Positions 1 to 64,000 of a stretch of DNA of 64,000 nt are shown in pieces. This DNA comes from Vicinamibacterales bacterium. GTDB taxonomy: Bacteria; Acidobacteriota; Vicinamibacteria; Vicinamibacterales; Fen-181. The translations under genes and the position numbers were made by a program. The stretch covers positions 1 through 64,000 of the forward strand of contig DASXVO010000046.1 of the NCBI GenBank assembly GCA_036504215.1, written 5' to 3'. Each line of letters begins with the position of its first letter. Positions within the stretch are counted from its first letter, which is position 1. The notes under the pieces are model-generated. The model was not told the origin of the DNA and did no database searches. It saw only the letters and a list, made by a program, of their open reading frames with translations.

Positions 1-1
1 C

Positions 2-178
2 GTGGACGGCCACGACCCGATCGCCGCGATCTTGCAGTTCGCGCGCCTTCACGGCATCACGCAACTCTTCATCGGCCACAGCCTGCGTGAGCGCTGGCGC
101 GACCGCGTGTTCGGCGGTCCCATCGACCGGCTGATCGCGCAGGCCGAGGCCATCGACGTTCGCGTCTTTCCACATTGA
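2..178 (+). CDS. KdpD/USP-family protein, 3' end only
   Basis: This is the last 58 codons of a gene that begins before the window. The readable residues contain GITQLFIGHSLRERW and end DVRVFPH. In KdpD proteins this pattern closes the universal-stress (USP) domain that follows the N-terminal sensor domain. The stop is separated by one base from the start of the next gene, which is of the same family, so the two are probably one transcription unit. Whether this copy also lacks the histidine kinase half cannot be seen directly, but the protein ends at the USP domain, as the next one does. A plain UspA protein is the alternative. Confidence 0.6.
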   Translation: MDGHDPIAAILQFARLHGITQLFIGHSLRERWRDRVFGGPIDRLIAQAEAIDVRVFPH

Positions 179-179
179 G

Positions 180-1295
180 ATGAGCGAGACTGCCGTCACT
201 CCCCGTGGTCGCCTGAAGCTCTACCTCGGTTACGCGGCCGGGGTCGGGAAGACGTACCGCATGCTCGAGGACGCGCACCGGGTCCTCGCAAGCGGGGTGG
301 ACCTCGTCATCGGCTACATCGAGCCCCATGGGCGTCCCGACACGACCGCGCGAGCGAAGGGGCTGCCCGACGTCCCGTGCCGCCGCGTGGCCTATCGGGG
401 CATCACGCTCACGGAGATGGATATCGAACGGGTCCTGGCGCGTGCGCCGGCGGTCTGCCTGGTGGACGAACTCCCTCACACCAATACACCCGATGCCCGA
501 CATGGGAAGAGGTGGGAGGAAGTCCTCGAATTGCTGGATGCCGGAATCTCCGTGTGGACGACGATGAACATCCAGCACCTCGAGAGCCTGAACGATCAGG
601 TGGCGGCCATCACCGGCGTCCGAGTCCGCGAAACCGTCCCGGATTGGCTCGTTGCGCAGGCGGACGATGTCGTGATGGTCGATCTGACACCGCACTCCCT
701 GTTGAACCGATTACGGCGGGGCGTCATCTACCCACCAGATGGAGTCGGCCGCGCACTCGACCACTTCTTCAAGGAGTCGACGCTCGTGGCGCTGCGCGAG
801 CTGGCGCTTCGCCAGACGGCGCATGAGGTCGAAACGCACCACGCGGGTCCTGACACACAACTGCCGGACGGCCCGCAGCGCCTGCTCCTGCACCTGACGG
901 CCGATCCGGCCACGGCCCTGGTGATCCGCCGCGGTCGACGGTTGGCGGATTTCCTGCACGCCGACAGTTTCGCGGTCTACGTGCACCCGGGGGCCGCGCT
1001 CTCGGAACTCCCCGATATCCGGCGGGCGGCGGTCGAGCGCCACCTCGAGTTCGCGCGGCGTCTGCACATCGAAACGCGCGTCCTCTATGGTCCCGATCCT
1101 GCTGCCGTGCTCGTGGAGTTTGCCCGCGTGCACCAGGTGACGCAGATTCTCCTGCTGAGGCCCAGGCCATCGCGGTGGCGGCGTCTTGCCGGACACGGAC
1201 TCGCCGCGCGCGTCATCCGCCGCGCTCGAGATCTCCAGGTCATCGTCGTCGCTTCCCGCCTCGTCGAGGACCGGGGTCGGGACCAATTGCCGTAA
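180..1295 (+). CDS. KdpD N-terminal sensor domain plus USP domain protein, no kinase
   Basis: 371 residues. Residues 10-215 match the KdpD sensor domain (PF02702), with the P-loop GYAAGVGKT at 17-25 and the acidic strand AVCLVDELPHTNTPD. Residues about 230-360 form a USP-like domain ending VIVVASR. Full KdpD is near 900 residues and continues into four membrane helices, a GAF domain and a histidine kinase; none of these is present. The protein should be cytosolic and bind ATP or a cyclic dinucleotide. A role in K+ or stress sensing is inference from the family. It follows a like gene after one base, which suggests paired or heteromeric action. No kdpABC genes are visible. Confidence 0.8.
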   Translation: MSETAVTPRGRLKLYLGYAAGVGKTYRMLEDAHRVLASGVDLVIGYIEPHGRPDTTARAKGLPDVPCRRVAYRGITLTEMDIERVLARAPAVCLVDELPHTNTPDARHGKRWEEVLELLDAGISVWTTMNIQHLESLNDQVAAITGVRVRETVPDWLVAQADDVVMVDLTPHSLLNRLRRGVIYPPDGVGRALDHFFKESTLVALRELALRQTAHEVETHHAGPDTQLPDGPQRLLLHLTADPATALVIRRGRRLADFLHADSFAVYVHPGAALSELPDIRRAAVERHLEFARRLHIETRVLYGPDPAAVLVEFARVHQVTQILLLRPRPSRWRRLAGHGLAARVIRRARDLQVIVVASRLVEDRGRDQLP

Positions 1296-1375
1296 CCAGT
1301 CTCGATGCGTCATTCGACCCGCGGCTACCGGCTGGCCGCTCGCCGCAGGGCGCAAGCCGGACTGCCGCATCGAGC

Positions 1376-3802
1376 TCAGTCCCGCCCCCTCCGTCTCTTG
1401 CGCCACCGGCGGTAGAAGACCACGACGACCGCGAGGAGCGTGATGGGCCAGTTGACGATCGCGAGGATGCCGACGGCGTTCGTCAGCGCGCGGCTGGCGA
1501 GCAGCGATGACGCGAGCGGAGAGAACGGATTGTCGTCGACCAGATAGGTCCAGGTGGCGGTCGAGTCACCGAGTCCCGCGCGCGACAGATCGATCTCCCC
1601 GTCCACCACCGCGAGACGCGAGAAGCGATCGACGATGTCCCCGTCCACCCTCGTCATCATCTCGTCGAACGCCTTGATGATCTGCCGCTGGAACTCGGTG
1701 AGCGGGTCGATGCCGCCGTAGCGTTGGAGATGGATGCCCTCGCGGATGTCCTCGATCAGGGCCAGGTGGTCGGCCCAGGCCACGTCGAAGGCATGCACGG
1801 CGATGCGCTGCTCCGCGCGGACGACCGCCTCCTCGCCGGCCTTCGCGGCCAGGTCCTCGAAATGCTCCGGCAACTCCTCCCGACACACGCCAGGCTCTGC
1901 CTGCCCGAGCAGGTACGCCTGGCGCCGCTCGTCGATCATCCGGCGCTGCTGCTCGACCATCGCCGAGTAGCGCCACAGCGTCTTCCTGATCCCGAAGTTC
2001 TGGCCCTCGATGATCCGCTGGGCGCGTGCGATCTCGAGCGTCACGATCGGGTCGTCGACCGGCGCTTCCTGCACCGCGGGCCGGTGGGCCTTGGGAATCT
2101 GGTTCATCACGCCGTAGCGCCGGATGAGATCGTCCTCGAGACTGATGAAGAACCGTGACGTCCCCGGGTCGCCCTGTCTCCCGGCGCGTCCTCTCAACTG
2201 GTCGTCCACGCGGCGGCTCTCGTGACGATTGGTGCCGATGACGTAGAGGCCGCCAAGCGACAGGACCTGCTCGCGCGCGCCGGCGTCACCCGCGCCGAGC
2301 ACGATGTCCGTGCCGCGGCCGGCCATGTTGGTCGAGATCGTCACCGCGCCCGGTGCGGCCGCACGCCCCACGATGGCCGCTTCGCGCGCGTCGTGGCGCG
2401 CATTCAGCACCTGACAGCTGACGCCGTGCGTACCAAGCTCGGCCGCCAGCGCCTCCGATTCGCCCACGCTTGCCGTTCCGACGAGGACTGGCCGGCCGGC
2501 TTCGTGCGTCCTCACGATCTCCTCGACCAGGCCGCGCCTCTTTGCCGTCCGGTGCGTGAACACCACATCGTCCTCGTCGTCGCGGACGCACGCGCGGTGT
2601 GGCAGAAAGACGGCGGTCCTCAGGCCGAAGAACTCGTGCAGCTCCTCTGCGGCCGGCACCGCTGTCGCGGTCATCCCCGCGATCCTCGGATAGAGCCCGA
2701 CGAAGTGCTGAACGGGAATCGAACCGAGGATTCGTCCCTCCGGTCGCACGGGGACGCCTTCCTTCGCTTCGACTGCCGCCTGGATCCCGTGCGGCCAGCG
2801 CCGGTTGTCCGCCACCCGGCCGGTGAACTCATCCACCAGCTCCACCCGGCCGTCCCGGATGATGTAGTCGCGGTCACGCGCCAGCAGTGCCTGCGCGTGA
2901 AGCGCGACGTGCAGCGCGCTCAGCGTGAGGTGGTGCTCTGATGCCGAGAGGACGATTCCGCCAAGCAGCGCTCCGGCGTGACGGAACCCGGCCTCGGTCA
3001 GCACGACCGCCCGCTCGTACTCATCCGCGGTGTAGTCCTCTTCCCGCCGCAGTTGGCGCACAACCGCCGCGAGCGTGGAGTGCTCGACTCCCAGACTCGG
3101 AGCGGTGCCGGCAATCACCAGCGGGACGCGGGCCTCGTCGATCAGGATGAAATCGGCTTCATCCACGATGACGAAGTGAAATGGGCGCTGGACGAGCCCT
3201 GCTGGATCCGTAGCGGTGTGGTCGCGAAGAAAGTCGAAGCCGGCCTCCTTCGCGGTGACGTAGGTGACGTCCGCCGCGTACGCGTCGCGTCTGGCTCCCG
3301 TCGACAAGTGCTGGCTCACGAACGCCGGCTCGAGACCGAAGCACCGAAACACCGCGCCCATCCACCCGGCATCGCGTTCGGCGAGGTAGTCGTTCGCGGT
3401 GAAGACGTGGACGCCACGACCCGTCAGTGCGTTGAGGATGGCCGGCATGACGGCGACGAGCGTCTTGCCCTCGCCCGTCGCCAACTGGGCGAGCCGCTGG
3501 CGGTGGAGGGCCACGGCAGCCGCCACCTGGACGTCGAACGGCCGCAACCCCAGCAGTCGTGCGGAAGCTTCCCGTGCCACCGCGAAGACCTCGGGCAACA
3601 GATCGTCGAGATCGGCGCCTGCCCGGGCGGCGTTCCGCGCCCGTCGTGCACGTTCTCCGAGGGCCGCATCCGTCAGGCCGCGGACGTCAACGGCCTCGAC
3701 CGCACGGACGACGGCGGCATATGGTCGGAGGTCGTATTCGATCGGAATTCCCGCGAGCCGCAGGTAGAGGCGGTGGAGCGGGCCGGAATCGGTCGATTGC
3801 AC
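1376..3802 (-). CDS. SecA-family preprotein translocase ATPase with C-terminal membrane segment
   Basis: 808 residues with a GTG start preceded by AGAGG at a 6-base spacing. The DEAD motor is complete: Walker A ATGEGKT at 108-114, Walker B VDEAD at 213-217 followed by the SecA signature IDEARVPLVI, and the second-domain motif DDQLRGRAGRQGDPG. The helical wing and scaffold then follow. The protein lacks the zinc-binding, SecB-docking tail of housekeeping SecA. It instead ends with about 23 hydrophobic residues (about 775-797) and the basic tail RRWRKRRRGRD, predicted to be a membrane anchor. It is shorter than typical SecA (850-950). It is most likely an accessory SecA for a subset of exported proteins. 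No SecY2 or accessory Sec gene lies nearby. It is divergent from the M23 peptidase gene. Confidence 0.85.
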   Translation of the reverse strand: MQSTDSGPLHRLYLRLAGIPIEYDLRPYAAVVRAVEAVDVRGLTDAALGERARRARNAARAGADLDDLLPEVFAVAREASARLLGLRPFDVQVAAAVALHRQRLAQLATGEGKTLVAVMPAILNALTGRGVHVFTANDYLAERDAGWMGAVFRCFGLEPAFVSQHLSTGARRDAYAADVTYVTAKEAGFDFLRDHTATDPAGLVQRPFHFVIVDEADFILIDEARVPLVIAGTAPSLGVEHSTLAAVVRQLRREEDYTADEYERAVVLTEAGFRHAGALLGGIVLSASEHHLTLSALHVALHAQALLARDRDYIIRDGRVELVDEFTGRVADNRRWPHGIQAAVEAKEGVPVRPEGRILGSIPVQHFVGLYPRIAGMTATAVPAAEELHEFFGLRTAVFLPHRACVRDDEDDVVFTHRTAKRRGLVEEIVRTHEAGRPVLVGTASVGESEALAAELGTHGVSCQVLNARHDAREAAIVGRAAAPGAVTISTNMAGRGTDIVLGAGDAGAREQVLSLGGLYVIGTNRHESRRVDDQLRGRAGRQGDPGTSRFFISLEDDLIRRYGVMNQIPKAHRPAVQEAPVDDPIVTLEIARAQRIIEGQNFGIRKTLWRYSAMVEQQRRMIDERRQAYLLGQAEPGVCREELPEHFEDLAAKAGEEAVVRAEQRIAVHAFDVAWADHLALIEDIREGIHLQRYGGIDPLTEFQRQIIKAFDEMMTRVDGDIVDRFSRLAVVDGEIDLSRAGLGDSTATWTYLVDDNPFSPLASSLLASRALTNAVGILAIVNWPITLLAVVVVFYRRWRKRRRGRD

Positions 3803-3876
3803 GTTTGTCCTCTGGCTGCTCCAGAGCCACCCGCTCTGCTGGATCGCCGAGCGCGCTGCTCGTCGCCATTGTACGA

Positions 3877-3896
3877 AATTGGCGTCGGGGCCAATT
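3877..3896. promoter_or_regulatory. Inverted repeat between divergent genes
   Basis: AATTGGC, six bases, then GCCAATT: a perfect 7-bp inverted repeat in the 163-bp gap between the divergent SecA-like and M23 peptidase genes. It could be an operator serving either gene. No regulator for it is visible nearby. Confidence 0.35.
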
Positions 3897-3965
3897 ACTG
3901 AAAGCGCCGCACAGAATCATGATTAGTCCCGACCCCGATTTCCCCGGGGACGGTATCATGGAGAC

Positions 3966-5351
3966 ATGCGAATCCTGTTGGGAGTGCTGCTCGTTCTCGC
4001 GCTCGCGGCGGCCGCGGTCTTTGTCGTGGCTGGCCGGGGGGATGCGCCGACAATCATCTTCCTTCAGCCTGCCAAGGCGATAGGCGTCGACTCGAATCTC
4101 GACGTCACCGTTGAAACGCCGAAAGGCAAATTCTCGCGTATCGACATCCTGCTCGAACAGGGCGGGAAGTCGACACCACTCTTCTCCCTGACCTCGGCGG
4201 CCGCGGCGAGCGTGAAGCAGGAGTCGCCCGATCGCATCCGTATCACCAGGCCGATTGGCAAGCGCGCGCTTCCCGACCTCCAGGCGGGCCCGGCGCGCGT
4301 CGTGGTGACGGCCGCGCGGACGACACTCTTCGGATATCGGACGAAGGAGGCCTCCGCCAGCAAGGACTTCCAGGCGAGGTTCAATCCACCGCGCATCGCC
4401 GTTGTTTCGACCCACCACTACGTCAATCTCGGCGGATCGGAGATGGTGGTCTACAGCGTGACACCGCCGGACGTCGAGTCTGGCGTGCAGGTCGGCGACG
4501 CCATCTACCCGGGTTTCCCCGCCTCCGGGGCCGGAGTCGCCGGAGCCAATCCGGATCTCAAGGTCGCGTTCTTCGCACTGCTCTACGACCAGGACCTCGG
4601 GACGCCGATCCGCCTCTTCGCGAGGGACGAGGCGGGCAACCAGGCGCACGCGCAGTTCGACTACAAGGTGTTCCCGAAGCCGTTCCTGAAGAGCCGCATC
4701 GAGCTCACCGACGGTTTCCTCCAGCGCGTCGTTCCCGAGATCCTCGAGCATTCCCCCGAGCTGAAGATCGCCGTGGCGCCCGGCGAGAGCTATCTTCCGG
4801 CGTTCCTGAAGGTCAACAACGACCTGCGGCGGATCGACGCCGAGAAGATCGCGGCGATGGCGAAAGAGTCGGCGCCGCGGACGCTGTGGCAGGGGTCGTT
4901 CCGGCCGCTCGGCAACGCGCAGATCGAATCGAAGTTCGCCGACCACCGCACCTATTTCTACCAGGGCAAGGAAGTCGATCAGCAGGTGCACCTGGGCTTC
5001 GACCTCGCGGTCACGGTCAACATCCCGGTCCTCGCGGGCAACGACGGCAAGGTCGTGTTCGCGGATTACCTCGGCATCTACGGCAACTGCGTCGTAGTCG
5101 ACCACGGGATGGGCGTGCAGTCGCTGTACGGTCATCTCTCGTCGATCGAAGTGAAGGCTGGGGACACGGTGAAGAAGGACCAGCGGATTGCGCGGAGCGG
5201 CATGACGGGCCTGGCCGGGGGCGACCACCTGCACTTCTCGATTCAGCTGCAGGGACGGCCGGTCAACCCCGTGGAGTGGTGGGATCGGCACTGGATCGAG
5301 GATCGCGTGACGCGGAAGCTGCGCGAGGCGTCGTCGGGCACAGCGAAGTAA
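3966..5351 (+). CDS. M23-family (LytM-type) peptidase, membrane anchored
   Basis: 461 residues. Residues 3-22 are a single hydrophobic N-terminal segment, so the rest should be periplasmic. A long middle region (about 40-330) of beta-rich sequence has no family I recognise. The C-terminal peptidase has the zinc ligands His342 and Asp346 in HLGFD and the HLH motif at 421-423 in DHLHFS, so it should be an active endopeptidase rather than a LytM-like activator. The expected substrate is peptidoglycan cross-bridges or stems, by family knowledge. GGAGAC lies just before the ATG. It is divergent from the SecA-like gene and followed 74 bp later by ctaB. Confidence 0.85.
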   Translation: MRILLGVLLVLALAAAAVFVVAGRGDAPTIIFLQPAKAIGVDSNLDVTVETPKGKFSRIDILLEQGGKSTPLFSLTSAAAASVKQESPDRIRITRPIGKRALPDLQAGPARVVVTAARTTLFGYRTKEASASKDFQARFNPPRIAVVSTHHYVNLGGSEMVVYSVTPPDVESGVQVGDAIYPGFPASGAGVAGANPDLKVAFFALLYDQDLGTPIRLFARDEAGNQAHAQFDYKVFPKPFLKSRIELTDGFLQRVVPEILEHSPELKIAVAPGESYLPAFLKVNNDLRRIDAEKIAAMAKESAPRTLWQGSFRPLGNAQIESKFADHRTYFYQGKEVDQQVHLGFDLAVTVNIPVLAGNDGKVVFADYLGIYGNCVVVDHGMGVQSLYGHLSSIEVKAGDTVKKDQRIARSGMTGLAGGDHLHFSIQLQGRPVNPVEWWDRHWIEDRVTRKLREASSGTAK

Positions 5352-5425
5352 CCCGCGCGAATTGCCTGCCCTTCGTGGGTGTGGTAGGTTCGAGACGATC
5401 TCGGGCGATCGAGAGGCACCCCTGC

Positions 5426-6346
5426 ATGAACGATCCGGCGTCGCCGTCTGTCCGACCGCGCGCGATTGCGCTGTCGCTGCCCGTTCCACGCGTGTCGAGC
5501 CGGGCGTCGGACTTTCTGGCCCTGACGAAGCCTCGCCTCAACTTCCTGGTTGTCGCCACCACGCTGTCGGGCTACTACCTGGCCGCTGACCAGTTCAGTC
5601 CGGTCCTGCTCCTGCATACCGTCGTCGGCACCGCGCTCGTGGCCGGCGGCGCGGCGGCCTTCAACGAGATCTTCGAACGCGACACCGACGGCCTGATGCG
5701 GCGGACACGGAACCGCCCGCTGCCGGGCGGCCGCATGCGGGTGTCCACCGCCGCGTGGTTCGCGGTGGCGATTTCCGCGATCGGCCTCGTTCAACTGGTG
5801 CTCGGCGCGAACCTGCTCGCCGCGGGAATCGCGGCGGTGACGCTGATCTCCTATACGCTCGTCTACACGCCGCTCAAGGGCCGCACGTCGCTGGCCACGC
5901 TGGTCGGCGGCATTCCGGGCGGCCTGCCGCCGATGATTGGCTGGGCGGCGGCCCGCGGCAGCCTGTCGGTCGACGCGTGGGTGCTGTTCGCGATCGTGTT
6001 CTTCTGGCAGATGCCGCATTTCCTGGCCATCGCCTGGCTGTGCCGCGAGGATTACGCGCGCGCCGGTCTGCCGATGCTGCCCGTCGTCGAACCGGACGGT
6101 CGCAGTACCGGGCTGCAGGCAGTTCTGTACGCCGCCGTTCTCGTGCCGGTGAGCCTGATGCCCACGCTCACGGGCCTGACCGGCCGCGTCTATTTCGTGG
6201 TGGCCGCCATCCTCGGGCTCGGCTTCCTCGCGCTCGCCGTGCAGTTCGCGGGACGCCGCACCAACGAGGGGGCGCGTCGCCTGTTCCTCGGCTCCATCTC
6301 CTACCTGCCGCTGCTGTGGGCACTGATGCTGGGGAATCACTTGTGA
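5426..6346 (+). CDS. ctaB: Protoheme IX farnesyltransferase (haem O synthase)
   Basis: 306 residues, multi-pass membrane prenyltransferase of the UbiA superfamily. It adds a farnesyl group to haem B to give haem O for the terminal oxidase. The first Asp-rich motif is NEIFERDTDGLMRRTRNRP. The second conserved loop includes YTPLKGRTSL followed by GGIPGGLPPMIGW. The start is the ATG that opens MNDPASPSV, just ahead of the conserved FLALTKPRLNFL helix. The stop overlaps a GTG of the following ABC ATPase (GTGA), and a DUF420 protein closes the operon, which supports a role in cytochrome oxidase assembly. Confidence 0.93.
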   Translation: MNDPASPSVRPRAIALSLPVPRVSSRASDFLALTKPRLNFLVVATTLSGYYLAADQFSPVLLLHTVVGTALVAGGAAAFNEIFERDTDGLMRRTRNRPLPGGRMRVSTAAWFAVAISAIGLVQLVLGANLLAAGIAAVTLISYTLVYTPLKGRTSLATLVGGIPGGLPPMIGWAAARGSLSVDAWVLFAIVFFWQMPHFLAIAWLCREDYARAGLPMLPVVEPDGRSTGLQAVLYAAVLVPVSLMPTLTGLTGRVYFVVAAILGLGFLALAVQFAGRRTNEGARRLFLGSISYLPLLWALMLGNHL

Positions 6347-7353
6347 CGGCGGGCGACCGGCCGAGTGGCGCGCCAGAACGGGCGGGACGCCCGTCCCACT
6401 CCGTCGACGAAGCTGCCCGGCCGAGTGGCGCAGGCGTCTCGCCTGCGGTGGACATCTCCGCCGTGCGCCACCGTTACGAATCGCGCATGGCGCTCGATGG
6501 CGTGACCTTGCAGGTCGCGGCCGGCGAGATCTTCGGCCTCCTGGGCCCGAACGGCGGTGGCAAGTCCACGCTGTTCAAGATCGTCTCGACGCTGCTCGCT
6601 CCATCCGAAGGCTCCGTGCAGGTGTTTGGCGACGACGTTGTCCGCGACGCCGCGGCCGTCCGCCGACACCTGGGCGTGGTCTTTCAGAAGCCCGCTCTCG
6701 ACGGCCGGTTGACCGTCAGCGAGAATCTGCGCCACCAGGGGCACCTCTACGGTCTTCGTGGCGATCGGCTCGCCAGGCGGATCGCCGGCGTCCTCGCGCG
6801 AGTCGGGCTCTCCGACCGCGGCCGTGATCTCGTTGGCACACTGTCGGGTGGCCTGCAGCGGCGCGCCGAGGTGGCAAAAGCGCTCCTCCACGAGCCGCGA
6901 GCGCTCGTGCTCGACGAGCCGAGTACCGGCCTCGACCCGTCGGTCCGCCGTGACATCTGGGACGATCTCGAGCGCCTGCGCGATCAGGAAGGAACGACCG
7001 TGCTCCTGACCACGCATCTCATGGACGAGGCTGCTGGCTGCGACCGCGTTGGCATTCTGGACGAGGGACGCCTCGTGGCGCTTGGTACGCCAACCTCGCT
7101 GACCGACGCAATTGGAGGCGACGTCGTCCTCGTGACCGCCCGGAATGCCGCTGGCTTGGCGCCGCGGATCCGCGATCGATTCGGCGTCGGCGCCGATCTG
7201 GTTGGTGACAAGGTGCGGATCGAGCGGGACCGGGCGCATGCGTTCGTCACGGAGCTCGTGGAGAGTTTCCCGGGCGAGATCGACGCCATCAGCTTTGGCA
7301 GGCCGACGCTCGAAGACGTGTTCGTGCACTATACGGGCAAGCGGCTCGACTAG
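6343..7353 (+). CDS. ABC transporter ATP-binding protein (CcmA / drug-efflux type)
   Basis: 336 residues from the GTG that overlaps the ctaB stop. Walker A is GPNGGGKST, the signature is LSGGLQRR and Walker B is ALVLDEPSTGLDP, so it should be a working ATPase. The first 35 codons run through a low-complexity stretch made of dispersed hairpin repeats. The ABC domain proper begins at VDISAVRHRYESR, whose Val codon is a GTG at 6448. That GTG gives a 301-residue protein of normal family length and is a serious alternative start, although neither has a strong ribosome site. The next gene is its permease. The place in the ctaB-DUF420 operon suggests a role in oxidase biogenesis, which is inference. 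Confidence 0.85.
   Translation: MTAGDRPSGAPERAGRPSHSVDEAARPSGAGVSPAVDISAVRHRYESRMALDGVTLQVAAGEIFGLLGPNGGGKSTLFKIVSTLLAPSEGSVQVFGDDVVRDAAAVRRHLGVVFQKPALDGRLTVSENLRHQGHLYGLRGDRLARRIAGVLARVGLSDRGRDLVGTLSGGLQRRAEVAKALLHEPRALVLDEPSTGLDPSVRRDIWDDLERLRDQEGTTVLLTTHLMDEAAGCDRVGILDEGRLVALGTPTSLTDAIGGDVVLVTARNAAGLAPRIRDRFGVGADLVGDKVRIERDRAHAFVTELVESFPGEIDAISFGRPTLEDVFVHYTGKRLD
6361..6450. repeat. Two dispersed hairpin elements at the 5' end of the ABC ATPase gene
   Basis: Two copies of one repeat family lie here. The first runs from CCGAGTGGCGCG and contains the palindrome-like core at 6378-6394, which is exactly the reverse complement of the core ACGGGCGTCCCGCCCGT at 63913-63929. The second, GAGTGGCGCAGGCG followed by TCTCGCCTGCG, is a diverged copy in the other orientation. 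Both lie between the ctaB stop and the conserved ABC domain, and can be read through in frame. Confidence 0.7.
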
Positions 7354-7364
7354 CAGGTCGCTTC

Positions 7365-8150
7365 TTGTTTGCGCTGTTGGTTACCATGCTCCTCGCTTCC
7401 TATACGCTCTGGCTGCGTGAGGTCGTTCGCTTCTGCCGGCAACGCAGCCGTATTGTCGGCGCGCTCGGCTCGCCACTGGTGTTCTGGTTCCTGATTGGCT
7501 CCGGGCTGAACCGATCGTTCCAGGGCGGACCGGCGATGCCGCTACAGGGCGGATATCTCGAGTATTTCTATCCGGGCACGCTCGCGCTGATTCTGCTCTT
7601 CACGGCCATCTTCTCGACGATCTCCATCGTCGAGGACCGGCAGGAGGGATTCCTGCAGGGCGTGCTCGTCGCGCCGGTGCCGCGGACGGCCATCGTGCTG
7701 GGCAAGATTCTCGGCAGCACGACGCTGGCTCTCGGCCAGGGCGTGATCTTTCTCGCGCTTGCCCCGCTCGCACACGTCACGATTCACCTGGCGGATGTGC
7801 CGGCGCTCGTCGGCGTGATGTTCCTCGTGTCCTTCGGGCTGTCCGGTCTCGGATTCCTCGTCGCCTGGTGGCTCGACTCGACGCAGGGCTTTCACGCGAT
7901 CATGAACATCTTCCTGATCCCGCTTTGGATTCTATCTGGCGCGCTGTTCCCGGCGTCGGGTGCCGCCGCGTGGGTGCGCTGGCTGATGTTCGCGAACCCC
8001 CTGACATACGGAGTGTCGGCCCTGCGCCGGATGTTCTACGATCAGCCGCTCGGCGCGGAACCTTCGCTGGCCGTCTCGATGGGAGTGGTCACGCTGTTTG
8101 CGGTCGTAATGCTGGGCGCGGGCGGAGTGGCCGTTCGCAGACAGAAATAG
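7365..8150 (+). CDS. ABC-2 type transporter permease
   Basis: 261 residues with about six hydrophobic segments. The family pattern is visible: LREVVRF near the N-terminus, GYLEYFYPGTLAL, EDRQEGFLQGVLVAPVPR, and the late PLWILSGALFPASG and NPLTYGVSALR. It pairs with the ATPase 11 bases upstream. The start used is TTG, with AGGT seven bases before it. An ATG at 7386 (MLLASYTLWLREVV) is a plausible alternative that loses seven residues. The substrate is unknown. Confidence 0.88.
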   Translation: MFALLVTMLLASYTLWLREVVRFCRQRSRIVGALGSPLVFWFLIGSGLNRSFQGGPAMPLQGGYLEYFYPGTLALILLFTAIFSTISIVEDRQEGFLQGVLVAPVPRTAIVLGKILGSTTLALGQGVIFLALAPLAHVTIHLADVPALVGVMFLVSFGLSGLGFLVAWWLDSTQGFHAIMNIFLIPLWILSGALFPASGAAAWVRWLMFANPLTYGVSALRRMFYDQPLGAEPSLAVSMGVVTLFAVVMLGAGGVAVRRQK

Positions 8151-8187
8151 GGAAACGGGCTCGGGCTCATGTCGAGGAGATTGCGCG

Positions 8188-8601
8188 ATGCAGGTTTCCG
8201 ATCTGCCAACGCTGAATGCGACGCTGAACGGCCTCTCCGGCGTGCTGCTCGCGACCGGCTACGCGATGATCCGACGCCGTCGGATCTCGGTGCACCGCGC
8301 GTGCATGATCGCCGCCTTCCTCACGTCGATGCTGTTCCTGGCGTCCTACACGGCGTATCACGTGCAGGCAGGATCGCACCCATTTGCGGGAACGGGACCC
8401 GTCAGGATTGTCTACTTCGCGATTCTGATCTCACATGTCCTGCTTGCCGCCGCCGTGCTCCCGCTGGCGGTCGTGACGCTCGCCCGAGGCCTGGCGAGCC
8501 AGTTCGCGCGCCACGTCCGCATCGCGCGTTGGACGCTGCCAATCTGGCTCTACGTCAGCGTCACGGGCGTGGTGGTGTACCTGATGCTGTATCACCGATA
8601 A
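8188..8601 (+). CDS. DUF420 family membrane protein, cytochrome oxidase assembly
   Basis: 137 residues with four hydrophobic segments. The conserved histidines of the family are visible at HRACM, YTAYHVQ, ISHVLLA and HVRIARWTLP. DUF420/CtaM proteins sit with cytochrome oxidase assembly genes, and here the gene closes a ctaB-led operon. The last ten bases overlap the end of the convergent serine hydrolase-NamZ gene. No oxidase subunit genes are in the window. Confidence 0.82.
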   Translation: MQVSDLPTLNATLNGLSGVLLATGYAMIRRRRISVHRACMIAAFLTSMLFLASYTAYHVQAGSHPFAGTGPVRIVYFAILISHVLLAAAVLPLAVVTLARGLASQFARHVRIARWTLPIWLYVSVTGVVVYLMLYHR

Positions 8602-11000
8602 ATCAGGTACTTCGCCCGCAGCAGGCGCCACTGGCCTTCTTCGTTGGCCCACGACTGGGCGATGGCGGCTGGGTCGTCACCAAGCTTGATTCGCTCGACC
8701 ACGCGCGCGGATCCAACCAGGCGCAGTGTCTTGTCGATCTCGAACCGGTCGCCGTGCAACCTCCGAACGGCGGCGAGGAGCTCGATGCCCACACGCACCG
8801 GCCTCATCGCCTCGCGATCGGTCACCAGCATGAACACACCCTGGCACCGCTCGTCCTTGTACTTGCTCGTCGAAGGCGTGAACGACGTCGGGTAGAACCG
8901 GATGCCGGGCAGACGCCGCGCATTCAGATCCGAGGCGAGCTTCGGCCCGTCGATCCAGGGCGCGCCGATCTGCTCGAACGGCGTATCCGTTCCGCGGCCA
9001 ACCGACACGTTCGCGCCTTCAATCAGGCAGACCCCCGGATACAGCGTGGCCTGGTTCATCGTCCGCATGTTCGGTGACGGGTTGATCCATGGCTGCCCGG
9101 TCTCGTCGAACCACTGCTCGCGATGGTAGCCTTTGACCTGGATGACGGTCAGGTCCGCCCCGATCTTGTTCTCTCCATTGAACAGCCGCGCAAGTTCGCC
9201 CATCGTCATGCCGTGTCGCACGGGCATCGTCGGGAAGTAGCCGACAAAGCTGGCCAGCGCCTTGTCGAGCGCCGGCCCCTCGATCCTGAACCCCTCGATC
9301 GGGTTCACCCGGTCGAGCACCACCATCCGGATCTTCCGCTTCGCGGCCTCCTCCATCACGTACGCCATCGTCGTCTCGTACGTGTAGAAGCGAACGCCGA
9401 CGTCCTGGATGTCGAAGACCATCGTGTCGATGCCTTCCAGCATCTGGGGCGTCGGCCGCAGCGTCTCGCCGTACAGCGAGTAGATTGGCAGACCGGTCTT
9501 CTCGTCCTTGGACGACGAAACCTCCGCATCCACGGCGCCACGAATGCCGTGCTCCGGCGAGAACAGCGCCACGAGCTTCACGGCCGGTGCTCTGGCGAGA
9601 AGGTCGATCGTCGACTCGCCGCCGAGCGTGCGGCCGGTGTGATTGGTGACCAGGCCAATGCTCCGTCCCTTCAACGCCGCGAAGCCGTCGGCTTTCAGCA
9701 CGTCGATGCCGTTGAGGACCGGCCCGGTCCAGGCTGGCCGCGCCGGCGCCGTTCCCGCCGCGCCGAAGTCGCCACCGGCCAGGCGTGGCTGGCGGACGGC
9801 CTCGCCGGGACGATCGACGATGGCCGATCCCACGACGCTGGCCACCTTCCCGCGCAGGGGGGTGACATCCCCCTTGCCGTCGGGGTGCACCCGATTGGAC
9901 AGGAAGATCACCCAGGTCCCGCTCGTCGGATCGATCCACAGCGACGTTCCGGTGAACCCCGTGTGCCCGTAGGAACCGGGCGGCAGCAGCTCGCCTCGGT
10001 TCGAGGAGTACGGCGAGTCCATGTCCCAGCCGAGGCCCCGGAACTGGTCGCCGGGCAGGACGATCGGGCTCGTCATCCTGGCAACGGTCAGCGGCGACAG
10101 AACCTGCGTCGCCCCGAACCGCCCGCCGTTGATTAGTGTCTGGCAGAAGATCGCCAGGTCGGCCGCAGTACTGAACAGGCCCGCATGGCCCGCCACGCCC
10201 AGCATCCGACGCGCCGTCGGGTCGTGGACGACGCCGCGCAGGATCACGCCACCGGGCTGATCGCACGGCCAGCCGTACTGCGAGCAACGTTCCGTCGGCG
10301 CTATCCTCGGGGCGAGAGCCGCGGGTGGCTTGAACATCGTGTCGCGCATGCCAAGCGGTTCGAAGATGCGCGTTCTGGCGAACTGGTCGAGCGACTGGCC
10401 GCTGACCCGGTGGACCACTTCACCGAGCAGGAAGAAGTTGATATCGCTGTAGGCGAACCGTCGTCCCGGCGAAGCGGTGGGCACCTCCTCGATGGCCCGC
10501 GCGATGGCTTCGTCGTAGCTCGCGAATTCCATCGACATGTCGAGGTCCGGGCGCAGCCCGGAGACGTGCGTGAGCAGGTGCCTGATCGTGATGTCGGCCT
10601 TGCCGTACCGCTCGAAGCCGGGAATGTAGGCCGCCACGCGGTCGCTCAACCTGAGCCGTCCGTCTTCGACGAGCATCATGATGCTGGTCGTCGTCGCGAC
10701 GACCTTGGTGAGCGAGGCAAGGTCGAACACGGTGTCGAGCGTCATCGCTTCGACCGTCGGCTGAAGCGACCGATGTCCAAACGCCTTCTGGTAGTAGACC
10801 CGATTGCCGCGCCCGACGACGACGACCGCGCCCGGGGTCTGCTTCGCCTCGATGGCCTCGTTCACGAGACCGGCGATGAGCGCCAGGCGCTTGACATCCA
10901 GGCCCGGCGCCGCCGGCCTGGCCTGCGCACGCGCAGGGACGGTGAACGACGCGACCGACCCGACCACAACAGCCACGACGGTGATGAGGCGGTGTCTCAC
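8592..11000 (-). CDS. Fusion of serine hydrolase (beta-lactamase/AmiE-like) and NamZ-type (DUF1343) muramidase
   Basis: 802 residues from a GTG preceded by GGAAGGAG at good spacing, which starts the signal peptide VRHRLITVVAVVVGSVASF with ARAQA. Residues about 30-395 are a class-C beta-lactamase-like serine hydrolase: SLTK at 96-99, YSD at 184-186 and the late HTGFTG motif. Residues about 428-802 are DUF1343, the NamZ exo-N-acetylmuramidase family, with GLVTNHTGR, FSPEHGIRG, DIQDVGVRFYTY and GRGTDTPFEQIG. In Bacillus subtilis amiE and namZ are separate adjacent genes of muropeptide recycling; here both activities would be on one secreted chain. The 3' end overlaps the DUF420 gene by ten bases. 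Confidence 0.88.
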   Translation of the reverse strand: MRHRLITVVAVVVGSVASFTVPARAQARPAAPGLDVKRLALIAGLVNEAIEAKQTPGAVVVVGRGNRVYYQKAFGHRSLQPTVEAMTLDTVFDLASLTKVVATTTSIMMLVEDGRLRLSDRVAAYIPGFERYGKADITIRHLLTHVSGLRPDLDMSMEFASYDEAIARAIEEVPTASPGRRFAYSDINFFLLGEVVHRVSGQSLDQFARTRIFEPLGMRDTMFKPPAALAPRIAPTERCSQYGWPCDQPGGVILRGVVHDPTARRMLGVAGHAGLFSTAADLAIFCQTLINGGRFGATQVLSPLTVARMTSPIVLPGDQFRGLGWDMDSPYSSNRGELLPPGSYGHTGFTGTSLWIDPTSGTWVIFLSNRVHPDGKGDVTPLRGKVASVVGSAIVDRPGEAVRQPRLAGGDFGAAGTAPARPAWTGPVLNGIDVLKADGFAALKGRSIGLVTNHTGRTLGGESTIDLLARAPAVKLVALFSPEHGIRGAVDAEVSSSKDEKTGLPIYSLYGETLRPTPQMLEGIDTMVFDIQDVGVRFYTYETTMAYVMEEAAKRKIRMVVLDRVNPIEGFRIEGPALDKALASFVGYFPTMPVRHGMTMGELARLFNGENKIGADLTVIQVKGYHREQWFDETGQPWINPSPNMRTMNQATLYPGVCLIEGANVSVGRGTDTPFEQIGAPWIDGPKLASDLNARRLPGIRFYPTSFTPSTSKYKDERCQGVFMLVTDREAMRPVRVGIELLAAVRRLHGDRFEIDKTLRLVGSARVVERIKLGDDPAAIAQSWANEEGQWRLLRAKYLIYR

Positions 11001-11023
11001 GGGTCTCTCCTTCCGAGGCGCTC

Positions 11024-11029
11024 TATAAT
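11024..11029 (+). promoter_or_regulatory. Possible -10 element (TATAAT)
   Basis: A perfect TATAAT lies in the divergent gap between the NamZ fusion and the first AlkP-like gene. No convincing -35 box is found 16-18 bases upstream. If used, transcription would start near 11036, which favours the ATG at 11078 as the start of the following gene. Confidence 0.35.
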
Positions 11030-11077
11030 ATGATGTTCGACTGCATCTCGGCGATCGCTCCGACAGAATTACGAACC

Positions 11078-12895
11078 ATGCCACCCACACCCGAGGCCGT
11101 TCGACGAGCCGACACTGCCCCGCCACGGCGCGCGCACTGGCGTTACCGGATCGTCGTCGGGCTGATCGTTCTCGCCATCGTCGGTGCGGCGGCGGCCGGC
11201 TGGTGGTACGCGCGATCGTCCACGCCCGCCTTCGGTCCGGTCATCATCGTCACGATCGATTCGGTGCGTGCCGACCATCTGCCGGCCTACGGTTACGCGA
11301 AGGTCAAGACACCGGCGCTCGACGCACTCGCTGCGGACGGGATCGTGTTCGAGCGCGCCTTCGCTCACTCGCCGCTGACGCTGCCGTCGCACGTGTCCAT
11401 CCTGTCCGGCCAGTTGCCGTTCCAGACCGGCGTGCGGGACGACGTGGGGTTCACGCTGCCGTCGAATGTGGCGCTGCTGCCGCAGCTCCTGCGCCGGCGC
11501 GGATTCAAGACCGGCGGCGTGGTTTCGACATTTCTCCTGCGCCGCGACACCGGCCTGGGCCAGGCATTTGGATTCTTCGACGACGAGTTCTCGAGGACAG
11601 CCACCGACGCGCCGGCCCCGGTCGTCAGAGACGGCATCGAGTCGGTGAAGGTGGCCGAGCGCTGGGTGGATTTGATCAAGACACAGCGCTTCTTCCTCTT
11701 CCTGCAGATCAACGGTCCGCAGGCACCCTATACGCCGCCGCAGCGATTCGCGAGATACCGGGGGTACGACGGCGAGATTGCGCACGCGGACGAGAGCCTC
11801 GGTCGGCTGATTCAGTTCCTGAAGGATCGCGATCTCTACGACCCGGCGGTCATTGTCGTCCTGTCGGACCACGGCGAGGAACTGGGCGACCACGGTGAGC
11901 AGGAACACGGCCTGTTTCTGTACGACTCGACCATCCACACTCCGCTCATCGTGAAGATGCCGACTCAGGCGGGCGCCGGCCGGCGCAGCAACGTTCTCGT
12001 TCAGCATGTCGATCTGGTGCCGACGATTCTGGATATGATGGGCGCCCCGCGTGCCCCGTCGGTCCGCGGCCGATCGGTGCGGCACGTGCTCGATTCGGCT
12101 GACGCCACGATGCCGGACCGGGAGGTGTACGCGGAGTCGTGGTACGGCCGATTCCACTTCGGATGGAGCGAGCTGACGTCACTGAGCAGCGGACGCTACC
12201 GCTACGTCAAGGCACCGCGGCCGGAGCTGTACGACATGCTGCAGGACCGGAACGACCAGCGGAACATCATCGAGAGCCAGGTTGCGGCGGCCTCGTCGCT
12301 TCGCGCCGCGCTCGACCGCCTCCTCGCCGCCGGGCAGGCGCCCCCCCAGGAAGCGCCTGGCCCCGCGCGCTCGATGCCCGAACCAGAGGTTTTGCGCCGT
12401 ATCGAGTCGCTCGGCACGATCACCATCACGGCAGACGTCGCGGCGGATGTGCCATCTGAACAACTGCCGGACCCGAAGGACCGGCGTGGCGTCGTCGAGA
12501 AGTACCGCGAGGCACTGCGCTTGGAGGCCAGGGGCGACATGGCGCGAGCGATTTCCGCCTGGCGCGAGGTGGTGAGGATCGATCCCGGCGCCGGCCAGGC
12601 CTGGGAGCGCCTGGGTACGCTGCTCGTCACAGAGGGCCAGTTCGCGGATGCAGGTGTGGCGCTCGAACGCTTCACGAGACAGGCGCCCGACGCTGGCCGC
12701 GCCCAGACCGCCGAGGCGCTCGTCCGCGATCTCCTGAAGGAGTCTCCCACCGCGGATCGCTACGCTCTCGCGATTCGCGTCTGGTTGGCAAGCGGCGACA
12801 GAGACGAGGCGGCTGATCTTCGCACTCGAGGGCGCAAGGCCGTCGGCGTGGCTGCGCTCCGCAGAGCTGAAGCCATCCAGAAACCTGCGAAGTAG
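11078..12895 (+). CDS. Membrane-anchored sulfatase-like (AlkP superfamily) protein with TPR tail, copy 1
   Basis: 605 residues from the ATG of MPPTPEAVRR; an in-frame ATG at 11030 would add 16 residues. A membrane helix at about 25-44 anchors a periplasmic AlkP-fold domain: metal-site aspartate at 61 in TIDSVRADHL, and LSDHGEELGDHGE with the later HVDLVPTILDMMG. At the nucleophile site, where sulfatases have C/S-x-P-x-R, it has T101-L-P-S-H. A formylglycine cannot form there, so it is more likely a phosphatase or phosphotransferase than a sulfatase (inference). A weak TPR region follows from about 470. It is the first of four paralogues in the same direction. Confidence 0.82.
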   Translation: MPPTPEAVRRADTAPPRRAHWRYRIVVGLIVLAIVGAAAAGWWYARSSTPAFGPVIIVTIDSVRADHLPAYGYAKVKTPALDALAADGIVFERAFAHSPLTLPSHVSILSGQLPFQTGVRDDVGFTLPSNVALLPQLLRRRGFKTGGVVSTFLLRRDTGLGQAFGFFDDEFSRTATDAPAPVVRDGIESVKVAERWVDLIKTQRFFLFLQINGPQAPYTPPQRFARYRGYDGEIAHADESLGRLIQFLKDRDLYDPAVIVVLSDHGEELGDHGEQEHGLFLYDSTIHTPLIVKMPTQAGAGRRSNVLVQHVDLVPTILDMMGAPRAPSVRGRSVRHVLDSADATMPDREVYAESWYGRFHFGWSELTSLSSGRYRYVKAPRPELYDMLQDRNDQRNIIESQVAAASSLRAALDRLLAAGQAPPQEAPGPARSMPEPEVLRRIESLGTITITADVAADVPSEQLPDPKDRRGVVEKYREALRLEARGDMARAISAWREVVRIDPGAGQAWERLGTLLVTEGQFADAGVALERFTRQAPDAGRAQTAEALVRDLLKESPTADRYALAIRVWLASGDRDEAADLRTRGRKAVGVAALRRAEAIQKPAK

Positions 12896-12926
12896 AGTTG
12901 CGGGTCGGGGTCAGGAGACAACCCAC

Positions 12927-14936
12927 GTGATCTTCGAGGCGGGCGTCGTTCGGCGGTGCGGTCTCGCGACAGCGTTGGTCATGGCCACATTGTTGCTCTC
13001 TGGAGCAGCCGCGCAGGCGCCCCGCAAGAACCTGCTGCTGATCACGCTCGATACCATCCGCGCGGACCATCTCGGCAGCTACGGTGATGCGAGGGCCGTC
13101 ACGCCGACGCTCGACCGCCTCGCGCGCGAAGGTGTCCGATTCGCTGACGCGACCACGCAGGCGCCGCTCACCGGCCCGGCGCACGCGGCCCTGCTGACGG
13201 GGATCTATCCGGGCCGGTACGGCGTGCTCGACAACGGCACGACGCCGTTACCGCTCGAGGCCGTCACGCTCGCCACGGTGTTGAAGAGGGCTGGCTATCA
13301 GACCGGGGGATTCATCGGCGCCTTCATCCTCGATCGGGCGTTCGGATTCGACCAGGGTTTCGACGAATTCGATTCCCGCTTCGACCGGTTCGTCGCGGGC
13401 GACAAGTTGAAGGCCGAGCGAACAGCCGATCAGGTCGTGGGTCCGGCACTCGGGTGGCTGAGCCGTATCCGGCGCAACCAGCCCTTCTTCGCGTGGGTGC
13501 ACCTGTACGATGCGCACGCGCCCTATGCTCCTCCTGCACCGTTCAACGTTCGCTTCAAAGATCGGCCGTACGACGGCGAGATCGCGTACGTGGACAGCGC
13601 CGTCGGTCGCCTGATCACCAGGCTCGAAGCGATGAACGTGCTCGAGCAGACGATCGTCGTCGCTGTCGCGGACCACGGTGAAAGCCTCGGCGAACACGGC
13701 GAAGAGGATCACGGCTTCTTCCTCTACGACTCGGTGCTGCGCATCCCGTGGATCATGCGGATGCCCGGCCGCGAGCGGGCCGGTACGGTCGTGAGGGAAC
13801 AGGTGCGGGCGATCGATGTGATGCCGACGGTTCTCGATGTGCTCGGCATTGCCGCTCCAGCCAAACTCGACGGCGAGAGCGTGTTGCCGGTCGCAAAGGG
13901 ACGCCCTCGTTCGAATCCGCCGCTTTCGTACGCGGAAACCTGGTATCCAAAGCTCCACTTCGGCTGGAGCGAGCTCCGCTCGGCGCGCGTCGGCGAGTGG
14001 AAGTTCGTCGAGGCTCCGAAGCCCGAGCTGTACGACCTCCGGGTCGACAAGGTCGAGCGAACGAATGTCATCGAGCGCCAGGCCAATGTCGCGGGCCGGC
14101 TGAGCACCGAGGTCCGCAAGGTGGCCGACGGCTTCGGAGGCGGGACGACACCGCAGGCGGCGACGCCAGACGCCGAAACCATCGCACGACTGCGAAGCCT
14201 GGGCTACGTCGGGTTCGTCGCACCTGGAGCGCTGACGGGACGCGGTCCGGATCCGAAGGACATGGCGCCAAGGTTGCGACAATTCAGGCTGCTCATGACC
14301 GCCGCGTCCGCGGATCTGCAGCGTAATCAACCGGCGGCGGCGGTCGCGAAACTGAAGCGGGCGCTCGCCATCAACGACCGCGCGTACGACGTTCATCTCG
14401 CCCTGGGAGACGCCTATCAGGAACAACGCCTCTTCGAACAGGCGATCGGCGAGTACGACGCGGCCGCGCTGCTCAATCCCGCCACCGCGGATCCGCCCGT
14501 CTCCGCAGCGCTGGCGCTCATGGGCCAGGGAAAACTCGACAAGGCGAAGCAGCGCCTCGACCAGGCCGCGCTCATCGAGCCCCGCTCACCGGAGATTCCG
14601 TTCACCCGCGGTCGTCTCGCCGAACAGCGTGGACAGGACGGCGAGGCCATGGTGCAGTACGAGGCGGCGGTGCAGGCCAACGCCTCAGACCCCCGCCCGC
14701 GAACCAGGCTCGCCAATCTCGCCATGCGTCAGAGACGGTACGATGTGGCCGCCGCGCAGTTCACCGCACTCCTCCAACTTGGCTATGAGCCAGCGCGTTC
14801 GCACTTCGGCCTCGGACGCGTCGCCGAAGCTCAGGGCGACACGACGAAGGCCGGCACCGAATACCGCCAGGCCCTTCAGATCGACCCAGGCCTGACCATC
14901 GCGCGAGACGCGCTGGCCCGAGTCCGGAAACGGTAG
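12927..14936 (+). CDS. Secreted sulfatase-like (AlkP superfamily) protein with TPR tail, copy 2
   Basis: 669 residues from a GTG with AGGAGA nine bases before it. Residues 1-30 are a signal peptide ending GAAAQA, rather than the membrane anchor of its three paralogues. AlkP-fold motifs: Asp42 in TLDTIRADHLG, T82-G-P-A-H at the nucleophile site, ADHGESLGEHGEEDHG, and the family landmark FGWSELRS. Residues about 445-665 hold TPR repeats (for example KRALAINDRAYDVHLALGDA). The T-x-P-x-H site argues against sulfatase chemistry. It probably acts in the periplasm on a glycan or lipid; the substrate is unknown. Confidence 0.82.
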   Translation: MIFEAGVVRRCGLATALVMATLLLSGAAAQAPRKNLLLITLDTIRADHLGSYGDARAVTPTLDRLAREGVRFADATTQAPLTGPAHAALLTGIYPGRYGVLDNGTTPLPLEAVTLATVLKRAGYQTGGFIGAFILDRAFGFDQGFDEFDSRFDRFVAGDKLKAERTADQVVGPALGWLSRIRRNQPFFAWVHLYDAHAPYAPPAPFNVRFKDRPYDGEIAYVDSAVGRLITRLEAMNVLEQTIVVAVADHGESLGEHGEEDHGFFLYDSVLRIPWIMRMPGRERAGTVVREQVRAIDVMPTVLDVLGIAAPAKLDGESVLPVAKGRPRSNPPLSYAETWYPKLHFGWSELRSARVGEWKFVEAPKPELYDLRVDKVERTNVIERQANVAGRLSTEVRKVADGFGGGTTPQAATPDAETIARLRSLGYVGFVAPGALTGRGPDPKDMAPRLRQFRLLMTAASADLQRNQPAAAVAKLKRALAINDRAYDVHLALGDAYQEQRLFEQAIGEYDAAALLNPATADPPVSAALALMGQGKLDKAKQRLDQAALIEPRSPEIPFTRGRLAEQRGQDGEAMVQYEAAVQANASDPRPRTRLANLAMRQRRYDVAAAQFTALLQLGYEPARSHFGLGRVAEAQGDTTKAGTEYRQALQIDPGLTIARDALARVRKR

Positions 14937-14950
14937 GCCGCGCCCATCGG

Positions 14951-14980
14951 TTGGTCCCCGTCATCGGCCGGACATATACT
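14951..14980 (+). promoter_or_regulatory. Possible sigma-70 promoter for AlkP-like copy 3
   Basis: TTGGTC, 18 bases, TATACT, in the 95-bp gap before the third AlkP-like gene. Just after it lies the inverted repeat ATCCG, six bases, CGGAT, close to the start codon. This suggests copy 3 can be transcribed on its own. Confidence 0.4.
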
Positions 14981-15031
14981 GAAACGTGATCGTCCGATCC
15001 GCTTGAACGGATAGGGTTGCGGCGGAATCTC

Positions 15032-17275
15032 ATGTCCCGTGCCGGTTCCCGACAACAGACGGCTGCGCGTCTGGCAGAAGCCGGAACAGCGCATCGGCCG
15101 ACGCGACGATGGTTGATTGCCCTCGTTGCCGGCGTGCTGCTTCCGATCGTCGCAATCGTGCTCTGGTTCCGCGGGCCGCGTTCGGAACCTCCTGCACCAA
15201 TCATCCTGATCTCCATCGACACGCTGCGGGCGGACCACCTGCCTGCCTATGGTTATACCAAGGTGAAGACGCCGGCGATCGATGCGCTCGCGGCCGACGG
15301 CGTCCTGTTCGAGCATGCCTACGCGCACTCACCGCAGACGTTGCCGTCCCACGCGGCCATCCTGACCGGCCAGTTGCCGTTCGAAACCGGCGTGCGCGAC
15401 AACATCGGGTTCACGCTTCGAGACGATCAGCCGACGCTTGCCGCCATGCTGCGAGATCGCGGTTACGCGACGGGCGGCGTGGTCTCGGCCTTTGTGCTCC
15501 GGAAGGAGACTGGCATCGCGCGCGGCTTCGACTTCTTCGACGGCGACATGCCGCCGGCAGCCCCGGATATGCCGATGGGCATGGTGCAGCGCAGCGGGAG
15601 CGATTCGCTGGGGGTCGCGGAGCGCTGGATGCAGAACCTGTCGTCCTCGAGGTTCTTTCTCTTCTTTCACGTCTACGACCCCCACACCCCGTATTCGCCG
15701 CCCGAGCGTTTTGCGCGGTACGCGCCCTACGACGGCGAGATTGCCTACACCGATGAGGTCGTCGGCCAACTCGTCGCCTGGCTGAAGGCACGTGGCTGGT
15801 ACGACCCGGCGCTGATCGTCTTCCTGTCCGATCACGGCGAAGGCTTGGGCGATCATGGCGAGCTCGAGCACGGCCTGTTCCTCTACGACTCCACGATCCG
15901 TGTGCCGCTCATCGTCAAGATGCCGGGCGGCGCCGCGCGGGGGCGGCGCATTCCTGTGCCCGTGCAGCACATCGACCTCGTGCCGACGGTGCTCGACTGG
16001 CTTGGCATCGCGCCGTCGCGCTCGCTTCGCGGGCGGTCACTGCGGCCGCTCCTGGCCGGCAGCCATTCGATGCCGGCCGAGGGCGGGTTCTACGCCGAAG
16101 CCTTCTACGGTCGCTACCATTTCGGCTGGAGTGAGCTGTACTCGCTGACCGATGCGCGCTTTCGGTTCATCAAGGCTCCTCATCCCGAGCTCTATGATCT
16201 TCAGAACGATCGCGGCGAAACGCGGAACCTCGCGGCCGCGAGGCCGCAGGTCGTCACGGCCACGCGCGCCGCGCTCGACCGGCTGCTGGCCGGGGCCAAG
16301 GTCCAGGCGCCCGGAATCGTGTCGAACGAGGACCTCGAGCGGCTGCAGGCGCTGGGCTACGTCGGGACACACGCCACCATCCCGCTCGACAGCCCGGGTG
16401 ACTCGCTCCCCGACCCCAAAGACAAGGCGCCAACCCTGGAGAAGTTCCGCAAGGCCATTACGGCGTCTGCCTCGCGCGACTACGACCAGTCGATCCTCCT
16501 GATGCGCGAGGTCCTCGCCGACAGCCCGACGATGAAGGACGGGTGGCTGCAGCTCGGGGTGTCACTCGTGCGTTCGGGCCGGCTTTCCGAGGCGCTCGAC
16601 GCGTTCAAGCGGCTGGTTGAAGCCGATCCGGCCGACGCCAACAGTTTCGTCAGCACGGGCGGCGTCCTCTTGTCGCTCGGTCGCCTGGGCGAGGCGCAGG
16701 CGAACGCCGAGATGGCGCTGAGCAAATCGCTCGCGTCGGATCGGCGTGCGAAGACCTCGGCGTACGAGCTGCTGGTCAAAGTGGCACTGGAGCGGAAGGA
16801 TCTCGGCGCCGCCCGGCGAGCAGCCACGCTGTCGCAGCAGGCGGACCCGGCGTTTCCGCTTCAGAGCTTCGTTGAAGGCGCCATCCTCCACTCGAGCCGC
16901 GAGTTCGAACAGGCTCTACCCCGGTTCCAGGACACGGCCCGGCGCGTGCAGGGGCAGGCGTTTGCGATTCCGGAGCTCTACTTCTATCTCGGTGACACGT
17001 TTGCCAACCTGGGCCGCGAAGAAGAGGCGATTGCGGCATTCCGGGAAGAGCTGCGGCTGTTCCCGCTGAACGCCCGAGCGCGGACGAGCCTGGCGATGCT
17101 GTACCGCGCCGGCGGGCGCAACGCCGATGCGGAAAGGGAGATCGACGCGCTGGTGCGCTCGGTGCCAACGCCCGAGGGCTACGCCATGGCCGCCAAGACA
17201 TGGTCCATCTTCGGCGAGACCGGCCGCGCCAACGCGGTGCGCGCGGAAGCGGCGAGACGATTCGCCAAGAAGTGA
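15032..17275 (+). CDS. Membrane-anchored sulfatase-like (AlkP superfamily) protein with TPR tail, copy 3
   Basis: 747 residues from the ATG of MSRAGSRQQ; a TTG five codons earlier is less likely because a purine run sits directly on it. A membrane helix lies at about 27-46. AlkP-fold motifs: Asp63 in SIDTLRADHLPAYGY, T103-L-P-S-H, LSDHGEGLGDHGELEHG and the landmark FGWSELYSL. From about 470 there are several TPR units, more than in copy 1. It is closest to copy 1: both share AYGY-KVKTPA, GQLPF-TGVRD and FLYDSTI. It is probably a duplicate of copy 1 that kept a longer scaffold tail. Confidence 0.82.
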   Translation: MSRAGSRQQTAARLAEAGTAHRPTRRWLIALVAGVLLPIVAIVLWFRGPRSEPPAPIILISIDTLRADHLPAYGYTKVKTPAIDALAADGVLFEHAYAHSPQTLPSHAAILTGQLPFETGVRDNIGFTLRDDQPTLAAMLRDRGYATGGVVSAFVLRKETGIARGFDFFDGDMPPAAPDMPMGMVQRSGSDSLGVAERWMQNLSSSRFFLFFHVYDPHTPYSPPERFARYAPYDGEIAYTDEVVGQLVAWLKARGWYDPALIVFLSDHGEGLGDHGELEHGLFLYDSTIRVPLIVKMPGGAARGRRIPVPVQHIDLVPTVLDWLGIAPSRSLRGRSLRPLLAGSHSMPAEGGFYAEAFYGRYHFGWSELYSLTDARFRFIKAPHPELYDLQNDRGETRNLAAARPQVVTATRAALDRLLAGAKVQAPGIVSNEDLERLQALGYVGTHATIPLDSPGDSLPDPKDKAPTLEKFRKAITASASRDYDQSILLMREVLADSPTMKDGWLQLGVSLVRSGRLSEALDAFKRLVEADPADANSFVSTGGVLLSLGRLGEAQANAEMALSKSLASDRRAKTSAYELLVKVALERKDLGAARRAATLSQQADPAFPLQSFVEGAILHSSREFEQALPRFQDTARRVQGQAFAIPELYFYLGDTFANLGREEEAIAAFREELRLFPLNARARTSLAMLYRAGGRNADAEREIDALVRSVPTPEGYAMAAKTWSIFGETGRANAVRAEAARRFAKK

Positions 17276-17340
17276 ACCACCTTCGCCTCCTCCGCCTCCT
17301 GTGCGTCTCTTGTGGTCGAATTCGTTTGAGAGGTTGACAC

Positions 17341-19578
17341 GTGGCCAGGACGAAGAACGCAGGCCCGGCCGGGCCGCAGGCAGCACCGGCAAAGGGCGCA
17401 ACCGGCGCGGCGAAGGCCCCGCCTGGATCGCCTCGCATGTGGGGCCTCACGTTCGGCGCGGCCGCGCTCGTCGTGCTCGGTGCGGCGGGCGCGTGGCTCT
17501 TCTTCGCGCACCCCGGACCTGTGACGTTCACGCGCACGGGCGAGCAGAACGTCCTCCTGATCACCATCGACACGTTGCGCGCGGACGCCCTCGGCTGCTA
17601 CGGCGGCCGTGCCGCGACGCCCAATCTTGATCGCCTGGCAGCCTTGGGCGTCCGCTTCGACTTCGCGCACGCGCACGCCGTCGTGACGCTGCCGTCGCAC
17701 GCCAGCATCCTCACCGGCCGTTATCCGTTCGAGCACGGCATCCACGACAACGCGGGCTTCCGGTTGCCGGAGACCGTGCCGACGCTTGCGTCCCTCTTGA
17801 AGCCGCATGGGATGGCCACAGGCGCTTTCATCGGCTCGTTCGCGCTCGACTCGCGTTTCGGTCTGAACAGAGGCTTCGATGTGTACGACGAGCGCTACGG
17901 CAAGTCGAACACCGCCTCAGGCTTCAACATGCCGGAACGGCGCGCGGACGCCGTGGTCGCGGCGGCACGGGCGTGGCTTGGCGCGCAGAAAGGGCGTTGG
18001 TTCGCCTGGGTGCACGTCTTCGATCCGCACGCGCCGTATCGACCGCCGGCGCCGTTCGATCAGCAGTATGCCGAACAGCCGTACTACGGCGAGGTCGCGT
18101 TCACCGATGCCGCGCTGGCACCGCTGCTCGACGCGGCCCGGGACCCGTCCGGACGCCCCACGCTCGTCGTCGTCACGGGCGATCACGGCGAGGGCCTGGG
18201 CGACCATGGCGAGCAGACGCACGGGCTGTTCGCCTACGAGGCGACGCTGCGCATCCCCCTGATCCTCGCGCAAGTGTCGCGCGACACGGCAGCCTGGAGT
18301 GCCGGCGTCACCGCCCCCGCCCCCCCGACGAGAGCCTCATCGGTCGAGGCCCGACACGTGGACATCGTCCCTACTGTGTTCGATGCGCTCGGAGTTCCGC
18401 CGCCCGCGGGCCTGCCTGGTCGGTCGCTGCTCCCCGGTTCCGGCACTGGCAGCGGGTCGGATCAGCGCACGTCCTACTTCGAGGCGCTGTCTGCGTCCTT
18501 CAATCGAGGTTGGGCGCCGCTCACCGGCGTCCTCATGGACCGCGACAAGTACATCGAGCTTCCGATTCCCGAGCTCTACGACCTCCGGGCCGATCAGGCA
18601 GAGGCGAACAACCTTGCCGGGCGCCAGTCCGAGCGACGACGAGTGCTGGACAACCGCCTGCGTGCGTACGGCGCGGCGGTGGCGACCGGCCGCCGAACCG
18701 AGGACACCGAGTCGCAGGCGCGGCTGCAGGCGCTCGGCTACGTGGCGGGATCGGCGCCCGCCAAAGCGAAGTATGCCGACGCCGATGATCCAAAGCGCCT
18801 CGTGGGCGTCGATCAGCAACTCCGCCACGCGATTGAACTCTACGAGCACCAGCGCCCCGTCGAGGCGATCCCGATCTACCGCCAGGTGATTGCGGAGCGC
18901 CCGACGATGGAAGTGGCGTATGCACAGCTTGCGATGCTGCAGTGGGAGATGGGCCAGCCTGGCGACGCGATCGACACCCTCCAGTCGGCGGTGAAGATGG
19001 GAGCAGCGAGCGTCGCCATCCAGACCAAGCTGGGCATCTACATGGCGGAAAGCGGCAACGTCAAGGACGCGATCCCGTTGTTGCAGCAGGCGACGTCACG
19101 GGGCGAGCCTGATCTCGACGCGCTGAATGCGCTCGGCATCGCGCTCGGACGGTCTGGCCGGTCGGCGCAGGCCGGCGAGGTCTTCCGTCGGATTCTCCAG
19201 CTCAACCCGGGCAACACGATCGCGCTCGAGAACCTCGGGACGATTGCCCTCGGCGAGAAGCGGATGGATGACGCACGGCGGCGGTTCACCGAGGCGTTGC
19301 GGATCGATCCGCTGTCCTCGCAGGCCAACAACGGGCTCGGCGTGGTCGAACTGAAAGCCGGCAACCGCAAGGCGGCCATCGACTACTTCCGACGGGCCGT
19401 GGACGGCGATCCCGGGAACTACGACGCCATGTACAACGCGGCGACCGAGCTGGTCAACGACGGACAACTGGAGACGGCGAGACCTTACCTCGAGCGTTTC
19501 ATTCGAACCGCCCCCCCTGCCTTCTATGCGAAGGACATCCAGCGCGTGCGCGAGGCTCTCGTGCGGTTGGGGCGGTAG
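17341..19578 (+). CDS. Membrane-anchored sulfatase-like (AlkP superfamily) protein with TPR tail, copy 4
   Basis: 745 residues from a GTG with AGAGG seven bases upstream. The N-terminus is Ala/Pro/Lys rich, followed by a membrane helix at about 36-55. AlkP-fold motifs: Asp77 in TIDTLRADALG, T116-L-P-S-H120, GDHGEGLGDHGEQTHG and HVDIVPTVFDALG. About residues 490-740 form six or so TPR units (for example NPGNTIALENLGTIALGEKR). It ends 44 bases before the first VWFA gene, so these may be co-transcribed. The TPR tail should be a protein docking surface in the periplasm. Confidence 0.82.
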   Translation: MARTKNAGPAGPQAAPAKGATGAAKAPPGSPRMWGLTFGAAALVVLGAAGAWLFFAHPGPVTFTRTGEQNVLLITIDTLRADALGCYGGRAATPNLDRLAALGVRFDFAHAHAVVTLPSHASILTGRYPFEHGIHDNAGFRLPETVPTLASLLKPHGMATGAFIGSFALDSRFGLNRGFDVYDERYGKSNTASGFNMPERRADAVVAAARAWLGAQKGRWFAWVHVFDPHAPYRPPAPFDQQYAEQPYYGEVAFTDAALAPLLDAARDPSGRPTLVVVTGDHGEGLGDHGEQTHGLFAYEATLRIPLILAQVSRDTAAWSAGVTAPAPPTRASSVEARHVDIVPTVFDALGVPPPAGLPGRSLLPGSGTGSGSDQRTSYFEALSASFNRGWAPLTGVLMDRDKYIELPIPELYDLRADQAEANNLAGRQSERRRVLDNRLRAYGAAVATGRRTEDTESQARLQALGYVAGSAPAKAKYADADDPKRLVGVDQQLRHAIELYEHQRPVEAIPIYRQVIAERPTMEVAYAQLAMLQWEMGQPGDAIDTLQSAVKMGAASVAIQTKLGIYMAESGNVKDAIPLLQQATSRGEPDLDALNALGIALGRSGRSAQAGEVFRRILQLNPGNTIALENLGTIALGEKRMDDARRRFTEALRIDPLSSQANNGLGVVELKAGNRKAAIDYFRRAVDGDPGNYDAMYNAATELVNDGQLETARPYLERFIRTAPPAFYAKDIQRVREALVRLGR

Positions 19579-19622
19579 CCGCGTGCTACGATGATTCAGA
19601 TCTACCCTCACGCAGGTGTGGC

Positions 19623-22253
19623 ATGAATGGATCCTGGCTCGCTGCGGTTGTCGTCCCCCTCGCCGTTCCTGTGTTCCTGTCCTCACAAGCGCTTGGGCCG
19701 CAGAAACCACCTGACCCTCCGGCTCCACAAGCCATCTTCAGGGCCGGTGTGGAACTCGTCCGGCTGGACGTGCGGATCGTGGACGATCAGGGATTGCCGG
19801 TCAAGGACCTGAGAGCCGAGGAGGTGCAGGTCTTCGAGGGCGCGACCGAACGGCCCGTCGTGCTGTTCCAGCACATCGCCGAGCCCGTGGGCTCGTATCT
19901 CGAGGTCGCACGCCGCACGATCGGCGCCGAGGTCTCCACCAACCAGGGGTCGCCCCGCGGCCACCTGTATGTCTTCGTGTTCGATCAGAGTCACATCTCG
20001 CCGGGGAACGAGATTCGGGCACGCCAGGCGGTCGACCGCTTCCTGCACACGCGGGTGAAGCCGGGGGATCGGGTGGCCCTGTACGCCCTGCCTGGGCCGG
20101 GACCGCAGATTCCGTTCACGAGCAACATCAACATCGCCCTGGCCGAACTGCCGAAGGTGCGGGGAGAGATGGGCCGCCAGGGCTTCAGCGCGGGCGGCAA
20201 CCTGAGTGACTACGAGGCCTATCAGATCGCCCGCGGCAACGACGCCATGCTGCAGCGCGCCTTGACGCGCGCCAGCGCCGTCAACGCTCCAGGCGCGGAC
20301 GTTGGCGGTGTCGATGCCACGGCGACGGCAGCCACCCGGACGTCGGGCACCACGATCGACGCGTCGCCAATGGCGATCGAGGTGGCCAGATCCGCCGCCA
20401 AAACGGTCATCGCCCGTGCGGACGCTGACACGCATTCGTTCCTCGTGACCCTCTCCGACGTGATTCGACAGTTGGCGGCCATCGAGGGGCGGAAGAGCGT
20501 CATCCTGGTGTCGGAGGGCTTCTTCGCCGACAACGTCGCGACTGACGTCGACCGCGTGGCCGCGGCCGCGTCAGAGGCGTACGCGGTCATCTACTCGCTC
20601 GACATCAACCGGCGCGGGATCGACTTCAACGCGGAGGCGTCCACCGGTGCCGACCCGTTCATGGAAGTCCAGAGTCGACTCGAGCCGCTCGGCACGCTCG
20701 CGGCGGAGACCTCGGGCGAACTCGTTCTCGACGCGTCGGGCCGCGGCGACCAGGTGTTGAACCGCATCGCCACCGCCTCGCAGGACTACTACATCGTCGG
20801 CTTCGAACCTCCAGCGGCTGCGTTGAGCGATCGCGAACGCTACCGACGAGTGAAGGTGAAGGTGACGCGACCCGGCGTGCGGGTCGAGACGCGGTCGGGT
20901 TACGTGTTGCGGGACCCGGTCGGTGCGGCGGATCGACGCCGGGCGATCGACACGGCGCTCGGTGCGCCGTTCCCGCAGCAGGGGCTGCCCCTGGAGATGA
21001 CAACCTACGTCATGCGCGGTTCCAGCGTTGGTGCACAGCGCGTCATCATGAGCCTCCAGGCCGACCTTCCGATCGGAACCGATGGAACCGCGAAGCCAGC
21101 GGACGTCGTCTTTGTCGCGCGGGATGCGCGGGACGGCCGCGTGCGCGCGAGCGGCACCGACGTGATTGTCCTGCCGCGGGCAGTCACCCCCGGCCAGCGG
21201 ACGGCGCGCGGACAGTTCCACGTGCAGTTCGATCTGCCCGCCGGGGAGTACCTGATGCGCGCCGCGGTCCGAGAACCTGGCGGGGCCACCGGAACGGTGG
21301 ATCGACGGTTCGAGGTGCGCGCGCTGGACGGCGTGGACATTACCGCAAGCGATCTGATCATCGGCCGGCGCACCGATGCCCTGCCGGTTCGCGCCCGCAG
21401 CTATGTCGCGGAAGGGATTTCGGGCGGGATGGAGATTTACGCCAGGACGCTGACCGATCTCGAAGCCGTGGACGTGACGGTCGACCTCGTGCCTGTGGAC
21501 GGCGAGGAGGCCGTGCGCTCGGTCAAGGCCGATCTCCTGGACGCTCATCGGATCGGCAACGGCGCCGGCCGCCAGGCTCAGGTCTCGATTCCTCTGGACG
21601 GCGTGAAGCCCGGCGACTACGTGGCGCGGGCGCGGGTGCGGGCCCGGGGAGAAACCGTGACCGAGGTGATGCGGCAGGTCGAGGTGGCAGGCGGCGCACC
21701 CCCGGCCGGTCCGCCGCCGCCGCCCCCCGAGCGCGTCACGCCGAAGATGATCCTCGGGGGCGATCTGGCCCGGAGGTTCGTCTCGACCGTGGCGAGGACC
21801 ACCGCCGACCCGGCGCTGAAGGCAGCGGCCGCGCAGGCGGAACTCGGAGCATGGAGCAACGTCTCCGCGGTGCTCGGCCGGGTCCCATCCCCGGCCGTCA
21901 AGCCTGCGGAGTATCACGTGCTGCTCGGCCTCGCGCAGTTCGCGGACGAACGGTACGACGCTTCCGCCGAGTCGCTCCAGGCAGCGCTGACTCTCAATCC
22001 GAACTCGGCTCCGACGGCGTTTCTGCTTGGCTGGGTTCGTTCGAACGCGGGGAAGTCGTCGGACGCCGTCACAGCCTGGCGCAACGCCGTCCGACTCGAC
22101 CCGGCGATGACGTCGGCATACCTGGCACTGGCGGACACGTACCTCCGCCTGTCGCACCCGGAGTTGGCCGTGCAGGTGTTGAGGGACGGCCTCAGGGCGC
22201 TCCCGACGTCCACCGAACTGCAGAGTAAGCTCGCCTCCGTGGAACACCGCTGA
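19623..22253 (+). CDS. VWFA-related (acidobacterial type) secreted protein with TPR tail, copy 1
   Basis: 876 residues. Signal peptide 1-25. A beta segment with VELVRLDVRIVDDQGLPVKDL, typical of the acidobacterial VWFA-related family (TIGR03436), precedes a VWFA fold with YVFVFDQSHIS near 117-126 and GRKSVILVSEGFF. The metal-site motif is DQSHIS rather than the canonical DxSxS, so cation binding may be altered. A long beta-rich region (about 400-690) and a Pro run (GPPPPPPE) lead into TPR repeats at about 750-870. The stop overlaps the next start by one base (TGATG). It probably acts in the periplasm or at the surface; the partner is unknown. Confidence 0.8.
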   Translation: MNGSWLAAVVVPLAVPVFLSSQALGPQKPPDPPAPQAIFRAGVELVRLDVRIVDDQGLPVKDLRAEEVQVFEGATERPVVLFQHIAEPVGSYLEVARRTIGAEVSTNQGSPRGHLYVFVFDQSHISPGNEIRARQAVDRFLHTRVKPGDRVALYALPGPGPQIPFTSNINIALAELPKVRGEMGRQGFSAGGNLSDYEAYQIARGNDAMLQRALTRASAVNAPGADVGGVDATATAATRTSGTTIDASPMAIEVARSAAKTVIARADADTHSFLVTLSDVIRQLAAIEGRKSVILVSEGFFADNVATDVDRVAAAASEAYAVIYSLDINRRGIDFNAEASTGADPFMEVQSRLEPLGTLAAETSGELVLDASGRGDQVLNRIATASQDYYIVGFEPPAAALSDRERYRRVKVKVTRPGVRVETRSGYVLRDPVGAADRRRAIDTALGAPFPQQGLPLEMTTYVMRGSSVGAQRVIMSLQADLPIGTDGTAKPADVVFVARDARDGRVRASGTDVIVLPRAVTPGQRTARGQFHVQFDLPAGEYLMRAAVREPGGATGTVDRRFEVRALDGVDITASDLIIGRRTDALPVRARSYVAEGISGGMEIYARTLTDLEAVDVTVDLVPVDGEEAVRSVKADLLDAHRIGNGAGRQAQVSIPLDGVKPGDYVARARVRARGETVTEVMRQVEVAGGAPPAGPPPPPPERVTPKMILGGDLARRFVSTVARTTADPALKAAAAQAELGAWSNVSAVLGRVPSPAVKPAEYHVLLGLAQFADERYDASAESLQAALTLNPNSAPTAFLLGWVRSNAGKSSDAVTAWRNAVRLDPAMTSAYLALADTYLRLSHPELAVQVLRDGLRALPTSTELQSKLASVEHR

Positions 22254-23038
22254 TGTTGTGCTCGCTCATCGTCTTGGCCGTGGCCTCGAGCCAGGCGGCC
22301 GCGGCCCCTCTGGCTGCGGCCAAGGTCGAAGTGTCTCTGCCCGCCACGATCTCGACGTTCTCTGGCGCTGACCTCCACGGGTTTCCGTGGCGCATGTCAT
22401 GGTCGCCTGACGGCCGCCAGTTGCACCTCCGCATCGTGCAACGCGACCGGTGGGGCAATGAGAAGGACTGGCACTACGTCGTGACCGTGGGAAACGGGAA
22501 ACTGGCTCCCGTCGATGCCGAGCCGGGTTGGTCCAGCGCCTACTGGGCCGCCAAGTCCGGCTTCGAGTGCCCCGGGGATCGAGAGATGAAACTGGACATC
22601 GAGACGCGCGTCCAGCGAGTGTCGGCCACCAACTCCGGTGCCGGGGGCTCTCTGGCCCAGAATTCCGGCGATCCCTACGGCGCGGGGTCGGAATTGGGTC
22701 CCCAGGGCCAGGCGATCGTCCAAAACGCCCAACAGTCGCAGAACGTCACGACCACGACCATGCGCCTGAACGGCCAGATGGTTTCCGAGTTCGTGAACAC
22801 CCTGCTCCAGGCCGGACTGTTCTACGGCTGGGGACCGGAAGGCCTCGGAGCCCTTGCCTACGCCAACGCCAAGCGGGTGCTGGTGATCATGGATCGACAC
22901 GGCAAACGGCACGAGGTCTTTGGCACGAAAGGCGTGCTCCTTCCGGCCTGGTCGCCGGACGGAACCCGCCTCGCGTGGATCGAACAGCAGGGCCGCGGCC
23001 GATACGCGTTGAAGATCTCCTCGATTTCGAGTCGATAA
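22253..23038 (+). CDS. Small secreted protein with a WD40-like (PD40) strand, unknown, paralogue A
   Basis: 261 residues with a short signal peptide (MLCSLIVLAVASSQAAAA). I do not recognise the family. Two segments look like single PD40-type propeller blades: FPWRMSWSPDGRQLHLRI near the start and GVLLPAWSPDGTRLAWIE near the end. Between them a linker rich in Ser, Asn and Gln (about 120-165) is followed by VTTTTMRLNGQMVSEF. It starts inside the stop of the upstream VWFA gene, so the two are translationally coupled. The next gene encodes a clear paralogue. Confidence 0.72.
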   Translation: MLCSLIVLAVASSQAAAAPLAAAKVEVSLPATISTFSGADLHGFPWRMSWSPDGRQLHLRIVQRDRWGNEKDWHYVVTVGNGKLAPVDAEPGWSSAYWAAKSGFECPGDREMKLDIETRVQRVSATNSGAGGSLAQNSGDPYGAGSELGPQGQAIVQNAQQSQNVTTTTMRLNGQMVSEFVNTLLQAGLFYGWGPEGLGALAYANAKRVLVIMDRHGKRHEVFGTKGVLLPAWSPDGTRLAWIEQQGRGRYALKISSISSR

Positions 23039-23206
23039 AGGCGCCGGACCCTTGCCGTAGCCCCGCCGTGACCCAGGGGGGACGCCAAGCGGCCGGAGTG
23101 GATCTGTACATTCGAATTCCCCGCACAATTCAGGCCGGAAGCACTGGAATGGATTTGGCAGAGGTATCATGGTTGCGCCGAAGGAACCCTGATCGGAGAG
23201 CGCCCA

Positions 23207-23962
23207 ATGATCAACCTGCTGCTGATCCTCGACCTCGTCTTTGGAGCTTCATCTCAGGCCCCGGCGGCGTTCGATGCATCACGTGCGAGCGTGTCTCTTC
23301 CAACGGCAATCATCGAGATCGATACCGGTCGCTTGAAGGGTGAGCCGGCGCGCTTGGCGCCTTCCGACGACGGCAGCACGTTCCTGCGAACCGTGGAACG
23401 CGATCGCTTCGGGAACGAGCGCGGGAAGAACTACGTCATCAAGCCCAGCGAAAAGGAGTTCGCGGCGGTCGACGAGGAACCACCGTGGGCGGCACTGTAC
23501 TGGAGCTGGAAATCCGGCCCGTCGGCCCCTGGGCAACCGTCGTTCAAGCTGGACGTCGAGGTCACGCAGGTCGGAAAGCTGGCAACCGGCTCGACCGTCA
23601 ATACGCCGGACAACCCGTACCGGTCCGACCCATCGCAGTCGCAGGCCGGGAAGGACTGGAGTTCCTACCAGAAGGTCGTGACGACGACCGTGAAGCTGAA
23701 GGGGCAGCTGATCTCGCAAACGCAGAACGCGCCCTTTGCACCCGGGATCGGCTTCGGGTGGGCGCCGAATCCGCTCGGCGCCATCGCCTTCGTCGATGCC
23801 AAGAAGCGGCTAATCCTGATGGACAGGAACGGCCAGACGAAGGAAGTCGAGGGTGCCAGCAATGTGCTCCTTCCGTGCTGGACATCGGACGGAAAGCGAA
23901 TCCTCTTCCTCCGGAAGCAGGACAGGAAGAAGTACACGCTCATGGCCGTGGACGTGCAGTAG
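23207..23962 (+). CDS. Small secreted protein, unknown, paralogue B
   Basis: 251 residues with a signal peptide (MINLLLILDLVFGASSQAPA). It shares with paralogue A: ASVSLPTAI near the N-terminus, VERDRFGNER (A: VQRDRWGNEK), the pair WAALYW (A: WSSAYW), VVTTTVKLKGQLISQ, FGWAPNPLGAIAFVDAKKRLILMDRNG and a final NVLLPCWTSDGKRILFL strand. So the two arose by duplication. It sits 23 bases before the second VWFA gene, mirroring how paralogue A follows the first. Function unknown; a role with the VWFA proteins is inference from linkage. Confidence 0.72.
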   Translation: MINLLLILDLVFGASSQAPAAFDASRASVSLPTAIIEIDTGRLKGEPARLAPSDDGSTFLRTVERDRFGNERGKNYVIKPSEKEFAAVDEEPPWAALYWSWKSGPSAPGQPSFKLDVEVTQVGKLATGSTVNTPDNPYRSDPSQSQAGKDWSSYQKVVTTTVKLKGQLISQTQNAPFAPGIGFGWAPNPLGAIAFVDAKKRLILMDRNGQTKEVEGASNVLLPCWTSDGKRILFLRKQDRKKYTLMAVDVQ

Positions 23963-23985
23963 ACCCCGCCCGGAGCCCAGAGCCT

Positions 23986-26157
23986 ATGACTGTCTGTCGC
24001 GTTGCCCTGCCCCTCGTCGTCGGCTTCCTCGCCTGCGTTGCGGTCCTTGCGCCGCGCCCGGCGATTCTGTCTGCCCAGGCGCCCCCGCAGACTCAGGCGG
24101 TTCCCTCCTTCCGCGGCGGCACGACCGTCGTCGAAGTGGATGTCATCGTCCGCGACAAGAACCACCAGTTCGTGGCCGACCTCCGTGCCAGTGACTTCGA
24201 GGTGCTCGACGACGGTGTTCCCCAGGATATCTCGGCGCTCTACCAGGTCATCGGTCCGGGCGAGCAGGCCGCCCCATCGACCGTGGCTCCGCAGGTGCCG
24301 TTGCCGGCGCCGCCGCCGCAGCAAGTCCAGCGCGTACTGATCCTGTACTTCGACCAGGCGCACCTCCAGCCTGGCGGATTCGACCGTGCGCGGAAGGCTG
24401 CGCTCGGGTTCCTGCAGAAGGAGTTTCGCGAGGGCGATGTCGCCGGCATCGTCAATGGCAGTTCGATGGTGAACAACCGCCTGACCAGTTCGCGCGAGGA
24501 ACTCGAGGCTGCGGTGCGGGGAATCAAACCATTCCCGGAGGCGTCCGAGGTCCTGCGCGCGCTTCGCACGGCTCCGCGATTCGTGGACATCACCGAGGCG
24601 CTGCGGGTCACGCGAAGGGAGCCAGGCTACAACCCCGGCCCCCTGTTGCTCGACGATGTGGTCGCGCGGGCGTGCCGCGATCAGCCCGAATCGTGCCAGG
24701 ACGCCGCGCACGAGGCCGAAATGAAGGCCACCCAACTCGTGGACCACGCACGCCTCACGGGCAGACAGACGCTCGACACGGTCGCCGCCGTGTCCAACGG
24801 CCTTGCGCGGCTGCCGGGTCGCAAGACGCTGATCCTGTTGAGCGACGGATTCTTCACCGAAGACACCTGGGCGGATCTGCGCGGCGTCGTTGGCCGCGCC
24901 GCACGTGCATCGGTTCGCATCTACTCCCTCGACACCCGCGGCCTGAACCGCGGATCAGCGGGCAGTGACATCTTCACCAACGCAAACCCTTCGCAACCCG
25001 AGATGTCGGCCATGTCGTCGGGCGACACGAACGCCGACGGCCCCAACAGCCTGGCTGTTGACACGGGCGGGTACGTGATTCGCAACGAGAACGACTTCGG
25101 CAAGGCGTTCGCGGAGATCGATCGCGACACCAGCAGCTACTACGTCATCGGCTTCCTGACGTCGAAGCCGCCCGACGGGAAATTCCATCAACTGACCGTC
25201 AGGACGACGCGAAGCGGCGTGACTGTGCGTGCGCGCAAGGGATATGTGGCGTACACGGACACGGAGGCTTCGAAGGCCGGCGCGGGAGCGTCGCCAGCCG
25301 CGCCTGAGAACAAGGTCGCGGCCGCCCCCGCGCCTTCGGCGGCACCGGTACCGCCGGTCACGCCGCTGTCTCCTCCCCCACCCGCTGCCGCGCCAGTCGC
25401 AGCCGGCGCCGTTGTCACTGAGCCTGGCGGTAAGGCCATGCCGGGTGCCGTGCGGGCCAAGCCCAGAACCGCGGAGGAGATCGTGTCGATCGGCGGAGGC
25501 GCGGTCGCGCCGAAGTCGGAGTCGTCGCTGACCCCGACCCTCAGGAAGCAGGCGTCGGACGGCTGGGAGGCGTATCAGCACGGCGATGTCAGGAAGGCGA
25601 AGGCGTTGCTCGCCGACGTCGCAGCACAGCCCGCGGCGCCACCCTGGACGATGTACGTCCTCGGCTGGTCGCACTTGGCGCTCGGCGAGACCGCTCCGGC
25701 CGCTGCCAGTTGGGAGAAGGTGCGCGGCGCGGTTCCGCAGTTCGAGCCGGTCTACTTCGATCTGGCCGACGCGTATCAGCAGCAGGGCGACTTCTCGAAG
25801 GCCATCGCCGTCCTCCGCGACGCTGAGGGCCGGTGGCCGAAGGACGTCGAGGTCTATAGCGCGCTCGGCGTCATCCAGCTCGCGCGCGGCGCCGTGGACG
25901 ATGCGATTGCCACGTTCATGAAGGGCGTGACGCTCAACGGCAAGGACGCGAACGTCTGCTACAACCTGGCAAAGACCTACGAGGTTCGGTGGGTCCGGTC
26001 GGAACGGCTGCGCAAGATTGGCCCGGGTTCGATCAACCAGTCGTCAGTGCTCGAAGATCGCATGAACGCGATTGCCTACTATCAGAGGGTGGTAGCGCTT
26101 GGAGGACCACTGGTCGAGGCGGCAAGGGACGGGCTGAAGAGGCTGGGGCAGGAATAG
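23986..26157 (+). CDS. VWFA-related (acidobacterial type) secreted protein with TPR tail, copy 2
   Basis: 723 residues from the ATG of MTVCRVALPL. Signal peptide about 1-31, then the acidobacterial VWFA-related pattern VVEVDVIVRDKNHQFVADLRASDFEVLDDG. The VWFA fold has RVLILYFDQAHLQPGG at about 116-131 and GRKTLILLSDGFF. As in copy 1 the metal site is degenerate (DQAHL, with no Ser ligands). A Pro/Ala-rich linker at about 430-480 leads to TPR repeats at about 520-720. It is only loosely like copy 1, so it is an old duplication. It ends in a hairpin repeat shared with the convergent gene. Confidence 0.8.
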   Translation: MTVCRVALPLVVGFLACVAVLAPRPAILSAQAPPQTQAVPSFRGGTTVVEVDVIVRDKNHQFVADLRASDFEVLDDGVPQDISALYQVIGPGEQAAPSTVAPQVPLPAPPPQQVQRVLILYFDQAHLQPGGFDRARKAALGFLQKEFREGDVAGIVNGSSMVNNRLTSSREELEAAVRGIKPFPEASEVLRALRTAPRFVDITEALRVTRREPGYNPGPLLLDDVVARACRDQPESCQDAAHEAEMKATQLVDHARLTGRQTLDTVAAVSNGLARLPGRKTLILLSDGFFTEDTWADLRGVVGRAARASVRIYSLDTRGLNRGSAGSDIFTNANPSQPEMSAMSSGDTNADGPNSLAVDTGGYVIRNENDFGKAFAEIDRDTSSYYVIGFLTSKPPDGKFHQLTVRTTRSGVTVRARKGYVAYTDTEASKAGAGASPAAPENKVAAAPAPSAAPVPPVTPLSPPPPAAAPVAAGAVVTEPGGKAMPGAVRAKPRTAEEIVSIGGGAVAPKSESSLTPTLRKQASDGWEAYQHGDVRKAKALLADVAAQPAAPPWTMYVLGWSHLALGETAPAAASWEKVRGAVPQFEPVYFDLADAYQQQGDFSKAIAVLRDAEGRWPKDVEVYSALGVIQLARGAVDDAIATFMKGVTLNGKDANVCYNLAKTYEVRWVRSERLRKIGPGSINQSSVLEDRMNAIAYYQRVVALGGPLVEAARDGLKRLGQE

Positions 26158-26229
26158 GATTCAGGGACCAGGATTCAGGATTCAGGATTCAGGGCCGGCC
26201 CCGAATCCTGAATCCCGAATCCCGAGTCC
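26158..26229. repeat. GATTCAG heptad repeat forming a long hairpin between convergent genes
   Basis: The left half repeats GGATTCA three times and the right half carries CCTGAATCCCGAATCC, so the two halves can pair over about 24 bases around a GGCC-rich centre. It fills the whole gap between two convergent stop codons and may act as a two-way terminator. A related heptad run lies after the last TonB receptor gene (about 59312-59337). Confidence 0.65.
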
Positions 26230-27201
26230 TTACTTGAGCGCCTCGAGCATCTTCTGCGCGGCGGCTGCTTCCGGGGCGTTGGGCGCCATCTGGACGAACT
26301 TCGCCAGATCGGCCTTTCCGGCCGCCAGCAACTTGTCGCCTTCGGTCGGGTTGTCCGGCCGGAGCGTGGTTCCAAACTGCACGTTGGTCAGGCCGCGATA
26401 GTAGTAGGCGTCGGGCGACTCCGGGAAGCGCGCGATCGCCCTCTCGAAGAACGGCAGCGCGTCCTTCGCCTTGTTCTGGTTCATCAGGTTGATCCCGACG
26501 TTGACGAACAGCATCGGGTCCTTGACGGCGGCATCGTCGACCGACGCGAGCATGGCCTTGCCTTCTTCAGGATTGCCCACCTGGATCATCTCGGCGCCCG
26601 TGAGCAGCTTGACCTCCAGGTTGGTCGGATCCTTCTCGAGGTACTTCTTCAGGTGCTCGATCTCTTTTGCGAAGGCCGTTTTGTCGGTCACGCCCTCAGC
26701 GTGATAGGCGCGGGCAATCGCAAGTTCGATCTGGAAGGCCTGTGGGAACTTCGCGAGCAGGTCGGCGTAGACCGCCTGGGCTTCGGCAAACTTCTTCTCG
26801 CCGAGGAATCCGGCGGCTTTCTTCATCTCACCGGCGACGATCTGGTTGGGATCCGGCGCCGCCTTCTTCATCACGATGTCCATCGGCGGCTTCGGGGTTA
26901 TCTGCTCGATGTCGATCGTCACGCGACGGGTCTCAAACCCTTCCTTGACGAAGTCGAGCTGCCAGGCACCGCTGTTGATCCCGCCGATGCCGAATTCGCC
27001 CTTCTTGTTGGTCGTGGTGTCTGTCCCGCCGTTGCCTGCGGGAAGATACGCCCTCACCTTGACGCCATCGATCGGCTTGCCGGCCTCGTCCATCACTTTT
27101 CCGGCGACACGTCCTGTCCCTCGCCACATCTGTGCCGACGCGGTCCCCGCGACAGCCACCAGGGCGAGCACCGCAAACAGAGCCACAAGTCTCTTCACCA
27201 T
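26230..27201 (-). CDS. Secreted protein with CarboxypepD regulatory-like domain and TPR repeats
   Basis: 323 residues from the ATG of MVKRLVALF; GGAAGGT six bases upstream supports this start over an ATG ten codons earlier. Signal peptide 1-24 ending TASAQ. Residues about 30-98 match the carboxypeptidase regulatory-like fold (GRVAGKVMDEAGKPIDGVKV, then KKGEFGIGGI). About 110-320 are TPR units (FPQAFQIELAIARAYHAEG, FPESPDAYYYRGLTN). It shares its N-terminal domain type with the TonB receptors on the same strand just upstream, and is separated from them by a terminator. It is probably a periplasmic or outer-membrane-associated scaffold. Confidence 0.78.
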   Translation of the reverse strand: MVKRLVALFAVLALVAVAGTASAQMWRGTGRVAGKVMDEAGKPIDGVKVRAYLPAGNGGTDTTTNKKGEFGIGGINSGAWQLDFVKEGFETRRVTIDIEQITPKPPMDIVMKKAAPDPNQIVAGEMKKAAGFLGEKKFAEAQAVYADLLAKFPQAFQIELAIARAYHAEGVTDKTAFAKEIEHLKKYLEKDPTNLEVKLLTGAEMIQVGNPEEGKAMLASVDDAAVKDPMLFVNVGINLMNQNKAKDALPFFERAIARFPESPDAYYYRGLTNVQFGTTLRPDNPTEGDKLLAAGKADLAKFVQMAPNAPEAAAAQKMLEALK

Positions 27202-27242
27202 TGCTGACCTTCCGCGAATGAGGATTGCCACCGCTGGGGCCG

Positions 27243-27281
27243 AAAAAAAGGCCCCTGGGGCGCGAACGCACCCCAGGGGCC
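27243..27281 (-). terminator. Rho-independent terminator after TonB receptor 1
   Basis: Read on the minus strand: an 11-bp stem (27271-27281 with 27250-27260), a 10-base loop, then seven T. It lies downstream of the TonB receptor gene that ends at 27406. Confidence 0.88.
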
Positions 27282-27370
27282 AGTCTATCGCAGATCGTTC
27301 AGCCCGCGCCAGACCGAGCCGGCGCTCGATCGCTCGATCGATCCAGGCTGAACCGAAGCCCGCCCAGGAC

Positions 27371-27407
27371 GAGTCGAAGGGCTCGCCCTGAGCGGAGTCG
27401 AAGGGCT
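27371..27407. repeat. Dispersed repeat, GAGTCGAAGGGCT copies at the TonB gene 3' end
   Basis: GAGTCGAAGGGCT occurs at 27371-27383 and again at 27395-27407, on either side of CGCCCTGAGCG. GCCCT and AGGGC in the unit can pair. The second copy runs into the stop codon of TonB receptor 1. It looks like a REP-type intergenic element; only this one site is seen in the window. Confidence 0.55.
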
Positions 27408-30348
27408 AGAACTGCACGCGGAGACCCAGCCGCAGAATGCGCGGCTGCATGATCTCGCGCACCAGGGTGTAGTTGCCGGACGTGTACTTGTACTCACGTC
27501 CGAGCACCGTGGCGTTGTTCGTGATGTTGAAGATGTCAAGGTCGAAGTTGAGGGTGACCTTGCTGATCTTCTGCCGCTTGCCGATGCGGAGGTCGAGAGA
27601 GCTGATCGCCGGCAGGCGCGCCATCCCGAAGTCGCTCGGCAGCAACAACGTCTTGCTGGAGCCCAACGCGTCGCTGAAGCCGCCCGACGTCGAGCGGTTC
27701 CACGGCATCGGGTAGCCCTGCCGATAGATGAAGTTCGCGCCCAGGTCGACGTCGTACGGCAGCTGGTAGGCGCCGTTGGCGATGATCTGGTACGAGGGCT
27801 GCACCATGTAGATCGAGCTCTTGCCCGAGCCGCCGGCCGCCGACACGACGTAGCCGCCGTCGATGTTCGGGTTGGTCAGCGTCGGGGTCGGGTTGAACCG
27901 CCCCGCCGGGCTGGCGAAATACTCACGCCACGAGTTCGTCGAGAAGCCGAAGCGGGCCATCCAGTGGCTGGACATCCGCTTGGTCGCCGAAATCTCGAAG
28001 CCCTTGTAGACCTGGTTGTAGTCCGGACGCGTCTGGTAGAGACCGCCCTTCGACGGATCGAAGACGATGCCAGACGTCAGGCCGTAGTACGGCACGCTGT
28101 AGGTGCCACTCGGCGACCCCGGGACACCGGTCGGCAGGTTCCCGGTCACGTTGCCCTTGAGAGTGTAGTCGCCGCCGTCGATCACGCCGTTGCCGCCATT
28201 CTGAATGGTCGGACGCCAGTTGAAGTCCACGATCTTCCGGTAGGTGAAGCTCGCGCTGACCCCGAAGTTCGGGATCAGTTCGTGGTCCACCCCGATGATG
28301 ATCTCGTGGGTCTTCGGGTTGCCGTAGTTGCCAATCTTGTTGATCGAGGTCGTGCTGATCTTGCTCGGATTGGCCGGGTCGTAGCCCCAGTAGTCGCCGT
28401 TGGCGATGTGTGCGGCGTACCCGTACGGACCCGTCCAGAGGAACTCGTTCGGCTGCGCGATGCCGTCGTGGTTCAGGTCCTTCGCGTCGAGGTAGAACCC
28501 GCGGTACTGAGCCACCGACATGAAGCTCGCCTGGCCAGCGCCGATCTGCGACGTGAACATCGCATAGGTCGCGCGCAGCTGCGTCTTCCGGTTCTCGGTG
28601 ACCGAGTACGTGATCCCGACGCGTGGCTGGAGCAGGTTGAAGGTCAGCGCGTTCTCAACACCGGGCGCCGTGACGGACGGCAGGATGTTGTTCACGTTCG
28701 CCGGTGCCGCCTCGATGGAGGGGAGAACCGACGCGACCTGGTTGTCGAACCTGACGCCCGCGTTGATCGTCATCCGCTTCAGCGTAATCGTGTCGCCAAT
28801 GTAGAAGTTCATGTACTTGGCCGACACGTCCGATGCGAACGGCGCGTTGACGTTGACGCCCAGGTTCCCGTCGCCGAGCACGTAGCCCGGCGCGTCGGCC
28901 TGGCTGTAGTAGTCCTGGCCATAGACCGACGTGCTGTGGACTTCAGCCTTCCTCCAGCCGAAGCCGAACTTGATTTCGTGGTTTCCCTTGAAATAGTTGC
29001 CGTCAACGATGAACGAATCCTGCGGCCGGCTGGTGATGTACGTGCTGGCCGACCCGCGCTGGATCGAGCCCGCATCGATGTACGTGAGGGTGTTGATGCC
29101 GCCCTCTGGGATCAGCTGGAACCCGCCCCTGACGTGCGCGTACCGGCCGACGAAGAAGAGCGAGCTCCCGAGGTTATAGTTCACCTCGGCCTTGAACATC
29201 CGATTCGGCCCGCCGACGCCGTCCTGGTCCACCGTCGACGGCTGCGACACCGTGGCGCTGGCGTTGCGTCCCCACTTCTTCTTGGCTGCCTGGAAGAACG
29301 TGAAGGAGGCGCGGAGCGACTTGGTGAGCTGCGCATTCGTCTTGAGCGACGAGTTCTGGAGGACCGTGCGGTCGGTCGCCGCCGTAACGGACTTGATGAT
29401 GCGGATGTCCTGGTCGCCGCGCGCGACCCAGAACCACCACTTGTCCTTCAGGATCGGGCCGCCGACGTCACCGCCCCAGTCCTGGAACAGGTGGGTCCGG
29501 TCGCCCTTGCCCGTCTTGCCGCCGAGGGAGGCCTTCAGGTCGGCCGGCATGTTCTCGCTCTGCATGCCCTCGGTCGACGCATAGCCCTTCGCGTTCCCGT
29601 GGAACGAGTTGGTGCCCGACCGCAGCATGAAGTTCATCTGCACGCCGCCGGTGCCGCTCTTCGGGTCGGAACCGCCGGTGGTGATGCTCATCTCCTGGAA
29701 CATGTCGAAGTCGAAGTAGAACGGCGACGACAGCGAGGACATGTCGGTAATCGGCATGCCGTCCACGTTCCACGTGGTGTCACCGGATCCGGCGCCCTTG
29801 CCCATGAAGCCGGACTGCTGACCGGATTCCGAACCGCCGACGTTCACGCGGTCCATGACGATGCCGGGGACCGACGACATGACGACCCACGGGTCGCGGG
29901 CAGTCGGGACGTTCTGCAGTTCCTCGAGGCTGACGCTGGTCGACGTCGTCTGCTTCTTGTTGTCGAGGACCGGCGCTTCGGCCGTGACCACGACTTCTTC
30001 CTTCGCACCGGCCACACCCAACTTGATGTTGAGAGGAACCGAGACGCCGGCCGCGACCGGCACTCCTGTGCTCTTCCAGTCGTTGAAGCCGGTGAGCGTC
30101 GCCCTCACGTTGTACTTGCCGACCGTGAGGTTCAGGAAGTGAGCCTCACCACGCGCATCCGTCACAGCCGACTGGATCATCTGCCCGGTGAGTTCGACCG
30201 TGACGCCCGGCAGGCGGCCGCCGGTGCTGTCTTCAACGGTCAGGTCGATACGGCCCGTGTACTGCTGGGCCGCGGCGGGTGAACCGACGCTGACGAGGGC
30301 CGCCACCATGGCAACGACCGCCAGCAACCGTGTGATTCGAAGTCGCAT
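27406..30348 (-). CDS. TonB-dependent outer-membrane receptor, Oar-like, copy 1
   Basis: 980 residues. Signal peptide about 1-28 (ending PAAAQ), a CarboxypepD regulatory-like domain at about 32-115 (VEDSTGGRLPGVTVELTG), a plug domain at about 120-250 with VPTARDPWVVMSSVPGIVMD and NVDGMPITDMS, then the beta-barrel ending RILRLGLRVQF with the terminal Phe needed by the BAM complex. This architecture is typical of acidobacterial TonB receptors; the ligand is unknown. GAGGAGG precedes the ATG. A sigma-54-type element lies about 174 bases upstream and a strong terminator follows. Its plug resembles those of copies 3 and 4 more than that of copy 2. Confidence 0.88.
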   Translation of the reverse strand: MRLRITRLLAVVAMVAALVSVGSPAAAQQYTGRIDLTVEDSTGGRLPGVTVELTGQMIQSAVTDARGEAHFLNLTVGKYNVRATLTGFNDWKSTGVPVAAGVSVPLNIKLGVAGAKEEVVVTAEAPVLDNKKQTTSTSVSLEELQNVPTARDPWVVMSSVPGIVMDRVNVGGSESGQQSGFMGKGAGSGDTTWNVDGMPITDMSSLSSPFYFDFDMFQEMSITTGGSDPKSGTGGVQMNFMLRSGTNSFHGNAKGYASTEGMQSENMPADLKASLGGKTGKGDRTHLFQDWGGDVGGPILKDKWWFWVARGDQDIRIIKSVTAATDRTVLQNSSLKTNAQLTKSLRASFTFFQAAKKKWGRNASATVSQPSTVDQDGVGGPNRMFKAEVNYNLGSSLFFVGRYAHVRGGFQLIPEGGINTLTYIDAGSIQRGSASTYITSRPQDSFIVDGNYFKGNHEIKFGFGWRKAEVHSTSVYGQDYYSQADAPGYVLGDGNLGVNVNAPFASDVSAKYMNFYIGDTITLKRMTINAGVRFDNQVASVLPSIEAAPANVNNILPSVTAPGVENALTFNLLQPRVGITYSVTENRKTQLRATYAMFTSQIGAGQASFMSVAQYRGFYLDAKDLNHDGIAQPNEFLWTGPYGYAAHIANGDYWGYDPANPSKISTTSINKIGNYGNPKTHEIIIGVDHELIPNFGVSASFTYRKIVDFNWRPTIQNGGNGVIDGGDYTLKGNVTGNLPTGVPGSPSGTYSVPYYGLTSGIVFDPSKGGLYQTRPDYNQVYKGFEISATKRMSSHWMARFGFSTNSWREYFASPAGRFNPTPTLTNPNIDGGYVVSAAGGSGKSSIYMVQPSYQIIANGAYQLPYDVDLGANFIYRQGYPMPWNRSTSGGFSDALGSSKTLLLPSDFGMARLPAISSLDLRIGKRQKISKVTLNFDLDIFNITNNATVLGREYKYTSGNYTLVREIMQPRILRLGLRVQF

Positions 30349-30429
30349 AGCCTCTTGTCCTCCTCAAGAGAAACTCGGGGTCCGATCTCGTACACGAAAA
30401 CGGCAACTCGGGAGCCAGCTCCTCCTTTC

Positions 30430-30476
30430 CGTGCAAACCCAGAAATTCGAATTCGTGTGAGCCCAGGAATTCGAAT
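30430..30476 (-). repeat. Two 23-bp direct repeats in the TonB receptor 1 leader
   Basis: Two copies, 30430-30452 and 30454-30476, with 19 of 23 bases identical and sharing the AATTCGAAT end. They lie between the sigma-54-type element and the start codon, so they would be transcribed as leader RNA. Confidence 0.6.
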
Positions 30477-30521
30477 CTATGAGAACGTGACGACGAGAGA
30501 CTTACCCAGTTCACGCGTATG

Positions 30522-30537
30522 AGCACAGCCGGTGCCA
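30522..30537 (-). promoter_or_regulatory. Sigma-54 promoter-like element for TonB receptor 1
   Basis: On the minus strand the sequence is TGGCAC, CGGCT, GTGCT. This matches the -24/-12 consensus TGGCAC-N5-TTGCW with one mismatch and has the obligatory GG-N10-GC spacing. Transcription would start near 30510, giving a leader of about 160 bases. Confidence 0.65.
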
Positions 30538-30706
30538 GATCATCGCCCGATGATTCAGGCGGAAAATACGACTGGAGCCGTGCCGAATCGGTATACAGAT
30601 CCGGAACACCGGATTTGCGATCCAGCCAACCGGAGATTCAAGTGAGCGGTTCCGGTCAGGCGGACACTGCCATCGACTTTTTCAGCTGAGCCGGAATCAT
30701 GACAGA

Positions 30707-30726
30707 TTTGATACGGTGGATCAATG
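30707..30726. promoter_or_regulatory. Possible activator site upstream of the TonB receptor 1 promoter
   Basis: TTTGATAC-GGTG-GATCAATG contains the inverted repeat TTGAT/ATCAA and partly resembles the TTTGAATC-N4-GATCCAAA element found before TonB receptor 3. It lies about 170 bases upstream of the sigma-54-type element. The match is weak. Apart from this site, the repeats and promoter (30430-30537) and the terminator, I see nothing in the 551-base gap. Confidence 0.3.
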
Positions 30727-30848
30727 GACAAGGAATCCGGAGGCTGGAGCCACGAGTGAGCAGGTGGAAAGTGGACTGAGAGAGTGGGGTGGTCCACAAA
30801 AACGCACAATCAGCAGCCGACCCGTCCACTGGTGAGAAGAATCAGACA

Positions 30849-30877
30849 AAAAAAGGGGCGCGACACGCCGCGCCCCA
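30849..30877 (-). terminator. Rho-independent terminator after TonB receptor 2
   Basis: On the minus strand: an 8-bp stem GGGGCGCG/CGCGCCCC (30870-30877 with 30856-30863), a 6-base loop, then seven T. It lies 23 bases past the stop of TonB receptor 2. Confidence 0.85.
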
Positions 30878-30899
30878 CTTCGACTCCTGAATTCCGTTC

Positions 30900-33875
30900 C
30901 TAGAACTCGAGCCTCGCGCCAATGCGGAACTGGAACGGCGCCTGAATCTGCGGCGGGTTGCCGCCGAGTACGCTCGTCGTCGGCTGGCCGAAATTCGGAT
31001 TGGCGGATCCGAACGTCGACTCCACCCACGTGTCGTAGCCGAGCACCGTCTTCCGGTTGATCAGGTTGAAGACGTCCATCATCAACACGACGTGACGGGT
31101 CCCGCTCAGCCGCAGCGTGTAGTCGACGTGCGCATTGACATCGGTCTGGAACGGCGCCCGATCCTTGAATCCATCGACCGTCTGAATCCCCGACCCTCGC
31201 GGCCCGGTTGGAATCTCGCCGCCGTTCTGGTAGTTCGGGTTGGGGTTGGCCGCCAGCCCGGTCAGCGGCGCGCCCGAACCGAGGAACACGCCGGCGCCGA
31301 CGTTCAGGCCCATCGGGAACGAGTAGTTGCCGTAGACCTTGATCTGGTGCGGACGGTCGAGCGGCAACGGGCCTTCGCCGAGGCTTCCCAGATAGCGTAC
31401 GTCACCCTTGTAGCCGAACTGAGGAACGCCAATCGCGGTGTAGCTCGGGTCGTTGGTCGGGAAGTCGTAGAGGGACGTGATGCCGGGATCGGACTGCCCG
31501 TTGTCGTCCCGGTAGAAGCCCTCATAGGTACCCCACAGGCGCGACCAGCGATACGACGCCTGCATCGACCAGTTCCTGGAGAACCGGCGGTCGACAGTGA
31601 GCTCCACCGCATCGTAACGATGGACGGGACTCTCGAACGCCGCGCCGAGACCGCCGGCGGTTGTCGTGCTCGGCCCCGGATTGGTCAGCACGTAGTCCAC
31701 GCTCGCGGCTCCAGGAAGCCCGAGATCGGCTGCCACGATCGGGAACGGCTGGACGTCCTCGAGCACCCGCGGGATGGTGCGGTGCACGTAGCGCACGCCA
31801 ACGCTCATGCTCGGCATCAACTGGTGCTCGAACCCCGCGATGAACTCCTGCATGTAGCTCATCTTGACGTTCGGGTCGATGACGTCCGCACCGGCTCCGG
31901 CGATCGAGTAGTGGGTCGCCGTCTGCTGGCCGACGGGACCGGCGAGGGTGCCGTTCGGGATCGGCTGGGTCAGGTTGGCATCGAAGTAGTCCGCGCCGAT
32001 GCCCGCATCTGCCGACAGCGCACGGGCGGCCAGGTCGTTGGGCACCCGCGCGTAGAAGATCCCGTAACTGCCGTAGATCTTGCTGCGGCCGTCACCCACC
32101 ATGTCGTAGGTCACGCCGACTCTCGGAGCCCAGTTCTTGTTCAACTTGAAGTCCTGGACCAGCGTTCCCGACATCGTCTCCTGTTCGTACCGCAGTCCCG
32201 GCTTGATCGTGAGCCGGTTCCCGACCTTCCAGGTGTCTTCAACGAAGAACGCGGCGTAGTTCTGCGTCGTCTTTCTCGCCGTGTTCAGGTTCGCCCTGGT
32301 GACCCGGTAGATCTTCCCGAAGTTGGGATCCGCCAGGATCTGGATCTGCGCGCCGGTCGCCGTCGTGTCACCAACCGGAGTGACGAAGGTCGGGCCGGTG
32401 CGCTGGTTGATCTGGTCGTAATTGAGGTGTTCGAACATCCCGCCGTACCGAATCTGGTGATCGCCGAGGATGTTGGTGGCGGTGGCCTTGTACTGGTAGG
32501 CCTTGCTCTGGTTCCCTGCCTCGTAGCTGCCGATGCCGCCACTCGTGATATTCGGAACCACGGTGCGATCCTGCACTCTCCAGGTGTTGACCGACGGTGT
32601 CTCCTGGATCTGGTTCAACGCGTGTCCGAACGACGCTTCCACCAGGAACCGGGGCGAGATGACGCCGTTGTAGTGGACCGACTGGTTGTGACCACCGTAC
32701 TTCGTGATCTCGCTGAAACCCGATGTCGTCGTCCCCAGCAGGGCGCTGGTGCGCTGCGGCCCGTTCGGGGCGTTCGCCGGGTCGCCGAACACCGAGACGT
32801 CGAGGCGATGATTCGACGTGGCCTGGTACGTGCCCTTGGCCGCGTAGGAATACACGCGGCGCAGGCGATCCAACGGGCCGAGGGCTGCCAGCGGGAAGTC
32901 GAAGTTCACGCCGTCGGTCTTGTTCTGCGGCGCGGTGAGCGTCGTGCGTTCCCAGCTCGGATCGAACGCACCGAAGAAGAAGAGCCGGTCGCGCATCACG
33001 GGACCACCGACCGTGACGCCCGCGTCACTGAGCTCGGTCGAGTCGGTGTTCACCGTGCCGTTGGCCGTCTGCACCTGCGTGAAGTTCCCTTCGAGACGAC
33101 TCGGGCGGGCGTACCCGAACACGCTCCCGGCCAGCTTGTTCGAGCCGCTCTTGGTGATCACGTTGACCACGCCGCCGGTGGACTGGCCGTACTCGGCCTC
33201 GTAGCCGCCCGTCTTCACCTGCACTTCCTGCATGAAGTCGTACGGCGTGCCGTTGCCGAGCGATCCGAAGATGATCGAGTAGGAGCCGAGCGCACCGTAC
33301 CCGCCGTTGGTGATGTTCACACCATCGACGATGTACTGGTTCTCGAGGCCGCTGGCGCCGCTGATCGACGGGTTGGCGGTTCCGACCGACCCACCGGTGC
33401 TCACGCCTGGTGCGATGTACAGCGTGTCGCTGAATCGGCGTCCAATCGGCACACGTTCGAGTAGTTGACTGTCGAGCGCAGCACCGATCGTCGTCGTCGA
33501 GGTGTCGACGACCGGCGTCGTGCCGCTCACGTTGACGGTTTCGTTCAGACCGCCCACCTGCATCGTGAGCGACAGGTCGACCGTCTGGCCCAGGCGCAGC
33601 ATCACCGCGCCCTGCTCAACGGTCTTGAATCCCTGAAGTTCGGCCCGGACCGTGTACTGGCCGGGCGTGAGATACGACAGTTGGTAGCGACCGTCGGCGC
33701 CGGTGACCGCGGTCTTCGCACCTTGCGGACCGGTTGCGACGACGCTCACGCCGGGCACCGGAAGGCCCTGGCCGTCCACGATGCGGCCCGCAATGGTGGC
33801 CGTGGTCTGCGCGAAGAGGGCCGGGGCGCCGGCCATCAGCAGAACTGCTGCTAGCACGAGTGTTCGGGGGCGCAT
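30900..33875 (-). CDS. TonB-dependent outer-membrane receptor, Oar-like, copy 2
   Basis: 991 residues from the ATG of MRPRTLVLAAV, with AAGGAG upstream; a TTG three codons earlier sits directly on the ribosome site and is rejected. Signal peptide about 1-23. CarboxypepD domain at about 25-105 (GRIVDGQGLPVPGVSV), plug with PIGRRFSDTLYIAPGV, YIVDGVNIT and YGQSTGGVVNVITKSG, then barrel ending FQFRIGARLEF. It is the most divergent of the four TonB receptors here and belongs to a subgroup with the GGYEAEYGQSTGG plug motif. Ligand unknown. It has its own terminator, so it is expressed separately from copy 1. Confidence 0.88.
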   Translation of the reverse strand: MRPRTLVLAAVLLMAGAPALFAQTTATIAGRIVDGQGLPVPGVSVVATGPQGAKTAVTGADGRYQLSYLTPGQYTVRAELQGFKTVEQGAVMLRLGQTVDLSLTMQVGGLNETVNVSGTTPVVDTSTTTIGAALDSQLLERVPIGRRFSDTLYIAPGVSTGGSVGTANPSISGASGLENQYIVDGVNITNGGYGALGSYSIIFGSLGNGTPYDFMQEVQVKTGGYEAEYGQSTGGVVNVITKSGSNKLAGSVFGYARPSRLEGNFTQVQTANGTVNTDSTELSDAGVTVGGPVMRDRLFFFGAFDPSWERTTLTAPQNKTDGVNFDFPLAALGPLDRLRRVYSYAAKGTYQATSNHRLDVSVFGDPANAPNGPQRTSALLGTTTSGFSEITKYGGHNQSVHYNGVISPRFLVEASFGHALNQIQETPSVNTWRVQDRTVVPNITSGGIGSYEAGNQSKAYQYKATATNILGDHQIRYGGMFEHLNYDQINQRTGPTFVTPVGDTTATGAQIQILADPNFGKIYRVTRANLNTARKTTQNYAAFFVEDTWKVGNRLTIKPGLRYEQETMSGTLVQDFKLNKNWAPRVGVTYDMVGDGRSKIYGSYGIFYARVPNDLAARALSADAGIGADYFDANLTQPIPNGTLAGPVGQQTATHYSIAGAGADVIDPNVKMSYMQEFIAGFEHQLMPSMSVGVRYVHRTIPRVLEDVQPFPIVAADLGLPGAASVDYVLTNPGPSTTTAGGLGAAFESPVHRYDAVELTVDRRFSRNWSMQASYRWSRLWGTYEGFYRDDNGQSDPGITSLYDFPTNDPSYTAIGVPQFGYKGDVRYLGSLGEGPLPLDRPHQIKVYGNYSFPMGLNVGAGVFLGSGAPLTGLAANPNPNYQNGGEIPTGPRGSGIQTVDGFKDRAPFQTDVNAHVDYTLRLSGTRHVVLMMDVFNLINRKTVLGYDTWVESTFGSANPNFGQPTTSVLGGNPPQIQAPFQFRIGARLEF

Positions 33876-34240
33876 TCTCTCCAACTCCTTGTTTGGTGTC
33901 CGTCGTTGCTCAGTTGAGCATCGAACTCATCACGATCGCACGCGAGGAAGTCCTCGTATCGGTGTGCGTGGAGTTCGCCAGTAGCTTTGCAACCTTCGGA
34001 CCGTTTTGGCGACACCTGGCGTCGATGGAGGCGACCGGTGGCGCAATCGGGCTGAGTGCGGGAAGATAGCAGAATGCGCCTGAAAACGCGCAATTCGTCG
34101 CGGCTGTGCTTGGCCACACCAGGGCTGCGCGGATGAGTTTTCGACGAGGCGCGCGATCCAGCAATCGGGATCGAGGAATCCGAAACCGGAGATCGCGACG
34201 ATAGGTCGCCTGGTCTCGGCGGGCGGTGTGGCCTCGGCGT
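33876..34240. other. Divergent intergenic region, TonB receptor 2 / DmpA-like peptidase
   Basis: 365 bases. On the minus strand 33988-34003 reads CGGTCC-GAAGG-TTGCA, which has GG-N10-GC spacing and a perfect -12 box but a poor -24 box, so it is only a weak sigma-54 candidate for TonB receptor 2. I see no small reading frame or repeat that I can support. Confidence 0.4.
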
Positions 34241-35347
34241 ATGATGTCTCGCATGGTCTCGTCGGCACGAATCACCTCGACGGTAGTTGCGAGCTTCGTC
34301 TGTCTTGCCACAGCGTTGAGCCTCTTCCATATGGACGCAGATCTGTCCGCAACCGCCCCCCAGGTGCCACAGGGCTCGGGCCTCACCGACGTCCCGGGCA
34401 TCAAGGTCGGCCATCACACGCTGACCGAGCGCCTCACCGGCTGCACCGTCGTCCTCGCCGAGGCCGGCGCCGTCGGCGGCGTGGATGTGCGCGGTTCGGC
34501 GCCAGGAACGCGCGAAACGGATCTGCTGAATCCCGTCAACCTCGTCGATCGCGTGAATGCGGTGGTGCTGGCCGGCGGCAGCGCGTTCGGCCTCGACGCT
34601 GCGACGGGCGTCGTCCGGTACCTCGATGAACGCGGCGTGGGGTTTCCGACTCAGTACGGCAAGGTCCCAATCGTCCCTGCGGCGATCCTGTTCGATCTCA
34701 ATGTGGGCGACGCGAAGATCCGGCCAACGGCCGACTGCGGGTACCGCGCCGCCGCGGGCGCGACGACCGGACCTATCGTCGAAGGCAACGTCGGCGCCGG
34801 TGCGGGGGCCACGGTCGGCAAGCTTGCAGGCAATGAGCGAGCGATGAAGGGCGGGATTGGCACCGCCTCGATCACCATGCCGGATGGCCTCATCGTGGCT
34901 GCGCTCGTCGTGGTGAATGCCGCCGGCGACGTGATCGATCCCCTGAATGGAACCGTGATCGCCGGCGCACGCACGCCTGATGGTCAGGGCCTCGCCGATG
35001 CGCGGCAACTGCTGCGGTCCGGCGCCCTCAGTCCGCGCACGCCGCTCGGAGGGAATACCACGATCGGTGTTGTGGCCACCAACGCGTTGCTGACGAAGGC
35101 ACAGGCCACGAAGGTTGCACAGATGGCGCACGACGGCGTGGCGCGCGCGGTCTCGCCCGCCCACACGCCGTTCGACGGCGACACGATCTTCACGCTGGCG
35201 ACCGGCGCGAGGCCCGGCGCGACGGACCTTCTCGTCGTCGGTGCGCTGGCCGCCGAGGTGACATCTCAGGCCATCGTGCGCGCCGTCCGGGCCGCACGGG
35301 GAATCCCGGGATACCCGTGCGCGTCCGACCTCGCGAAGCGGAGGTAG
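34241..35347 (+). CDS. P1-family peptidase (DmpA / NylC-like, self-processing)
   Basis: 368 residues from ATG 34241; GTG 34226 and ATG 34253 are also possible. A hydrophobic N-terminal stretch (about 10-32) suggests export or anchoring. The fold starts at GLTDVPGIKVGHHT. The family cleaves itself before a nucleophilic Thr or Ser: here N272-T273-T274-I-G-V-V is the processing site, as in the NylC/DmpA group. GGSAFGLDAATGVVRYLDERG and the Asn/Gly-rich GNVGAGAGATVGKL are family hallmarks. It should act as an aminopeptidase or amidase on N-terminal residues or beta-peptides; the substrate is not set by sequence. It is followed 12 bases later by the nucleotidyltransferase gene. Confidence 0.85.
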   Translation: MMSRMVSSARITSTVVASFVCLATALSLFHMDADLSATAPQVPQGSGLTDVPGIKVGHHTLTERLTGCTVVLAEAGAVGGVDVRGSAPGTRETDLLNPVNLVDRVNAVVLAGGSAFGLDAATGVVRYLDERGVGFPTQYGKVPIVPAAILFDLNVGDAKIRPTADCGYRAAAGATTGPIVEGNVGAGAGATVGKLAGNERAMKGGIGTASITMPDGLIVAALVVVNAAGDVIDPLNGTVIAGARTPDGQGLADARQLLRSGALSPRTPLGGNTTIGVVATNALLTKAQATKVAQMAHDGVARAVSPAHTPFDGDTIFTLATGARPGATDLLVVGALAAEVTSQAIVRAVRAARGIPGYPCASDLAKRR

Positions 35348-35359
35348 CGGCGGCCTGCC

Positions 35360-36478
35360 ATGAGAGGCGCCTGGCATCCCCTGCTCGTCCGCTGTGCACG
35401 GCTTCGGCCGCGGGCTGAAGACGCGGAAGAGACCGACCGCCTGGCGAAGGCCTGCGACGACTGGGACGACCTCATCCGCCAGGCCGAACTGCACGGCTTG
35501 ACGCCGCTCGTACGCCGGCATCTCGACGCCGCGGATGCGCATCTCCCGAAGCGGGTCGCACGTGCGCTCGGCGCCTGCACGGCGCGGCACCGGCTCACCA
35601 ACGAGGTGCGCTTCCGCGTGCTCGGCCAGATCCTGCGCATCCTCGAATCGGCGCGCATCCCCGTCGTCGTCCTCAAGGGGCCGTCGCTGGCGGCGCTGGT
35701 GTACGGCGACGTCGGTCTGCGTCCGATGCGCGACCTCGATCTCCTGGTGCCGAGACGTGACGCGGATCGCGCGCAGAGCGTCCTCCAGCAGCACGACTTC
35801 GCGATCGTCGAGGAGTGTCGCGGAGCAGTGCCGCTGGATCACCACCTGACGCCGCTGTCCACCGAGAGCGAGGGCGTCCACGTGGTCGTCGAGATCCATC
35901 GGCAGGTTTTCGGCGACATCAACCGGGCGACGCTGGAGCTCGAAGAGACGGCACACGAGGAGTGGCTGACGTTCGACGCCCACGGCATGCGCGCGCGGGC
36001 CCTCGGCCCCGCGCAGATGCTGTGGCACCTCTGCCATCATCTGGTCGATTTGTATCAACCAATCCGCCTGATTTCGGTGGTGGATGTGGTCGCCTCGGCA
36101 GAACGGTTTGCGGAGGTCCTCGACTGGCGCCGGATCGCCAACGACTACCCGGTTGTCGCCGGCACGCTGGCGCTCCTCGACGAGTTGGTGCCGCTGCCTC
36201 CGTCCGTCGCACCGCACGCGCGGGCGAGAAGACCGGGACGGTCGCGCGACGTGGGCGTGGACTACACTGGATGGCCGCGCCGGATCGCCCGCGCCGGCTG
36301 CGCGGGCCGACTGACGGACCGCGTCAGGGACACCCTGCGGCCTCCGGAGTGGTGGCTCCGGCTGTACTATGATGCTGACGTGGCGGCCAGCCGCTGGCGG
36401 CTGATGCTGCGCCACGCCCGCGCCATCTGCGGCGCCGCCGCGCGCCGCGTCAAGGCCCGCGCATCGACTTCGCTATGA
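35360..36478 (+). CDS. Nucleotidyltransferase family protein (PF14907 type)
   Basis: 372 residues. The catalytic core is at about 108-140: VVVLKGPSLAALVYGDVGLRPMRD followed by LDLLVPRRD, with the two aspartates of the D-x-D pair in a G-x-R-x3-D-x-D context. A helical C-terminal half contains MLWHLCHHLVDLYQPIRLI. PF14907 proteins occur next to PqqD and HprK-like genes, including lasso-peptide clusters where the transferase modifies a phosphorylated peptide. Here the stop overlaps the PqqD start by four bases (ATGA), so the two are coupled. It is unlikely to be an MNT-type antitoxin, which is much shorter. Confidence 0.8.
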   Translation: MRGAWHPLLVRCARLRPRAEDAEETDRLAKACDDWDDLIRQAELHGLTPLVRRHLDAADAHLPKRVARALGACTARHRLTNEVRFRVLGQILRILESARIPVVVLKGPSLAALVYGDVGLRPMRDLDLLVPRRDADRAQSVLQQHDFAIVEECRGAVPLDHHLTPLSTESEGVHVVVEIHRQVFGDINRATLELEETAHEEWLTFDAHGMRARALGPAQMLWHLCHHLVDLYQPIRLISVVDVVASAERFAEVLDWRRIANDYPVVAGTLALLDELVPLPPSVAPHARARRPGRSRDVGVDYTGWPRRIARAGCAGRLTDRVRDTLRPPEWWLRLYYDADVAASRWRLMLRHARAICGAAARRVKARASTSL

Positions 36479-36732
36479 ATCATCCACAGCGCGTGAAGGA
36501 CTACCGCATCGAGCAACTCGACGATGAGTTGTTGCTGTATCACCCGGGACGCACGACAACGCTGTACTGCAACGACACAGCAGCGTTGATCTGGCAGTTG
36601 TGCGACGGCACGCGCACGGTTGACGAGATCGTGGACTTGCTGACGGAGCAGTACCCGGAGGAGCCCGTGGCGGAGGACGTGGGGTTGACGCTCGAGGCGT
36701 TCGAGGAGCACGGGGCGATCAGCTACGTCTGA
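36475..36732 (+). CDS. PqqD family protein (RiPP recognition-type winged helix)
   Basis: 85 residues, complete. The PqqD fold is shown by DDELLLYHPGRTTTLYCND, TAALIWQLCDGTRTVDEIVDLL and the final EEHGAISYV. PqqD proteins bind leader peptides for modifying enzymes. The length and the coupling to a nucleotidyltransferase fit the PqqD partner of HprK-related systems. The HprK-like gene itself is 8 kb downstream on the same strand. No precursor peptide, B2 protease or cyclase is seen next to it. Confidence 0.85.
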   Translation: MNHPQRVKDYRIEQLDDELLLYHPGRTTTLYCNDTAALIWQLCDGTRTVDEIVDLLTEQYPEEPVAEDVGLTLEAFEEHGAISYV

Positions 36733-36788
36733 CGGAGGCCGGTGGCTGATGGCCACTCGCCACCAGCCCTTGCCGCGCCGAGAGCCTT

Positions 36789-37295
36789 CTACACCGGCAG
36801 CAGCGTCAGGGAGAAGGTCACCGTCGCCGAGATCGCGCCTCCGTTGGCCGTGGCGACCAGGTGCACGGCCTGCGTCGGCCCGACACCTTTCTGCCGAAGG
36901 GTTGGCACGGCCTGGAGCGCGTGAAACCTTCCAGAATAGGTGCCCGATCCATTGGTGATGCCGGTGACGGACGGGATGATCCCCTGCACGACGTCCACCT
37001 GGATCAGCGCCGCTTCCGGTGAAGACACCGTCACAGAGACCCCGGGAGTTGGCGGCGTAGTGGCCACGACGAACGGCTGCTGGGTCGCACCGGGCGAGAT
37101 CACCGTGGACGCGGTTGGCGTGGTGAACGCCAGCGTGAACGTGCCGGATGACTGCGCGTGGACCGGGATCTCGACGCTATCGACAACGGGACGGGTCCAG
37201 CGCTCGGGCAGCGCGCGCGTGGCCGCCGCACCGCCTGCGATCGTCAGCGCACGCAACAGGTTCCGCCGAGAGACGCTCTTGGCATCTTCGTCCAT
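36789..37295 (-). CDS. Tat-exported protein with WTRPVVDSVEIPVHAQ motif, unknown function
   Basis: 168 residues from the ATG of MDEDAKSV, with AGGAGG eight bases upstream. The twin-arginine signal is SRRNLLRAL followed by a weakly hydrophobic Ala/Gly run. After it comes WTRPVVDSVEIPVHAQ, ending in a likely signal-peptidase site (HAQ). The mature part is about 120 residues, rich in Thr, Ser and Val, with no Cys, and looks like a single Ig-like beta fold (TFTLAFTTPTASTVISPG and AVHLVATANGGAISATV). It lies tail to tail with the PqqD gene. I do not recognise its function; it could be the protein handled by the PqqD/transferase pair, which is only inference. Confidence 0.72.
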   Translation of the reverse strand: MDEDAKSVSRRNLLRALTIAGGAAATRALPERWTRPVVDSVEIPVHAQSSGTFTLAFTTPTASTVISPGATQQPFVVATTPPTPGVSVTVSSPEAALIQVDVVQGIIPSVTGITNGSGTYSGRFHALQAVPTLRQKGVGPTQAVHLVATANGGAISATVTFSLTLLPV

Positions 37296-37322
37296 GGGCA
37301 CGGCCTCCTGGGGTCCAGACGG

Positions 37323-37351
37323 AGTATACACACCTCAGCCGTTGTCCACAA
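37323..37351 (-). promoter_or_regulatory. Sigma-70-type promoter for the Tat-exported protein
   Basis: On the minus strand: TTGTGG, 17 bases, TATACT, about 28 bases before the start codon. The -10 is good and the -35 matches at three positions. Confidence 0.5.
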
Positions 37352-37446
37352 TGACGGGCGAGTCTGGTGTCGCTTCCCTCCTCTCCAGCCGCTGATGTGC
37401 CGATAAGCTGGAAAAAGCCCGGTTGTCCCGCCGGGCGAGACGGGCC

Positions 37447-40400
37447 ATGACTTCACTCGATTCTCGTGCCGCGACCGCGGTTTCCGCCGATGCGCCCCGC
37501 GTTGTCAACCCGATTCTCAAAGATGTCTCTCTGGCGCGCGCGCCGGTGACCTGCCAGAAACTGACGGCGTCACCCCGCGGCCTTGTGTTCCACCGCGCCG
37601 TTCCCCTCGACGTTCCCTTCGGCGCGATCCGCCTGATCGCCGCGTGTCACGACCATCACGCACCCAAGGACGCGCCGGTGCTGCTGCTCTTCGTCCAAGG
37701 GCAGCCCCGCCCATTTCTGGTCTCGGCACTTCACATCGCTTTCCGCGAGTTCTCAGGCGTGCTCGGCGAGACCCTGGCCGTCTCCTTCCGGAACTTCCTG
37801 GCACATCTCGTCCACTCGTGCCCGGGAATCCTCGTCGATCAGGGCACGTGGGCTGTTCTGCACGGCGACGCGGCGTTCGCGCCGCGGCCGCTCGATGTCC
37901 TCGCGACGAGCCTGGCACGGGTGCTCAATGAGGCCGATGCGGTGGCGTCTGGCGACAGTCGGCAGGGCGACAGTCGGCCGCGCGACGGCACCGACATGGC
38001 ACCGGACCAGGCGTCCACGGTCCCGCTGGTATGGAACGCCGGCGATGTGATTCTCGGCTTTTACGAGGTGACGAAGGTCCACCAGTCGGGCGGAATGGGC
38101 TTGGTCTACCGCGTCCGGCACCGGGGCTGGCAGACCGATCTGGCCGTCAAGGCCCCGCGGCCGGAGTTCTTCCGAACCGAGACCGACGTCGCGACGTTCG
38201 AGCGTGAGTGCGAAACCTGGATCAACCTTGGACTCTATCCGCACATCGTGAGCTGCTACTACGTCCGCCGGCTCGGCGGCGTGCCTCGCGTGTTCGCGGA
38301 GTACGTGGATGGCGGCAGCCTCCAGGACTGGATCTCGAGCCGGCGCCTGTACGCGGACGATCCGCATGCGGCCCTGCTGCGGGCGCTCGACCTGGCCATC
38401 CAGTTCGCCTGGGGCCTGCACTTCGCGCACGATCAGGGACTGATCCATCAGGACGTCAAGCCGGGGAATGTGCTCGTCACCACGGCCGGCATCGCCAAGG
38501 TGACGGACTTCGGCCTGGCGCACGCCCGATCGAGCGTCGAGAGGCCTGGCGCCGACTCGCCTGCGGACGTCAGCCTCGTCGCGACCTTCGGCGGCATGAC
38601 GCCGGCCTATTGCTCGCCGGAACAGGCGGCGATGCTCGCGGCACGCCGCGCCGGCACGCCGCGCGACGCGTTGCCACCGTTGACCAGACGCACCGATATC
38701 TGGTCGTGGGCTGTCAGCGTGCTCGAGATGTTCACCGGGGGCGTGACCTGGATGGGCGGCCAGGCAGCGGCGGCCGCGCTCGAGCACTACCTCGAGAACG
38801 GTCCGGACGATTCGAGCCTGCCGCCGATGCCGGAGGCGGTGGCGGAACTGCTCGGGCGGTGCTTCTCGCTCGACCCGACCGGCCGGCCAGCCACGTTGCT
38901 CGACGTGGTGGAGCCCTTGAGGACCGCCTACGCGCACGTGGCCGGACAGCCGTACCCGAGGCGCCGGCCCGAACCCGCCACGATGCTGGCCGACGGGCTG
39001 AACAACCGAGCCGTGTCGTTGCTCGACATCGGCCGGGCCGCTGACGCGGAGCGGCTCTTCGACGAGGCCCTGGCGGCGGATGGGGGACACGTCGAGGCGA
39101 GTTTCAACCGCGCACTAATGCGGTGGCGGGGCGGCCTCGCGACCGATCAGGCAGTCGTCGCCGAGGTGGCCGAGGTCGCAAAGGGCGCGAACGATCCGCG
39201 CGCCGCCGCCGATCTCGTCGGCCTGCTGCACATCGAGAGGCACGACGCCGAGTCCGCGCTCGCGGCGATAGACAGCGTGGCCGGAAGCGCGCCCGGATCG
39301 TCCGACCAGTCGATCCGTCAACGCGCCGAGTCGCTACGCCCTCACGCGGCGCGTGCCCTTCGCGTCATCGAGCCGCTCGCTGCGGCGCTGAGAGCTGTCG
39401 CCGTCAGCGCCGACGGCCGGGTCGTCCTCGGAGGCGGCCTCGATAACATGGTCCACGTGTGGGACGCGGTCTCAGGATCGGTGCTCAGGAGCTTCTTCGG
39501 CCATCAGGCGTGGGTGACGTGCCTCGCCCTGACTGCGGACGGCCGCCTGGCGTTGTCGGGCAGCGTGGACGACACGGTGCGAGTCTGGAACGTGGCGACC
39601 GGCCAGTGCCTGTCTACGCTCGAAGGGCACACGGATGACGTCAGCTCGGTGGCCGTGCAGGCGGCGGGGCGCTGGGGAGTCTCGGGGGCGTACGATCACA
39701 CGGTCCGGGTATGGGAGTTTCCGACCGGCCAGTGCCTCCGGTTGCTCGAGGGGCACACGAACTGGGTGTCGGCCGTCGCGCTCGGCCGCGACAGTCGGAC
39801 CGTCGTATCGGCCAGCTACGATGGCACGCTCCGCGTGTGGGACGCACCGACCGGCGGCTGTCTCCACGTCCTTCAGGGTCATCAGGGCCGCGTGACCACG
39901 GTCGCGGCGTCCGCGGACGCCCGATGGGCGATATCCGGCGGCGCCGACCGCAGCCTGCGCCTCTGGGACGTGCCCAACGGAAAGTGTGTCCGAGTCCTCC
40001 AAGGCCATGCCGGCGAAATCACGTCGGTTGACCTCTCTGCCGACGGCCGTTTCGCACTCAGCGGCAGCGCGGATCACACGGTGCGGCTCTGGGATACGTC
40101 CTCCGGTCGCTGCCTGCGGACGTTCCAGGGGCACGTGCGGGAGATCACCGCCGTGGCGGTCAGCACCGACGCATCGCTCGCCGTGACCGCCAGCGTGGAC
40201 TGCAGCCTCCGGTTGTGGAACACCCGCGGTCTGTGCCACCACCCGCTGCCGGCTCCACCCGCGCTGAGCCGCGTCACATCGGCCGAAGCCTCCCTCGAGG
40301 CGGAGGCTCGCTTCCTGGCGCTCCTTGGCAACGGCCGAGAAGCCCTGTCGGCCGACAGGGCCGACGAGGCGCTGGCGGTGGCCCGCGCCGTGCGCTCGCT

Positions 40401-43200
40401 GCCCGGGCGAAACAGGGACGGTGAGGCACTCGGGCTGTGGACGGATCTCAGCTGTCGCTGCCAACGCGTCGGGCTGAGCGCGGCGTGGTGCGTCCGCGTG
40501 ATGTCCGGCCATACCACCGAGGTCAAGGGCCTTGCCGTGACGCCGGACGGGCGGATGGTCGCCAGCACCGGACCAGAGGGTACGGTGCGCGTCCGCGAAT
40601 TGGCCACCGGCCGCGCGATTCGGACGCTCGAAGGGCACACTCACGGCGTGTCAGCCATTGCCGCCTGCCCTGACGGCCACCACCTCGCCTCGGTCGGCGG
40701 CGACGGCCGACTTTGCCTGTGGGATCTGGACAGCGGTGCGTGCGAGCGCGTCGTCGACGGCTTCGAGCCGAACGGCCAAGGCCTGGCAATCAGTGACGAC
40801 CAACGTTGGCTTCTCCGCGCCAACGGGCCCCGGATCGGCTTGTGGGAATTCTCGACCGGGCGACAGGTGCGAAGCTTCCCGGCCCCTTCCGGGATGCTGA
40901 TGGACAGCGTGATCCTGCTGCCGGACGGCGAACTGGCCGCGGCATCCACGCTCGACTACAAGACGCAAGTGTTCGAGCTGGCGGGTGGCCGGAAGATCGG
41001 CAGCATGGACAACTGCGGGCCGCTGACGGCCAGCCCTGACGGGCGGTTGCTTGCCGCCGTCGGTCTGGACGCGGGCGTCCAGAAGGTGGTCATCTGGGCG
41101 CTGCATTCTCGCACTCAGCAGTTCCTCCTGGGCGGCCATGTCGGGCCCATCACCGCGACGGCGTTTGCGCCAGACAGCCGCTGGCTGTTCACGGCCAGCC
41201 GCGACGGCACGGTGCGCGTGTGGGACCTGTCGACTGGCGCTGCCGCGCGCGTGTTGGAGGGCTTCGTCCATCCGGTCGTAGCGCTCGCGATGGCGCCGGA
41301 TGGCGGCCATCTCGTGATGGGCTGCACCGACGGCAGCGTGCAGGTGTGGGCGCTCGATTGGGAACTGGCCGTACGCCCGCGGTCGAACTGGGATGACGCG
41401 GCGCAGCCACACCTCGAGGCGTTCCTGCGACGCCACCGCGCGCCCGCGGCGGAGTTGCCCCAGGGCAGGGCGCCTTTCGACGAGGAGATCGCGTTGGCGC
41501 TGACGCGACGCGGGGCGCCCGACTGGACGACGGGTGATGTCGACGATCTGATGCGCCGGCTCGGACAGTCGGGTCACGGCCACGTCAGACGGGAGGGTGT
41601 CCTGGCGAAGCTCGTTGCTCTGGCCGCAGGTATGGACGCGGCGGTGCCGGCGTCAGGCTCCGCTCACCCAGACGCGGCGCGGGCGCTGCGAAAGGGCGCG
41701 GACCGGCTGGAATCGGACGTGCTCCCGTTGCTGGCGACGCTTCCCACGGACGGCGGGGACATGTACCAGGCCGGGCAGATGATCGCCGGCCTCTGGCGAG
41801 CGCTGGCGGACACCCTGGAAACGGGCATGGGCGCCGGCGGTCTGCCGCCTTCGGTTCCGGAGATCGCCGTGACCGTCTTCGGCAACACCTCGCAGATTGG
41901 CTCGGTGCTTCGGGCGACGGGCAACTGCCCGCCGCACGTGCTCGAGCACATCGCGAGCGTGCGACGCCTGGCTATCGAGTTGATGCCGGCCGCCTCCCTG
42001 CCGGAGACGACCGTCTTCTACTCCCGGAAGATCCGCGACGCGGCCGACCAGCTCGAAGCCGCGTTCCTCTCGCCCGGACAGCCTCTGCCCACCGCGCCGA
42101 TCGACATGGAGAAGGTGCTGCGCCAACTCGTTGGTGCATTTCGCGAATTCACCGAATGCCTCGCGGGCGGCGTCGATCAGCAGGGGCAGCCGGCCTCGAG
42201 GTTGACGCTCGCGCATCTGCTGGCCGAGATCGTCCGGAACAGCAGGACCGACCATTTCCGCCAGGTCATCGGCGCCTCCTTCGGCGCCAGACTCGTGAAC
42301 ATTTGGGGCACGCTGGGCAACCTCGCGGAACTGGCCGAGTTGATGGAGGCCCAGGTGAGCGCCACCGCGATCGCGCCTGCGGTGCCAGCGGCCGTTCCCC
42401 AGCCGACTCCGCCCGGTCAGCCGTCCGCCGCGCCTGCGCCTCCGGCACCGGCTGCCGTTGGGATCGAGTGTCCGAAATGCGGCGCAACGGGCCAGCAGGG
42501 CGCGGAGTGCCGAAGTTGCGGACTGCTGTTCGCGCGGTACCGTCCCGGTCCGATCCTGAAGCGAGCGGCCGATCGGCTCCGAGCCGCCAGCCGCCAGATC
42601 GCTCGCATGCCGCCCGTGGTCAACGAATTCGCGACGTTCTGGGACACTCTTCCCGATGCAATCGAGACCGGCGTCATGGCGGACGGCGCCCGGGCCACGC
42701 CGTACCTCGTCGGCCTTCTCTTGCGCGACAACGTCGACATGATGGAGGACCGGCTCGTCGAGACGCTCGGAGAGTGCCCGGCGCAGCTCCGGACGCTGAT
42801 GCCAGAGGTCCGCCGGCTGTCGCGCCACATGATGGGAGACCCGCTCGCACCTGCTGCGCGCGCCGCGCTGGCCGAGACGCTGAGCGGAGCGGCGGCGGCG
42901 CTCGAAGCGATCTTCAAACAGCCCGAGCGGCCATTCCCGTTGAACGATCAGGGAATGGACTCGGGCGTGTTTCTGAACTTCTTCGTGATCCTCCTCAAGG
43001 GGTTCCCTGGCCAACTGACCGGCAATACGGAGGCCGAGGTGATTCGTGGCACGGCCGAGGCCGTGCAGAACAGTTGCGGCACGATGCTATCGAACAATGT
43101 GCTCGGCATCGTGATGCACTCCTGCCCGTCGCAGTTCGTGACCGTCTTCAAGGCGGTGAACCTGACGAGGACGGCAGCGCGAATCATTTCTGGCCAATGA
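37447..43200 (+). CDS. Giant Ser/Thr protein kinase with two WD40 blocks, zinc ribbon and duplicated C-terminal domain
   Basis: 1917 residues from ATG 37447; a TTG eight codons earlier is possible. No signal peptide, so cytosolic. Order: an unknown domain at about 30-175; a Hanks-type kinase at about 205-515 with HQSGGMGLVYR (212-222), the Lys of LAVKAPRPE, H334-Q-D336-VKPGN, D354-F-G and SPEQA; TPR-like helices at about 525-600; WD40 block one at about 640-935; helical spacer; WD40 block two at about 1015-1315. After that come two related helical domains (about 1410-1640 and 1705-1917) on either side of the ribbon C1675-P-K-C1678 and C1688-R-S-C1691. HRD is HQD, which need not abolish activity. 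Targets unknown. Confidence 0.85.
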   Translation: MTSLDSRAATAVSADAPRVVNPILKDVSLARAPVTCQKLTASPRGLVFHRAVPLDVPFGAIRLIAACHDHHAPKDAPVLLLFVQGQPRPFLVSALHIAFREFSGVLGETLAVSFRNFLAHLVHSCPGILVDQGTWAVLHGDAAFAPRPLDVLATSLARVLNEADAVASGDSRQGDSRPRDGTDMAPDQASTVPLVWNAGDVILGFYEVTKVHQSGGMGLVYRVRHRGWQTDLAVKAPRPEFFRTETDVATFERECETWINLGLYPHIVSCYYVRRLGGVPRVFAEYVDGGSLQDWISSRRLYADDPHAALLRALDLAIQFAWGLHFAHDQGLIHQDVKPGNVLVTTAGIAKVTDFGLAHARSSVERPGADSPADVSLVATFGGMTPAYCSPEQAAMLAARRAGTPRDALPPLTRRTDIWSWAVSVLEMFTGGVTWMGGQAAAAALEHYLENGPDDSSLPPMPEAVAELLGRCFSLDPTGRPATLLDVVEPLRTAYAHVAGQPYPRRRPEPATMLADGLNNRAVSLLDIGRAADAERLFDEALAADGGHVEASFNRALMRWRGGLATDQAVVAEVAEVAKGANDPRAAADLVGLLHIERHDAESALAAIDSVAGSAPGSSDQSIRQRAESLRPHAARALRVIEPLAAALRAVAVSADGRVVLGGGLDNMVHVWDAVSGSVLRSFFGHQAWVTCLALTADGRLALSGSVDDTVRVWNVATGQCLSTLEGHTDDVSSVAVQAAGRWGVSGAYDHTVRVWEFPTGQCLRLLEGHTNWVSAVALGRDSRTVVSASYDGTLRVWDAPTGGCLHVLQGHQGRVTTVAASADARWAISGGADRSLRLWDVPNGKCVRVLQGHAGEITSVDLSADGRFALSGSADHTVRLWDTSSGRCLRTFQGHVREITAVAVSTDASLAVTASVDCSLRLWNTRGLCHHPLPAPPALSRVTSAEASLEAEARFLALLGNGREALSADRADEALAVARAVRSLPGRNRDGEALGLWTDLSCRCQRVGLSAAWCVRVMSGHTTEVKGLAVTPDGRMVASTGPEGTVRVRELATGRAIRTLEGHTHGVSAIAACPDGHHLASVGGDGRLCLWDLDSGACERVVDGFEPNGQGLAISDDQRWLLRANGPRIGLWEFSTGRQVRSFPAPSGMLMDSVILLPDGELAAASTLDYKTQVFELAGGRKIGSMDNCGPLTASPDGRLLAAVGLDAGVQKVVIWALHSRTQQFLLGGHVGPITATAFAPDSRWLFTASRDGTVRVWDLSTGAAARVLEGFVHPVVALAMAPDGGHLVMGCTDGSVQVWALDWELAVRPRSNWDDAAQPHLEAFLRRHRAPAAELPQGRAPFDEEIALALTRRGAPDWTTGDVDDLMRRLGQSGHGHVRREGVLAKLVALAAGMDAAVPASGSAHPDAARALRKGADRLESDVLPLLATLPTDGGDMYQAGQMIAGLWRALADTLETGMGAGGLPPSVPEIAVTVFGNTSQIGSVLRATGNCPPHVLEHIASVRRLAIELMPAASLPETTVFYSRKIRDAADQLEAAFLSPGQPLPTAPIDMEKVLRQLVGAFREFTECLAGGVDQQGQPASRLTLAHLLAEIVRNSRTDHFRQVIGASFGARLVNIWGTLGNLAELAELMEAQVSATAIAPAVPAAVPQPTPPGQPSAAPAPPAPAAVGIECPKCGATGQQGAECRSCGLLFARYRPGPILKRAADRLRAASRQIARMPPVVNEFATFWDTLPDAIETGVMADGARATPYLVGLLLRDNVDMMEDRLVETLGECPAQLRTLMPEVRRLSRHMMGDPLAPAARAALAETLSGAAAALEAIFKQPERPFPLNDQGMDSGVFLNFFVILLKGFPGQLTGNTEAEVIRGTAEAVQNSCGTMLSNNVLGIVMHSCPSQFVTVFKAVNLTRTAARIISGQ

Positions 43201-44653
43201 GTCCGGGGGCGCCGCCCTGGTGCACCAGGGCGATCGCCCCGTCGCGCGCGTGCACCATGACGACCGTCCCCGGCGGGCAGCGCCCCGCCAGGATGCTGCG
43301 CCCGAGAGGCTGGACGATCAGCCGGTCGATCGTTCGCTCCATCTGGCGGGCGCCCATGGCCGGGTCGAACCCTCGCTCCATCAGCACGTCGAACGCGTCG
43401 GGCGAAAGCGACAGCGTCACCTGGCGATCGGCCAGTTGTGCTGACACGCCATCGAGAATCTTCCCGATGATGCGCCGCACGGTCTCTGGTCCGAGCGGCC
43501 TGAAGCACACGATCCGCTGAATCCGATTGATCAGTTCGGGCCGGAGCGCAGCCGCCACGGCTCCGCGGTAACGGCGCTCGTACTCGGCCCACTGCTCGTC
43601 GACAGCCGTCGCGCGCGCAGGTCGCGGCGGCGGACCCGGCTGGGAGACGATCCCGATGGAGATCCCCTCGGGAGGCGCGTCCCGCCCGGCGCCGAGGTTC
43701 GACGTGAGGATGATCACCGTCTCGCCGAACGCCACGTGCCGGCCGCGACTGTCGGTCAGGCGCCCATCGTCGAAGATCTGGAGGAAGAGGTCGAACACCT
43801 TCGGGTGCGTTTTCTCGATCTCGTCGAACAGGACGACCGAATACGGGTGCGTCCGGACCGCATCGGTCAACTGCCCGCCCTCTTCGTGGCCGACGTAGCC
43901 GGGCGGCGCGCCGATCAGTTTCAGGCTGGGCGATTCTTCCGCGTATTCCGACATGTCGATCCGGATCAGCCGGTCCTCTTCCTCGAACAGGAACTGCGCG
44001 AGCGCCTTGGCGAGTTCCGTCTTACCGGTGCCGGTCGGACCGAGGAAGAGGTCCTCCATCTGGAGCAGGCGTTCGCCTTCGGAGAGCGAGAGCCGATCGA
44101 GCGGCACGCGGCATCGCTCCGCAATCACCGACGCCACCTCCTCGAGGCCGACCGTGGCGCCGCCGTGCCGGTCGTCACGGGCCGCACCCGGCCCGAACCT
44201 GGCCGTCGGAAGCATCACGCGTGAACATGCCTGATCGAGGATGTCGATGGCCTTGTCGGGCAACCGCATGTCGGGCAGGTATCGAATGGAGAGATCGACT
44301 GCCCGTCCGATGGCATCCGTCGAGATCGTCACGCGGTGATGCGCCTCGAACCCTGGCTTGAGGGCCTCGAGGATCGCGACGGCCTGGTCGCGCGATGGCT
44401 CCTCGACCCAGACCGGTTGGAACCGCCGCTCGAGCGCGCCGTCCTTCTCGATGTAGCGCCGGTACTCTGTCGTCGTGGTCGCCCCGATCACGCGGATGGC
44501 GCGGCGGGCCAGCGCCGGCTTGAGCAGGTTCGCCGCGTCCATGGCGCAGCCGCCGACGGCTTCCGCTTCCGCGAAGACCTCGCGCGTGCGCCGGCTGCGG
44601 TGGCCGGTGAAGAGCCGGCCGCTGTCCGTCGAGCGGCCCTCTGATTGCCACAA
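43184..44653 (-). pseudogene. Decayed ClpA/ClpB/ClpC-type AAA+ ATPase remnant
   Basis: A 489-codon frame convergent with and overlapping the kinase gene by 17 bases. It begins inside the first ATPase domain: DAANLLKPALARRAIRVIGA and IEKDGALERRFQPVWVEEPS are seen, but the N-terminal domain, first Walker A and Walker B are missing. There is no ClpB-type coiled-coil insert. The second ATPase domain has GPTGTGKTELAKALA, VVLFDEIEKTHP and SNLGAGRD and runs to a normal end. Just before its Walker A, LLQMED joins straight to LFLGPTG, so about 40 residues normally present (the VIGQDEAV region) are lost. It is likely non-functional as a disaggregase. In the 203 bases upstream I find no coding sequence I can support. 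Confidence 0.75.
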
Positions 44654-44856
44654 GGGTCACGGTGCTCGCCACATCAGCCTCCGCCATCAGTACCCACGGC
44701 GGCTCGCGGGCGTCAAGGCCGGCACGACCACGATCGATCGCGGGGCGTCGAGGCCGTATCGGTACTCGAAGTCTGCGGGAGCACGCGGCGTCGAGACGGA
44801 TGGAGACGCGAGGGACTGGCGGTCCCTGCCGACGAACCCGTATCATTCCGGGCAGG

Positions 44857-45678
44857 ATGAAGGCTGTTCTCTCCTTTGCCGGCAGCGCGGTGGAGGTCTG
44901 CGCCCACGGCCCGCGGGCCGTGGCGCTGATGGATTTCCTGTTCCACCAGGTGCCGCGTGATCCCGGGGCGAAGCCGCACGCCAGGTTCGAACTGTCGGAG
45001 GCCGTGGGCGGTCTCTCGCTGTCGATCGACGATGCCGTCTGCTTCGAGGGCGCGGATGACGGGACGGCTGGCAGCGTGTTCGTTGGCGAGGTGATGTACC
45101 AGATCGCCTGCCGAAGCCGTGGGGGGTTGCTCTTCCACGCGGCCGCGCTGGCCCACCACGGTCAAAGCGTCCTCCTGCCCGGCAAGTCCCGAAGCGGAAA
45201 GACGACGCTCGTCGCGTGGCTTGCGGCGAAGGGTTTCGATTACCTCACCGACGAGATGGTCTTCGTGCCTTCCGGCGGAACGGCCATCGACGCGTTCAGC
45301 CGACCGCTCCAGCTCCGACGTGCGTCGCGCCCGGTGATCGAGAACCTGATCGGCCCACTGCCGGCCGAGGCCGTTCAGGTGGGTTCGGCCTTCGATCTCA
45401 TCCTGCCGGCCGCACTTCGGTCGACCGTCGGCATCGGTCGATCTGATCTCGCGCTCATCGTCTTTCCGCAGTACGAGGCGGCATCGCCCGGTGAGCTGAT
45501 CCGGCTGTCGCCCGCGCAAGCCGGTCTTCACCTGATGGAGGGGCTCATTAACGCTCGCAACCTGCGCGCGCACGGCTTTCCGGAGGTGGCGGCTCTCGCC
45601 CGCCAGGTTCCAGCGTACCGCGCCGCGTATTCGAGCTTCAGCCAGGTGGAGGGCGAACTGCTCTGCCTGCTGCCCTGA
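44857..45678 (+). CDS. HPr kinase-related protein (HprK-rel type)
   Basis: 273 residues from the ATG of MKAVLSFAGS with GGCAGG directly before it. The P-loop is L-P-GKSRSGKTT at 107-117, followed by the acidic pair in YLTDEMVFV (D132, E133), as in the C-terminal domain of HPr kinases. The N-terminal HPr kinase domain is absent, and the N-terminal 85 residues are typical of the HprK-related family found with PqqD and a nucleotidyltransferase. It would be an ATP-dependent kinase of a small protein or peptide, in the cytosol. Those two partners lie 8 kb upstream on the same strand, beyond the giant kinase. Confidence 0.82.
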   Translation: MKAVLSFAGSAVEVCAHGPRAVALMDFLFHQVPRDPGAKPHARFELSEAVGGLSLSIDDAVCFEGADDGTAGSVFVGEVMYQIACRSRGGLLFHAAALAHHGQSVLLPGKSRSGKTTLVAWLAAKGFDYLTDEMVFVPSGGTAIDAFSRPLQLRRASRPVIENLIGPLPAEAVQVGSAFDLILPAALRSTVGIGRSDLALIVFPQYEAASPGELIRLSPAQAGLHLMEGLINARNLRAHGFPEVAALARQVPAYRAAYSSFSQVEGELLCLLP

Positions 45679-45767
45679 GGGGGTTCTCCTGGTCTCCAGG
45701 CTCCAGGCGTGAGTGCTTGCAGTTGCGTGATCGGTGCCTGGGAGACAGTCCCGAACCCAATCCTCGT

Positions 45768-45790
45768 TACAATGAACGAACGGCCATTCA
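45768..45790 (+). promoter_or_regulatory. -10-like box and possible TetR operator
   Basis: TACAAT at 45768-45773 overlaps TGAACGAACGGCCATTCA (45773-45790), which agrees with its own reverse complement at 12 of 18 positions. It lies just before the TetR remnant. TetR regulators often bind such a site in their own promoter. If the regulator is dead, the operator is an orphan. About 70 bases upstream an inverted repeat pairs GTCTCCAGGC with GCCTGGGAGAC (45692-45746). Confidence 0.35.
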
Positions 45791-45800
45791 GCCTCTGCCC

Positions 45801-46022
45801 ATGATGCCTGTAGAAGCAGCCCGCGCCACTCAGACGGTCGCAAAGCGTTTCCGGCGCCGCGACGCCTCCCGTGAACAAGGCGACAAACGGGAAGCCAGGC
45901 TCCGAGGCGCGAGCCAGACCTTCGCGCGGTGCGGCTTCTTCAATGCCCGGGTGGCCGATATCGCGCGGGCGGCCGGCGTAGCGTCAGGGACCGCCTACCT
46001 CATACGTCCGGAACGAGGATGA
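45801..46022 (+). pseudogene. Truncated TetR-family regulator, DNA-binding part only
   Basis: About 73 codons. KREARLRGASQTFARCGFF and NARVADIARAAGVASGTAYL match the TetR helix-turn-helix, but the frame leaves the family right at GTAYL, where YFKSKD should follow, and ends IRPERG-stop. The whole ligand-binding domain is gone. The stop overlaps the start of the next hydrolase (ATGA), so a deletion seems to have joined the two. A free HTH is unlikely to dimerise, as TetR dimerises through the lost domain. Confidence 0.7.
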
Positions 46023-46801
46023 AGGCGATCGGATCGGGGCCTCCGCTCGTGCTGGTGCCCGGCGTCCAGGGCCGCTGGGAGTGGATGCGGCCGGCTGTGG
46101 ACGCGCTCGCGCGGCACTTCCGGGTCATCACCTTCTCGCTCGTCGGTGAACGCCGGAGCGGCATGGCGCTGGACGAGGCGGTCGGCTTCGACAGCCACGT
46201 CGATCAACTCGATGGAATCCTCGCGCAGGCTGGAGTCGAGCGCACGCTGCTCTGCGGCGTGTCCTTCGGAGGCTTGATCGCCCTGCGCTACGCGGCGGTT
46301 CGTCCCGAGCGCGTGGCGGGGCTCGTCCTCGTATCCACACCGGGGCCGGGCTGGAAGCCGACCGAGCGGCAGCAGGCGTACGTCCACGCGCCTCGGACGT
46401 CGGTCATCAAGTTCGTCGGGGGCGCGCCTGGACGGTTGTGGCGGGAAATCCACGCGGCGCTTCCCGGACCCGCCGAACGGTGGCGGACCGCTGCCGGATA
46501 CCTCGCCGCGATCCTGTCCGCGCCCGCTTCCGGGGTTCGAATGGCGAGACGCGTGCAACTGGTCGCGAATTGCGACCTTCGCGCCGACGCCGCGTCGATC
46601 GCGGTCCCGACGCTCGTCGTGACCGGGGAACCGGAACTCGACCGCGTGGTTCCTGTGGCCGGCACCCGCGAGTACCTGGGGCTCATCCCCGGCGCGGTGG
46701 GCCGCACGCTGGAGCACACCGGCCACATCGGCCTGATTACGAAGCCGGAGCTGTTCGCGGCGGTTCTCCACGACTTTTCCGTCTCAACGCGGAGCCGTTG
46801 A
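46019..46801 (+). CDS. Alpha/beta hydrolase
   Basis: 260 residues. The first strand is PPLVLVPGVQGRWEWM. The nucleophile elbow is GVSFGG, the acid is probably the Asp of TGEPELDRVVP and the histidine is in EHTGHIGLI, so the triad is complete. No signal peptide. The start ATG overlaps the stop of the TetR remnant. The next gene, three bases on, is also an alpha/beta hydrolase, so the two form an operon. The substrate cannot be told from sequence. Confidence 0.83.
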   Translation: MKAIGSGPPLVLVPGVQGRWEWMRPAVDALARHFRVITFSLVGERRSGMALDEAVGFDSHVDQLDGILAQAGVERTLLCGVSFGGLIALRYAAVRPERVAGLVLVSTPGPGWKPTERQQAYVHAPRTSVIKFVGGAPGRLWREIHAALPGPAERWRTAAGYLAAILSAPASGVRMARRVQLVANCDLRADAASIAVPTLVVTGEPELDRVVPVAGTREYLGLIPGAVGRTLEHTGHIGLITKPELFAAVLHDFSVSTRSR

Positions 46802-46804
46802 ACC

Positions 46805-47467
46805 ATGGTTCATCACATCCCCGGCCCGAGTGGCCGGCTCGAGGCGCTCGTCGACGATCCGTCGGCGCTCTGCACCACCGGCACGCCCGGCGCGAGCGAT
46901 CCGTTGCGGCCCCCTCGCGCAGTGGTGGTCATCGCGCACCCGCATCCGCTTCACGGCGGCACGATGCACACAAAGATCGTCTTCCAGGTGGCCAAGGCGT
47001 TCTGTCGGCTCGGATGCGCGGTGCTACGGTTCAATTTCCGCGGTGTCGGACTGAGCGATGGCACGTTTGGGGAAGGCGCCGGCGAGATCGAGGACTTCAA
47101 CGCAGCCGTTGATTTCGCGACCGCGCGATACCCGGGAATCGAAGCCTGGGCCGCCGGAGCGTCGTTCGGATCGTGGGTGGCGATGACCGCCGGCGCCAAA
47201 GACGAACGCATCAAGACGCTGATCGGCCTCGCGCTGCCGGCGAACCTCTACGACTTTTCAGCCGCCGCGCGGTCACCCAAGCCCAAGTTCGTGATCCACG
47301 GCGAGCACGACGCGATCTGCCCGCTTCGAGCGGTGCGCGCGATGTACGCGACGGCCGTCGAACCGAAGGAACTCGTCGTGATCGAAGCAGCCAATCATCT
47401 GTTCGACGGACGCCTGCACGAAGTCGCGGAAGCGATCGAAGACCTGCTGGCGCCCGCATCGTCCTGA
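46805..47467 (+). CDS. Alpha/beta hydrolase, COG2945 type
   Basis: 220 residues. VVVIAHPHPLHGGTMHTKIV is the hallmark of the COG2945 group. Nucleophile elbow GASFGSW, acid in HGEHDAICP, histidine in EAANHLFDGR; the triad is complete. Cytosolic, no signal. It follows the other hydrolase by three bases. The family is poorly characterised, and proposals include esterase or thioesterase-like roles. Confidence 0.85.
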   Translation: MVHHIPGPSGRLEALVDDPSALCTTGTPGASDPLRPPRAVVVIAHPHPLHGGTMHTKIVFQVAKAFCRLGCAVLRFNFRGVGLSDGTFGEGAGEIEDFNAAVDFATARYPGIEAWAAGASFGSWVAMTAGAKDERIKTLIGLALPANLYDFSAAARSPKPKFVIHGEHDAICPLRAVRAMYATAVEPKELVVIEAANHLFDGRLHEVAEAIEDLLAPASS

Positions 47468-47592
47468 CTCGCACGCGGCATCGGGGATCACAGGGTTACC
47501 GAGCGTTCGCAGAGACCGCGCGCCCTTTTCGGGCTCTGCGTTGAACGTGAAGGACAAGGGCGGTTCTCGAATGGTACGTTTAGAATGGACGT

Positions 47593-48189
47593 ATGCTTCG
47601 AACTGTCGGCCTCCTCGCGGTAATCTTGGCGATCGCCGCGTGCAGTTCGCGCCCGCCCGATGAGTCCGGCTATCTGAAGGAGATCGCGGCCGTGCGCGCG
47701 GCGAACGATACGATGATGCGCGCGTCTGGCTCGCCGATCTCGGCGGACAAGAGGTCGCAGTTCCTGCCGCTCGCCTACTTTCCTGTCGACCCGTCGTATG
47801 CGGTCCCCGCGGCGTTCAGGGAGAACCCGCCCACTGCCCGACCGCGGATGCAGATGGACACCTCGGCACACGAGCCGCGGTTGATGGAACTCCTGGGCGT
47901 GCTCGAGTTCACGCTCCAGGGCACGCCGCTCCGGCTGTCGGCCTTCGCCGAGGTCGGGCAGTCGGACGACCGCCTGTTCGTGCCGTTCACCGACGCCACG
48001 ACGGGAAGCGAGACCTATCGGGCCGGCCGGTATCTCGAGATCGGCCGCTCGTCCACGGGCATCTACGTCGTGGACTTCAACCGCGCGTTCAATCCCTACT
48101 GCTACTACAACCCGACCTACGACTGCCCGTACCCGCCGAAGGAGAATCGACTGGCGGTGGCCATCAGGGCGGGGGAGAAGGTCAAGTAA
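47593..48189 (+). CDS. DUF1684 lipoprotein
   Basis: 198 residues. Lipobox I-A-A-C17 after a short hydrophobic run, so it should be lipid-anchored in the envelope. DUF1684 is shown by FPVDPSYAVPAAF, YRAGRYLEIG, VVDFNRAFNPYCYYNPTY and CPYPPKENRLAVAIRAGEK. The role of the family is unknown. The gene is followed directly by a G/A-rich tandem repeat tract. Confidence 0.85.
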   Translation: MLRTVGLLAVILAIAACSSRPPDESGYLKEIAAVRAANDTMMRASGSPISADKRSQFLPLAYFPVDPSYAVPAAFRENPPTARPRMQMDTSAHEPRLMELLGVLEFTLQGTPLRLSAFAEVGQSDDRLFVPFTDATTGSETYRAGRYLEIGRSSTGIYVVDFNRAFNPYCYYNPTYDCPYPPKENRLAVAIRAGEKVK

Positions 48190-48306
48190 AGGATGAAGGA
48201 GGAAGGATGAAGGAGGAAGGAGGCATTAGAAAAGGAGGAAGGATGAAGGAGGAAAGGGGAAGGAGGAAGGATGAGGGATGAAGGACGAGGAATGAAGCAG
48301 GAAGGC
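48190..48306. repeat. G/A-rich tandem repeat tract (GGATGAAGGAGGA-like)
   Basis: About 115 bases built from GGA, GAA and TGA units, almost all G and A apart from the T of ATG, a short cattag break and a few scattered C near the 3' end. It starts right after the DUF1684 stop and runs into the first codons of the HAD gene. It contains many AGGAGG sites followed by ATG, so it offers several possible start signals. Likely to vary in length by slippage. Confidence 0.8.
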
Positions 48307-48987
48307 GGCTCGCGGGTGCTCGAAGCGGTCGTGTTCGACTTCGATGGAGTGCTGGCCGATACCGAGCCGCTCCATTTCTCGACCATCCGAGCCACGCTCG
48401 AGGCGCGTGGCGTTCCGCTGTCCTTCGAGGAATACGGTGAACGCTACCTCGGGTACGACGATGCCGGGGTGTTCCGAGCCGTGGCGCGCGACCGGGGCCT
48501 GGCGTGGGATGCGCGCGAGATCGACGCTCTCGTCCAGTCGAAGGGCCAGATATTCCGCAGGCTCGCGGCGGAAACGCCGGTGCTGTTCGCCGGCGTCGCC
48601 GAGCGGCTGCGCGAGTGGTCGGCACACGTGCCGATGGGCATTGCGTCCGGTGCATTCCGCGACGAGATCGTCATGGTGCTCGACTCGGCCGGACTCTCCG
48701 GGATGGTGCGCACCATCGTCGGCGCCGGTGAAACCACGCGCCACAAGCCCGAACCCGAACCTTACCTGCGGGCGCTCGAACTGCTCGGCCCCAATCTGAC
48801 TCCCGGCCGATGCGTCGCGATCGAGGATTCACCATGGGGCATCACCTCCGCCCGCGAGGCCCGCATGAAGGTCGTCGCCCTGACAACCAGTTGCTCGTCC
48901 GATCGACTCTTCGACGCTCACCACCTCGTCCGGTCCTTCGAAGACCTCTCGCTCGACCTGTTGAACGACGTGGCCGCGCGGTCGTGA
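48271..48987 (+). CDS. HAD-superfamily hydrolase, beta-phosphoglucomutase-like
   Basis: 238 residues from ATG 48271, which has AGGAGG five bases before it. ATG 48292 and GTG 48316 are alternatives because the N-terminus is coded by a repeat tract and the fold only starts at VLEAVVFDFDGVLADTEPLH. Catalytic motifs: the two Asp of DFDG, GIASG, the Lys of HKPEPEPYL and IEDSPWGITSA. A C1-type helical cap follows the first motif. It is a phosphatase or phosphomutase of a small sugar phosphate. Confidence 0.85.
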   Translation: MRDEGRGMKQEGGSRVLEAVVFDFDGVLADTEPLHFSTIRATLEARGVPLSFEEYGERYLGYDDAGVFRAVARDRGLAWDAREIDALVQSKGQIFRRLAAETPVLFAGVAERLREWSAHVPMGIASGAFRDEIVMVLDSAGLSGMVRTIVGAGETTRHKPEPEPYLRALELLGPNLTPGRCVAIEDSPWGITSAREARMKVVALTTSCSSDRLFDAHHLVRSFEDLSLDLLNDVAARS

Positions 48988-49000
48988 CGCGGGGAAGCCG

Positions 49001-49029
49001 TTTCAAACAGGCCCGTCCCGGCGCATAAT
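49001..49029 (+). promoter_or_regulatory. Possible sigma-70 promoter for the S9 peptidase
   Basis: TTTCAA, 17 bases, CATAAT, about 105 bases before the start codon. The -10 has five of six consensus bases and the -35 is weak. Confidence 0.35.
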
Positions 49030-49133
49030 ACGGCGACCATGCGGGACCGACGCCTCGGCGAGTGTTCACGGTCCCCGCCCCCGCAGCCCGCCCCCGATCG
49101 CCGATCCTCGCCCTGCCCCAGAAGGAGTAGTTC

Positions 49134-52133
49134 ATGCGCATACGAACGCCTGCGCGACGATGGAGTCTCGTTCTTGCGGCGCTGGCCTTGTGGGCCATCG
49201 CACTGAACGCGGACTCTGCGTTCGCGCAGAAGAAGCCGATCACCCACGACGTGTATGACACCTGGCGGTCCATCCAGGGGACGAAGCTGTCCCGCGATGG
49301 CGGCTGGCTGGTCTACGCGCTCGCCGCCCAGGAGGGCGATGGCGAACTCGTCGCCAGGAATCTGAAGACCGACGCCGAGATTCGGCAGCCGCGCGGCAAG
49401 GATCCCGTCATCACGGCGAACGGCAAGTACGTCCTCTATGGCATTGCACCGCCCCGCGCCGACGTGGACAAGGCCAAGAAGGACAAGAAGAAGGCAGACG
49501 AGATGCCGAAGTCCGGTTTCGGCATCCTCGATCTCTCCACTGGAAAGGCCGTCACGTTCGATCGAGTGAAGAGCTTCAAGGTGCCCGAGGAGTCCGCCGC
49601 CGTTGTCGCCTTCTTGTTCGAGGCGCCGGAGAAGAAGGCCGACGCCAGCGACGACAAGGACAAGAAGGTAGAGGCAAAACCTGAAGAGAAGAGGGACGGC
49701 AAGAAGAAGAACGAGAAGAAGAAGGAGCCGGGTACCGATCTGGTCGTGCGGAACCTCGCCGACGGCGGTGAAGTGAAGATCGCGGAGGTGACCGACTACG
49801 AATGGGCGAAGTCGGGAGACCTTCTCGCGTACACCGTCTCGTCGAAGAAGCCCGAGAGCGACGGCGCGTTCGTCCGCAAGACGGCCGACGGCAGCGTCCG
49901 ATCGGTGCTCACCGGACTCGGGAACTACAAGGGCATCGCGTTCGACGACGCGGGAGGCCAACTGGCGTTCGTGAGCGACCGTGACGACTACAAGGCGGAG
50001 GCGCCGGCATTCAGGCTCTATGCCTGGTCCTCTCCCGGGGACAAGGCGATTGAACTCGTGTCCGCCGCATCGCCGGGCATGCCCGCGGGCGCTGCCGTCA
50101 GCGAGTACGGCAAGCTCGAGTTCTCGAAGGATGGCAGCCGCCTGTTGTTCGGCACGGCGCCCGCCCCGAAGGCGGTTCCGGAAGGCGCTCCCGATCCCGC
50201 GAAGGTGGACATCTGGACCTGGAAGGACCCGGAACTCCAACCGATGCAGAAGGTGCGCCTCGAAGAGGAGAAGAAGCGCAGCTTCCGAGCCGCGGTGTCG
50301 CTGAAGAACAGGAAGTTCGTCCAGCTCGCGGATTCCGACATGCCCGATATCCGCCTGTCGGAGGACGCCACGAGGGCGCTCGGGCAGTCGGACGTCCCCT
50401 ACAGGCAGCTCGTGTCGTGGGACGGTGAGTACGCCGACTTCTACGCCGTGAATCCGCTCGACGGATCGCGCAAGAAGATCATCGAGAAGGCGCACTTCGG
50501 CGCCACGCTCTCGCCCGCCGGTGCCTACGTCCTCTACTTCGACTACCGCGACACCAACTGGTACGTCGTCCGCAACACGGACGGCAAGGTGATCAAGCTC
50601 ACCGACAAGTCGCTTGGCGTGCGGTTCGACGACGAGACGTCGAACACGCCGGAACCACCGCGTCCGTGGGGCGTCGCCGGGTGGACCGAAGGCGATCGCT
50701 CTCTGTTGGTCTACGACCGCTACGACATCTGGGAACTGCGGCCGGATGGCACCGCGCCGCGAACGATCACCAATGGCGTCGGCCGGAAACAGAAGCTCGT
50801 CTTCCGGTACCAGCGCCCCGAGGCGGACGAGGCTGCCGTGCCGCGTGGCCGCCGGGTCGCCGTTGACGAGCAGCCGATCAAACTCGACAAACCGCTTCTC
50901 CTGCAGGCAACCGACGACACGACGAAGGCCAGCGGCTTCTACCGCGTCACCGTGCCTCCGGTCCCGGCAGCGGTGGCCGCCGACGCCAGGACGGCGAAGA
51001 AAGCTTCGCGTCAAGGTGGCGCGGGAGCGGAAAGCGCCAGTGCCGCCTCGACGGGGCCTGGCTCCGGTCCGGCTCTCCAGGATCCGACGAAGCTTCTGAT
51101 GCTCGACAAGATGGTCGGCGGCTTCATCAAGGCGAAGGGAGCCGACACGGTCGTCATCACCGAGCAGCGGTTCGAGGAATTTCCAAACCTCTGGGTGACC
51201 GATCTCTCACTCGCGAACCCTCGGAAGGTCACCGACGCCAATCCGCAGCAGGGCACCTACGTCTGGGGCCGATCCGAGTTGATCGAGTACGTCAACGCCG
51301 ACAACGTCACGCTGCGGGCCATTCTGACGAAGCCCGAGAATTTCGACCCGTCGAAGAAGTACCCCCTGTTGGTCTACATCTACGAGGAACTGACCGACGG
51401 GCTGCACCGCTTTGTCCCGCCGGCGCCCGGCACCAGCATCAACGTCTCCCGCTTCGTCAGCAACGGCTATATCGTCCTGCGGCCGGACATCATCTACGAC
51501 ACCGGCTATCCGGGGCAGAGCGCGCTCAAGTGCGTGCTGCCGGCCGTGCAGCGCGTCGTCTCGATGGGGTTCGTCGATCCGAAGCGCGTCGGCATCCAGG
51601 GACATAGCTGGGGCGGCTATCAGATCACCTATCTCATCACGCAGACCAACATGTTCCGCGCGGTCGAAGCCGGCGCGTCGGTGAGCAACATGGTCAGCGC
51701 GTACGGCGGCATCCGGTGGGGCACCGGGATGTCGCGCGCGTTCCAGTACGAGAAGACCCAGAGCCGGATAGGCGCCCCGCCGTGGGAACGGCCGCTCCAG
51801 TTCATCGAGAACTCGCCCATCTTCTGGGTCGAGAAGGTCAAGACGCCCTACCTGACGATCCACAACGACGAAGACGACGCGGTGCCGTGGTATCAGGGGA
51901 TCGAGTTCTTCAGCGCCCTGCGGCGGCTGGGGAAAGAGGCGTACATGTTTGTGTACAACGGCGAGAAGCACGGGCTGCGTGAGCGCGACAACCAGAAGCA
52001 CTGGACCGTGCACCTCTGCGAGTTCTTCGATCATCACCTGAAGGACGCGCCGCGGCCGGAGTGGATGGACAAGGGCGTGCCGTATCTCGAGAAGGGAAAG
52101 CGGGACGTCAGCGGTCAGTTCAAGGGGAAGTAG
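49134..52133 (+). CDS. S9-family (prolyl oligopeptidase-type) secreted peptidase
   Basis: 999 residues. Signal peptide about 1-31 ending SAFAQ. A long beta-propeller (about 40-700) precedes the alpha/beta-hydrolase domain with GHSWGG (Ser825), the acid in NDEDDAVPW (Asp914) and GEKHGLRER (His946). It should cleave peptides in the periplasm. Odd feature: a Lys/Glu/Asp-rich stretch at about 165-200 (KKADASDDKDKKVEAK and more) inserted in a propeller loop. AGAAGGAG precedes the ATG. A hairpin follows the stop. It may feed peptides to the M20 peptidase 8 kb away, which is inference. Confidence 0.87.
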   Translation: MRIRTPARRWSLVLAALALWAIALNADSAFAQKKPITHDVYDTWRSIQGTKLSRDGGWLVYALAAQEGDGELVARNLKTDAEIRQPRGKDPVITANGKYVLYGIAPPRADVDKAKKDKKKADEMPKSGFGILDLSTGKAVTFDRVKSFKVPEESAAVVAFLFEAPEKKADASDDKDKKVEAKPEEKRDGKKKNEKKKEPGTDLVVRNLADGGEVKIAEVTDYEWAKSGDLLAYTVSSKKPESDGAFVRKTADGSVRSVLTGLGNYKGIAFDDAGGQLAFVSDRDDYKAEAPAFRLYAWSSPGDKAIELVSAASPGMPAGAAVSEYGKLEFSKDGSRLLFGTAPAPKAVPEGAPDPAKVDIWTWKDPELQPMQKVRLEEEKKRSFRAAVSLKNRKFVQLADSDMPDIRLSEDATRALGQSDVPYRQLVSWDGEYADFYAVNPLDGSRKKIIEKAHFGATLSPAGAYVLYFDYRDTNWYVVRNTDGKVIKLTDKSLGVRFDDETSNTPEPPRPWGVAGWTEGDRSLLVYDRYDIWELRPDGTAPRTITNGVGRKQKLVFRYQRPEADEAAVPRGRRVAVDEQPIKLDKPLLLQATDDTTKASGFYRVTVPPVPAAVAADARTAKKASRQGGAGAESASAASTGPGSGPALQDPTKLLMLDKMVGGFIKAKGADTVVITEQRFEEFPNLWVTDLSLANPRKVTDANPQQGTYVWGRSELIEYVNADNVTLRAILTKPENFDPSKKYPLLVYIYEELTDGLHRFVPPAPGTSINVSRFVSNGYIVLRPDIIYDTGYPGQSALKCVLPAVQRVVSMGFVDPKRVGIQGHSWGGYQITYLITQTNMFRAVEAGASVSNMVSAYGGIRWGTGMSRAFQYEKTQSRIGAPPWERPLQFIENSPIFWVEKVKTPYLTIHNDEDDAVPWYQGIEFFSALRRLGKEAYMFVYNGEKHGLRERDNQKHWTVHLCEFFDHHLKDAPRPEWMDKGVPYLEKGKRDVSGQFKGK

Positions 52134-52150
52134 GGCCCATTCCCAGAGCC

Positions 52151-52183
52151 ATGGGGGGCGCGGCTTTGAGGCTGCGCCCCCAT
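52151..52183 (+). terminator. Hairpin after the S9 peptidase gene
   Basis: ATGGGGGGCGCGGC pairs imperfectly with GCTGCGCCCCCAT around a TTTGAG loop. There is no T run after it, so it is a weak terminator or an RNA 3' stabiliser. GC-rich stems with the same CTGCGCCCC arm follow another gene in the window (59353-59377). Confidence 0.55.
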
Positions 52184-52197
52184 CTTCACCCCGCCAC

Positions 52198-52226
52198 ATC
52201 CAATCCTTTGAATCGGGCGATCCAAA
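52198..52226. promoter_or_regulatory. Three-half-site element upstream of TonB receptor 3
   Basis: ATCCAA, four bases, TTGAAT, six bases, ATCCAA. The last two form TTTGAATC-GGGC-GATCCAAA, an inverted repeat with one mismatch. The same arrangement and spacing recur before TonB receptor 4. It ends 147 bases before the sigma-54-type element, a normal distance for an enhancer-binding protein site. Confidence 0.5.
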
Positions 52227-52372
52227 CGCCCGACAGGTACCGCGTAGAGAATTCGTGGACCTTCGTCAGGCTCCGGGAACATCGCGACCGGACCCCAGGT
52301 AATCCCGCAAGAAACCAGACCTCCAGCGTGGACGGATCGCGGTCCGGCGCGATCGGTTCACGAGCGGATTCA

Positions 52373-52388
52373 TGGCATGCCGCGTGCT
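52373..52388 (+). promoter_or_regulatory. Sigma-54 promoter-like element for TonB receptor 3
   Basis: TGGCAT-GCCGC-GTGCT: GG-N10-GC spacing and nine of eleven informative positions of TGGCAC-N5-TTGCW. The same 16-base word, with one change, lies before TonB receptor 4. Expected leader about 135 bases. Confidence 0.6.
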
Positions 52389-52486
52389 GTCGATCGGACG
52401 GACGTCGCTTCAGGTAATTCCCCCCATCCGGTCCGGCAACCCCCCGTTTGAAGCCGCCGTGGTGCAGACGTAGACGCCTGAAGTGT

Positions 52487-52519
52487 GCGTCGTTTCGGCG
52501 TCGTTTCGGCGGCGTTTCC
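52487..52519 (+). repeat. Three 11-bp tandem units in the TonB receptor 3 leader
   Basis: GCGTCGTTTCG twice, then GCGGCGTTTCC, directly before the ribosome site (AGGAGG). The period of 11 equals one helical turn. A longer array of a related unit lies in the TonB receptor 4 leader. In the rest of the 401-base gap I see only the hairpin, three-half-site element and promoter listed. Confidence 0.6.
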
Positions 52520-52534
52520 CAATCAGGAGGTCGT

Positions 52535-55500
52535 ATGAAGGTTCGTTCGGCGTTGTTGCTGGCCACGGCATTCGTGCTGGCCCTGGCCGCATCCGGCTTC
52601 GCGCAGCAGCCGGGAGAGATCTACGGGAAGGTGGCGGACGCAAGCGGCGCCGTCATGCCGGGCGTCACGGTCACACTGACCGGGACGGTACTGCTGCAGC
52701 CCATGGTGGCAACGAGCAGCGCGAGCGGCGGGTATCGATTTCCGGGCCTTGCCGTCGGCGTCTATTCGGTGAGATTCGAGATCCCCGGGTTCAAGACGTA
52801 CGTTCGCGACGCGGTCCGCATGGAAATCGGCGCGAATCTGCAGATCAACGCGGCGCTCGAGATCTCGACGGTTCAGGAGACGGTGACCGTCTCCGGCGAA
52901 ACGCCAATTGTGGACCTGCGCGAGACCGGCAAGACCAGCCGCTTCACCCAGGAAGCGCTCCAGAGCATCCCCTCGGCCCGCGACCCGTGGGTCATCATCG
53001 AGCAGTCGGCGGGCGTGGCGATGGACCGGTCGAACGTTGGCGGCAGCGCGTCGGGGCAGCAGTCGAACTTCGTGGCGCGCGGCGCGCTCATGAGCCAGCA
53101 GAAGTGGAACCTCGATGGCGTCGACGTGACCGACATGAACGCCACGGGAGGCTCGCCGGTGTACTTCGACTTCGACGCCTTCGAAGAGATGCAGATTTCG
53201 ACGGGCGGCAACGACGTCACGATGCAGTCGCCGGGCGTCTCGGTCAACCTCGTCACCAAGAGCGGCACCGACAAACTGCGTGGCTCCGGGCGCTACTACA
53301 TCACCGACCAGAAGTTCGAGTCGGTCAACCTGAATGACACCATTCGCAAGCAGGGCGCGACGTCTGGCAACCCCATTCAGAAGATCACCGACTACGGGTT
53401 CGAGGTCGGCGGCCCCATCAAGAAGGGCAAGGCGTGGTTCTGGGGCAGCTACGGCAAGCAGGACATCAACGTCGGCGTCAACGGCTTCTACAAGGCCAGC
53501 GATCAGTGCCAGACGCTCAAGGCCGACATGAAGAGCAACCCCTTGAGCCACGCCGTGGAGGACATTTGGGGCTGCCTCAACACCGACCTGACGACGTTGA
53601 ACAACTACAACGCGAAGGTGGCGGTCGAGCTGTTCAAGAACAACCAGTTCTCCTTCTACTTCAACGGCGCCGAGAAGGTCCGCAACGCGCGGAACGCGTC
53701 CGACACGCACCCGATTGAGACCACCTGGCGCCAGGGCGGCGTCGCAGATACGAGCCTCGGTTCGACCTTCTGGAAGACCGGCATGCCGAAGACGTACAAG
53801 TGGAGCGACCGCCACATCTTCAGCGACCGCTTCATGATGGAGTACCAGTACGCGCACATCGGCAACAACTTCGTGCTGGACTTCCACGATCCGAGCCTGG
53901 CGGCCGTCCAGACGCTCTACGACCAGAACACGGGCATGTACGCGCGCTCGTTCTACGCGCAGAGCATCGTCCGACCGACCGACAGCATCGACATCACCGG
54001 CAACTACTTCCTCCCGGCATTCCTGGGTGGTGACAATTCGTTCAAGGTCGGCTTCAAATACCGCAACGATGGCGCGCTGACGCTCACGCACTACGGCGGC
54101 AACGCGTACTCGGTGCTGACCAACGGCGTCCCGACCGAAGCGTGGATCTACCGTGACGGCAGCAGCGACTACCGGCTGCACAACCGGTCCTTCTACATCC
54201 AGGACAGCTACGCCCGGAAGAACCTGACCATCACGCTCGGCCTGCGCTACGACTACCAGACCGATGCCGTGGTTCCAGCCAGCATCAGCGCCGTGCCGTT
54301 CTTCGGCCAGGCGACGCGCTACGGCCAGGTGTTCAACCAACTGCCGGGTGTCGACTTCTCCGGCGCCGAGGCGGGCGTGCCGTGGAAGAACTTCTCGCCG
54401 CGGCTCGGCCTCAGCTACGACATGACGAAGGACGGCAGGAACGTCGTGAAGTTCAACTACTCGCGCTACGCCAACCAGCTCGGGTCGGGCGGTATCGCCT
54501 ACGTCTACAACCCGGTGGTCGTGACCGAAGTCGACTATCCCTGGACCGATCTGAACGGGGACAAGATCGTCCAGGCAAACGAGATCGATATGCGCGGGAA
54601 GCCGCTGTACGCGACGAGCGGGTACGACTACAACAACCCGGGCGGCCTGGCGAGGACCACCGGCACGATCGACCCGAACCTGACTGCGCCCGTCACCAAC
54701 GAGTTCATCGCCAGCTACGACCGGCAACTGACGACGGACTTCGCGGTGACCGGCTCGTTCATCTACCGCAAGTACTCGAACTTCACCGTGACCAAGCGCG
54801 CCGGCATGGACAGCAGCAACTGGGTGCAGAAGACCTTCACGCCGTCGGTGCTGCCGACGTACCCGGCTGACGCTCGCGTGGTGCCCGTGACCTACTTCTC
54901 GCCGACGTCCTATCCGGTCACGACCGTGCTCGGCAACCGTCCGGACTACTACCGCACCTACGAAGGTGTCGAGTTGACCGTGCGAAAACGGATGTCGCAC
55001 AACTGGATGTTCAACAGCAGCTTCTCGTACAACGCGGCGCCGCAGCACTATCCGACGGCCGCATCGTACGGTCCGGCGGCGTACCTCGACCCGACGAACG
55101 TGGCCACGTACAACGGCGCCCAGTTCGCCGAGGAGTCGACGTCGAGCGGCCTGGACAACGTGTTCGTGAACGCCAAGTGGATCTTCCGCATGTCCGGCGC
55201 CTACACGGTGCCGGTGGTGAAGATGGGCGTCGCCGGCTTCTTCAACGCGCGGAGCGGCTATCCGTTCCTGGCGGGCGTCAACGTGCCTTCCAGCTTGCGG
55301 AACGGCGCGGGCGCGGTCGTGGTGATCCTCGACAACGTGGGCGAGGTGCGACTGCCGACCATGCAGCAGCTCGATGTGAAGATCGACCGTCCGTTCCTGC
55401 TGTTCAACCGGCTGCGGGTCGTCGCCAGCATGGACCTGTTCAACCTGTTGAACACCAACACCACGCTGGCGGAACGCCGGACGCAGAACGCCAACAACGC

Positions 55501-55564
55501 GAACACGATCGCGAACATCGTGTCGCCGCGGGTCCTGCGTTTCGGATTCCGGGTGACTTTCTAG
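52535..55564 (+). CDS. TonB-dependent outer-membrane receptor, Oar-like, copy 3
   Basis: 1009 residues from the ATG of MKVRSALLLATAF with AGGAGG at close spacing. Signal peptide about 1-23 (SGFAQ). CarboxypepD domain at about 25-105 (GKVADASGAVMPGVTVTLTG), plug with IPSARDPWVIIEQSAGVAMD, NVGGSASGQQSNF and YFDFDAFEEMQISTGG, barrel ending VLRFGFRVTF. It is a close paralogue of the next gene, with near-identical plug, barrel motifs such as SSGLDNVFVNAKW, and upstream control region. Strong terminator downstream. Ligand unknown. Confidence 0.9.
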   Translation: MKVRSALLLATAFVLALAASGFAQQPGEIYGKVADASGAVMPGVTVTLTGTVLLQPMVATSSASGGYRFPGLAVGVYSVRFEIPGFKTYVRDAVRMEIGANLQINAALEISTVQETVTVSGETPIVDLRETGKTSRFTQEALQSIPSARDPWVIIEQSAGVAMDRSNVGGSASGQQSNFVARGALMSQQKWNLDGVDVTDMNATGGSPVYFDFDAFEEMQISTGGNDVTMQSPGVSVNLVTKSGTDKLRGSGRYYITDQKFESVNLNDTIRKQGATSGNPIQKITDYGFEVGGPIKKGKAWFWGSYGKQDINVGVNGFYKASDQCQTLKADMKSNPLSHAVEDIWGCLNTDLTTLNNYNAKVAVELFKNNQFSFYFNGAEKVRNARNASDTHPIETTWRQGGVADTSLGSTFWKTGMPKTYKWSDRHIFSDRFMMEYQYAHIGNNFVLDFHDPSLAAVQTLYDQNTGMYARSFYAQSIVRPTDSIDITGNYFLPAFLGGDNSFKVGFKYRNDGALTLTHYGGNAYSVLTNGVPTEAWIYRDGSSDYRLHNRSFYIQDSYARKNLTITLGLRYDYQTDAVVPASISAVPFFGQATRYGQVFNQLPGVDFSGAEAGVPWKNFSPRLGLSYDMTKDGRNVVKFNYSRYANQLGSGGIAYVYNPVVVTEVDYPWTDLNGDKIVQANEIDMRGKPLYATSGYDYNNPGGLARTTGTIDPNLTAPVTNEFIASYDRQLTTDFAVTGSFIYRKYSNFTVTKRAGMDSSNWVQKTFTPSVLPTYPADARVVPVTYFSPTSYPVTTVLGNRPDYYRTYEGVELTVRKRMSHNWMFNSSFSYNAAPQHYPTAASYGPAAYLDPTNVATYNGAQFAEESTSSGLDNVFVNAKWIFRMSGAYTVPVVKMGVAGFFNARSGYPFLAGVNVPSSLRNGAGAVVVILDNVGEVRLPTMQQLDVKIDRPFLLFNRLRVVASMDLFNLLNTNTTLAERRTQNANNANTIANIVSPRVLRFGFRVTF

Positions 55565-55621
55565 GCCAGAGTCAGGAGCCAGAAGCCTGAAGGCGGAACG
55601 TAGAACCAGCGAGAGTGTTGG

Positions 55622-55653
55622 GGGGGCACGGCCGGCGCCGTGCCCCCTTTTTT
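55622..55653 (+). terminator. Rho-independent terminator after TonB receptor 3
   Basis: GGGGGCACGGC pairs with GCCGTGCCCCC around a CGGC loop, followed by six T. So copy 4 needs its own promoter. Confidence 0.92.
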
Positions 55654-55705
55654 GTTGGCCTTCCGGACCGAAGACATCCGCATGTGGTCCGACGAAAGCC
55701 TGGAT

Positions 55706-55734
55706 ATCCAAACCGTTGGATCGCCAGATCCAAC
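55706..55734. promoter_or_regulatory. Three-half-site element upstream of TonB receptor 4
   Basis: ATCCAA, four bases, TTGGAT, six bases, ATCCAA. The last two lie in GTTGGATC-GCCA-GATCCAAC, a perfect 8-bp inverted repeat. The first half-site is itself in the palindrome TGGATATCCA. Spacing is the same as before TonB receptor 3. It ends 115 bases upstream of the sigma-54-type element. Confidence 0.55.
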
Positions 55735-55848
55735 TGCGCCGAAATCAGCTACCCCTTGGCGGCGTGCTGTCAGCCGTCCGAATGAGACAGATCACCGAAA
55801 TCCCAGCGAAAGCGACCGGCCGAACGGTCGGTTTTTCGAGCTCGCCCG

Positions 55849-55864
55849 TGGCATGCGGCGTGCT
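55849..55864 (+). promoter_or_regulatory. Sigma-54 promoter-like element for TonB receptor 4
   Basis: TGGCAT-GCGGC-GTGCT: GG-N10-GC spacing, differing by one base from the element before TonB receptor 3. It would give a leader of about 360 bases that includes the 11-bp array. Confidence 0.6.
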
Positions 55865-55920
55865 CTGAAACGTGCGGCGTAGCACGTCAGTCGCAGTTCC
55901 CAACTTCCTTACCATTCGGT

Positions 55921-55986
55921 CGGCGTTTCCTCGGCGTTCTCTCGGCGTCTTCTCGGCGTTCCCTCGGCGTTCGGTTGGCGTTCGGT
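55921..55986 (+). repeat. Six 11-bp tandem units in the TonB receptor 4 leader
   Basis: Six consecutive 11-base units of the form CGGCGTTCTCT with changes mostly in the last four bases. They lie between the sigma-54-type element and the start codon. The rest of the 583-base gap between terminator and start (to 56236) has no reading frame I can support. Confidence 0.75.
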
Positions 55987-56236
55987 GAGTGTGTCGTCGC
56001 TGGCTCGTCGTTCGGCGGAGGGATTTCGGTTCGGGGCTGGACATTTCGGCCGAGCTGACTACAATCCTTCCAGATTCCAGAAGCCAAGTGTAAGGCCCCC
56101 GACCCTTAGGTGACTCGTTCGTCGCGGCGTTCGTCGTCATCCTTGGCGTCGGCGTGTGGTCCGCAGGGCGCGTGCGCGTCGCTGTCGGTGCACCTGCATA
56201 CGCCCGGGCGGTGTTGTTGTCATTCCAGGAGGGAAT

Positions 56237-59200
56237 ATGAGGCTTCGTTCGGTTCTTCTGCTTGCCGTGGTGTTTGCTCTGGCCACGGCGGCCACCGGCT
56301 TCGCGCAGCGGCCCGGTGAGATTTTCGGGAAGGCCACTGACACGTCTGGCGGCGTGATGCCGGGCGTGACCGTCACACTGACTGGCGCCTCACTTCTGCA
56401 GCCGATGGTCGCCACCACCGGCGCGACCGGCACTTACCGCTTCCCGGGTCTCGGCGTCGGTGTCTACACGATCAGGTTCGAGTTGACCGGGTTCAAGATC
56501 TTTGTTCGCGATGCGGTCCGGCTCGAAAGCGGCGCGAGCGTCCAGATCAACTCCGCGCTCGAGATTTCGCAGTTGCAGGAAACCGTGACGGTCACCGGCG
56601 AGACGCCGGTCGTCGACCTGCGCGACACGTCGAAGACGGCGCGCTTCACGCAGGAAGCGCTGCAGAACATCCCGTCGGCGCGCGACCCGTGGGTCATCAT
56701 CGAGCAGTCGCCGGGCGTGGCGATGGACCGCCAGAACGTCGGCGGCAGCGCGTCGGGCCAGCAGTCGAACTTCGTGGCTCGCGGCTCCGCGATGTCGCAG
56801 CAGAAGTGGAACCTCGACGGCATCGACATCACCGACCTCTCCGCGACGGGCGGCTCGCCGGTGTACTTCGACTTCGACGCCTTCGAAGAGATGCAGGTCA
56901 CGGCGGGCGGCAGCGACGTGTCGATGATGTCGCCGGGCGTCAGCGTGAACCTGATCACCAAGAGCGGCACGGACAAGCTGAAGGGCTCGGGCCGTTTCTA
57001 TGTCACCCCTGAGAAGTTCGAGTCGAACAACCTGACCGACGCTCTCCGCAGGAGCGGCGCCACCTCCGGAAACCCGATCCAGGACATCAGGGACTACGGG
57101 ATCGAAGCCGGCGGCCCGATCAAGACGGGACGCGCGTGGTTCTGGGGCAGCTACGGCAAGCAGGACGTCAAGGTCGGGATCAACGGGTTCTACCTGACCG
57201 ACACCGCGTGCCTGGCGGTCAAGGCCGCTCCGCTCAACTACACGATCGACCAAATTCGCAGTTGCTTGAACACCGACCAGACCGTGCTGACCACCTACAA
57301 CGCGAAGGTGGCGGTCCAGACGTTCAAGAACAACCAGTTCTCGTTCTACTTCAACGGGAACCAGAAGTACCGCAACGCGCGTGATGCGTCCGACACCCGC
57401 CCGGGCGAGACCACCTACATCCAGCAGGGCGTGCAGAACGACGCGCTTGGCTCGCCGTATTGGAAGACCGGCATGCCGAAGACCTACAAGTGGTCGGACC
57501 GGCAGATCCTGAGCGACAAGTTCATGGTCGAGTTCTCGTATACGCACGTCGGCAACAACTTCGTGCTCGACTTCCACGACCCGTCGCTCGCGTCCGTGCA
57601 GCCCAGCTACGATGTCCCGACCGGCGTCTGGGGCCGTTCGTATCAGCAGACGGTCTACGTGCGCCCGACCGACTCGATCGACGTGTCGGCCAACTACTTC
57701 CTGCCCGGCTTCCTGGGCGGCGACCACACGTTCAAGTTCGGCGGCAAGGTCCGCAACGACATCGCCCACACCGAGAACCAGTGGGGTGGCAGCGGCTACG
57801 TGCGCTACAACGCGTCGAAGAACGTCATCGGCACGACGACCGAAGCGCAGATGTACCGGCCGTACCAGGTCGAGTACAAGGAAATGAACCGCGGGCTGTA
57901 CTTCCAGGACACCTACAGCCGCAAGAAACTGACGCTCAACCTCGGCTTCCGCTTCGACTACCAGAACGACCAGTCGAACCCGGCCGCGATGAAGGCGCAT
58001 CCGTTCCAGGGACAGATGACCGGTTCGGGCGTGCCGTTCACGTGGCTGCCGGCAATTTCCTATCCGTCGATCGACTCCGACGTGCAACTCAAGGACATCA
58101 CGCCGCGCGTCGGTCTCACCTACGACCTGCTCGGCAACGGCAAGACGGTCGCGAAGTTCAACTACGCGATGTATGCCAGCCAGCGCGGCACGGGCGACTT
58201 CTCGAGCACCTACAACCCGGTCGGCTCGACCTACGTCCGCTTCCCGTGGAAGGACCTCAACGGCGACGGGATCGCAACCGCCAACGAGATCTTCCCGCTC
58301 AACCCGACGACGGGTGCGGTCAACGTCCTGTCCTCGGGCGGCAACTACAATCCCGACAACCCGAACTTCGTGGGCGTCACGAACAAGAACGACCCGAACG
58401 CCAAGAACGGGTACACCCACGAGATCATCGTCGGCATCGACCGCCAGATCGGTCCGGACTTCGGGGTCGGCTTCTCGTACATCTGGCGCAAGTACGGGAA
58501 CTTCTTCTCGAGCCGACGGTTCACCACCACCCCTGGCGACTTCACGTCTGCCAACTACGCGGCGCTCGTCTACACGCCGCCGGCCTCTGCCTGCGTGAAC
58601 CCGGGAGCCCGCTGCGAGGCGGTGACGTACTACCAGCCGAACGTCAACTATCCGTCGTCGTACGTTTACGGAAACCTCCCCGACTACAACCGTAGCTATC
58701 AGGGATTCGAGCTGAGCGTGCGGAAACGGATGTCCAACCGCTGGATGATGAACGGCGGGTTCGCCTACAACAACGCGATCCTGCACTACGATTCGGCGGC
58801 GGCCTACCAGGACCCGACCAACATCAGCATGCTGAACGGCGCGCAGTTCGCCGAGGAATCGACCTCGAGCGGTCTCGACAACGTGTTCGTCAACGCCAAA
58901 TGGACGTTCAAGCTGTCGGGCGCCTACACGCTGCCGCTGTGGGACATCGGCGTGGCGGGCTTCTTCAACGCGCGCAACGGCTACCCGTTCGAAGCCGCGA
59001 TCCTCACGCCGAGCCGTTTGAACCGCGCCGGCACGGCCACCGTCATCCTGGACAAGGTCGGCGACAACCGCCTGCCGAACTTCAGCACGGTGGATTTCCG
59101 CGTGGACAAGACGTTCAAGTTCAACCGTGTTCGCATCATGGCGAGCATGGACGTGTTCAACCTGCTCAACGGCAACACGACACTGGCCAAGAGCCGGACG

Positions 59201-59281
59201 ATGAACGCGCCCAACGGCGACCTGATCAAGAGCATCCTGGCGCCGCGCGTCATGCGGTTCGGATTCAGGGTGACCTTCTAG
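56237..59281 (+). CDS. TonB-dependent outer-membrane receptor, Oar-like, copy 4
   Basis: 1014 residues from the ATG of MRLRSVLLLAVVF with AGGAGGG upstream. Signal peptide about 1-23 (TGFAQ). CarboxypepD domain at about 25-105 (GKATDTSGGVMPGVTVTLTG), plug with IPSARDPWVIIEQSPGVAMD and YFDFDAFEEMQVTAGG, barrel ending VMRFGFRVTF. Tandem paralogue of copy 3. The two differ most in the extracellular loops, for example the added Cys pair in ASACVNPGARCEAVTYY here, which suggests a different ligand. Terminator follows. Confidence 0.9.
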   Translation: MRLRSVLLLAVVFALATAATGFAQRPGEIFGKATDTSGGVMPGVTVTLTGASLLQPMVATTGATGTYRFPGLGVGVYTIRFELTGFKIFVRDAVRLESGASVQINSALEISQLQETVTVTGETPVVDLRDTSKTARFTQEALQNIPSARDPWVIIEQSPGVAMDRQNVGGSASGQQSNFVARGSAMSQQKWNLDGIDITDLSATGGSPVYFDFDAFEEMQVTAGGSDVSMMSPGVSVNLITKSGTDKLKGSGRFYVTPEKFESNNLTDALRRSGATSGNPIQDIRDYGIEAGGPIKTGRAWFWGSYGKQDVKVGINGFYLTDTACLAVKAAPLNYTIDQIRSCLNTDQTVLTTYNAKVAVQTFKNNQFSFYFNGNQKYRNARDASDTRPGETTYIQQGVQNDALGSPYWKTGMPKTYKWSDRQILSDKFMVEFSYTHVGNNFVLDFHDPSLASVQPSYDVPTGVWGRSYQQTVYVRPTDSIDVSANYFLPGFLGGDHTFKFGGKVRNDIAHTENQWGGSGYVRYNASKNVIGTTTEAQMYRPYQVEYKEMNRGLYFQDTYSRKKLTLNLGFRFDYQNDQSNPAAMKAHPFQGQMTGSGVPFTWLPAISYPSIDSDVQLKDITPRVGLTYDLLGNGKTVAKFNYAMYASQRGTGDFSSTYNPVGSTYVRFPWKDLNGDGIATANEIFPLNPTTGAVNVLSSGGNYNPDNPNFVGVTNKNDPNAKNGYTHEIIVGIDRQIGPDFGVGFSYIWRKYGNFFSSRRFTTTPGDFTSANYAALVYTPPASACVNPGARCEAVTYYQPNVNYPSSYVYGNLPDYNRSYQGFELSVRKRMSNRWMMNGGFAYNNAILHYDSAAAYQDPTNISMLNGAQFAEESTSSGLDNVFVNAKWTFKLSGAYTLPLWDIGVAGFFNARNGYPFEAAILTPSRLNRAGTATVILDKVGDNRLPNFSTVDFRVDKTFKFNRVRIMASMDVFNLLNGNTTLAKSRTMNAPNGDLIKSILAPRVMRFGFRVTF

Positions 59282-59352
59282 ATCGGGAGTCAGGAGCCAG
59301 AATCCAGGAGTCTGGGTTCAGGATTCAGGGTTCAGGAAGGTAGGAATCCTGG

Positions 59353-59384
59353 GGGGCGCAGCGCGATGCTGCGCCCCTTCTTTT
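59353..59384 (+). terminator. Rho-independent terminator after TonB receptor 4
   Basis: GGGGCGCAGC pairs with GCTGCGCCCC around GCGAT, followed by TTCTTTT. Upstream of it (about 59312-59337) lies a run of GGTTCAGGATTCAGG heptads like those at 26158. Confidence 0.85.
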
Positions 59385-59392
59385 GTACCACC

Positions 59393-60766
59393 CTATTTCC
59401 GTGATCCAATCTCGTCGTACAGGTACGCCGATGCGATGATCCCGTTGAAGAAGTTGCCGAGATCCAGCTTCTCGTTGGGCGCGTGGGCGTTCTCGTCCGG
59501 CAGGCCGATGCCGTACAGGACGGTCGGCGCGTTCAGTTCGGACTGGAAGGTCGAGACGACCGGAATCGATCCGCCCTCCCGCGTGTAGACCGGCGCCTTG
59601 CCGAAGCCCAACTCGATGGCGCGGGCTGCCGCCTGGATGTAGACGTTGTCCAGTTCCGTCATCCACGGCTTGCCGCCGTGCATGCGCGTGACTTTCAGCT
59701 CGACGCTCTTCGGCGTCACCTTCCTCACGTAGTCTTCGAAGAGTTGCGCGATCTTGTCCGGATCCTGGTTCGGCACCAGGCGCATGCTGATCTTCGCCAT
59801 CGCCGTGGCCGGGATCACGGTCTTGCTGCCCTCGCCGGTGAAGCCGGTCAGGATGCCGTTCACCTCGAACGTCGGCCTCGCCCAGGTCCTCTCCAACGTC
59901 GAGTACCCCGTTTCGCCGTGCAGCTTCGGCGCGCCGAGCGACTTGCGGTACTGCTTCTCGTTGAACGGCAGCCGCTTGAACTCCTCGCGCTCCCGCTCGG
60001 TCAGTTCACGCACGTCATCGTAGAACCCAGGGACCTTCACGTGCCCGCCGCGGTCCTTCATCTGCGAGAGGACCTGCGCGAGCACGAACCCCGGGTTGGC
60101 GACCGCGCCGCCGAACGAACCCGAGTGGAGGTCGCTGGCGGTGCCGCGCATGTCGATCTGGAAGTAGCACAGGCCGCGCAGGCCGTAGCAGAGCGACGGC
60201 ACGCCGTGCTCGAACATCGCCGAGTCCGAGATGACGACGACGTCGCAGGCGAGTTCGTCCTTGTGGTCGCGGATGAACTGGTCGAGGTTCGGGCTCCCGA
60301 TCTCCTCTTCGCCCTCGAAGATGACGCGGACGTTGATGGGAAGCGTGCCCGTCTGCTTCAAATACGCCTCGAGCGCCTTGATGTGGATGAACAGTTGCCC
60401 CTTGTCGTCGGAGGCTCCGCGCGCGAACAGTTCGTTGTCCCGGATCGTCGCCTGGAACGGCGGAGACTGCCACAGGTCCAGTGGATCGACCGGCTGCACG
60501 TCGTAGTGACCGTAGAACAACACGGTCGGCGCGCCTGGAGCGTTCAGCCAGTCGGCGTAGACGACCGGGTGGCCGGGCGTGTCGATCACCCGGACGTTCT
60601 GCAGGCCGGCCGTTCGAAGCTGATCCGCCGTCCACTCCGCGCAGCGCCGCATGTCGGCCCCGTGTTCGGGCGACGAGCTGACGCTGGGAATGGCGATGAA
60701 GTCGGTCAACTCGGCGAGATACCGGTCGCGGCTGGTGTTGATGAAGTCGATGATCGCAGGATTCAT
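59393..60766 (-). CDS. M20-family dipeptidase
   Basis: 457 residues from the ATG of MNPAIIDFINTSRD, which matches the usual N-terminus; an ATG at 60811 overlapping the upstream stop (TAATG) would add 15 residues. Metal ligands: LFYGHYDVQPVD, GASDDKGQ, the Glu pair in FEGEEEIGS, DSAMF and the late DENAHAPNE. The dimerisation domain is present with TASDLHSGSFGG. No signal peptide, so a cytosolic dipeptidase. It is in an operon with a dicarboxylate/amino-acid symporter just upstream, which may import its substrates or products. Confidence 0.9.
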   Translation of the reverse strand: MNPAIIDFINTSRDRYLAELTDFIAIPSVSSSPEHGADMRRCAEWTADQLRTAGLQNVRVIDTPGHPVVYADWLNAPGAPTVLFYGHYDVQPVDPLDLWQSPPFQATIRDNELFARGASDDKGQLFIHIKALEAYLKQTGTLPINVRVIFEGEEEIGSPNLDQFIRDHKDELACDVVVISDSAMFEHGVPSLCYGLRGLCYFQIDMRGTASDLHSGSFGGAVANPGFVLAQVLSQMKDRGGHVKVPGFYDDVRELTEREREEFKRLPFNEKQYRKSLGAPKLHGETGYSTLERTWARPTFEVNGILTGFTGEGSKTVIPATAMAKISMRLVPNQDPDKIAQLFEDYVRKVTPKSVELKVTRMHGGKPWMTELDNVYIQAAARAIELGFGKAPVYTREGGSIPVVSTFQSELNAPTVLYGIGLPDENAHAPNEKLDLGNFFNGIIASAYLYDEIGSRK

Positions 60767-60810
60767 GGGTGCTCTGGCAACTCCTGTCTGAAGGTGGACG
60801 GTCACGTCCA

Positions 60811-62067
60811 TTATTTCCGATCCGCCACGATCGTGGCGACCGCGAGGTCGCCGGTGACGTTGGTCACGGTGGCGAAGATGTCCGGAATCGAGTCCGCGGC
60901 AATGAGGAGACCGATGCCGTCGAGAGGCATCCCGGCACTGAGCATCACCGGCGCGGTGACGACGAAGAGGCCACCGCTCGGAATCCCGGGGTTGCTGAAA
61001 CTCATCGCAATGGTGACGAGCGTCATCGTTGCAATCTGGATTCCGGAGAGGTGGATCCCGTAGAGCTGGGCCAGGAAGAGCGGCCCGACCAGATCCGACA
61101 CCGGCGTGTTGAGTTTGAATGTCGAGACCGCGAGCGGCAGGACGAACCCCGTGAGCGACGGACGGTCGCCGAACGACCGGCGGGTGCTCTCGATGAGCGC
61201 GGGCAACGACGCCAGCGACGATCGCGTCCCGGCGGCCACCGCCTGCGCAGGGGCGGCCGCACGCGCGAAGGCGGCCAGGGATGTCCGGCCGATGAGGGCG
61301 ACGACCGGGTAGAGGCAGATCGTCACCACGGCCAGCATGGCACAGAGCACGACCACGTAGTAGCCGACCGCACCGGCCGCGGCGAGGCCGAGGTCCTTTC
61401 CCATGCCGAGCGCGAGCGCGAATACACCGATCGGCGTGAGGCGGAGAATCCACTCGACCATGATCAGCATCGCCTCGCTGGCCGCGCGGAAGAAGCCGGT
61501 GATCGACCCGCGCGAACCCGGCGACAGGTGCGTGGTCGCCAGGCCGAACAGCAGCGTGAAGACAATGAGCGGCAGCATGGCGCCATCGGTGGCCGCGCGA
61601 AGAGGATTGGTGGGCACGAGCCCCACGACGAAGCCGCGAAGCGTTGGCAGTTCGGCCCGACCGGACTCTGCCGCGGCCTGGGCCTGGGCCCGCAGCGTGG
61701 CCGCAGCCGCCGGGTCGATCGACAGCTGCGCGAAGAGAGGCGGCCCCACGAGCGCGCTGAAGACCGCGGCGCCAGCCAGCAGCGCCAGGAAGAGCGCGAC
61801 CGACCGCGCCCCGAGCGTACCCAGGGAGCGCGCATCGGAGAAGTTCGACACGCTGGTGACCAGCAGCGAGACCACGAGCGGCACCAGCGTCATGCGAATC
61901 GCATTGACCCACAACGCGCCGATCGGCTCGAGGGCCACCGCGGCCGCCTGCAGCCCGGCGGAGCCGGAGGCGGAGACGCCAATCCCCGCCGCGAGCCCGA
62001 CCACGAGAGCGCCGAGGCCCAGCAGGGCCGGGGAACGACTGGCAACAGGCATCGGAATGGAAGGCAT
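60811..62067 (-). CDS. Dicarboxylate/amino acid:cation symporter (DAACS family)
   Basis: 418 residues with about eight membrane segments. Family signatures: VNAIRMTLVPLVVSLLVTSV, the Ser-rich re-entrant loop AAGTRSSLASLPALIEST, and FVLPLAVSTFKLNTPVSD, where most relatives have PLGAT-N-DGT. The changes in that substrate loop mean glutamate versus dicarboxylate cannot be assigned. Cation-coupled import across the inner membrane. Its stop is close to, or overlaps, the start of the M20 peptidase, so the two are co-transcribed. Confidence 0.87.
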   Translation of the reverse strand: MPSIPMPVASRSPALLGLGALVVGLAAGIGVSASGSAGLQAAAVALEPIGALWVNAIRMTLVPLVVSLLVTSVSNFSDARSLGTLGARSVALFLALLAGAAVFSALVGPPLFAQLSIDPAAAATLRAQAQAAAESGRAELPTLRGFVVGLVPTNPLRAATDGAMLPLIVFTLLFGLATTHLSPGSRGSITGFFRAASEAMLIMVEWILRLTPIGVFALALGMGKDLGLAAAGAVGYYVVVLCAMLAVVTICLYPVVALIGRTSLAAFARAAAPAQAVAAGTRSSLASLPALIESTRRSFGDRPSLTGFVLPLAVSTFKLNTPVSDLVGPLFLAQLYGIHLSGIQIATMTLVTIAMSFSNPGIPSGGLFVVTAPVMLSAGMPLDGIGLLIAADSIPDIFATVTNVTGDLAVATIVADRK

Positions 62068-62132
62068 AGGCTGTCGGGGAGAGTATACGGTGCCGGGGAG
62101 GGTAAGAGGCCAGGCTGAAGTAGAATCATCGC

Positions 62133-63770
62133 GTGATCGTCAGCCCCGAGGACAAGTACCGGCTTCTGCTCCACGTCGCCGAGGCGGCCAACGCCCACCT
62201 CGACCTGTTCGGAGTGCTCGAGGAAGTGGACGCCGCGCTCGTGCCGCTCGTCGCGCTCGACGGCATCGGGATCGTCACCGTGAACGGCGAGGAACTGCGA
62301 CCCCATGCGATTCACGTGCGCGGCATGGCGCCGAAGCATGGCGAGACGTTCGACGGCCGTGTCGCGCGGGCGCTGGATCTCTCGATGGAGGAGTACGAGG
62401 CGCGGTACGGACGGCCGATGTCGTTGCCGGGATCGGGAACCGAACTGGTGGGCCGCACGGGCCGCGCCGACGTCTGCCAGGACCTCGGCAGCGTGCGGCG
62501 GTTCCCGGAGGACGAGCGGCTCCTGTCGTTTGGCGTCCAGGCGTACGTCCGCACGCCGCTGATCTTCCGCGACCGGCTCGTGGGATCGATCACCTTCGGA
62601 CGCTTCGCGGCGCGACCCTTCACCGCCGAGGAGATCGGCCTGCTCGAGGACATTTCCCGGCTGATCGCCGGCGCGGTCTCCAACGCGCTCGCCTACGAGG
62701 AGATCTCCCGCCTGAAGAACCGCCTGCACGACGAGAACCTGGTGCTCCGGCAGGAACTCGACGAGCAGTCGATGTTCGAGGAGATCGTCGGGTCCTCCGC
62801 ACCGCTCAGAAAGGTGATCCGGGAAGTCGAGAAGGTGGCCCGCACGGGTTCCACGGTGCTCATCACCGGTGAGACCGGAACCGGCAAGGAACTGATCGCC
62901 CGTGCGATCCATCGCCGGTCGGCGCGCGCATCGCGGGCGATGATCAAGGTCAACCTGGCGGCGCTGCCGGATACGCTGATGGCGTCGGAGCTGTTCGGCC
63001 ACGAGAAGGGTGCATTCACCGGCGCGCTGCAGCGCCGGATCGGTCGATTCGAGCTGGCGAACGGAGGGACGATCTTCCTGGATGAAGTCGGCGAGGTGCC
63101 GGCCGACGTGCAGGTTGCGCTGTTGCGCGTCCTGCAGGAGGGAGAGTTCGAGCGTGTCGGCGGCAACCAGACGATTCGAACCGACGCCCGGGTGATTGCC
63201 GCCACCAACCGGGATCTCCAGGCCGCCATCGCGGAAGGACGGTTCCGCAGCGATCTGTTCTTCCGGCTGAACGTCTTTCCGATTGCGGTGCCGCCGCTGC
63301 GGGATCGCCGGGACGACATCCCGATCCTCGTCGAGTACTTCGTCGCCCGCCATGGGGCCAGGCTGCGGCGCCGGTTCCGGAGCGTCGATCGGCGGACCAT
63401 CGACCAGCTTGCGGCCTACTCGTGGCCCGGCAACATCCGCGAGCTGGAGAACGTGATCGAACGCGCGGCGATCCTGTCCGAAGGGGATGTCTTCAGGCTC
63501 GACGAAGGCATGCTACCGGCGGTCACGGCCCGCGTCGCCGACGCCGCCGCTCGGCGAAGGCATGACGACCCCGCCGAACCACCTGCGCGTCCAGCCGGCA
63601 CGCTACAGGACGAGGAGATCCGCGTCATCGAGGAGGCGCTGGCCGCGACACGCGGCCGGGTATCCGGCCCTTCCGGTGCCGCCGCGCGTCTCGGCCTTCC
63701 CGCCACGACACTCGAGTCCAAGATCAAGAAGCACGGGATCGACAAGTTCCGCTTCAAGAGCACCAGGTAG
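62133..63770 (+). CDS. Sigma-54-dependent transcriptional activator with GAF domain
   Basis: 545 residues from a GTG. Residues about 5-180 are a GAF-type sensor (FhlA-like), followed by a coiled linker at 188-212 and an AAA+ domain at about 213-450 with Walker A GETGTGKE (246-253), GAFTGA (293-298), which contacts sigma-54, and Walker B TIFLDE (313-318). The C-terminus has a Fis-type helix-turn-helix (GPSGAAARLGLPATTLESKIKK). No receiver domain, so it is ligand-controlled rather than phosphorylated. It is divergent from the symporter/M20 operon. It could activate the TonB receptor promoters at 52.4 and 55.9 kb, which is inference. Confidence 0.9.
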   Translation: MIVSPEDKYRLLLHVAEAANAHLDLFGVLEEVDAALVPLVALDGIGIVTVNGEELRPHAIHVRGMAPKHGETFDGRVARALDLSMEEYEARYGRPMSLPGSGTELVGRTGRADVCQDLGSVRRFPEDERLLSFGVQAYVRTPLIFRDRLVGSITFGRFAARPFTAEEIGLLEDISRLIAGAVSNALAYEEISRLKNRLHDENLVLRQELDEQSMFEEIVGSSAPLRKVIREVEKVARTGSTVLITGETGTGKELIARAIHRRSARASRAMIKVNLAALPDTLMASELFGHEKGAFTGALQRRIGRFELANGGTIFLDEVGEVPADVQVALLRVLQEGEFERVGGNQTIRTDARVIAATNRDLQAAIAEGRFRSDLFFRLNVFPIAVPPLRDRRDDIPILVEYFVARHGARLRRRFRSVDRRTIDQLAAYSWPGNIRELENVIERAAILSEGDVFRLDEGMLPAVTARVADAAARRRHDDPAEPPARPAGTLQDEEIRVIEEALAATRGRVSGPSGAAARLGLPATTLESKIKKHGIDKFRFKSTR

Positions 63771-63820
63771 CGGATCACGGCATTACACAGAGCCCCGAGA
63801 GGACGCAGCCACCGGGAATC

Positions 63821-63934
63821 ACGGGCAAAGTGGAGCAAGTGGCACGGGCAAGGTGGAGCGAGTGGCACGGGCAAGCTGGAGCGAGTGGCACGGGCAAGGT
63901 GGAGCGAGTGGCACGGGCGTCCCGCCCGTGCGGG
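63821..63934. repeat. 23-bp tandem repeat (four units) ending in a hairpin
   Basis: Four 23-base units at 63821-63912, each starting ACGGGCAA and ending GCGAGTGGC or GCAAGTGGC, differing at few positions. They end in CACGGGCGTCCCGCCCGTG, a 7-bp stem hairpin whose core (63913-63929) recurs inverted at 6378-6394. No unique spacers, so not CRISPR. I see no gene in 63771-64000. Confidence 0.8.
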
Positions 63935-64000
63935 ACTCGCAGGCGCCTCACGCTCCTTCGTGAATTCGCGAAGATTCCGCATCGGCTGTTCAGCCTCACA

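Follow-up and report, generated by a model that had tools for sequence, protein, structure and literature searches.

The closest described counterpart of the locus presented here is the LPP system of Bacillota. In this system, an RRE binds a YxxPxV leader and the kinase LppK phosphorylates Ser3 of the core, with cleavage by signal peptidase; LppK did not phosphorylate the S3T variant, and deletion of LppN caused no change in the published heterologous host (PMC13381572). The lasso peptides paeninodin and pseudomycoidin offer a second parallel, as in these an HprK-like kinase likewise phosphorylates a Ser and a WxxP leader is bound by the RRE B1, and the pseudomycoidin nucleotidyltransferase adds hexoses to the phosphate. 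Finally, the same enzyme families make up the HprK-related kinase A/HPr-rel-A PqqD set (TIGR04352, TIGR04353).

In the window, that is, the whole 64,000-nucleotide stretch of DNA analysed, a nucleotidyltransferase, a PqqD-like RRE and an HprK-like kinase share a gene block with a candidate Tat substrate, and these four probably constitute one exported-protein modification system, a reading to which we assign a probability of about 0.7. LPP and the window system both contain a discrete RRE, an HprK-like kinase and an NTP transferase, and they further share a [Y/W]xxPxV leader, a kinase target at residue 3 after a signal-peptidase-type cut (predicted here) and a conserved N-terminus combined with a variable C-terminus (PMC13381572). 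The leader motif in the broader form [Y/W]xxPx[L/V/I/F/A] and a Ser at core residue 3, as placed by the predicted cut, are both present in the window. Compared with LPP, Trp here replaces Tyr, the leader is a Tat signal peptide with an AxA cut, passengers are mostly protein-sized and number up to 20 per assembly, GT fusions occur, and the hosts are Proteobacteria, Desulfobulbaceae and Acidobacteria instead of Bacillota; an SpI-like peptidase and an MsbA exporter were not among the Pfam-named genes in the scanned part of 20 recurrent neighbour clusters. The target is also either Ser or Thr, and since LppK is inactive on S3T while half of the leaders here carry Thr (the window has Ser), this counts against the proposed reading, as do the lack of effect of the LppN deletion and the lack of a glycosyltransferase in the window block. 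In contrast to the lasso peptides, no macrolactam cyclase or B2 transglutaminase-like peptidase was found among the Pfam matches of the genes scanned in part of the loci, and the predicted target is a residue close to the start of an exported protein instead of the C-terminal Ser of a peptide. Overall, the comparison suggests a Tat-exported counterpart of LPP, of which no description was found in a literature search that reached few subscription journals or preprints.

Enzymes of the gene block

The block begins with an NTP_transf_5 nucleotidyltransferase gene (35360..36478, plus strand; Pfam PF14907, 139 bits), a candidate for glycosyl or nucleotidyl transfer onto phosphate, and continues with the only PqqD gene in the genome (36475..36732, plus strand; PF05402, 55 bits), which encodes the candidate leader-binding RRE. 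The PqqD start overlaps the transferase stop as ATGA on the same strand, in agreement with the coupling of the two genes proposed in the initial annotation. The HprK-like gene (44857..45678, plus strand), encoding a candidate kinase of residue 3, was placed there some 8 kb away on the same strand, and the gap between the PqqD and HprK domain edges indeed amounts to 8,130 bp. All the genes listed between them are present, but two of them, for the Tat protein and the Clp fragment, are encoded on the minus strand. No glycosyltransferase is encoded in the window block.

The PqqD protein scores 25.3 bits against TIGR04353 and the HprK-like protein 88.8 bits against TIGR04352, so that both window genes match the models of the described set, although below the respective cut-offs of 35 and 200 bits. 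In single-sequence PDB searches the best match of the PqqD was 9x8z, the LppB protein with its leader; neither the transferase nor the HprK-like protein gave a relevant match. Residues N33 and D68 of the PqqD are nearly invariant in a 34-row alignment, and related PqqDs occur as fusions with a GT or a pyruvyltransferase. For the HprK-like kinase, a GTG start at 44662 was rejected in favour of the ATG at 44857, giving a protein of 273 aa with the P-loop PGKSRSGKT (45178-45204) and the invariant residues retained. Its structure model, built with 33 aligned homologues (pLDDT 94.2), matches the PEPCK and HprK/P folds, and the modelled domain is a P-loop kinase with the HprK/PEPCK fold. HprK-GT2 fusions are found among the related kinases.

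The window HprK falls in a clade consisting of leader-linked rows only (33/33 rows, SH-aLRT 97), in a tree where XrtA-type rows had been reduced to 10 beforehand, which indicates that this HprK, despite its distance, is part of the set. The high-scoring TIGR04352 type, which is linked to exosortase A, forms a separate clade. The window nucleotidyltransferase is similarly placed in a 22-row clade made up exclusively of leader-linked genes (SH-aLRT 100); three further leader-linked transferases fall outside it.

Leader, candidate target residue and passengers

The Tat protein (36789..37295, minus strand; 168 aa), the candidate substrate, carries a TIGR01409 Tat signal above the cut-off, and its twin-arginine signal, hydrophobic stretch and signal-peptidase site predict export by the Tat pathway. 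Its signal peptide contains the sequence WTRPVVDSVEIPVHA followed directly by QSS (W33 to A47 and Q48 to S50; 37146..37199, minus strand), comprising a candidate WxxPxV docking motif, a predicted signal-peptidase I cut after A47 and Ser50 as mature residue 3, and it matches the leader profile with an E of 1.9e-19. A DNA pattern that left residue 3 unfixed was scanned over 84,980 genomes and gave 98 stretches in 40 assemblies, from which 105 motif proteins were read in addition to the window's own (one stretch, L201, yielded no protein). Residue 3 after the predicted cut is Ser or Thr in all 106 of them, split 53/53, and an RR lies no more than 42 residues upstream of the motif in 103. Likewise, the residue is Ser or Thr in 22/22 leaders found by profile in an even sample of Gammaproteobacteria, among which the Ser inside the motif varies.

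Each assembly holds between 1 and 20 leader proteins, and the passengers are mostly protein-sized, with a median of 127 aa beyond the motif. A scan of 10 leader proteins returned one marginal Gly-rich match, and the single-sequence model of the window passenger is poor (pLDDT 45). Because the passengers differ, a query with the whole Tat protein gave mostly noise beyond G118, the genome in which the nucleotidyltransferase, PqqD, HprK and Tat genes are contiguous. Among 149 relatives a strong leader is present only in G000 and G118, whereas an NTP_transf_5 match is found in 86, and most acidobacterial trios must therefore have other targets. In nine more loci, five of them leaderless with a mid-range HprK, a relaxed search recovered only the own leader of G316, and the leader profile gave one weak match, in G338 (E 0.0017).

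An HprK-like match exists in 38 of the 40 motif assemblies, in 35 of them at E 2e-12 or better, and none was found in the other two. Across 274 Gammaproteobacteria, a mid-range HprK (60-130 bit) is present in 5/6 leader genomes and 5/268 others (p 1.2e-7), a good HprK being absent from one leader genome of the even sample (G316, 1.7 Mb). In Thiohalocapsa marina DSM 19078, a culturable species with a single leader, matches to the leader, nucleotidyltransferase, HprK and PqqD all fall within 5 kb. A trio-family match in the same piece (at most 8 kb long) accompanies only 18/98 motif stretches, and the scanned downstream neighbours of leader genes include GT2 in 10/37 and PqqD in 5/37 cases. The suggestion that a precursor be sought near PqqD pointed in the right direction, except that the candidate substrate is the Tat protein already listed.

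Two other readings of the leader have to be weighed. It might be only a long Tat signal peptide, its W..PVV serving membrane insertion or quality control, with the trio acting on a small molecule or polysaccharide; the motif precedes the AxA site and would be lost on export, and glycan genes are common around it. This appears unlikely, as it leaves unexplained the invariant Ser/Thr beyond the cut, the co-occurrence with one HprK clade and the RRE-glycosyltransferase fusions beside leader genes. Alternatively, the trio, made up of families also found in the paeninodin, pseudomycoidin and LPP systems, could act on a short precursor that escaped notice and yield a small RiPP (a lasso peptide or an LPP), the Tat protein being a chance neighbour. 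We regard this as rather improbable, given that the RRE motif and the residue-3 Ser/Thr are carried by the Tat leader itself, which follows the enzyme clades, and that the passengers are mostly of protein size.

The giant kinase and the probably divided operon

The annotated kinase of 1917 residues does exist as a Ser/Thr kinase with WD40 repeats starting from an ATG (37447..43200, plus strand). Next to it, the gene called a broken Clp ATPase is a ClpB/ClpA-like remnant (43184..44653, minus strand) that has lost its N-terminal half and keeps the lid, second AAA and D2-small domains; it is 43-47% identical to three full-length genes of the same genome, too little for a recent copy, and is read as a bystander. 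PqqD and HprK lie on one strand at most 300 bp apart in 33 of the 39 examined loci, which together with the leader-linked clade of the window HprK supports the earlier proposal of an operon split by an insertion. An empty site is found in six relatives that lack the block but retain its flanks, namely the S58 peptidase on the left (34226..35347, plus strand) and one or both of the two alpha/beta hydrolases on the right (45929..47467, plus strand), and in three of them the flanks are 86-362 bp apart. The S58 peptidase, considered as a fourth gene, was rejected since it stays at the site where the block is absent and is thus a flank.

The N- and C-terminal parts of the giant kinase have no match in the 98 motif stretches or in leader-linked loci, and a search of 59 relatives gave no real match to the C-terminal part (two weak ones, at E 3e-4 in its own genome and 6e-4 in G002), so that the comparison of gene order shows no linkage with the trio elsewhere. 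An enlarged system in which the giant kinase senses or regulates the trio, for example, is therefore very improbable, even though the gene sits between the trio parts on the same strand and other Ser/Thr kinase genes occur near 5 of 60 leaderless acidobacterial nucleotidyltransferase loci, as those five resemble neither part of it. The giant kinase was rejected as a system member and looks like an unrelated passenger, inserted as a bystander.

Proposed pathway and its meaning

In the proposed exported-protein modification system, the PqqD/RRE would bind the WxxPxV motif within the extended Tat signal peptide, and the HprK-like kinase would phosphorylate the invariant Ser/Thr, residue 3 after signal-peptidase cleavage between AHA and Q-x-[S/T]. 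The NTP_transf_5 enzyme may then add a sugar to that phosphate, to be extended by the glycosyltransferases that occur in many relatives, some of them fused to the RRE or the kinase. Tat moves folded proteins, and it would export the protein already modified, the leader being removed by an ordinary signal peptidase. In the window, the inserted kinase-WD40 gene and the Clp remnant would part HprK from its partners. More broadly, and with somewhat less confidence, we favour a general phosphoglycosylation pathway of Gram-negative bacteria, in which a portable Tat-signal-peptide tag on many unrelated exported proteins directs the RRE-guided kinase, nucleotidyltransferase and glycosyltransferases to their residue 3.

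For these bacteria the enzyme trio had no assigned substrate; the proposal supplies a target, and the exact residue predicted makes the question testable. If true, it would explain the use of Tat, as modification in the cytosol would precede export, and RRE-guided modification would no longer be confined to small peptides but would cover sets of exported proteins. The leader would then be a movable tag for protein glycosylation, and RiPP machinery would have taken on glycosylation and surface labelling at the level of the proteome.

Gene order and the Tat leader

The genes listed in the initial annotation are all present, and the Tat protein and the Clp remnant, for which it stated no strand, lie on the minus strand. 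A peptidase S58 gene (34226-35347, +) precedes the NTP_transf_5 nucleotidyltransferase (35360-36478, +), which shares an ATGA overlap with the PqqD gene (36475-36732, +), and the Tat protein gene (37295-36789, -) converges on the latter. They are followed by the 1917-residue kinase-WD40 protein (37447-43200, +), the Clp remnant (44653-43184, -) and the HprK-like gene (44857-45678, +), with two alpha/beta hydrolase genes 3′ of it on the plus strand. The truncated end of the Clp remnant adjoins the HprK start, a possible rearrangement breakpoint. TonB-dependent receptor-like genes with a carboxypeptidase regulatory domain (27406-30348 and 30900-33884, both -) also adjoin the block.

The Tat protein is the key element of the locus. 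Its leader reads SRRNLLRALTIAGGAAATRALPERWTRPVVDSVEIPVHAQSS, and in G118, a genome from the same taxonomic order, the nucleotidyltransferase, PqqD, HprK and Tat protein genes are contiguous on one strand, the Tat protein carrying WTRPVVDTIVIPLHAQSS and a Gly-rich passenger unlike that of the window. An IUPAC DNA pattern, which fixed codons for W, P, P, H, A and Q, constrained some other residues by class and left residue 3 free, matched 98 stretches across 84,980 genomes, and 97 of these yielded a total of 105 motif proteins in 40 assemblies, chiefly Gammaproteobacteria and Desulfobulbaceae. The assemblies used throughout are mostly MAGs. With the window protein added, the 106 proteins are not independent because the rows are related; an RR lies at most 42 residues upstream of the motif in 103, and all 106 have S or T (53 each) as the third residue past the predicted cut, residue 2 and residues 4 onwards being variable. 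By hand count, residue 3 is likewise S or T in 22/22 profile-found leader proteins from evenly drawn Gammaproteobacteria (two false matches without the motif excluded, three of the 22 shared with the 106), where Ser within the motif is often replaced by Ala. The 40 assemblies hold 178 leader proteins, 14 having one and 26 having two to 20, and almost no Pfam families were found among ten passengers scanned. Tandem leader genes are seen at L128, L158, L165 and L347, and some passengers are nearly pure poly-Thr.

Linkage of the leader to the kinase, transferase and glycosyltransferases

TIGR04352, the HprK-related kinase A model, matches in 38 of the 40 motif assemblies, with E 2e-12 or better in 35. 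A strong leader is present in six of 274 Gammaproteobacteria; an HprK with E up to about 3e-15 occurs in 5/6 of these vs 33/268 others (p 2e-4), and one of 60-130 bits, a band picked post hoc, in 5/6 vs 5/268 (p 1.2e-7). In the HprK tree of 85 rows, a 33-row clade (SH-aLRT 97) consists of the window and leader-bearing genomes only, while all 38 leaderless acidobacterial rows, all rows of the high-scoring XrtA type and an additional HprK copy from one leader genome fall outside. In the nucleotidyltransferase tree of 89 rows the window sits within a 22-row clade (support 100), outside of which are 60 leaderless acidobacterial rows and three leader-linked rows. Since both trees place the window in such clades, its HprK gene, 8 kb off, by phylogeny goes with the transferase, PqqD and Tat protein. 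Contiguity of the trio in related genomes, a point raised by the initial annotation, is borne out in G118 and in two further Acidobacteriota, G532 and G567, whose leader gene lies ~4.6 kb off. A second HprK/nucleotidyltransferase subtype (HprK of ~400 aa; L351, L358, L365) does not group with the leader clade and occurs in leader-bearing as well as leaderless genomes, and many leaderless nucleotidyltransferase/PqqD/HprK loci from the window's order (L032-L091) spread over several deep clades.

Glycosyltransferases recur around the leader genes. By the GT2 profile, eight leader-linked loci carry an HprK-GT2 fusion, five of them confirmed by Pfam, and some fusions add GT25, GT9-like or FkbM parts; in a ninth GT2 protein the partner is PqqD, not HprK. 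The same profile matched one locus in the acidobacterial set centred on the nucleotidyltransferase. Other fusions near leader genes join a PqqD/RRE domain to a GT2-GT25, galactosyltransferase, DXD sugar-transferase or polysaccharide pyruvyltransferase domain (L139, L144, L151, L156, L199, L336). Among 37 downstream same-strand neighbours, drawn from the 105 leader genes by requiring a nearby ORF of at least 220 aa, GT2 is found in 10, PqqD in 5 and GT25 in 4. The product of the ORF separating leader from trio in G567 (L384:9331-13107) is 1258 aa long and combines four different glycosyltransferase-type domains. Fusions of GT2 and type I phosphodiesterase-like parts lie immediately 3′ of leader genes at L218:1533-4844 and L219:1750-5148.

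The accessory block and the giant kinase

PqqD and HprK are on one strand within 300 bp in 33 of 39 loci, the exceptions being the window, L320, L337, L353, L354 and L358. In the compared genomes G001-G005 and G010 the whole block is absent and S58 retains its order with one or both hydrolases; in G006 and G018 S58 was not found within the piece read. An empty site, as considered in the initial annotation, exists: the distance from S58 to hydrolase 2 is 86 bp in G004, 230 bp in G003 and 362 bp in G002, while other ORFs occupy the 1.1-4.8 kb between the flanks in G005, G010 and G001. Because the flanks are kept without it, 35348-45928 is, as judged from gene order, an accessory block. The suggestion that the giant kinase travels with the trio is not supported, as its ends have no counterpart in the leader-linked loci compared or among 59 relatives; the kinase may have come in with the trio, or later.

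Comparison with LPPs and pseudomycoidin

As described by Popov et al. 2026 (PMC13381572), the linear polyphosphorylated peptide (LPP) system comprises an RRE, an HprK-like kinase, an NTP transferase, an SpI-like peptidase and an MsbA-like pump, and LPPs are, according to that account, confined to Bacillota. The LPP motif is given there as YxxPxVLxHQxIxFETxxS, RREs are reported to bind [Y/W]xxPx[L/V/I/F/A], and the kinase LppK phosphorylates core Ser3 after cleavage at T-1. The Tat leader has W at 0, P at 3 and V at 5, a predicted cut following position 14 and an S/T in position 17, whereas in the LPP motif on the same numbering the cut follows 15 and the Ser is at 18 (PMC13381572). The best PDB match of the window PqqD as a single sequence is 9x8z, the RRE LppB with its leader (E 0.004); with a 34-row PqqD profile, PqqC/D chains rank over 9x8z. 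In the single-sequence alignment LppB N33 and D70 map to N33 and D68 of the window PqqD, which are nearly invariant across 34 leader-linked PqqDs. In pseudomycoidin, hexoses are reported to be put on the phosphate by the nucleotidyltransferase (PMC8498205), and it is by analogy with this system only that a putative chemistry is supplied for the trio.

Follow-up and report, generated by a model that had tools for sequence, protein, structure and literature searches.

The closest published case that we found is the PEP-CTERM box with PrsK/PrsR, a sigma-54 system found by comparative genomics (Haft et al. 2006, PMC1569441). The regulon predicted here for Vicinamibacterales follows the same logic with a different operator, spacing, targets, and families. 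Both systems have a tandem membrane histidine kinase and REC-AAA-Fis activator, and in both, an upstream motif and then a -24/-12 sigma-54 motif precede a surface-related gene set (PMC1569441). The operator of the PEP-CTERM box, however, ends in TTTACA, whereas that of Vicinamibacterales is ATCCAA-N4-TTGGAT, and the spacer averages 63 nt in the former and roughly 100–150 in the latter (PMC1569441). The targets are PEP-CTERM proteins in the former, whereas Oar-like receptors, a small protein termed CGC, and a DNA methyltransferase are the predicted targets here (PMC1569441). The candidate two-component pair of our source genome (G000), encoded at C18, scored 373.1 bits against PrsR (activator; TIGR02915, curated cut-off 502.6) and 140.1 bits against PrsK (kinase; TIGR02916, curated cut-off 300). 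Membership in the PrsK/PrsR PEP-CTERM system was rejected on these scores, which are far below both cut-offs.

NtrC/AtoC/ZraR-type systems resemble the C18 pair in the REC-AAA-Fis architecture, the GAFTGA motif, and an inverted-repeat operator upstream of sigma-54 promoters. They differ in operator sequence and target genes; in addition, the C18 kinase carries a PDZ domain at its N-terminus, ahead of the 7TM region, and for each of the 25 NCBIfam matches listed, the C18 system scored under the curated cut-off. FecIRA-type cell-surface signalling also regulates genes for TonB-dependent receptors, but it works through an ECF sigma factor and its anti-sigma factor, whereas the Vicinamibacterales system would use a sigma-54 promoter with an enhancer-type operator. 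Oar of Myxococcus xanthus is reported to be required for secretion of the protease PopC (PMC6434023). This role is that of M. xanthus Oar; what the receptors described below share with it is the Oar-type layout of CarboxypepD_reg and a TonB-dependent barrel.

Our search of the open-access literature revealed neither a Vicinamibacterales regulon for which an operator had been defined nor a description of the present one; this sigma-54 regulon of Vicinamibacterales (Acidobacteriota) has apparently not been described before. These acidobacteria are common in soils but difficult to cultivate. For Vicinamibacterales, the regulon yields an operator that can be tested, a candidate for the two-component regulator, and a target list. 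It would be unusual for a sigma-54 two-component system to be coupled to a conserved DNA methyltransferase.

Elements in the leaders of two receptor genes

The window analyzed here is a stretch of 64,000 nt from the source genome, which comprises 5.92 Mb in 90 contigs. On its plus strand, which also carries all the leader elements described below, the window encodes two Oar-like TonB-dependent receptors, receptor 1 at 52535–55564 (ATG at 52535 after AGGAGG) and receptor 2 at 56237–59281 (ATG at 56237), which are 59.7% identical. CarboxypepD_reg and OMP_b-brl_4 scored above cut-off in both receptors, and the plug domain, with a cut-off of 23.9 bits, scored 22.7 bits in receptor 1 and 25 bits in receptor 2.

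A predicted upstream activator site is present in each leader, at 52198–52225 (half-sites ATCCAA 52198–52203, TTGAAT 52208–52213, and ATCCAA 52220–52225) and at 55706–55733 (ATCCAA 55706–55711, TTGGAT 55716–55721, and ATCCAA 55728–55733). The pattern ATCCAA-N4-TTGRAT-N6-ATCCAA matched both sites with 0 mismatches. The first is followed by a putative sigma-54 -24/-12 site, TGGCATGCCGCGTGCT, at 52373–52388 and the second by TGGCATGCGGCGTGCT at 55849–55864; measured from the last base of the activator site to where the promoter site begins, the distances are 147 and 115 bases, respectively. The GG-N10-GC spacing is present in both promoter sites, and TGGCATGCSGCGTGCT occurs exactly at these two positions and nowhere else in the 5.92-Mb genome. 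The motifs and distances, as reported by the first-pass annotation, proved exact by direct reading and pattern search. Compared with the sigma-54 consensus applied here (GG-N10-GC core, TGGCAY-N5-TTGCW), the window promoters have TGGCAT as in the consensus but depart from it in the -12 block, which is GTGCT, not TTGCT.

In 20,000 block shuffles of both leaders, the 28-mer of the upstream element occurred 0 times and TGGCAT-N5-GTGCT occurred 3 times. Allowing up to 3 mismatches, the window contains only the two matches to the 28-mer, with 0.01 expected from dinucleotide shuffles. The loose pattern TGGCA-N6-TGCT alone gave 169 matches in the window versus 139 expected, without clear enrichment, and the sigma-54 pattern at 2 mismatches gave 25 matches genome-wide versus 38 in the reversed control. 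Because the sigma-54 pattern alone is not clearly enriched, the evidence lies in its pairing with the operator and in the comparative data. The source genome encodes RpoN (PF04552, E 2.3e-65, G000:C28), and the comparative evidence given below supports the earlier assignment of these sites as putative sigma-54 promoters with an enhancer-type operator.

From sigma-54 promoter geometry, in which RNA synthesis begins about 12 nt beyond the -12 GC and depends on RpoN, transcription is predicted to start near 52399 for receptor 1 and near 55875 for receptor 2, which would give long 5′ untranslated regions of 136 and 362 nt, respectively. A strong intrinsic terminator with a 13-pair stem and a T run lies at 55620–55649, after receptor 1 and just before the second activator site. 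Since this terminator would end the transcript of receptor 1 and receptor 2 is preceded by a separate operator and promoter, the two genes look like separate transcription units. Tandem 11-bp repeats are located between the promoter and the start codon in both leaders, with 2.9 copies of GCGTCGTTTCG at 52487–52518 for receptor 1 and 5.8 copies of TCGGCGTTCCC at 55920–55983 for receptor 2, whose predicted 5′ untranslated region is the long one. The first-pass annotation did not mention these repeats. An Rfam search of the leaders gave no matches.

Recurrence of the operator-promoter pair

Genome-wide, the 28-mer at up to 3 mismatches gave 7 matches versus 0 for the reversed pattern. All 7 matches adjoin genes for Oar-like receptors, and two of them overlap, leaving six independent sites. 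The 900-bp leaders of the 57 listed receptors make up 0.9% of the genome, and a simple binomial estimate of the probability that at least five of six sites fall in such leaders by chance is about 3e-10. The motif withstood the comparison that the first-pass annotation had proposed for refuting its reading, being far more frequent ahead of receptor genes than in the remainder of the genome.

Among about 57 CarboxypepD_reg receptors in the genome, most do not have the operator-promoter pair. The carriers are the two window receptors and C16:156107 (GGGCATGCCCCTTGCA), with weaker cases at C5:136679 and C6:29972; in the C5 receptor cluster, a pair is also present at 128273, ahead of the small-protein gene C5:128544. 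The presence of the pair at only a handful of about 57 receptors points to a specific regulon rather than a general receptor promoter. A loose scan for the pair in about 1.2 Mb of own-genome DNA gave 15 matches and 15 in the reversed control, so only stricter criteria were used as evidence; one of these gave 7 matches versus 3 in the reversed control, and the other is the 28-mer search with 7 versus 0.

In other genomes, the operator at up to 2 mismatches was found 20 times versus 1 for the reversed pattern (60 genomes), and the composite pattern of operator and promoter 6 times versus 0 (162 genomes). Some of the genomes compared in this study belong to the same species, so that counts across genomes are not independent. 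One of the six composite matches is ahead of the receptor orthologue of G002, a genome from a different species within the genus, whose receptor is the closest to the window receptors (73% identical over the N-terminal part). Its leader reads CTCCAA-TTCC-TTGGAT-TCCCGA-ATCCAA, then TGGCACAGGACGTGCT 124 bases on; the operator and the sigma-54 site are kept and the remainder has diverged. In G029, the element is present in the opposite orientation with TGGCACCCATCCTGCT, upstream of a receptor of the same subfamily.

A small CGC protein and a DNA methyltransferase

The product of the gene at C5:128544 is a protein of 71 amino acids, MSLVRLLGFSTLSCGCVVGRY...VEEKG..C....HRRN. Among 161 genomes of the order, 112 encode a protein of this type (about 70 amino acids), some of the matches being weak, and so do 76 of the 100 good genomes; the 67 named loci are nearly all from Acidobacteria, several of them named Vicinamibacteria or Vicinamibacterales. 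The CGC protein had no match in Pfam, NCBIfam, PHROG, or PADLOC, and no solved PDB structure was matched by sequence. An alignment of 48 members showed no variation at Cys14, Cys16, Cys40, and His45, residues that may form a metal site. The AlphaFold model (pLDDT 78.5, about 90 over residues 1–50) contains a small three-stranded sheet, and fold searches with it gave no clear match, the top scores being an E of 0.78 in Foldseek and a Z of 3.3 in VIA.

A strong sigma-54 site was found in 58 of 62 CGC-protein leaders, typically 38–50 nt before the start codon, and ATCCAA-N4-YTGR was found in 35 of the 62, versus 2.0 and 0.16, respectively, expected from shuffles, which account for composition but do not correct for common descent among the leaders. 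About 20 of the 62 leaders are without a recognizable operator. When the operators were aligned, they read ATCCAA-N4-YTGRA; ATCCA then recurs, most often at an offset of 20 bases, and the distance to the promoter was variable, about 90–190 bp from the operator start.

In 49 of 60 CGC-protein loci, the next gene on the same strand, after a median gap of 55 nt, encodes a DNA methyltransferase containing the motif TSPPYN, and one methyltransferase that was tested belongs to PF01555. On the basis of this strand arrangement and short gap, the promoter of the CGC gene probably drives both genes. In the source genome, a receptor gene and a sulfatase-TPR gene are located downstream of the CGC gene instead of the methyltransferase. 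No activator gene was found near the CGC-protein gene in the 0.97 Mb searched with a search confirmed to work.

Candidate regulator and alternative explanations

At C18, the source genome encodes a membrane histidine kinase with PDZ, 7TM, GAF, PAS, and HisKA regions, directly followed by a REC-AAA-Fis activator (about 28270–26815, minus strand), the candidate reader of the operator. Response_reg, Sigma54_activat, and HTH_8 of Pfam all scored above cut-off in the activator, and six orthologues have GAFTGA and an identical recognition-helix region, KPTTLNEMIKR. Upstream of the kinase gene are TTGGAT-N5-ATCCAC-N4-TTGGAT and TGGTATGCCGATTGCT. Half-sites and a sigma-54 site are present at the same position in the kinase operons of G001, G010, G099, and G036; the operon of G028, a genome without a CGC-protein match, has the half-sites but only a weak promoter. 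Among 30 kinase-operon leaders, 27 have a sigma-54 site (1.9 expected) and 16 have the palindrome at 10/12 or better (0.2 expected), mostly 117–120 bp apart. The kinase was detected in 98 of the 100 good genomes of the order.

The motifs, their spacing, recurrence, and conservation, and the operator before the kinase operon are read directly from the DNA; they are probably best explained by a sigma-54 operator regulon that is run by the C18 two-component pair and includes the window receptors. A membrane signal would activate the PDZ-7TM kinase, and the phosphorylated NtrC-type activator would bind the ATCCAA/TTGGAT half-sites through its Fis-type helix-turn-helix, both phosphorylation and binding being inferred from the domains and motifs. 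The DNA would then loop, and the AAA domain would open the -24/-12 promoter for sigma-54 RNA polymerase. Each window receptor would have its own sigma-54 promoter, 115–147 bp downstream of the operator. Through this one operator, the C18 pair would induce its own operon, the CGC protein of about 70 amino acids, together with the methyltransferase encoded downstream of it in most relatives, and some of the Oar-like receptors. PDZ domains of envelope proteases sense the C-termini of outer-membrane barrels. It is conceivable, if rather improbable, that the PDZ kinase likewise senses the state of the outer membrane, for example through barrel C-termini, and that the regulon both changes the receptor set and induces an orphan DNA methyltransferase; if so, an envelope signal would be written into DNA methylation by an order-wide switch.

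Alternatively, a different activator may read the operator, with the PDZ-kinase operon as only one target in a cascade. The sites before the kinase operon show that the operon is a target, its own product being assigned as the reader by parsimony, and about 36 activators are encoded in the genome. On the other hand, conservation across all genomes compared was seen for few of the other activators, and no pair of palindrome and sigma-54 site was found at 85 other activator loci (379 kb) in six genomes, a comparison that is incomplete since the 87 proteins recovered were fewer than the matches listed. Self-activation is common for two-component sigma-54 operons. A self-activating C18 pair is the simplest reading, and we regard such a cascade as unlikely.

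The first-pass annotation had proposed that the operator is bound by the GAF-AAA-Fis enhancer-binding protein encoded at 62133–63770 on the plus strand of the window, which would control both receptors locally. This protein combines an AAA domain of the sigma-54 type with a Fis-type helix-turn-helix, and its gene is 3 kb from receptor 2. However, among 159 genomes, full-length orthologues were found in only three others (G005, G032, and G050), in all three adjoining an M20 peptidase gene, whereas the operator is kept in G001, in G002, and order-wide before the CGC gene. No full-length orthologue was found in G001 (100% complete) or in G002, where the absence is weaker evidence because the genome is 83% complete. 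On this distribution and neighborhood, the protein was rejected as the general reader of the operator; the C18 activator is the better candidate and most likely the reader, and local control by the neighboring protein appears improbable.

It is similarly improbable that most transcription of the receptors comes from other promoters and that the sigma-54 sites contribute little or nothing. A sigma-70-like site, TGGACA-16-TACAAT (10/12), at 56038–56065 is nearer to the start of receptor 2 and is a possible second promoter of this gene, and the untranslated regions predicted from the sigma-54 sites are long. Nevertheless, one such match versus 0.4 expected is weak, none was found ahead of receptor 1, and the G002 orthologue keeps the operator and the sigma-54 site while its leader otherwise diverges. 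Finally, the receptors are paralogues and the shared blocks could in principle be functionless leftovers of duplication or products of chance, a very improbable reading that is largely refuted by the recurrence of the pair, across many species, before unlinked receptors, the kinase operon, and the CGC gene, and by the shuffles, which never produced the 28-mer.

Tandem repeats in the receptor leaders and past the activator gene

Tandem 11-bp repeats were common to both receptor leaders in the window, where they occupied the interval between the predicted promoter and the start codon, at 52487–52518 (GCGTCGTTTCG) for receptor 1 and at 55920–55983 (TCGGCGTTCCC) for receptor 2. By visual inspection, no tandem 11-bp repeat was evident in the receptor leader of G002, a genome of the same genus. 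A 23-bp tandem repeat of 4.3 copies (CACGGGCAAGGTGGAGCGAGTGG) was located shortly past the GAF-type activator gene, at 63820–63918 of the window.

Genes adjoining the activator and the PDZ kinase

G005, G032, and G050 each had the GAF-type activator gene beside an M20 peptidase gene; the window (59393–63770) carried an SDF symporter gene between the two. On contig C18 of the window's genome, G000, the PDZ kinase was preceded (L072, 9497–12610) by a smaller TonB-receptor-like gene, encoding 653 amino acid residues with CarboxypepD_reg, and by a gene for a 384-residue protein without a Pfam match. ORFs of similar size also preceded the PDZ kinase in other genomes. Two G000 reading frames of about 3,800–3,900 residues, at about 22201–30696 of C54 and about 37962–49079 of C70, were built from many CarboxypepD_reg repeats.

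Loci of the small protein

A divergent small-protein relative, with no sigma-54 site, was encoded at 10001–10189 of L208, a contig named Candidatus Doudnabacteria, reflecting either transfer or wrong binning of the contig. Among the named loci L146–L209, 49 of 60 had a TSPPYN-type DNA methyltransferase gene after the small-protein gene and on its strand, with a median gap of 55 nt, as exemplified by L170 (10310–11272).
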